Shown here piece by piece: positions 1-21,184 of a stretch of 21,184 bases of DNA (position 1 is its first letter; the number at the start of each line of letters is the position of its first letter). The stretch lies in the IMG/VR virus record IMGVR_UViG_3300010160_000276, positions 1 through 21,184 of that record. One strand, given 5' to 3'. The notes under the pieces were generated by a model, which saw only the letters and a list, made by a program, of their open reading frames with translations, did not search any database and had not been told where the DNA came from. Made by a program: the position numbers and the translations under genes. This DNA comes from a virus.

Positions 1-426
1 GGAATCCGTCAACTGCTGACGCTGCTTCGGGGTCATGCGCGACCACAGTTCTTTCATCAACTCAGCCTGTTGCTGATTTAACAACGAATCCACCACCGCT
101 TCCACGGGACGGACAGGGTCACGGTCCGGGGTATCGACATCTACCCACGAGCCCGGGGATGTCAACCAGTTCGGGTCCGTGGCCGCTGGCTTCTGGTACT
201 TGATCGTCGGTTCCTCCACAGGCCGGACACCGCAGTCCCACAATCGTTTCGACACAAATTGCAGATAGTCGACCGGCAGGACAAGCTGCGCCCCTTTCAT
301 GTAGGGCATGGCCACCAACATCCACAGGAAAGCTTGGTACGGGTTGTTGTCGTCGCAGTTTTCTTTGGTGGGGAATCCGTGCGGGAAGGATGTGAAGTCG
401 GAGGGAAGGGCGGACGGGGCGGTCAT
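1..426 (-). CDS. Minor tail protein, phage_gene29 (DUF2744) family, partial
   Basis: The first 142 codons of a tail gene run off the left edge without a stop. The reading begins MTAPSALPSDF and contains ENCDDNNPYQAFLWML, LVLPVDYLQFVSKRLWDCG, EPTIKYQKP and a tryptophan-rich LTSPGSW segment. I recognise these as features of the phage_gene29 family of mycobacteriophage-type minor tail proteins; the recognition is from memory of the family. The remaining visible part (about residues 100-142) is acidic, then rich in Q, E and K and probably helical. The ATG shares one base with the stop of the preceding Gp37-like gene (TGATG junction), so translation is coupled. The exact role is unknown. Its place after the tape measure and tail-tip genes suggests a component or assembly factor of the tail tip. 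Confidence 0.85.
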   Translation of the reverse strand, partial: MTAPSALPSDFTSFPHGFPTKENCDDNNPYQAFLWMLVAMPYMKGAQLVLPVDYLQFVSKRLWDCGVRPVEEPTIKYQKPAATDPNWLTSPGSWVDVDTPDRDPVRPVEAVVDSLLNQQQAELMKELWSRMTPKQRQQLTDS

Positions 427-2159
427 CACCACACTCCTAGATCGTGTAGTCCTGCGATGAGTCGTTCGATGCGGCCGAGGGCGCGTTGGGCGGGGTCTTG
501 CCAGATGCGTTCGTCACCAATGTTGATGGTCCATTCGGGTGGGCTGTCCGGTCCCCATGCAAGGTCGAGGCGGCGGCAACGGTCCATATGGATTTTGTTG
601 TCGGCGGTCAGGACCAAGCCGACGCGGTCGTCGAGGAAGAAATGCCCTTTGCCTTGATCTCCGACCAGATAGGGGCGGCCGTCAGCGACAGAAACTTTCC
701 AACTAACCACAGTTTTTGTTGCCCAGAGACCGGCTCTAAGCACGAGTAGCGACGAGATGGTGTACGCCTTACCGGCGCCGTCTTGGAAGTAGGAGAACAG
801 CCTGTCCCAGCCGGTGTTGTTGGCACGTTCATTGCTCTTATAGGACTGCCACGCCAAAATTGTGTCTTCATAGATTGGCGCCAAAAGAGTGTCAATGGTT
901 CCACCCAAAGAACCGATCTGCACAAGGTTGCCGAGGATATCGCCAATCGCTTGTATGGTCGCCGAGATCGTCTCGTTGACGCCTGGGGCTGAGTGGCCGC
1001 CCACCGACACCTGGACACCCTTTGTGGGGCTGTACACCCACGACGATGTTTGAACCGGGGACGTTTCGCCCTCATAAAAAAGGACGTACGGTTTCGTTTT
1101 GTCGGTGTACCGCTTGTTGACGGTAAAGTATTCGCTGGGGGTCACAGCGTCGGAAATCAGTTCGTTCGTCGAGTCCAAGAAGTCGTCGGCGAACTCATTG
1201 ATCGTTCGGGCCAGCCCGTCGAACACGTTCCCGCCGTTGGATGTGCCAATTTGAATACCCGACTTGTCGACAAAATCAACAACCAGGGTTCCGTACCGTA
1301 AGTCTGCGCCTTCCCACGGCGGTTCGTCGCCGGGAAGGTACCGCCGGCACACCATCGACAGTTCGCTATCTTCCAACATGTAGTGGGCCATGTCGTGGAA
1401 CGACTGCCACCTTGAGGTGACGACACTCCACACCACACCGGAGGCCATCGCATCGAGGAACGATTCGGGTTTGACGACGGTGTGCCAGTCGGACATGTCT
1501 AAGCCCATGGTGAGCCAGTTGTTCAAATCCATGGGGTCGTCGGGCCAGGTCAGGAACGGGTTGTGTTCCCGCCAAATCGCCAGGAACAGGGTGACGCGCA
1601 GCACCCAGGTGCTAGGTCCGGCAAGCAGCCATGCGCGAGGAAATTGGAACGCATCCGGCAGGAATGGGTTGGGGACCACGTAGTACCACTTGGCTGCTTT
1701 TTCGTAGTCGTGGACCCAATCCACGACCAGGACGCGGTCGCCGTCTTCGCGCTGCTCCACCGCGAACTTGTCCAAAATCCCGGACCAGCGGGCGCCGCAA
1801 TAATCAATGGTGATCCCGACCGTTCTACCTTCACCGCGGTCTAGGCGGCCCTGGTAGTCGTAAATCCACTTCGCTATCGGCGATTCCATCGGGAACTCTG
1901 TTTGGCCGGGGCCGGTGTCGTTGGAGATCCACGAAAACTTGGCTGAATACTCCGAGCCCATGACGTGCTGACAATTCCATTCAGCGTCCCAAATACGGCC
2001 TACGGGCTGCTCGCGGCGGATACGTTCCTCCACCAGCTTTTGTGTTTGGACGGCATCCCAAACGCTGTCGCACAACACGTCGCCAGCGGTTTCGCCGAAC
2101 ATGAATGGCAACGTGACCGGGAACCGGTCAGACGGAACATAAAAGCCTGTACCACTCAC
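426..2159 (-). CDS. Minor tail protein, ReqiPepy6 Gp37-like
   Basis: A 577-residue protein with no signal peptide or membrane segment. Its position, second gene after the tape measure, and its composition fit the Siphovirus ReqiPepy6 Gp37-like family. That family is found in the tail tips of actinobacterial phages and probably forms the baseplate hub or host-contact ring. Visible family-like elements are the N-terminal half with WIYDYQGRLDRGEGRTVG, the segment FAVEQREDGDRVLVVDWVHDYE, a central FADDFLDSTNELISDAVTP helix and a C-terminal GLVLTADNKIHMDRCRRLDL stretch. The start is GTG at 2159, overlapping the stop of the upstream gene (GTGA). The gene ends in a TGATG junction with the phage_gene29 gene, so the tail-tip genes are translationally coupled. 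The family assignment rests on position and recognised segments, not on a search. A different tail-tip family is possible, but a tail role is secure. Confidence 0.8.
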   Translation of the reverse strand: MSGTGFYVPSDRFPVTLPFMFGETAGDVLCDSVWDAVQTQKLVEERIRREQPVGRIWDAEWNCQHVMGSEYSAKFSWISNDTGPGQTEFPMESPIAKWIYDYQGRLDRGEGRTVGITIDYCGARWSGILDKFAVEQREDGDRVLVVDWVHDYEKAAKWYYVVPNPFLPDAFQFPRAWLLAGPSTWVLRVTLFLAIWREHNPFLTWPDDPMDLNNWLTMGLDMSDWHTVVKPESFLDAMASGVVWSVVTSRWQSFHDMAHYMLEDSELSMVCRRYLPGDEPPWEGADLRYGTLVVDFVDKSGIQIGTSNGGNVFDGLARTINEFADDFLDSTNELISDAVTPSEYFTVNKRYTDKTKPYVLFYEGETSPVQTSSWVYSPTKGVQVSVGGHSAPGVNETISATIQAIGDILGNLVQIGSLGGTIDTLLAPIYEDTILAWQSYKSNERANNTGWDRLFSYFQDGAGKAYTISSLLVLRAGLWATKTVVSWKVSVADGRPYLVGDQGKGHFFLDDRVGLVLTADNKIHMDRCRRLDLAWGPDSPPEWTINIGDERIWQDPAQRALGRIERLIAGLHDLGVW

Positions 2160-3688
2160 GAACCGGCCCAGCCGTAGGCCCGAATCCAGATTTGTCCGTC
2201 ACCGCCAGCACCGCCCTTGCCGATACCAGGCCAGCCGCCCGCACCGCCACCACCAGGATGATTACCGTCATTACCGGGCACATTTTCAATTTGTGCACCC
2301 GGATAGTTTTTGCCGTTGAACAACAAGTCGGCCAGTGCAGCACCTTGAACGGTGGGCTGGCCGATACCGGCGGCGCCACCGGCCGAAGTCAACGTCGTCA
2401 AACCGGAACCAACGACATAGGAGGCTTGACCGGGTTGACCGTTTTCCCCGCCGAAACCATCAGCGACAAAGTTTTGGCCGGCGAACGTCGACAATCCGCG
2501 GCCACCGGCACCACCGGTACCGATCACCCCGGCCAGGTAGCGGGTCGCATACGGAATGTCGACGCCACGAATAATAGTTCTGTACGCCCAGGACGACGCG
2601 GAGCCACCCGACCCGGTCACCAACACCCCACCCGATTCGCCGCCACCACCACCACCGACCGCGATGATGTCCAGGCGTTCCGCCCACGTCGGGATCTGGT
2701 AGGAGAACGATCCCGGAAAGGAGAACCGCAACGTGTAATCTTTCGGCGAACCGGTGTTCAACACGGTGACCGCCTCGAGGCCGTATGGCCGTGACCAACG
2801 CCGCGGCTGCAGCAACTGCACCGTCGCCCCACCGACCTGCCCCTTATAGGACACCGGAAGTGCAAACTCCGGGGTATACGGCGGAATGGGAAACGTAAAA
2901 ATCTTGTTGGCGCCCTGCTGCCCCAAAATGTTGGTGTTGTTCAAGTCCCGGTACATCAACTCTGCGCGGTCCAGGTCGATGACCGCGCCACCATTAGCGG
3001 ACGTGATGGTGATGTCGTTGATGTAGCGGGAACCCTGCGCCCCACCGGGAATGCGTTCCCCGGGGTCGCCAACCCACTGAAAATCAGGCAAAGTCCATAT
3101 ACCGGGTGTCAACACCCATTTGTGGTACATCACCTGGTCGGTAGGATTTGACACGATCACAGTGCCGGATGCCGATGTTGCACCGGATGTGAACTGTGAA
3201 ACGACGTTGTCCTCGTACCACATCGGTTCACCGGCCCGCAGCTTCATAATCAGGTTGCCGTACTGCTGCGCAATCGGGTCGATAGTTGAGTTGAAATCTG
3301 GCTGCTCATACATCAACACATCAAGCTTGCGGGTGCCCGACATTTCGGTCACCACCTCGATGGTGGTTTTCTTCGGTGTCTCCGACCACTGGTCGTCTTC
3401 ATAAAAGAAGATTTGGCGGAACAACGATTCGTTGAACTCGAAAGCATCAAAGGTGTCGACCACATGGAAGCCGAGTTCCATGTCGCGTTGCAGCCGCTTC
3501 ACTGCCTTCTGCGTCGAACCGACTTGGAAAGCTCCGGTCTTCCACGTCGACTTGATGGGTGCTTCGTAGATGCCTTGCACTTGGCCAGCCGCCAACCACA
3601 CACCCTCCAAGCCAGCGTCCTGGCCGTGGACATGAAATACGGCGTTGCCGCGGCGGATACGGATAGCGACGATACGAGGATCAGCCAC
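2156..3688 (-). CDS. Distal-tail-like minor tail protein with glycine-rich C-terminal domain
   Basis: A 510-residue protein encoded directly after the tape measure, where siphoviruses place the distal tail (Dit-like) protein that joins tube to tip. Residues 1-330 show the mixed beta pattern of such proteins, with GVWLAAGQVQGIYEAP and a YEDDQW loop. Residues 345-498 form a glycine-rich domain (AVGGGGGGESGG, GGAGGRG, GGGGAGGWPGIGKGGAGG) ending in DGQIWIRAY, the usual close of glycine-rich domains in phage adhesins. That domain could contact the host surface or trimerise. The start is GTG at 3688, one base after the tape measure TAA; no better ATG lies near. The stop overlaps the GTG of the Gp37-like gene. 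The Dit role is inferred from gene order; the glycine-rich domain is directly visible. Confidence 0.85.
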   Translation of the reverse strand: MADPRIVAIRIRRGNAVFHVHGQDAGLEGVWLAAGQVQGIYEAPIKSTWKTGAFQVGSTQKAVKRLQRDMELGFHVVDTFDAFEFNESLFRQIFFYEDDQWSETPKKTTIEVVTEMSGTRKLDVLMYEQPDFNSTIDPIAQQYGNLIMKLRAGEPMWYEDNVVSQFTSGATSASGTVIVSNPTDQVMYHKWVLTPGIWTLPDFQWVGDPGERIPGGAQGSRYINDITITSANGGAVIDLDRAELMYRDLNNTNILGQQGANKIFTFPIPPYTPEFALPVSYKGQVGGATVQLLQPRRWSRPYGLEAVTVLNTGSPKDYTLRFSFPGSFSYQIPTWAERLDIIAVGGGGGGESGGVLVTGSGGSASSWAYRTIIRGVDIPYATRYLAGVIGTGGAGGRGLSTFAGQNFVADGFGGENGQPGQASYVVGSGLTTLTSAGGAAGIGQPTVQGAALADLLFNGKNYPGAQIENVPGNDGNHPGGGGAGGWPGIGKGGAGGDGQIWIRAYGWAGS

Positions 3689-3689
3689 G

Positions 3690-6203
3690 TTACGGTCCCG
3701 GCCTGTTCGTGTACTGCATCTGCGCCAAACGTCCCTGCTTGTTCAACTCACGGCCCAAGCTGTCGACGTCCTGCGTATAAATGTTGTCAATTTTGTAGAC
3801 CGGCTGCGCATTTGGTGCAGGGGGGGCATCAACCTGCGCCAGCTCCGTCGACAGGAAGTTGTTGGCACTGTTCTGAAACAAATCTGGGGGAACCAACTCC
3901 GCAGGACCCATCGCTGACGGTGTCGCACCGGGTGCAAACGGGTCAGCGCCGGGGGCGGCTGGATCAACAGGTCCGGGTCCAGCACCTAGTAGGCCTGTGC
4001 CATCACCCATCGCGTTCGGTTCAACCCCCGCAGCCTGATTCGCACCATTGGACATCAAACCCTTCAACGCGCCAGTGATGGCCCCGTTCGGCACGAACGC
4101 GCCAGGATCGGTGGACAACCAGCGCGGCATACCGAACGGGGTCAACTGTTGGAGTAAAGAATCAGCGCCGATACCCAACATGTCGAATCCGTAGGTGACA
4201 CCGCGTTTGGCGGCGTTGGTTCCCATACCAATTGCGAACTGTGTTGCCGCGCTGGCAGCCATCCCACCCTCGGGACCACCAGCACCCATTGAAGCGCCCA
4301 TTGCTGCGGCGCTGGCCGCCGACGATACTGCCGACGCGGCCTGGTCGATGATGCCGTTGATAACTTCGCCGCCAATATCAATGCCCTTAGCCAGGGTGGA
4401 ATCACCCGCCTTACCCATGTTCCCGGCGGCGGCCGGCATCGCGCCAGCAGTCCGCATATCTTCTAACGACACAGACCCGCCAGAAGCACGATGCAGTGCG
4501 CTACGAAAGTTGTAGACGGCGCCCTGCCCGCCCATCTTCTGAACATCACCTGATGACAAAACGTGTTCACCGTTAGACAGCATCGCCGGAATGGAATCCG
4601 AAGTGCCAGAACCGGCGCCGCGAACACCGCCACCCGAACCGTACCGATAAAAATGCTGTGTGAAAGCAGGGTCAAAAGCGCCAGTGCCGCCGATTCCCCG
4701 ACGTGCAGCAGCGGCGTCACTTCCCCAATTAAATGGGGTGCCGCCCGGAAGGGTGGCCTGCATGTGGTCGGCGTTAAATCCAATGTTGAAAGCGCCGGGC
4801 ATAGAGCCGGGCATAAACCCTCGTGCTGGCAACAACTGTGGAGCGTTCATAGTTGTCAGAGAACGGCCGGCTGTTGATTGGCCGTCGATAATGTTGATCA
4901 AGTCTTCAATGGAGCTGGAACAGTCAGCGAGCCCCTGTGTAAGATCCGCGCTTCCCTGCTGAGTGTATTGGCCGACGGGAACGTTGTTTAGTAGAGCCTG
5001 GTCGTCAAGGTAACGCGATGCAGCCGTAGAGTTGAAATAGCCGCGACCTGCGGTACCGGGGATTGTTCCGCCGAGTAGCCCGCCGGTTGGGTCCATCGGT
5101 CCCAGACCGCGTCGTTGCCTTTGCGCTTCTCCGGTCGGGCCTTGATCACCAAAGATCGTGGGAAAACGATTAGCGACGTAAGGATTGGCCCAATCGGGAA
5201 CGGGTGTGCCAAATATGTCACCTGAGATACGAACTGGAGCCGTCGCGCCCTGTTGCAGTGTTTCGCGGATCGAATAGTCGGTGCCTTGGATTTCATTAGC
5301 AATCTCGTTGGCACTCTTTGTTGTGATGTAGGTCAGCCACGCCGGGACTGCGATGAGGCCCAGCGCACTTGCAATTTTTGCAGCGCCTGTGCCAGCTTTG
5401 CCTGGAAGAACTGTTTCCAGAAGGGTTCCGATTGTGTCGAACTGGTCTTTGATGCCAGAAGCGGTGTTGATTGCTCCGTCAACATCAGTGCCGAACTTAG
5501 AGAGGATGGTGGAGGCATCGGTGCCAAAGTTACGGACACCATCAAGCTGCAGACCGAATGTTTTTCCGATATCTGCGATCAGATCGGTGGTGTTCTGTAC
5601 CGTATCGCCGATTTCTTTAGTGGCTCCTTCAATATCACCGGAGCGCAGCGAATTGGCGATGCCTCCAGCCCAGGATTCCGCACTGGAACGAAGCTCATCT
5701 CCGATGCCCCTGATCCCCGGCAACACAGCGTCTTTGATCGCCCCGCCCAGGTTCCCCGATTTGATACCGCCGCCGATGGTGTCGACGATGGACCCGCCGA
5801 TGCCTTCACCGTCAATGCCCTGTTTCACGCCTTCGGCGATACCGTCGACGATCACCCCACCGATGCCGCCGCGCGGCATCTCCTGCTTCACACCATCTGC
5901 GATGCCGTCGACAATGATCTTGGCGGCCTCTTTGCCCGCGTTTGCGCCCTTGGCCGATTTGGCGATCTCAGAGGCAACGGTATTGCCGATGTCACTCTTG
6001 CGGACGGCTTCCTCTGTCGCCTTGGAGACCGCTTCGCCGGTTTCCTTACCGGCTTTCTCCGCGGCTTTCTTGTCGACAGTTGGGACGATTGGAGCCTCAA
6101 GGCCCTTACCACCGGCACCTTTGAGTGCGTCCTTAACGTCCTTGGCGAGTCGCTTGGTGTCGCCGACAACGGAAACGTAGGCGGTGCCTAGCTCAATCGC
6201 CAT
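3690..6203 (-). CDS. Tape measure protein
   Basis: At 837 residues this is the longest gene in the window, and it follows the frameshifted chaperone pair as in nearly all siphoviruses. It sets tail length and is released during DNA entry. The N-terminus (MAIELGTAYVSVVGDTKRLAKDVKDAL) is typical of actinophage tape measures. Residues 96-154 hold 21-residue repeats, residues 275-296 are hydrophobic (possible membrane insertion), and residues 533-549 carry the common SDSIPAMLSNGEHVL motif. A segment with Cys428 (LADCSSSIEDL) and His480 (NADHMQATLPGG) could be a small hydrolase-like domain. The C-terminal third is rich in Gly, Ala and Pro. The ATG at 6203 has a strong AAGGAGGT site six bases upstream and overlaps the chaperone stop (TGATG). 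At about 0.15 nm per residue the tail would be near 125 nm; this is an estimate. Confidence 0.96.
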   Translation of the reverse strand: MAIELGTAYVSVVGDTKRLAKDVKDALKGAGGKGLEAPIVPTVDKKAAEKAGKETGEAVSKATEEAVRKSDIGNTVASEIAKSAKGANAGKEAAKIIVDGIADGVKQEMPRGGIGGVIVDGIAEGVKQGIDGEGIGGSIVDTIGGGIKSGNLGGAIKDAVLPGIRGIGDELRSSAESWAGGIANSLRSGDIEGATKEIGDTVQNTTDLIADIGKTFGLQLDGVRNFGTDASTILSKFGTDVDGAINTASGIKDQFDTIGTLLETVLPGKAGTGAAKIASALGLIAVPAWLTYITTKSANEIANEIQGTDYSIRETLQQGATAPVRISGDIFGTPVPDWANPYVANRFPTIFGDQGPTGEAQRQRRGLGPMDPTGGLLGGTIPGTAGRGYFNSTAASRYLDDQALLNNVPVGQYTQQGSADLTQGLADCSSSIEDLINIIDGQSTAGRSLTTMNAPQLLPARGFMPGSMPGAFNIGFNADHMQATLPGGTPFNWGSDAAAARRGIGGTGAFDPAFTQHFYRYGSGGGVRGAGSGTSDSIPAMLSNGEHVLSSGDVQKMGGQGAVYNFRSALHRASGGSVSLEDMRTAGAMPAAAGNMGKAGDSTLAKGIDIGGEVINGIIDQAASAVSSAASAAAMGASMGAGGPEGGMAASAATQFAIGMGTNAAKRGVTYGFDMLGIGADSLLQQLTPFGMPRWLSTDPGAFVPNGAITGALKGLMSNGANQAAGVEPNAMGDGTGLLGAGPGPVDPAAPGADPFAPGATPSAMGPAELVPPDLFQNSANNFLSTELAQVDAPPAPNAQPVYKIDNIYTQDVDSLGRELNKQGRLAQMQYTNRPGP
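5742..5918 (-). repeat. 63-bp period tandem repeats inside the tape measure gene
   Basis: Three adjacent units encode residues 96-116, 117-137 and 138-154 with an exact 21-residue period. Units 1 and 2 share the pattern IVDGIA(D/E)GVKQ followed by GxGIGG. Unit 3 is shorter and more diverged (IVDTIGGGIKSGNLGG). Repeats of this type are expected in a helical ruler protein and can change tail length by duplication or loss. Confidence 0.75.
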
Positions 6204-6987
6204 CAGGTACCTCCTTGATCAAGTTGCCGTTTCAGTCGTTCACGCTTGGCCGCGAGTTCGTCGGCGGATTGCGGGTCAAGCTTTACCCTGGAGCGCAGCT
6301 TTTCTTGGGGCCGCTTGATCGGCCGCGGCTTATCGCCTTTGCCGCCGCCGCGCTGCCAGTTCGCCCATTGCAGCGATGTCACAATCGCCCCGAGGAAGTC
6401 GTGTTCCGGTGTCCACCACCACGATTTCGGGTTTCGCGCCCGAAACAGCGCCGAATCCAGCGGCAGAAAGGCTATGAAGTCACGCAAATCCGGCCAGGTG
6501 AATCCCGGCCCGATGTCATCGAGCCGCATGCCGGCTTTGGTCATCAGGTCGTAGTTGACGGCCCCGCCGAACTCATCTAAGAGCTGGTCGAGGCCAGCAA
6601 TTCCCCCACTGTTATGGTGGAACCCTCTTTGATTCGTTCGGCGATCTGCTCCAACTCAAACAGTCGCAAACCCTTCACCACCGCCAAATCCTCTTCGGAG
6701 ATGAACGGGCGAACCATCGCCAAAACCAACTCAAGATCACGGTCCTGGCGGTCCAACGGTTCCCCGTCGTCCCCAATCAACTCATTGATTTCCGCCACCG
6801 CTTTGTTCAAGGCTTTAACCTGGTCGCGGGTCATGCAGTCCCAGCGGGGAATGGTGAACGACACTGGAGTGCGGCCCTTCACGGGGTCGCCGTTCTCGTC
6901 GAACGCATAGTCGCCGTTCGCGTCGACCGGCAACACAATGTCGATCTTCGTGGCGCGGTTGTTCGCGCCGAGGATGGGTTTACTCAT
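6203..6987 (-). CDS. Tail assembly chaperone, long product by programmed -1 frameshift
   Basis: The downstream frame (6203-6601) is joined to the short chaperone by a -1 shift at GGGGGAA (6607-6601). The fusion has 129 residues from the upstream frame and 132 from the second, 261 in all. Across the join the protein reads TITVGE then IAGLDQLLDEFGGAVNYDLM. The GGAVNYDL-type segment and the following MRLDDIGPGFTWPDLRDFI are typical of the second chaperone domain in actinophages. The second part ends in a basic Arg/Lys/Gln-rich tail (LRSRVKLDPQ, AAKRERLKRQL). The ATG at 6544 inside the second frame would give a 113-residue protein, but it lies after conserved sequence and is unlikely to be the real start. 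The stop overlaps the tape measure ATG (TGATG). Confidence 0.9.
6577..6987 (-). CDS. Tail assembly chaperone, short (unshifted) product
   Basis: A 136-residue protein from ATG at 6987 to TAG at 6577, lying between the tail tube and tape measure genes, the standard place for the G-type chaperone that coats the tape measure before the tube polymerises. The sequence starts MSKPILGANNRATKIDIVLP and ends in a helical, acidic region (ISEEDLAVVKGLRLFELEQIAERIKEG) followed by STITVGELLASTSS. A GGAAAGG ribosome site precedes the ATG by about eight bases. The slippery GGGGGAA lies seven codons before the stop, so a minority of ribosomes should make the longer fusion. No catalytic motif is expected. The assignment is strong because of gene order, size and the matching -1 frame extension. 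Confidence 0.93.
   Translation of the reverse strand: MSKPILGANNRATKIDIVLPVDANGDYAFDENGDPVKGRTPVSFTIPRWDCMTRDQVKALNKAVAEINELIGDDGEPLDRQDRDLELVLAMVRPFISEEDLAVVKGLRLFELEQIAERIKEGSTITVGELLASTSS
6601..6607 (-). promoter_or_regulatory. Slippery site for -1 ribosomal frameshift
   Basis: On the coding strand the heptamer GGGGGAA sits in the reading GTG GGG GAA TTG. Slipping back one base lets the P-site Gly codon re-pair perfectly as GGG. The A-site re-pairing (GAA to GGA) has a mismatch. The new frame is open for 132 codons down to the tape measure start, and the join recreates the expected chaperone fusion. A neighbouring slip position cannot be excluded. Confidence 0.85.
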
Positions 6988-7014
6988 AGGACGAGCCTTT
7001 CCTGGATTTGCTGC

Positions 7015-7081
7015 GGACGGGCCTTAACGTTTGAAGCCCGACTGGGTGGCAGGCCCGTCCCAAAGTCACCACCCAGTCGGG
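7015..7081 (-). other. Interlocked inverted repeats with H-type pseudoknot topology
   Basis: In the 101-base gap between tail tube and chaperone, two perfect inverted repeats interleave. Stem 1 pairs CCCGACTGGGTGG (7081-7069) with CCACCCAGTCGGG (7049-7037). Stem 2 pairs GGACGGGCC (7060-7052), in the loop of stem 1, with GGCCCGTCC (7023-7015) beyond it. The order is 5' arm 1, 5' arm 2, 3' arm 1, 3' arm 2. The connecting loops are 8, 2 and 13 bases. This allows either a pseudoknot or two mutually exclusive hairpins. There is no U-run after stem 1, so a classical terminator is unlikely. Confidence 0.75.
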
Positions 7082-7088
7082 GGACTGG

Positions 7089-7670
7089 TTACGAACCTGC
7101 CGCGTGGCCGGCGTCGTGGATGTACTCGATGACCGCTTCGCTGTTGCCGGTGGCGGGCTTGTAGCAGTCCACGGTGATCGTGTACTTGAGCAGATCGTTG
7201 TGGACGTAGGTGATGTCACCGACATCGACGACAGCGCCTTCCTGGATGACCAGGCGGCGGGTCTTGGTGCCGTCCACGGTGTGAACGACAAATGCCGAAC
7301 GCGGGAGCTGCTTGGAGCGGTGCTCCACCTTTATGGTGCGGTTGCCGGCGCCATCGGTTCCCAATGTGATCCCCGGACCGAACACCGTCTCAAGGACGTC
7401 GGGATCGCTTTCGAGCAGCGACAGTTGGAGGCTGTCGGCGTACTGGCCCTGCGTGGTCTTAACCAGGTCACTGCCGAACGCGTAGTGCTTCTTGATGTCA
7501 CGATTTGTGGACTTTGTGACGCCCTCTTCGCCGAGCCAGCCGTGGTCGACAAACAGTGCGTTGAGCGGTGCGGTGGCGTTGGTGGGGAGGGTCGTTCCCA
7601 GCGGTGCACGAAAGAACACACCACCGGAATCCGGGCGGGTAGGCGCCCAGATGATGGATGAATCTGGCAT
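7089..7670 (-). CDS. Major tail protein (tail tube)
   Basis: A 193-residue protein located between the tail-completion genes and the chaperones, the normal position of the tube subunit. It has a beta-rich composition with family-like segments VFFRAPLGTTLPTNATAPLN (N-terminal, typical of actinophage tube proteins), LFVDHGWLGEEGV, DIKKHYAFGSDLVKTTQG and a final TVDCYKPATGNSEAVIEYI strand. Actinophage tube proteins of this class often carry an extra C-terminal Ig-like domain; it is absent here. The start is ATG at 7670 with GAAAGGGG about eight bases upstream. The gene is followed by the structured gap at 7015-7081, which may set the ratio between abundant tube protein and scarce chaperone. Confidence is high from gene order and sequence pattern. 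Confidence 0.92.
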   Translation of the reverse strand: MPDSSIIWAPTRPDSGGVFFRAPLGTTLPTNATAPLNALFVDHGWLGEEGVTKSTNRDIKKHYAFGSDLVKTTQGQYADSLQLSLLESDPDVLETVFGPGITLGTDGAGNRTIKVEHRSKQLPRSAFVVHTVDGTKTRRLVIQEGAVVDVGDITYVHNDLLKYTITVDCYKPATGNSEAVIEYIHDAGHAAGS

Positions 7671-7725
7671 GACAGTTTGCCCCTTTCAGGCGTTGGACGG
7701 GCCTAATTAAGGGTTAGTTATTCAG

Positions 7726-8136
7726 TTATGAGCCGGCCGTGACGACCGCTGTCGTGGTCGACAGGGTAAGGTCCCCGTGGAATTGCCACCGATCCATGTC
7801 GATCACATCGGGGTGCGCACGGGCCACCGGCCCCTGCTCGTCGTCCCAGGAACGCACAAAAGCACCTGAGACCACCGTCGATTGGGCGTTGAGCATCGCC
7901 GCCGACGCTGTGGAATACATCGACTCGCATGTTTCCGGGTCCGCGCCGAACAACTCAATGAGCACCCGGGCGCTGGTGGTCACAACGTCGACACGGCTGC
8001 CGCCGATCACGTCCACCCGGACAAACCGCAGCGGCCGTTGTTTCGGCATTTTCGCCGACACCGGCACATTACCGAACGCATCCCGCAGGATCGCCAGCGC
8101 CGTTTTCAACGCGGGCTGCGGCGTCGGCCACGTCAT
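7726..8136 (-). CDS. Tail terminator / tail-completion protein
   Basis: A 136-residue protein immediately before the tail tube gene, where the tail terminator that caps the tube is usually encoded. Visible features are a short N-terminal helix (PALKTALAILRDAFG), a basic strand (KQRPLRFVRVDVIGG), ARVLIELFGADPETCESMYSTA and a C-terminal strand region (WQFHGDLTLSTTTAVV). The pattern of strand, strand, helix and strand, with a late RWQFHGDLTLS-type strand, fits tail terminator folds of the lambda U / HK97 gp10-neighbour type. The ATG at 8136 overlaps the stop of the previous gene (ATGA). The assignment is mainly positional. It could be swapped in role with the 98-residue neighbour. Confidence 0.75.
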   Translation of the reverse strand: MTWPTPQPALKTALAILRDAFGNVPVSAKMPKQRPLRFVRVDVIGGSRVDVVTTSARVLIELFGADPETCESMYSTASAAMLNAQSTVVSGAFVRSWDDEQGPVARAHPDVIDMDRWQFHGDLTLSTTTAVVTAGS

Positions 8137-8429
8137 TTAGCACCGCCAAGAAGCCTCAACAAAAGTTGGTGCTGCGCTTCGTAGCGTTGAGCCGCCGCCG
8201 TCACCGCGACCACGTTGGCACGCCAACGACCTTGCGGGTTCTTGCGGCCCTGCTGTGACGACACGCGGAAATGCTCAGTGTTGGCCGGGTAGCCGTCAAC
8301 GTCACCGAGGGCCTCATTAGCGCCCGCGGCGACATCCTGTGCCACACGCAGAACAAACGACCGCAACTCCGGCAACTGGCGCAACTCGTAGAAGCCCTCG
8401 TTGCGCTCCTCAAAGCGTAGCTCAGGCAT
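8133..8429 (-). CDS. Head-tail connector / neck protein, HK97 gp10-like
   Basis: A 98-residue protein. I chose ATG at 8429 (MPELRFEERNEGFYELRQLP) because it lies two bases after the previous stop. A longer reading from 8519 would overlap that gene by 88 bases and adds a Cys-rich stretch that looks like frame shadow. The body has a helix (SFVLRVAQDVAAGANEAL), then a SSQQGRKNPQGRWRANVVAVT segment with a basic loop followed by a beta strand, the pattern of HK97 gp10-like neck proteins in actinophages. It ends in a helix (AAQRYEAQHQLLLRLL). It probably joins the portal ring to the tail terminator. Its stop overlaps the next start (ATGA). Confidence 0.75.
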   Translation of the reverse strand: MPELRFEERNEGFYELRQLPELRSFVLRVAQDVAAGANEALGDVDGYPANTEHFRVSSQQGRKNPQGRWRANVVAVTAAAQRYEAQHQLLLRLLGGAK

Positions 8430-8431
8430 TC

Positions 8432-8815
8432 TCAAGAACCGAATTCGGATGTCACAGCCACCGACCGAACAGCAATCCGGTACGGCTTTAACCGTTCCTT
8501 CAACGCATTCGTCAACCACGGCCCCGAGGTCGTAGCAGATTCCATGCCGACATGAACGCCAGCGGCTTCCCGCGCAGTGGAGTAGCCGCTGGCGTCATAG
8601 TCAGCGATGGTGATAGAAGGCTTGTCAAACACGGCAGCAACCATCGTCGCAACCACCCGTTTTACAGCATCAGGAACCGGGTTCGGTTCTGTGCCCAAGT
8701 AGGCGGCGACGAGATCGGTGGCCTGGTCAAGTTGATTGTTGACAGACCCCAATTCCGCTGTTGTGAGTGACCGCCCGACGGCGGCCAACACATCAGACGA
8801 AGTTGCATACGCCAT
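8432..8815 (-). CDS. Head-tail adaptor (HK97 gp6-like)
   Basis: A 127-residue protein encoded two bases after the capsid gene, the usual place of the adaptor that docks on the portal. The start is ATG at 8815 (MAYATSSDVLAAVGRSLTTAE). Upstream in-frame extension would run into the capsid gene and is rejected. The sequence is helical with ELGSVNNQLDQATDLVAAYLG and PDAVKRVVATMVAAVFDKPS, then a looser region ending in KERLKPYRIAVRSV. That helix-loop-helix layout, with a proline after a short acidic linker, matches the Gp6 / SPP1 gp15 adaptor class found in actinophages. The role is inferred from position plus layout. Confidence 0.8.
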   Translation of the reverse strand: MAYATSSDVLAAVGRSLTTAELGSVNNQLDQATDLVAAYLGTEPNPVPDAVKRVVATMVAAVFDKPSITIADYDASGYSTAREAAGVHVGMESATTSGPWLTNALKERLKPYRIAVRSVAVTSEFGS

Positions 8816-8817
8816 TG

Positions 8818-9726
8818 TTAGGAGCCAGCGTTGATGACCGCGGCGACCGGAACCGGCGCCGAGCTGTACGCGGTAGCACCGGTCGACAACACGTACCCGT
8901 AGCGGGCCTTGAAGCGCAGGGCCACCATATCTTTTTCGGCCAGGTTGATTCCACCGACGGTGGCCTGATCCAAGAACTTTACGGTGATGTCCTGGCGGAT
9001 GCCCACCCTCACGCGGGAGGAATCCACGATGAGGCACTTGGCCCGCGAGTTGTCCCACGTTCCGTTCTGGCTGAACGAGGTGTTGTAGCCGGCGAACGAC
9101 TCATCACGGAAGATCGGCTGACCGGTGGAATCGCGGATGTTGGCGATTTCGTAGCGGAACGTCAAGTTCGCCAGCAGGGTGTCGGGCAACAAGCCCAACC
9201 CGGCGAGGGTCTTCGCCGAGGTGTTCACCGCACCCACGATGTCCGCCGTGTTGGCAGCACCGGAGGTGATGGCCTGAGTCTGCGAAGCAGTCGAAGCCGC
9301 CGAGTACAGCGCAGCACTAGTCCACGATGCCGGCTTACCGACACCCCAGATGATGGCCTGATCGAGCTTCTGGCCGATGGCCTGACCGGCCAGTGCGGAA
9401 ACCTCCGACAACACGTCGGTGGTGGCGTCAGCGAGAACGTCCTCATGTACAGGCACGATGACGGCGATCTCTTCAACGACCATCGTGGTGTTCTTCCAGC
9501 GGACCTCACTGGTGGGCTTGGTGCCCGAGGAATCCTCGGCCTGTTCGGTGACCCACCCGGCCTGGGGCAGGGCTGCCAGCATCGGCATGTTGGTGGTCTT
9601 CGTACCCAAGTTCACCGTCGGGAAAGCCTGGAGGGCCTGAGAGCCCGCCGCGGCCGCTTGCAGGAGGACTTGCGAATACGCGTCCTCGATGAGGGTCGAG
9701 ACATCTGACCGGTTGATATCAACCAT
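8818..9726 (-). CDS. Major capsid protein, HK97 fold
   Basis: A 302-residue protein directly after the scaffold gene. Recognisable capsid segments are VNLGTKTTNMPMLAALPQAG with WVTE shortly after (start of the HK97 core), then SEVRWKNTTMVVEEIAVIVPVHEDVLAD, ALAGQAIGQKLDQAIIWGVG (spine helix and loop) and the C-terminal VALRFKARYGYVLS strand. There is no long N-terminal delta domain: the core begins near residue 35, consistent with a separate scaffold gene and no visible protease. The start is ATG at 9726 with AAAGGAA upstream. It should form the icosahedral shell and would be the most abundant possible acceptor if the phage glycosylation genes modify virions. Confidence is very high from sequence and position. 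Confidence 0.96.
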   Translation of the reverse strand: MVDINRSDVSTLIEDAYSQVLLQAAAAGSQALQAFPTVNLGTKTTNMPMLAALPQAGWVTEQAEDSSGTKPTSEVRWKNTTMVVEEIAVIVPVHEDVLADATTDVLSEVSALAGQAIGQKLDQAIIWGVGKPASWTSAALYSAASTASQTQAITSGAANTADIVGAVNTSAKTLAGLGLLPDTLLANLTFRYEIANIRDSTGQPIFRDESFAGYNTSFSQNGTWDNSRAKCLIVDSSRVRVGIRQDITVKFLDQATVGGINLAEKDMVALRFKARYGYVLSTGATAYSSAPVPVAAVINAGS

Positions 9727-9755
9727 TTCGTTCTATTTCCTTTCGGATAGCCCGC

Positions 9756-9771
9756 AGAGTGTTTCGACTCT
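9756..9771 (-). other. Small hairpin between scaffold and capsid genes
   Basis: AGAGT and ACTCT pair around a six-base loop in the 55-base gap. CCC and GGG outside could extend the stem across a 2 x 2 internal loop. There is no U-run. It may stabilise the capsid mRNA 5' end, but it is short enough to be chance. Confidence 0.3.
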
Positions 9772-9781
9772 TTGGGGGTTT

Positions 9782-10279
9782 TTATATTTGGGACCGCATG
9801 GCGCGGATTGCCGCAGCCGCACGTTCTTTGGGGTCGAGTGTTTGGTCGGCACTTGTTGCACCGGACTTCAAACCTCGTACAGGTTTGGCGGGTTTGTCCT
9901 GCACCTGTGCAGCACGCCATTCCAGCAGCGCGTCGGCCGCCTGCTCCCATTCTTCGGGAGTTGAACCGGACAACGCCGAGACTGGAACGCCCTTCGCCGC
10001 GGCCACAGAGGCTTTACCGGCGCGTTCACGTTCCGAAGCGAGTTCAGCCTCAAGCTGCTGCGCCCTCTCGGACACCCTTTCCAGCTCTGACTTGGACGCT
10101 TCCTGGAACTCGTCGAACTTGATGGCTTTCGCTTTCAGTTCGTCGAATCCCGCGTATTTCTTCTTCACACCGTCGATGCGCTGCCCAATGATTTTGTCCA
10201 GCGCCTCTTGGGATGTGATGGGTTGGAAATCGCTGCCGTCCTCATTGGTAGCGGCAGTGTTTTCGTCAATCTCGCTCAT
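9782..10279 (-). CDS. Capsid scaffolding protein
   Basis: A 165-residue, highly charged, helical protein just before the capsid gene. It has an acidic N-terminus, ITSQEALDKIIGQRIDGVKKK (a common scaffold opening), a long coiled-coil region about residues 55-90 (SKSELERVSERAQQLEAELASERERAGK), EEWEQAADALLEWRAAQ, and a basic C-terminus ending DPKERAAAAIRAMRSQI. This is the usual organisation of actinophage scaffolds, where the basic end contacts the capsid protein. The ATG at 10279 is preceded by AAAGGGTGA; the GGG can pair with a nearby CCC in a four-base-pair hairpin, so initiation might be modulated. No serine or cysteine protease motif is seen, so capsid maturation protease activity is not apparent here. 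Confidence 0.92.
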   Translation of the reverse strand: MSEIDENTAATNEDGSDFQPITSQEALDKIIGQRIDGVKKKYAGFDELKAKAIKFDEFQEASKSELERVSERAQQLEAELASERERAGKASVAAAKGVPVSALSGSTPEEWEQAADALLEWRAAQVQDKPAKPVRGLKSGATSADQTLDPKERAAAAIRAMRSQI

Positions 10280-10311
10280 GCGGAAATCACCCTTTCGGGG
10301 TTAGTGGTTCA

Positions 10312-10355
10312 GCCCAATTGACCGCTTGGGCGGGGCGTCTATCCCCAACAGGGGG
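10312..10355 (-). other. Structured non-coding gap between portal and scaffold
   Basis: The gap at 10280-10412 contains no usable reading frame. It contains two small inverted repeats: GCCCAA (10312-10317) with TTGGGC (10326-10331), and CCCC (10343-10346) with GGGG (10351-10354). Neither is followed by a U-run on the coding strand. This is the longest gene-free stretch in the structural region and could hold mRNA processing or translation control signals. No promoter with good -35 and -10 boxes was identified. Confidence 0.4.
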
Positions 10356-10412
10356 AAAGCTTTTTAGGGGCAGCGCATTTAGTTAGCGATCAGACGGTGA
10401 AAGTCGACGACT

Positions 10413-11846
10413 TCACTTGGTGACCGCATTGTCAATCATCGGCTTGCCAACCTCAGTAGGCGGATTCGGCATCGTCCCAAGATTAGGTGCCTGCAAAGGC
10501 CGGACTAACCCGTTGGCTTGGCTGCGGTGCAAGGATTCCTTGATGGACTGAATTTTCTGCTGTGTAGCACCAGGAATCATGTCGACCAGCTCTTCAATGG
10601 GGATACCGGAGGCTGCCAACTTTTGGATACCATCCACGACCGCGGCAAAAGACCGGGCCTCTGTGTCCCGCCAAATCACTTCAGACGATTCATCACCAGC
10701 GGTAGACGAATCTCCACTGATTTCGGCGGCAAGCCGGAAACACTGCTCCCACGACTCGCCGAACGTGTCGCGCTTCGACTCGGTCTTACGCTGCTCATTC
10801 GCCTCGGCCGCAGCCAGGGCATCGGCCGACACATGTGACAGTTTCGGATTTAGTTTGGCCGGCGACACCTGGGCTACCGTGGCAATGAACTCCAACATTT
10901 CGGTCAGTTTCGCGTCGTACTGACCGAGGTCGGCGGCCGGATACGACGACGTTTTCACATCCGGGTCCTCGAACGCCCACACCCTCCGCGCCGAGGCTGC
11001 TAACACCTCTGAGGAAGTCCCAGACCAGCCGGTAATCACCTTTTGCGGGAAAGCGCCAAACCTGGACACGATCATCGAATCAAAATTGACTGAATTTAGT
11101 GCCCGCTGCAACACCAGCAGGGGCTCAATCTCCCCCACGATCGTGTCGTCGGCATCCCGGGCATTCACAAACCTGACCACCGGACACACCGATGCGCCGT
11201 GAGCAATGGGCTCCCCCAACGACATCGACCCCAACGTGCGGGCAAAATCAATGCTGTTCGGGTCAATCGACACCGCCGAAGCAGGAACCTCACCCAAATC
11301 CATTGGATACAAATACTCGTCGTCGTAAATGAGAGCTTTACGGCGAGCTTTCGCATCGCAGTTATCGACCCACATCTCAAAGGCGTACTGCGGCCACTCA
11401 TCCATTTGAGGATCTTCATACACGGCCAACAGTTGCCGGGGAGAGCGTGGCCGCCACCGAACATCCCGCTCATCAGAATCCTCATCGCGGGTCACCACAA
11501 CATACGAAGCCCCATAGGTGATCGCCGGCCGGTACACCTCAACCTGGCGGGCATCCATCCGGTTCGACTGCCACATCCTCCAAGCTGGAGCATTCTCCTT
11601 CGCCAACGCAGAGCGATACCCGACAACACACAAGTTCTGCACAAACGCATCCCGCACGAGCGGCAACACATTTTTCATCGACAGCCGTGCAAGGTTCTCA
11701 ATTTCCTTTTCACAACTATCGGGAGTGTTCGGGAAACCGCGGCGGCCCTGCATGTAGTCGTAAATGTTGTCTAAGACAGCAATTTCACGCTGCCGCAACA
11801 ACCACATATCCGAAACGAGGGCGCGAATCTGCTGCTCATCAAGCAC
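10413..11846 (-). CDS. Portal protein, SPP1 Gp6-like
   Basis: A 477-residue protein between the large terminase and the scaffold. It shows the actinophage SPP1 Gp6-like portal pattern: an N-terminal helix (DEQQIRALVSDMWLLRQREI), YDYMQGRRGFP, ARLSMKNVLPLVRDAFVQNL, VGYRSA, then GASYVVVTRDED and RPRSPRQLLAVYEDPQ. Further on are the FDSMIVSRFGAFPQKVITGW stretch, the AQVSPAKLNPKLSHVSADAL segment, and AANEQRKTESKRDTFGESWEQ helices that form the stem and crown. It forms the twelve-subunit ring through which DNA enters and leaves, and docks the terminase. The start is GTG at 11846, with an excellent GAGGAGGAGGG site five bases before it. The nearby ATG at 11839 is out of frame. The site overlaps the terminase stop. 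Confidence 0.94.
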   Translation of the reverse strand: MLDEQQIRALVSDMWLLRQREIAVLDNIYDYMQGRRGFPNTPDSCEKEIENLARLSMKNVLPLVRDAFVQNLCVVGYRSALAKENAPAWRMWQSNRMDARQVEVYRPAITYGASYVVVTRDEDSDERDVRWRPRSPRQLLAVYEDPQMDEWPQYAFEMWVDNCDAKARRKALIYDDEYLYPMDLGEVPASAVSIDPNSIDFARTLGSMSLGEPIAHGASVCPVVRFVNARDADDTIVGEIEPLLVLQRALNSVNFDSMIVSRFGAFPQKVITGWSGTSSEVLAASARRVWAFEDPDVKTSSYPAADLGQYDAKLTEMLEFIATVAQVSPAKLNPKLSHVSADALAAAEANEQRKTESKRDTFGESWEQCFRLAAEISGDSSTAGDESSEVIWRDTEARSFAAVVDGIQKLAASGIPIEELVDMIPGATQQKIQSIKESLHRSQANGLVRPLQAPNLGTMPNPPTEVGKPMIDNAVTK

Positions 11847-11861
11847 CGCAACCCTCCTCCT

Positions 11862-13307
11862 CTAGATGAAACACGCTTTACCTGTCCTAACTTTCGGCTT
11901 GTCGGCAACCTCACCGGAAGTCAAGCCCCATAACGCCAACGTCGCCGCCGTCACCGGGGTGATATCGGACTCCGAATCCTTACGCGACCACCCGAATCCC
12001 GAGTCGCCGATCTTACGTTTACGGGCCGCCGCCAACGCAGAATTGAGCAGCGGCTGATCTAAATGACGCATCCCGCCATCCATGACGGTGTCGTAAAAGT
12101 TTCCGAACGCCGCAGCCATCTGGCGAGCACTAGTAACAGTGACCGTTAATCCCCGCTGACGTAAAGGATCGGCCAGAGAAAATGCCGCCGAGGCCCCATC
12201 CACAACGACTGCCCGAACTTCATGGCGTTCGCACATGTCAACGAACCGTTGGACACCCCAATCCGGTTCCCCGCGGCGCGACTCCACCACATCCACATAA
12301 GGCAACCCTTCGGTGGTCCAGGCGGCCGACGCAATCGTGGCCGTCGACCGGTCCGGGGACACATCAAACGCAATGGCCACGTCGTCGCCGCGGTCCTTCA
12401 AGTTTGCGTCGGCAACAACTTTCCACGAGTCCGCAGAAATCACCCGCTGTGAGCCAGCCGAATCCCACATGCCCAACCGTTCTCGGGCGAAACCTTCATC
12501 GGAGAAGCGTGAGCGTTCGCCCTGGACCACATCCCACTGCAACCGACCACCCAAAGCCGGGTTCGCCGACGAGGCAGACAGCGGGTCGTCCAAATCGGCT
12601 GACCCGGTACACGACCACTCATGCCACGCCAACCGTGACGATTTCCCCGACAGGGCGTCGTCGCGGATACGGGTAAATACTTCCCCGGTCGCGGTCGGCC
12701 CGGGCGGGGTGCCGGTGAAAATCCATTGCGGATTACCGAGTGGCGCCGCCGAAGTCGTGGGCATCAAAGCTTCCAACGCGTCGTCGGAAAGTTCTTGGGC
12801 CTCATCGCACACCAGAACATCGACGGTGAAACCACGACCCGAGCCTTTCGACCGGGCGACGAATTCGACCGAGCCGCCGTTGGTCAGCACGATGGCTTCT
12901 TGGCCGTTGGTGCGCCGAATGTCTTTGACCAGTTCGGCAAGCTCAGGCCATTTGCGGGTGTTCTCAAAGAACGAAGCCAACCGGATGAAGGCTTTGCGGG
13001 CCGTTTTCACTTCGTGGGCGGTGTGCAAAAACTTTTCGCCCAACTGAATCATACCGAACAGCTCGCGCATCTCGAGGATGGCGTTTTTTCCGTTCTGCCG
13101 TGGAACGGCCAGCCCGCAGGAAAGCGACGACCATTTTCCTTGGCGGCCAACGCGGGCCATCCAATCCTCGAGGACTTGGGCTTGCCACAGATCCGGGGCC
13201 AACCCGTAAGAAGACGAAAGAAAGGCGGCGTCTTCGCCGTCCCCACGGAAGCGGCCTTTAGGCGCGACGTGAACCCGCGGCGTCTGCACGCCGAGCGGCA
13301 AGTTCAT
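11862..13307 (-). CDS. terL: Terminase large subunit
   Basis: A 481-residue packaging motor. The ATPase domain has a Walker A-like VPRQNGKN at 68-75 (Lys74), a Walker B VDVLVCDE at 162-169 with catalytic Glu169, and a coupling FTGTPP at 197-202. The nuclease domain has candidate metal ligands Asp315 (AIAFDVSPDRS), Asp370 (AVVVDG) and Asp448 (SESDITPVTAATLALWG). The length is normal for actinophage large subunits that lack a long N-terminal extension. The ATG at 13307 follows GGAAAGGG by eleven bases and lies 50 bases inside the small-subunit gene. The gene ends at a TAG that overlaps the portal ribosome site. The nearby HNH gene suggests cos-type cutting, but this is inferred. Confidence 0.96.
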   Translation of the reverse strand: MNLPLGVQTPRVHVAPKGRFRGDGEDAAFLSSSYGLAPDLWQAQVLEDWMARVGRQGKWSSLSCGLAVPRQNGKNAILEMRELFGMIQLGEKFLHTAHEVKTARKAFIRLASFFENTRKWPELAELVKDIRRTNGQEAIVLTNGGSVEFVARSKGSGRGFTVDVLVCDEAQELSDDALEALMPTTSAAPLGNPQWIFTGTPPGPTATGEVFTRIRDDALSGKSSRLAWHEWSCTGSADLDDPLSASSANPALGGRLQWDVVQGERSRFSDEGFARERLGMWDSAGSQRVISADSWKVVADANLKDRGDDVAIAFDVSPDRSTATIASAAWTTEGLPYVDVVESRRGEPDWGVQRFVDMCERHEVRAVVVDGASAAFSLADPLRQRGLTVTVTSARQMAAAFGNFYDTVMDGGMRHLDQPLLNSALAAARKRKIGDSGFGWSRKDSESDITPVTAATLALWGLTSGEVADKPKVRTGKACFI

Positions 13308-13503
13308 CTAACGCAGTCCCTTTCCGCTGCTGAACCGGGGCCAAGACGTCCAGCTCACGAACGACATCAGCGAGCTGCTTCGTGATCGGGGCAATATCTT
13401 TCGGCGCCCCATCAAAGTCGTCGACCAAGCCGGCCAAATAGTCACGTAACGCCGTCAACGACGCCACCCGATTCCCCGAGGAGAACGCGTCAGCGACAGT
13501 CAC
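13258..13503 (-). CDS. terS: Terminase small subunit
   Basis: An 81-residue helical protein overlapping the start of the large subunit by 50 bases. Key segments are RVASLTALRDYLAGLVDDFD, KDIAPITKQLADVVRELDVL and KGTALDELAARRADAAG, the pattern of short actinophage small subunits that bind DNA at the packaging site. I chose GTG at 13503 (VTVADAF). A TTG at 13512 would add three residues and also lacks a clear ribosome site. Further extension has no start codon before a stop. Initiation may depend on coupling, because the 40-residue lipoprotein gene ends at 13490, just inside this gene. The start is uncertain, the family assignment good. Confidence 0.82.
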   Translation of the reverse strand: MTVADAFSSGNRVASLTALRDYLAGLVDDFDGAPKDIAPITKQLADVVRELDVLAPVQQRKGTALDELAARRADAAGSRRA

Positions 13504-13612
13504 TGCACCCAACAGCCGGCAAGGACTGATTGGGCAACACCAAATCCTGACCGGTCTTGCAACCCGCCAGAATTGACGCCGACACCATCAGCATTACAGC
13601 GATTTTTCTCAT
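13490..13612 (-). CDS. Small lipoprotein (40 residues)
   Basis: A short gene with clear lipoprotein features. It has Met-Arg-Lys at the N-terminus, a hydrophobic segment to residue 17 and a lipobox L15-A16-G17-C18, so signal peptidase II would leave a 23-residue mature peptide anchored at Cys18. The mature part begins CKTGQDLVLP and ends in GCSDCR. The ATG at 13612 is preceded by GGAG five bases upstream and forms a TGATG junction with the 59-residue gene. The stop overlaps the terminase small-subunit start. It is not a normal part of the packaging module. Possible roles are superinfection exclusion, as in other phage lipoproteins, or an aid to lysis. The function is not known. Gene reality is supported by start signals, overlaps and the lipobox. 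Confidence 0.68.
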   Translation of the reverse strand: MRKIAVMLMVSASILAGCKTGQDLVLPNQSLPAVGCSDCR

Positions 13613-13791
13613 CAGCTCTCCGGGTTTTCGGTGGTCGGGGGGATATTCGCCGCAGCCCTGAGCTGCGGCGTGCCTGTGGGCTCAGGGGTTGGCCCCCAGC
13701 CCGGTCCAGCGTCCTCTATGGCCTTCATTGCCGCCTGGATGCGCGCTGCACCCAGTCCGCGACGCCAGGAAGAATCACCACTGTCTGCCAT
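13612..13791 (-). CDS. Small protein of unknown function (59 residues)
   Basis: This reading frame fills the gap between the HNH gene and the lipoprotein gene. It begins MADSGDSSWRRGLGAARIQA, continues as an amphipathic helix to about residue 28, and has a Pro/Thr-rich second half (GWGPTPEPTGTPQLRAAANI). It shares its last bases with the next start (TGATG) and overlaps the HNH end by 17 bases, the same spacing style as its neighbours. No good ribosome site precedes the ATG, so translation would depend on coupling. I recognise no family. A different reading frame in part of this stretch (13725-13961) is mostly inside HNH and is rejected. It is probable but not certain that this gene is real. 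Confidence 0.55.
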   Translation of the reverse strand: MADSGDSSWRRGLGAARIQAAMKAIEDAGPGWGPTPEPTGTPQLRAAANIPPTTENPES

Positions 13792-14032
13792 GAGTGTGCG
13801 TGGCCGGCTGCTTGTTGTATCGCTTCTGGTTGCAGATGCGGTGCGCTGGCTTGAGCTCGCCGTTGCGGTTGTCGCCTCCGCGTGTCACTGCGATGACGTG
13901 GTCTGCTGACCATGACATGGGATGGGGTGATTTGAACTGTTCGTCTATCCACTGTCCGCAAAGCCAGCAGGTGTCTTCGTTGCGGATCTTCTTGCGGTTG
14001 CGTAGGTAGGCGCGGTCTTTTGTTCGGCTCAT
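13775..14032 (-). CDS. HNH endonuclease
   Basis: An 85-residue HNH nuclease starting MSRTKDRAYLRNRKKI. The zinc and active-site pattern is clear: CWLC at 22-25, SADHVIAV with the catalytic Asp-His pair, an Asn in GGDNRNGELKPAH, and HRICNQKR providing the last His and Cys. Small phage HNH proteins beside terminase genes are known to assist terminase cutting in cos-type packaging, and the position here fits that role. I chose ATG at 14032, which overlaps the preceding stop (ATGA). An upstream extension to 14164 adds a proline- and arginine-rich stretch that lies wholly inside the glycosyltransferase gene and is rejected. The ribosome site is modest (AAGGCGG). Confidence 0.93.
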   Translation of the reverse strand: MSRTKDRAYLRNRKKIRNEDTCWLCGQWIDEQFKSPHPMSWSADHVIAVTRGGDNRNGELKPAHRICNQKRYNKQPATHTHGRQW

Positions 14033-14667
14033 AGTGTCACCGCCTTGTCTGTCCAAATGTCGCGTGTTCCTGTTCGGTAGGCGATGCGGCCTGGTGGCCG
14101 AGGGAGTTTGTCGTGGTGTCGGAACAGGGTGGGTAGGTCTGCGTGGTCGATGAGTGATGGCCATGTGTAGGCGACGTCAATGAAGTTGTTGGTTGCCCAG
14201 TGGGAAATGGCTTCGTCGATGGGGAAGAAGTCGGGTAGCTGGTTGAGGTGGTCAAGCATGGATTGGGTGTGGTCGGTGCGTACAGCCACGGCGACGGCGT
14301 GGAGTAGTTGGCGGCTAATGATCCAGTGTGCGTCGGCGGCGTCCGCTCGGGCGATGGCTTGTTGTTTGTCTCGCTCGATGTCAAGTTGTGGGAGATGGTG
14401 TTTTCCCAGGTAGAAGGACACGATTGGTGCGGGTGTGGTAGCGAGTGCTTGCGTTGCCTGGTCTAGGAATTTGTCTACGGGGATCGCGTCGTCTTCGAGG
14501 ACGATGGACCATTCTGTGGACTGTTCGGCAAGGTGTTTCCACACTTTTTTGTGGTTGGCGTTGCAACCGAGTGTGCCGTCATCAACGGATAGGTAGGTGG
14601 CTTCAACATGATCGGCAAGTCCGCTGGCCTGCTCAAGTCGGGCTGTGTGAGCGACTATTCCGATCAT
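14029..14667 (-). CDS. Glycosyltransferase, GT25-like
   Basis: A 212-residue enzyme resembling the LPS-biosynthesis family 25 of glycosyltransferases. Visible features are an N-terminal MIGIVAHTAR strand, GCNANHKKVWKHLAE (residues 34-48), WSIVLEDDAIP (53-63) with the acidic LEDDA that would bind the donor sugar and metal, a FYLGKHHLP segment, and PIDEAISHWATNN (149-161) as a second acidic element. The product is shorter than many members, so it may be a minimal catalytic domain. It has no signal peptide and should be cytoplasmic. It is the last gene of the six-gene cassette and overlaps both neighbours by four bases. Donor and acceptor cannot be read from the sequence. Confidence 0.83.
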   Translation of the reverse strand: MIGIVAHTARLEQASGLADHVEATYLSVDDGTLGCNANHKKVWKHLAEQSTEWSIVLEDDAIPVDKFLDQATQALATTPAPIVSFYLGKHHLPQLDIERDKQQAIARADAADAHWIISRQLLHAVAVAVRTDHTQSMLDHLNQLPDFFPIDEAISHWATNNFIDVAYTWPSLIDHADLPTLFRHHDKLPRPPGRIAYRTGTRDIWTDKAVTL

Positions 14668-15674
14668 CCGAGGACTTCACGGTATCGGGGTGTCAGGCTT
14701 TCCCACGACAACTGTTCGCGTAGAAGGTGGGCTTTGGCCAAGGCCCGAACGTAGAAGTCGTTGTCAAGGGCGAGCTGGTCGATCTTGGCGGCTAGGGCGT
14801 CGGGTTCGGTGCGGTGCACGAAGATGTGTTGCTTGGCCCGGAAATCCCCGGACACCATGCCTGGTGTCAACCATTCGGCGGGTAGCCATGTGTTGTTGGG
14901 GTCGATGTCGGGCATGATGACCGGGATTCCAGCGCCGATGGCTTCGTTGGCCGGTAGGCACAGGCCGCCGAAGCGCCGCGGCAGGATCATGGCGTGCTGA
15001 TTGTCGTAGACCGTCCAATAGTTGTCGTGGTCTACCGAATCCAGGATGAGCGTCACGTTGTCTGGTGTGCGGATCTGGTGGTCGTAGATAAGACCGGTGA
15101 CGTATGTGGGGTGTTGGCAGGTGATGGTGACGGTGATGTGGGCGGTCACATGCTGCAATGCCTGTAACAGGTCGAGGGTGCCGTTGCGGTCGTAGACGGC
15201 GGGTCTTCCGACGACGTGCAGGAACCGTGTTGCTGTCAACGGTTTGTCGGTGACCGGGAAGCGGTCCGTTTCTATCGGAACGGGTAGGTGTGTGGCGCCG
15301 GCCGGGAAGCGGTCGAAGTTCCACAGGCTTGGTGCGGCCCACATAGATGGTTGGTCGCGTGGGTCCAAGAATTCGTAGTTGGCGTGTAGCACAGTACGAA
15401 CACCCATGCGGTTGGCTACCGTCCACAGGTCGCCATATCCGGTTTCTGCGGTGTAGACGACGTCCAGGCCGTCCAGGAATTGGGCGTAGTCCATCTCGGA
15501 TGGCAGGCCGCGAACGATGTGGGCGCCTGGGAAACGATCTAAGTGCAGTTGTAGGGGCTGCATTGACGGGCAGTCGACGACCATCGTTTTGGCTGGCTGT
15601 AGGTTGCGTTGCACAGCCCACGTTTGTTGGCCCAGGCCGCGGTTGTCTGCTCGGGCAATCAGTCCGAGGCGCAT
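14664..15674 (-). CDS. Glycosyltransferase, GT4-like (GT-B fold)
   Basis: A 336-residue enzyme with the two-domain layout of GT-B transferases. The N-terminal domain has MRLGLIARADNRGLGQQTW, with the glycine-rich acceptor-site loop, and VRTVLHANYEF near residue 92. The C-terminal domain starts around HVVGRPAVYDRNGT (153-166) and has the donor-site ILPRRFGGLCLPANEAIGAG (230-249) in which Glu244 is the expected nucleotide-sugar contact, followed by PVIMPD. I chose ATG at 15674, which forms a TGATG junction with the previous gene; a TTG one codon upstream is an alternative. It is cytoplasmic, with no membrane segment. It probably adds one sugar in the glycan made by this cassette. The sugar is unknown. 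Confidence 0.88.
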   Translation of the reverse strand: MRLGLIARADNRGLGQQTWAVQRNLQPAKTMVVDCPSMQPLQLHLDRFPGAHIVRGLPSEMDYAQFLDGLDVVYTAETGYGDLWTVANRMGVRTVLHANYEFLDPRDQPSMWAAPSLWNFDRFPAGATHLPVPIETDRFPVTDKPLTATRFLHVVGRPAVYDRNGTLDLLQALQHVTAHITVTITCQHPTYVTGLIYDHQIRTPDNVTLILDSVDHDNYWTVYDNQHAMILPRRFGGLCLPANEAIGAGIPVIMPDIDPNNTWLPAEWLTPGMVSGDFRAKQHIFVHRTEPDALAAKIDQLALDNDFYVRALAKAHLLREQLSWESLTPRYREVLG

Positions 15675-16408
15675 CAATACACCTGGGTGTCGTCGAACTT
15701 GGCTTCACCGGCGCGGCCATCGGTGTGATACGACCGTTTCATGTTGCCGTTGCCGGGGTCGTAGATGTGGACGCGGTGCTGAACCCAGCCTTGGTAGCCG
15801 TCGATGCGTTCGGCTTCCTCGAGGATTCCGTACATGCGGTCCTCGATGAAGCATTTCGTGTCGGCGGTGAAGTGTGAGTTGAGGATGCGCCGGTAGTAGG
15901 CGGTGGAGGCGATGTGCGGGCGTTGGGACCACTGCGACGTTTCAATGAACACGTCGGTGCGGCCGTGCATCAAATGAGTGTGCTCGGCTGGCATGGCCCC
16001 TTCGTGGTACAGGCGCACCACGTTGGAATTTCCGTCGACAATGAACTGCTCAATTTTGTCGAAGTCGGTGGGCTCATCAACGACGAGGGGTGTGTCTTGC
16101 TCCACGTATAACAGCAGGGTTGTATCAATCTTGTCGATGATGTGGCGCATCAGCCCGGACTGATGTTCGTGGCTCTCGAACAGGAATGGGACGATGTTGC
16201 CCCAACTGTGGTCGGCCAGCCACAACGCCCGGTGGATGAAGTCGTTGTAGTCGGCCCGGCGGTGTTCCTGCTCGGACCGAACCCCATCAAAAGTAAGGAA
16301 GATTTCCGATGTCGGAAACAGTTTCCTCACCGACCCGATGGTTTCGGCAAGTATTGCGGTGTCGGGATGCGATTTGATGGGTGACACCGGCATCACAATC
16401 GTGATCAT
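15674..16408 (-). CDS. Glycosyltransferase, GT-A type
   Basis: A 244-residue protein starting MITIVMPVSPIKSHPDTAIL, the usual first strand and loop of GT2-like transferases. LTFDGV (38-43) supplies a nucleotide-contact Asp, LYVEQDTPLV (100-109) holds a DxD-like metal-binding element (EQD), FIEDRM (187-192) a candidate catalytic acid, and GNMKRSYHTDGR near the C-terminus a candidate His metal ligand. I chose ATG at 16408, which overlaps the preceding stop (ATGA). A longer reading to 16594 lies inside the exostosin-like gene and has no such junction. The family is not a textbook GT2, and an unassigned GT-A group is possible. It belongs to the coupled cassette. Confidence 0.8.
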   Translation of the reverse strand: MITIVMPVSPIKSHPDTAILAETIGSVRKLFPTSEIFLTFDGVRSEQEHRRADYNDFIHRALWLADHSWGNIVPFLFESHEHQSGLMRHIIDKIDTTLLLYVEQDTPLVVDEPTDFDKIEQFIVDGNSNVVRLYHEGAMPAEHTHLMHGRTDVFIETSQWSQRPHIASTAYYRRILNSHFTADTKCFIEDRMYGILEEAERIDGYQGWVQHRVHIYDPGNGNMKRSYHTDGRAGEAKFDDTQVY

Positions 16409-17238
16409 GTGGCGCCCAGGTCGTCGAGATCCGCTTTCAGCCAGCGGGTCAGGTTGCGTTTTTGGTGCATCCACCACACGGTGATGCGGTTGGAGTTCGC
16501 CGGCCACTCGTCGAGCTGGTCGTTGATGTAACCCGGTAGCTGGTCGTAGTTGTCGACAATGGGAAACGGGGCGTCCGGGTACAGGTTGTCCCAAAACGGT
16601 TTCGTGTCCGCTATCGGCACCGTGTGCGCTTCTAACGCTTCATACAGCCGGAATGTGTCAGCAGTGACCGGACCGGACGGTGCCGGCGCAATTTTCGCGG
16701 CCTGCATACACCCGACGTACCGTTTCTTGTCCATGCCTTGGGTGAACCCTGCGGTTTCGGTCACCAGCTTCGGCACCGTCACGTTGTTGAGGGCGGCGAA
16801 ACATTCATTGCGGACATTGTGCGTGTTTTGCGCCGACAGGAACACCGCGGTGCCGCGCTCTTCCGGCCACAACACGTTGAAGTGCGGTGGGAAACCAATC
16901 CCGAACAGGCGGGCATCGCCGTAATCAGAGCCCGGTTTCGGGGATTGCACCCACCATTTGATGTTGGGGTGGTACACCCGATCTGGTTGGAACAGGTCTT
17001 CCTCGTCGCCGACGCGCATCGCCAACACCCACTCGTATTGGGAGATGGCCTCAGAGATTTCGTTGGTCTTCTGATACCAGTAGCGGCCAGGGATGATCAG
17101 GATTGCGCCGTCAGCGTTGGGGTAGCCTTCGCGGCGCTTGAATTCCAGGCCAGTGTCGTAAAGGTCGTTGAGGAACAGAAGGTCCAACATATTTTGGTCC
17201 CACTGCTGTTTAGGTGCTAAACGACCGACGTGGATCAT
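16405..17238 (-). CDS. Glycosyltransferase, exostosin-like (GT47-type)
   Basis: A 277-residue protein resembling the exostosin group. The diagnostic region is residues 173-209: RYVGCMQAAKIAPAPSGP followed by DTFRLYEALEAHTVPI, which matches the exostosin pattern of a Pro/Gly loop, then S/T-F-R-x-x-E-A-L, then a proline turn. It continues with PIVDNYDQLP. The N-terminal half has a strand-rich region (AILIIPGRYWYQ, YEWVLAMRVGDEED, PNIKWWVQSP). No signal peptide or membrane anchor is seen, unlike eukaryotic exostosins, so it would act in the cytoplasm. The ATG at 17238 overlaps the methyltransferase stop by four bases. Donor and acceptor are unknown. Confidence 0.78.
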   Translation of the reverse strand: MIHVGRLAPKQQWDQNMLDLLFLNDLYDTGLEFKRREGYPNADGAILIIPGRYWYQKTNEISEAISQYEWVLAMRVGDEEDLFQPDRVYHPNIKWWVQSPKPGSDYGDARLFGIGFPPHFNVLWPEERGTAVFLSAQNTHNVRNECFAALNNVTVPKLVTETAGFTQGMDKKRYVGCMQAAKIAPAPSGPVTADTFRLYEALEAHTVPIADTKPFWDNLYPDAPFPIVDNYDQLPGYINDQLDEWPANSNRITVWWMHQKRNLTRWLKADLDDLGAT

Positions 17239-17975
17239 GGCTGATAAAACCAGTGTTGTTCGTGGTCTTTGGCCAGGAAGGTTGGGGTGTAGCCCATTGA
17301 TTCCATGAACGTATGAACGTCTTCGATGGTGGCGTTGTAGTCACGTTCCAGCAGGTCATCGTGAAGCGAAGCCCACACCAGAGGCCGGTGTTCCATCAGG
17401 GTGTCTGTGGCACCGTGCAGCACTTTGAGTTCGGCGCCTTCAACGTCGATGGTGATTGCGTTGGGAATGATGGTGGAGCGGGCCACCAGGTCGTCCAACG
17501 TTAATTGCGGGATGCCTTTGGTGTGGTTGTGGATGTACTGGTATTTGTTGCGGTCGATAAGGTCGCCGTCGGCGGCGGCCGGCCAGGGCGTGAACGTGCG
17601 GATCTTGCGCGTGGTGTTGTCCGACAGTAGGCCGGGATAGCAGGCCATCGGCGGATAGTGGTAGTTACGTTCCCAAATGGCTTTGATGTTCGGCCAAAAC
17701 TCTTGCGTCGGCTCAATCAACACCATGTTTGTGGGGCCAACCATGTCGGCATAAATCAGGTTGCACCAGCCCTGCTCAGTCCCCACATCGAACAGGATGT
17801 CGCCGTAGGTGAGGTTGTCGCGCATCGAATGGAATCGTTCGCGTTCCCAGCAGGCGAACACATCCCAGTCGCACAGCGGGGCCGGGAGCTCGAATTCGTA
17901 TTCGAACGTTTCGTCCGGCTTCTCCAGGAACCGGACCGGTTTCCACTGCACGGCATCCAACGGGATCAGGGCCAT
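17235..17975 (-). CDS. FkbM-family methyltransferase
   Basis: A 246-residue SAM-dependent methyltransferase. The SAM-binding motif is ILFDVGTEQGWCNLIYA (60-76), followed by VLIEPTQEF (85-93) for the acidic ribose contact. The FkbM signature ITIDVEGAELKVLHGA sits at 174-189. Members often O-methylate sugars or polyketides, and between two glycosyltransferases the likely substrate is a sugar hydroxyl of the same glycan. I chose ATG at 17975 (MALIPLDAVQW), overlapping the CgeB-like gene by ten bases. An extension to 18041 lies entirely inside that gene and is rejected. Sugar methylation could cap the chain or mimic methylated actinobacterial surface sugars; this is inference. Confidence 0.88.
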   Translation of the reverse strand: MALIPLDAVQWKPVRFLEKPDETFEYEFELPAPLCDWDVFACWERERFHSMRDNLTYGDILFDVGTEQGWCNLIYADMVGPTNMVLIEPTQEFWPNIKAIWERNYHYPPMACYPGLLSDNTTRKIRTFTPWPAAADGDLIDRNKYQYIHNHTKGIPQLTLDDLVARSTIIPNAITIDVEGAELKVLHGATDTLMEHRPLVWASLHDDLLERDYNATIEDVHTFMESMGYTPTFLAKDHEQHWFYQP

Positions 17976-18895
17976 ATCGTGTCCAGGATGGTCTGCCACC
18001 TGTGAACGTACGTGTGGTGGCCTTTGACGTGGGCATGACACATGGTGCGTAGCGTTTCGCGGCCCTCGTCGTGTTCCAGGTAGTAGTCGATCAAATCTTT
18101 GAGGCCGTTGAAGTCGCCGAAGTCGAAGAACGGCATGGTGCCGTCGAACAGCTCGGGGATGCCTTTGATGCGCGGGAAAATTTGGAAACCGCCGCGGCCT
18201 GGTGCCTCAAAGAGTCGGTCCGAGGCATACCAGGGATAGTCAAAGCCGAGGCACAAGGTGTCTCCTACCGCCACCTTGGACCCTGCGTATGCCCTGTTTA
18301 AGTCGTCGCCCCGCAGTGTTCCGGTGTCGCCGTCGCCACCGATGTGGGTGAACCGTGGGCCGTAGGTGTCGCGGAGCCAGTCAATCAACTGTGGGCGCCA
18401 CAACCATTCCGGGTGATATCGCTTCGACCCGACGAAGATGACGTCGTTGGCGTGCGGTGACGGCTCGGTGCTGATGTAGCACTCCTTGTCGAACACACCC
18501 GCCGGCAGATAATGGCCTTGGACGTTTGTGTGGTCGTTCAGCCAGTCGGCCATCTTCTTGTCGACGGTAAAGAAGTGGTCGATGTCCCAGTATGAACTTG
18601 ACCGCATATCGCGTTGACGTTCCAACCCCAACCACAGGTCTAGGTGATATGTCACCGAGGGGATGTTGGCTTTGCGGAGCCGCCGTAACGTGTCCTCGAT
18701 GCCCGGGGTGTCCCAGCCGTGGGTATGAACCCACACAAAAAGGTCACACGCAAGAGCTTCAGCGGTGACGATGTCGGCTGGTGTCGACGGTTCCTGTAAT
18801 CGCACCACCTCATGCCCGAGGGTTTCCAGCGATGAGGCGTGATGGTTTTCGGAACTGTACGGAACCTGAAAGTTGCCGAGAAAAGCGATACGCAT
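17966..18895 (-). CDS. Glycosyltransferase, CgeB/GT-B type
   Basis: A 309-residue GT-B transferase resembling spore-protein CgeB and its relatives. It begins MRIAFLGNFQVPYSSENHHA with the first nucleotide-fold strand and loop. Further elements are YHLDLWLG (83-90), LPAGVFDKECY (130-140), VIFVGSKRYHPEW (152-164), LNRAYAGSKVAVGDTL (199-214) and SDRLFEAPGRGGFQIFP (225-241), the donor-binding segment with the conserved glycines. It is the first gene of the cassette. The start ATG at 18895 has no clear ribosome site, and a 27-base gap separates it from the upstream stop. It therefore may be poorly initiated or depend on a signal not recognised here. Confidence 0.86.
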   Translation of the reverse strand: MRIAFLGNFQVPYSSENHHASSLETLGHEVVRLQEPSTPADIVTAEALACDLFVWVHTHGWDTPGIEDTLRRLRKANIPSVTYHLDLWLGLERQRDMRSSSYWDIDHFFTVDKKMADWLNDHTNVQGHYLPAGVFDKECYISTEPSPHANDVIFVGSKRYHPEWLWRPQLIDWLRDTYGPRFTHIGGDGDTGTLRGDDLNRAYAGSKVAVGDTLCLGFDYPWYASDRLFEAPGRGGFQIFPRIKGIPELFDGTMPFFDFGDFNGLKDLIDYYLEHDEGRETLRTMCHAHVKGHHTYVHRWQTILDTIWP

Positions 18896-18922
18896 GGGGA
18901 CGGGCTGCGAGTGGCTTTAAGG

Positions 18923-19207
18923 TCAGGAAACCGCGGGCGCGTCCGGGACGACGTCGTCGAGGGCCTGGGCGGCGGCGGACAGAGCCGACAAGTCGACGAC
19001 TTCGGCCGGCACGGCGGCGGCATCGAGTTGGGCCTGCACGTCAGCGATCTTCGCCACGACTTCGTCTTTGGCTTTGCCGAGCTGAACGACGATGGCGTCA
19101 ATGGATTCTTGGGTGGACACGATGAGCCTTCCGATAGTAAGAGTGAGGAAACCGGCCACCCACAGGGTGAAACCGCAAACAACGAGCGTGACGCCTTGAA
19201 GGATCAC
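18923..19207 (-). CDS. Membrane-anchored coiled-coil protein, possible holin-like
   Basis: A 94-residue protein with one strong membrane segment (about residues 5-29, GVTLVVCGFTLWVAGFLTLTIG), a helical region with coiled-coil potential (about 33-66, TQESIDAIVVQLGKAKDEVV and following) and an Ala/Asp-rich acidic C-terminus. The start is GTG at 19207, overlapping the previous stop (GTGA), with AAAGGTG upstream. A single membrane segment with a charged tail could be a holin-like or antiholin protein, but no lysin is nearby. A scaffold or anchor for the glycosylation enzymes encoded next is another possibility. Neither is shown by the sequence; only the topology is. Confidence 0.75.
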   Translation of the reverse strand: MILQGVTLVVCGFTLWVAGFLTLTIGRLIVSTQESIDAIVVQLGKAKDEVVAKIADVQAQLDAAAVPAEVVDLSALSAAAQALDDVVPDAPAVS

Positions 19208-19389
19208 GGCGACACCTTTCTGATGGCATCCAATTCTCTGTCGACAGCCCTAGACCACAGGGCGTCGTTGGCTGAGCAGTAGCCCTCAAAGCGACGGCAA
19301 CAACAATTCGCGTGGTGCCGGTACTTGCGGGCATAAGCCAGAGCCAACGTCACGCGATTTTCGGGAATGTTCAAGTCGACGCTGGTCAT
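19204..19389 (-). CDS. Cys-rich small protein (61 residues), first gene after the terminator
   Basis: I chose ATG at 19389 (MTSVDLNIPENRVTLALAYA), 12 bases after the terminator's T-run-containing segment. A reading from GTG at 19524 would pass through the promoter, operator and terminator region and is rejected. The protein is helical, then has a compact cluster of possible metal ligands: His25, His26, Cys29, Cys30, Cys31 and Cys38 (HHANCCCRRFEGYC), followed by a helical end (ALWSRAVDRELDAIRKV). I recognise no family. The HH-CCC-C cluster could bind zinc, and many small phage proteins of this kind bind nucleic acid or host proteins. It heads the presumed late operon. Confidence 0.7.
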   Translation of the reverse strand: MTSVDLNIPENRVTLALAYARKYRHHANCCCRRFEGYCSANDALWSRAVDRELDAIRKVSP

Positions 19390-19400
19390 GGATGCCCTGG

Positions 19401-19440
19401 AAAGACGAAACCCCGGCACCAAAGGGTGGTGGTACCGGGG
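19401..19440 (-). terminator. Intrinsic terminator upstream of the late gene block
   Basis: On the coding strand an 11-base-pair stem, CCCCGGTACCA (19440-19430) with TGGTGCCGGGG (19421-19411), including one U-G pair, closes an eight-base loop and is followed by TTTCGTCTTT (19410-19401). It is the best terminator in the window. It separates the small-gene operon from the late genes, although a possible promoter lies upstream of it. Confidence 0.85.
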
Positions 19441-19466
19441 TGTAGGCGCACTTGTAGCGCGTGTTA

Positions 19467-19496
19467 AATGTAGCACACGAATTACATCGCTGTCAT
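19467..19496 (-). promoter_or_regulatory. Candidate sigma-70-type promoter for the late genes
   Basis: On the coding strand ATGACA (19496-19491, five of six to TTGACA) is followed after 18 bases by TACATT (19472-19467, four of six to TATAAT). The start of RNA would be near 19460, about 20 bases before the terminator stem. The boxes are modest, and actinobacterial promoters are loose, so this is a candidate only. Confidence 0.4.
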
Positions 19497-19505
19497 TAGC
19501 GATGT
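19484..19505. promoter_or_regulatory. Palindromic operator candidate over the -35 box
   Basis: A perfect inverted repeat, ACATCGCT and AGCGATGT with a six-base centre GTCATT, lies across the candidate -35 box. A dimeric regulator bound here would block RNA polymerase. It also overlaps the end of the 67-residue gene by one base only, so it is not constrained by coding. Confidence 0.6.
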
Positions 19506-19708
19506 TATTCGGCGTGTCTGACACGGCTTAGTGGTACGCAAATCGTTGACTGCGGATCGAGTTGTGGGCCTTGGGAGCCCCAGTCGGTTTCTGGGTCGAT
19601 GTTGACCAGGGCCATGACCCAGCCGTGGGATTCGTGAATCACTTCCCCGGGCACGTCGACACCCTTGAAATCGACGATGATGTCTTGGCCGTGTTGAAAC
19701 TTTGTCAC
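19505..19708 (-). CDS. Small protein of unknown function (67 residues)
   Basis: A protein starting at GTG 19708 (overlapping the previous stop, GTGA) with GAAGGTG upstream. It reads KFQHGQDIIVDFKGVDVPGE and then VIHESHGWVMALVNIDPETD, a run of short strands with turns that could fold as a small beta barrel, ending STICVPLSRVRHAE. I recognise no family. It is the last gene of the small-gene operon and lies directly upstream of the promoter and operator region, so it could be either an ordinary accessory gene or a local regulator. Gene reality is well supported by coupling and the ribosome site. Confidence 0.75.
   Translation of the reverse strand: MTKFQHGQDIIVDFKGVDVPGEVIHESHGWVMALVNIDPETDWGSQGPQLDPQSTICVPLSRVRHAE
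19513..19525. promoter_or_regulatory. Second palindrome (CGTGTC-t-GACACG)
   Basis: A perfect 13-base palindrome lies at the 3' end of the 67-residue gene. Its half-site CGTGT recurs as a wider inverted repeat, CGTGT (19460-19464) and ACACG (19475-19479), across the candidate -10 box. Together they could be a pair of sites for one regulator. Confidence 0.4.
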
Positions 19709-20307
19709 TCAAGGACACCTTCGGGCAGGGCGAAGCCGAGGAGTCGGCAGAGGAACATGTAGCGGTCGGGAGTCCAGTGGGCTTGGCAGGCTTGGCAGGT
19801 GCAGCCGGTTTCGGTGACGACTTTGAGGGCGGGTTGGCGGACGGTTTCGCCGGCTGAGTCTTTGCGGTACACGAAGTTGCGGCCGCAGCTCGGGCAGGCC
19901 GCGCTGATGTGTTTCACCGATTCGGGGTCTAGCAGGTGCAGGATGGTTTCGCACCATCCGTCGACGGTGGTGGCAATGGTGGTGACTTTGTCGGTGTCCT
20001 GTGGGCGCCACGACGTCGCAGACAAGGCACCCAAGCGGGCTGGAACGCCACGTTCCTTGGGATACCAGCCGCGGGTTTCGATATCCATGTCGCCCAACAG
20101 TTGAACGGCATCAATCCACAACGGTGGCAAGCTCTTGGCCGGGGTTCTGGTGTCGCCCTGGGTGCCGGCCAAATCAGACTTAAGCTGGCAATACAACGAC
20201 ATGGCGTAGTGGGTTCGGTCGTGATAGACGGCCATCCGGGGTTTACATAGCCGGTCGACAGCCCTGGTCAGTTTGGTGCGGGCGGCCTGAATGTTGCCGT
20301 CACTCAT
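19705..20307 (-). CDS. Zinc-ribbon protein (200 residues), DUF7341-like
   Basis: A 200-residue protein from ATG 20307, which is preceded by AAGGGGATG. A longer reading to 20346 lies in the upstream gene and is rejected. The N-terminal two thirds are helical (AARTKLTRAVDRLCKPRMAV, LPPLWIDAVQLLGDMDIETR, TTIATTVDGWCETILHLLDP). The C-terminal part has CPSCG (138-142) and GCTCQAC (168-174), making a zinc ribbon, then WTPDRYMFLCRLLGF. The architecture matches a protein common in actinophage early regions, which I recall as DUF7341. The function is unknown; a DNA- or RNA-binding role is likely from the zinc ribbon. Confidence 0.88.
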   Translation of the reverse strand: MSDGNIQAARTKLTRAVDRLCKPRMAVYHDRTHYAMSLYCQLKSDLAGTQGDTRTPAKSLPPLWIDAVQLLGDMDIETRGWYPKERGVPARLGALSATSWRPQDTDKVTTIATTVDGWCETILHLLDPESVKHISAACPSCGRNFVYRKDSAGETVRQPALKVVTETGCTCQACQAHWTPDRYMFLCRLLGFALPEGVLE

Positions 20308-20470
20308 CGCGCATCCCCTTGTAAATATGCCATTTAGCGGCCTCAAGCAGCCCTAACACTTCGACGGCGTTGAACGATTGCGGAAATTGAATTTTTACGG
20401 CCATCCGACCGTCTTCATCAATGACCCGGGATAGGCGAACCTCGAGAGTGACCAGCGGTTCATGCGTCAT
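20300..20470 (-). CDS. Small protein of unknown function (56 residues)
   Basis: The reading frame from ATG 20470 to TGA 20300 encodes MTHEPLVTLEVRLSRVIDED, a short strand pair (GRMAVKIQFPQSF) and a C-terminal helix (NAVEVLGLLEAAKWHIYKGM). It overlaps the upstream gene by 11 bases and the downstream gene by 8 bases, and without it the operon would have a gap of about 150 bases. The pattern of strand, strand and helix is common in small phage proteins. I recognise no family. Overlaps on both sides make it likely to be real. Confidence 0.72.
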   Translation of the reverse strand: MTHEPLVTLEVRLSRVIDEDGRMAVKIQFPQSFNAVEVLGLLEAAKWHIYKGMRDE

Positions 20471-20675
20471 CCCACACCCACTCGTATGGGCCGAACACGA
20501 TGTCTCGCCATGCCTTCCAGCGGGTGAGCCCGCCTAAGGAGCACACTTCAGTGCAGATAGCTTGCTGGGTGGCATACGTGTGGGCCTGGGCCAATGTGGG
20601 GTACCGGTCGGCCCATGCATCGCCGTCATACACCCGCCATTCACCATGCCGGAACTTCACCGACCACCGGTTCAC
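20460..20675 (-). CDS. Small Trp-rich protein of unknown function (71 residues)
   Basis: A protein of 71 residues from GTG 20675, overlapping the previous stop (GTGA). It begins MNRWSVKFRHGEWRVYDGDA, a pattern of strand, turn and strand seen in many small actinophage proteins. It continues with a TLAQAHTYATQQA helix and a Trp-rich end (TRWKAWRDIVFGPYEWVWDD). Seven Trp residues in 71 is high. The function is unknown. It is coupled at both ends to neighbouring genes. Confidence 0.78.
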   Translation of the reverse strand: MNRWSVKFRHGEWRVYDGDAWADRYPTLAQAHTYATQQAICTEVCSLGGLTRWKAWRDIVFGPYEWVWDDA

Positions 20676-20845
20676 TGATCGGCGTCCTCAACATCGACTT
20701 CAAGTGCTGTTAAAGCCGCGACGGCATTGTTGATGTGGTCTTTAGCGTCCGCTAAAGCCGCCAACATGTCGGAGATAACCGCGCCGAAAGATTCACCATT
20801 CTCGGCGGCGTCGAGGCGTTCAGCAAAAGTTTTCGGTTCGGTCAT
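20672..20845 (-). CDS. Small acidic helical protein (57 residues)
   Basis: A 57-residue protein from ATG 20845 (MTEPKTFAERLDAAENGESF), coupled to the microprotein stop (ATGA) and followed by a GTGA junction. It is mainly helical (SDMLAALADAKDHINNAVAA) with an acidic C-terminus (EVDVEDADQ). A longer reading to 21079 crosses two other genes and is rejected. I recognise no family. A small acidic helical protein in an early operon may be an inhibitor or DNA-mimic, but this is only a possibility. Confidence 0.75.
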   Translation of the reverse strand: MTEPKTFAERLDAAENGESFGAVISDMLAALADAKDHINNAVAALTALEVDVEDADQ

Positions 20846-20916
20846 CGTCCCCACCAGCCGTGAATGACCATGCCGGCGGCCACCGCAACCAGCAACGACG
20901 CCATAAAACAATTCAT
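20842..20916 (-). CDS. Membrane microprotein (24 residues)
   Basis: The reading frame encodes Met-Asn-Cys-Phe, a hydrophobic stretch (MASLLVAVAAGMVI) and a HGWWGR end. It has the best ribosome site of the small-gene region, AGGAGGG seven bases before ATG 20916. It forms ATGA junctions with both the upstream zinc-finger gene and the downstream acidic gene. It should be a single-pass membrane peptide with the aromatic-basic end near the membrane surface. The function is unknown; small membrane peptides of phages often act on host membrane enzymes or on lysis. Confidence 0.65.
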   Translation of the reverse strand: MNCFMASLLVAVAAGMVIHGWWGR

Positions 20917-21095
20917 TTCTCTGCCCTCCTGTCAACGAGCCGTGCAAAATGCACCAGCCGACCCGGTAACGGTGTCTTCGGTGTGATCGTGTTGCTGCAC
21001 AAATGTTTGATCCGGGCGTTGCACACATCGCAGGTCCAGCCCAACGCGGCCTGCACGCGGATGTCGTCAGTGTCGACAATCCACGGCATCGTCAT
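20913..21095 (-). CDS. Zinc-finger small protein (60 residues)
   Basis: A 60-residue protein with ATG 21095 inside the WhiB stop (ATGA) and GAGGCGG five bases upstream; a second ATG at 21089 is possible. Likely zinc ligands are Cys22, Cys25, Cys33 and His49: WTCDVCNARIKHLC, then PLPGRLVHFAR. This Cx2Cx7C...H layout with a GRxVHxAR end is common in small mycobacteriophage-type zinc-finger proteins often found near WhiB genes. It may bind nucleic acid. A longer reading to 21143 lies in the WhiB gene and is rejected. Confidence 0.78.
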   Translation of the reverse strand: MTMPWIVDTDDIRVQAALGWTCDVCNARIKHLCSNTITPKTPLPGRLVHFARLVDRRAEK

Positions 21096-21184
21096 GCCGT
21101 CCGCCTCAAATGGCGGCGTTCCCGCTCCGACAAGCCACCCCACACACCGAACGGCATTTTTTGTTCCACCGCATAGTTGAGGCA
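21092..21184 (-). CDS. whiB: WhiB-family regulator, C-terminal end (partial)
   Basis: The last 30 residues of a WhiB-like protein run in from the right edge. They begin CLNYAVEQKMPFGVWGGLSE and continue ERERRHLRRTA. The Cys is the fourth ligand of the WhiB 4Fe-4S cluster; GVWGG is the family turn, and the Arg-rich end is the DNA-contacting tail. Phage WhiB proteins are known to act on host gene expression (for example WhiBTM4). The start and the first three cluster Cys residues are outside the window. Confidence 0.93.
   Translation of the reverse strand, partial: CLNYAVEQKMPFGVWGGLSERERRHLRRTA

Follow-up and report, generated by a model that had tools for sequence, protein, structure and literature searches.

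A run of six coupled genes in this viral contig, hereafter A to F, probably forms a virion O-glycosylation locus of the kind carried by the mycobacteriophages Che8 and Corndog but equipped with different elongating enzymes, in which F would prime the terminal serine of the major capsid protein (MCP) and of the major tail protein (MTP). The initial annotation had proposed a phage glycan cassette here; this reading was upheld, while what it said of the operon and of the acceptor had to be revised, as described below.

The window analysed is 21,184 bases long, is a virus record of IMG/VR and probably comes from a virus of actinobacterial bacteria. All genes of interest lie on its minus strand (Table 1). 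No near DNA match to the window was found in the phage collection and no relative in a terminase-based scan of the genome collection. The six open reading frames described previously at 14029-18895 were all found, with overlaps of 10 bases between A and B, 4 bases for each of B/C, C/D, E/F and F/HNH, and 1 or 4 bases for D/E, depending on whether E starts at ATG 15674 or TTG 15677. After the cassette come the HNH gene, a short gap, the terminase small and large subunits, an SPP1-type portal and a scaffold gene, followed by the MCP, connector genes, the MTP, chaperones, the tape measure and minor tail proteins. Promoter and terminator scans gave matches at chance level only.

Table 1. Features discussed in the text (positions refer to the window unless another record is named)
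Feature	Position	Strand	Basis or remark
Gene A, CgeB-type GT-B glycosyltransferase, 309 aa	17966..18895	-	PF13524, phrog_28745
Gene B, FkbM-family methyltransferase, 246 aa	17235..17975	-	PF05050, TIGR01444; ATG at 17975
Gene C, exostosin/GT47-like glycosyltransferase, 277 aa	16405..17238	-	profile versus PDB; homologues
Gene D, putative glycosyltransferase, fold unproven, 244 aa	15674..16408	-	context; C+D fusion in L245
Gene E, GT4-like GT-B glycosyltransferase, 336/337 aa	14664..15677	-	PF13692, phrog_2170
Gene F, GT25-like glycosyltransferase, Che8 gp110 homologue, 212 aa	14029..14667	-	phrog_854, PF01755
HNH endonuclease, 85 aa	13775..14032	-	phrog_338 (2.9e-19); synteny
Putative cos site	13655..13663	.	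start/end points of related contigs
Terminase large subunit, synteny anchor	11862..13307	-	phrog_9 (6e-74)
MCP, proposed acceptor	8818..9726	-	phrog_10; C-terminal ...INAGS, Ser codon 8821-8823
MTP, proposed acceptor	7089..7670	-	phrog_117; C-terminal ...HAAGS, Ser codon 7092-7094
Genes for poly-Ser-tailed proteins in fragmentary records	L171: 4001-4966, 5330-5809, 6564-7175; L186: 4001-4948		

The combination of several glycosyltransferase types with an FkbM methyltransferase, as first annotated, was largely supported when the six products were submitted to the protein-family search that had been suggested: A, B, E and F gave direct profile matches and C was reached via a profile of its homologues, whereas D matched nothing and its assignment as a GT-A enzyme comes from context and an E-x-D motif. 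Gene A matched PF13524 (3.3e-20) and phrog_28745 (1.9e-28); it is 27% identical to gp34 of Streptomyces phage Dryad and 49-54% identical to its homologues in the records L245-L248. Gene B scored above the cut-offs of both PF05050 (7.9e-10, 39.6 bits against 22.7) and TIGR01444 (2.2e-14, 54.1 bits against 37.7), which places it in the FkbM family. For gene E, the match to PF13692 was below the Pfam cut-off (2.9e-5), with phrog_2170 at 2.3e-9 and PF13692 at 8.7e-8 for the homologue in L245. The sequence of C on its own found no Pfam match. However, a profile of six C sequences matched PDB exostosin GT47 and A075L structures (3e-5), and C homologues matched Exostosin_GT47/RXYLT1_C families (PF03016, 4.6e-5, below cut-off; PF24785, 1.5e-6, above cut-off). 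A weak PDB match of C to a pepsin-like chain was gone with a broader alignment and was discarded. Gene D had no match to any profile in any library searched, nor did its profile find the Che8 gp109-type glycosyltransferases or F; its fusion to C in L245, its neighbours and the conserved E-x-D make it a putative glycosyltransferase. AlphaFold models of C and D, each built on an alignment of two sequences, were too poor to use (pLDDT 34-36; 34 for D).

The order A-B-C-D-E-F is kept in two other phage contigs, at 66-95% identity overall: 68-95% per gene in IMGVR_UViG_3300027746_000113, and 66-75% in IMGVR_UViG_2596583567_000002, where the HNH gene is 87% identical. Over the three phages all six genes show dN/dS values of 0.06-0.31, indicating purifying selection. 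Three intact copies under such constraint show that the reading frames are real. In L002, F (10578-11219) is only 68% identical to that of the window while A-E are 85-95% identical, which suggests that F was exchanged there by recombination. Homologues of A, C, D and E are also found at 27-54% identity in L245-L248, clusters of low GC content. These records come from more distant phages; L246-L248 carry A-C-D-E, and L245 has A, an additional gene, a B homologue, C fused to D (531 aa), E and another glycosyltransferase just before the terminase. The recurrence of this A-(B)-C-D-E set, together with the C-D fusion, would indicate a functional link among these genes. F was not detected in these fragmentary records, and the A-C-D-E module is thus not tied to it.

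Gene F matches phrog_854 over its full length (residues 2-211, 1e-73) and GT25 PF01755 (1.4e-7), has homologues in 694 records, mostly of mycobacteriophages, and is 51% identical to Che8 gp110 (E 7e-73). Its D-x-D-like EDDA motif (E57 D58 D59 A60) is invariant in 12 homologues. According to the passages of PMC12363180 that cite Freeman et al. 2023, capsid glycosylation requires gp110 in Che8 and gp38 in Corndog; corresponding passages place glycans on the C-terminal ends of the subunits of capsid and tail tube in mycobacteriophages (PMC12619734) and describe covalent glycans on the capsids of Che8 and Rita (PMC11256854), both citing the same work. A cryo-EM paper on phage Douge concerns glycan binding, not glycosylation, and was set aside. 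One could also imagine that the enzymes of the cassette glycosylate modified bases of the phage DNA against restriction, phage glycosyltransferases being able to modify DNA as cited in a passage of PMC12619734. This is highly unlikely, as the characterised F homologue acts on protein; the absence of a PF00303 thymidylate-synthase-type enzyme from two related fragmentary records (20.9 and 34.4 kb) weakly disfavours it as well.

The surroundings of F are also those of known loci. As expected of a mycobacteriophage virion O-glycosylation locus, the window has a gp110-type glycosyltransferase adjoining further glycosyltransferases; it lies at the cos end, with HNH and terminase genes as neighbours. 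The order is gp108 (glycosyltransferase), gp109 (glycosyltransferase), gp110, gp111, gp112 (HNH), right end in Che8; glycosyltransferase, hypothetical gene, F, HNH, right end in FreddyB; and glycosyltransferase, F, HNH, terminase small subunit, terminase large subunit in Cronobacter phage ENT39118. Che8 thus shares with the window a homologous F, the placement of glycosyltransferases, F, HNH, cos and terminase, a sugar methyltransferase, and MCP and MTP ending in -GS. By contrast, gp108 (a GT2+TylF fusion) and gp109 (GT2-like) have no detectable homology to any of the CgeB, FkbM, GT47-like, D and GT4-like products A-E. In the Corndog-type phage Firecracker, gp33-gp36 likewise comprise a TylF methyltransferase (gp33), glycosyltransferases and an F homologue (45% identity), but the locus lies between portal and protease and the glycosyltransferases are others. 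FreddyB and ENT39118 have one glycosyltransferase of about 500 aa in place of five genes in the window, with no methyltransferase seen beside it, and in phiAsp2 F is accompanied by a glycosyltransferase and an O-methyltransferase (pas34). No other gene is shared by these otherwise different loci with the acceptor signature described below, which makes F the best candidate for acceptor recognition. A parallel in function is known from chlorovirus PBCV-1 (A064R, A061L, A075L), in which virus glycosyltransferases and methyltransferases finish a methyl-capped capsid glycan; its exostosin-like A075L, which C resembles, is a proposed xylosyltransferase (PMC9614988). That glycan is, however, an N-glycan on the capsid of a eukaryotic virus.

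C-terminal residues are expected to be conserved if a glycan sits on them. Among the close relatives of the window, every complete copy of MCP and MTP ends in -GS, down to 64% and 45% identity, respectively; in the window itself both end in ...AGS, offering a C-terminal serine as a potential O-acceptor. Che8 MCP ends in ...KTGS and its MTP in ...SDGS, although no BLAST similarity is detectable between the Che8 and window MCPs. In other phages carrying F, the MCP/MTP ends are VGS/GDS (Firecracker), AGS/AGS (phiGD22-1), QGS/GGS (RedRaider77), AGS/PAS (Fryberger and Volt), DPS/AGS (Neville), SGS/AGS (ENT39118), DGS/DGS (Kimberlium) and VGS/SGS (Forza). Counted over a subset of seven (Che8, phiGD22-1, Firecracker, RedRaider77, Fryberger, Neville and ENT39118), a terminal serine occurs in 14/14 MCPs and MTPs against 11/147 other coding sequences (p~9e-14), and Gly-Ser in 11/14 against 3/147 (p~4e-12). 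At genus level, both proteins end in serine in 12 of 15 phages with F and in 1 of 10 without (p~0.0009; p~0.03 with clusters collapsed), in a hand-picked panel whose related phages are not fully independent. Phages verified to lack F end differently: GE/AA (Angelica), GE/AV (Larva), AA/SV (TM4), GA/VA (Eleri), EG/GA (D29), TP/AA (Giles), VG/VV (Bxb1) and TP/GV (L206). The difference is seen even within one MCP family, where Kimberlium and the window clade, with F, end in -GS while Angelica, Larva, TM4 and L206, without F, end in E, E, A and P. Exceptions occur on both sides. Without F, the Fionnbharth MCP ends in GS and HK97 has GS/IS; the MCP of ENT39118 is uninformative because that of HK97 also ends in -SGS. 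With F, the phiAsp2 MCP ends in CP and those of the myoviruses ArcherS7 and Phrappuccino in KA and AA. The -GS ends fit the C-terminal capsid and tail-tube glycans reported for mycobacteriophages, and the earlier view that the sequence does not reveal the acceptor was too cautious, given a Che8 gp110 homologue in the same genomic position and conserved -GS on both proteins.

We infer the following pathway. F would recognise the C-terminal Gly-Ser of MCP and MTP and transfer a first sugar onto the terminal serine. Chain extension from the host nucleotide-sugar pool would then fall to A, C, D and E, and B would O-methylate a sugar, probably as a cap, so that the mature virion would bear a methylated oligosaccharide on capsid and tail tube. 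Alternatively, F could add one or a few sugars to virion proteins while A-B-C-D-E build a glycan for another acceptor, such as a minor tail or fibre protein or another virion protein. The occurrence of A-C-D-E without detectable F in L245-L248 speaks for such a division, as do the -GS ends of three further window proteins, specified below. It is nevertheless unlikely, since A-F are translationally coupled, their order is kept in three phages, and other F loci too combine F with further glycosyltransferases and a methyltransferase. The three additional -GS proteins are encoded at 8432-9058 (head-tail adaptor), 7726-8136 (tail terminator) and 2156-3688 (minor tail protein); the first two ends recur in many close relatives, and all three proteins are possible further acceptors.

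A classical role of phage glycosyltransferases is alteration of a host surface polysaccharide or glycolipid against superinfection, as in Gtr serotype conversion, and it has been proposed for other phages (PMC10202952, PMC10955285). Tyrosine integrases in the contigs of the relatives L054 and L002 (L250, L251) make lysogenic expression conceivable. However, no membrane segment was found in A-F (no 19-residue segment with mean hydropathy >1.3), and the cassette contains no membrane-spanning protein or flippase of the kind that marks Gtr-type loci. Together with the action of the F homologue on the Che8 capsid and the C-terminal serine signature, this renders a change of the host envelope quite unlikely, and we retain glycosylation of MCP and MTP as the preferred reading.

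Phage virion glycosylation has been described recently, for the most part from mycobacteriophages, in which it alters recognition by antibodies. The present locus would bring uncultured phages into this system, with a set of elongating enzymes that is largely non-homologous. It differs from the mycobacteriophage locus in this elongation module and in an FkbM enzyme in place of the TylF methyltransferase; the comparison further suggests that the final residues of capsid and tail proteins reveal the acceptor. In its general form, to which we give an even chance, a C-terminal Gly-Ser or Ser on MCP and MTP would be a portable tag for gp110/F-type O-glycosyltransferases, shared by capsid families and hosts that are otherwise unrelated. 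Exchangeable glycosyltransferase/methyltransferase cassettes (here CgeB-FkbM-GT47-D-GT4) would build different glycans on it, and in some relatives the capsid, tail and connector proteins would carry the tag extended to a poly-Ser tail, 8-21 residues long. If this rule is true, glycosylated phages become predictable from sequence and F enzymes are candidate tools for tagging C-terminal serines. The poly-Ser tails seen comprise 21 Ser (L171) and 13 Ser (L186) on a capsid protein, 17 Ser on a tail protein and 8 Ser on a stopper-like protein.

Nine related contigs start at one identical point, TGC..C.AATATCCCCCCGACC, and 2596583567_000002 ends at ..GCCGCA, just past the HNH gene. This shared point is most simply read as a cos site with the overhang at window 13655-13663, whose minus-strand sequence GCTCAGGGC stands between GCCGCA and TGCGGC. 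Read in this way, packaged DNA would have the structural genes on its left and the cassette on its right. The cassette had been placed directly before the packaging and head genes, which holds on the contig but not in virion DNA, where cos lies in between; nor does it lead the structural operon in the packaged genome, being at the right end, beyond cos. Only on DNA that is circular or concatemeric would that placement hold, and late read-through is possible there. Just inside the left end, a 40-aa minus-strand ORF (13490-13612, MRKIAVMLMVSASILAGCKTG...) with a lipobox-like LAGC could encode a phage lipoprotein; L015, L016 and L009 have a similar ORF. The stretch between cos and the large terminase gene, or between HNH and cos, differs among relatives; by eye, it contains a ParB-like/DNA methyltransferase gene in L010 (2023-3297) and a protein with an HNH-like end in L008 (1096-2115). 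Upstream of the cassette in L054, a WhiB-like ORF (3913-4176) was recognised by eye and, with the integrases mentioned above, suggests that these relatives are likely temperate actinophages.
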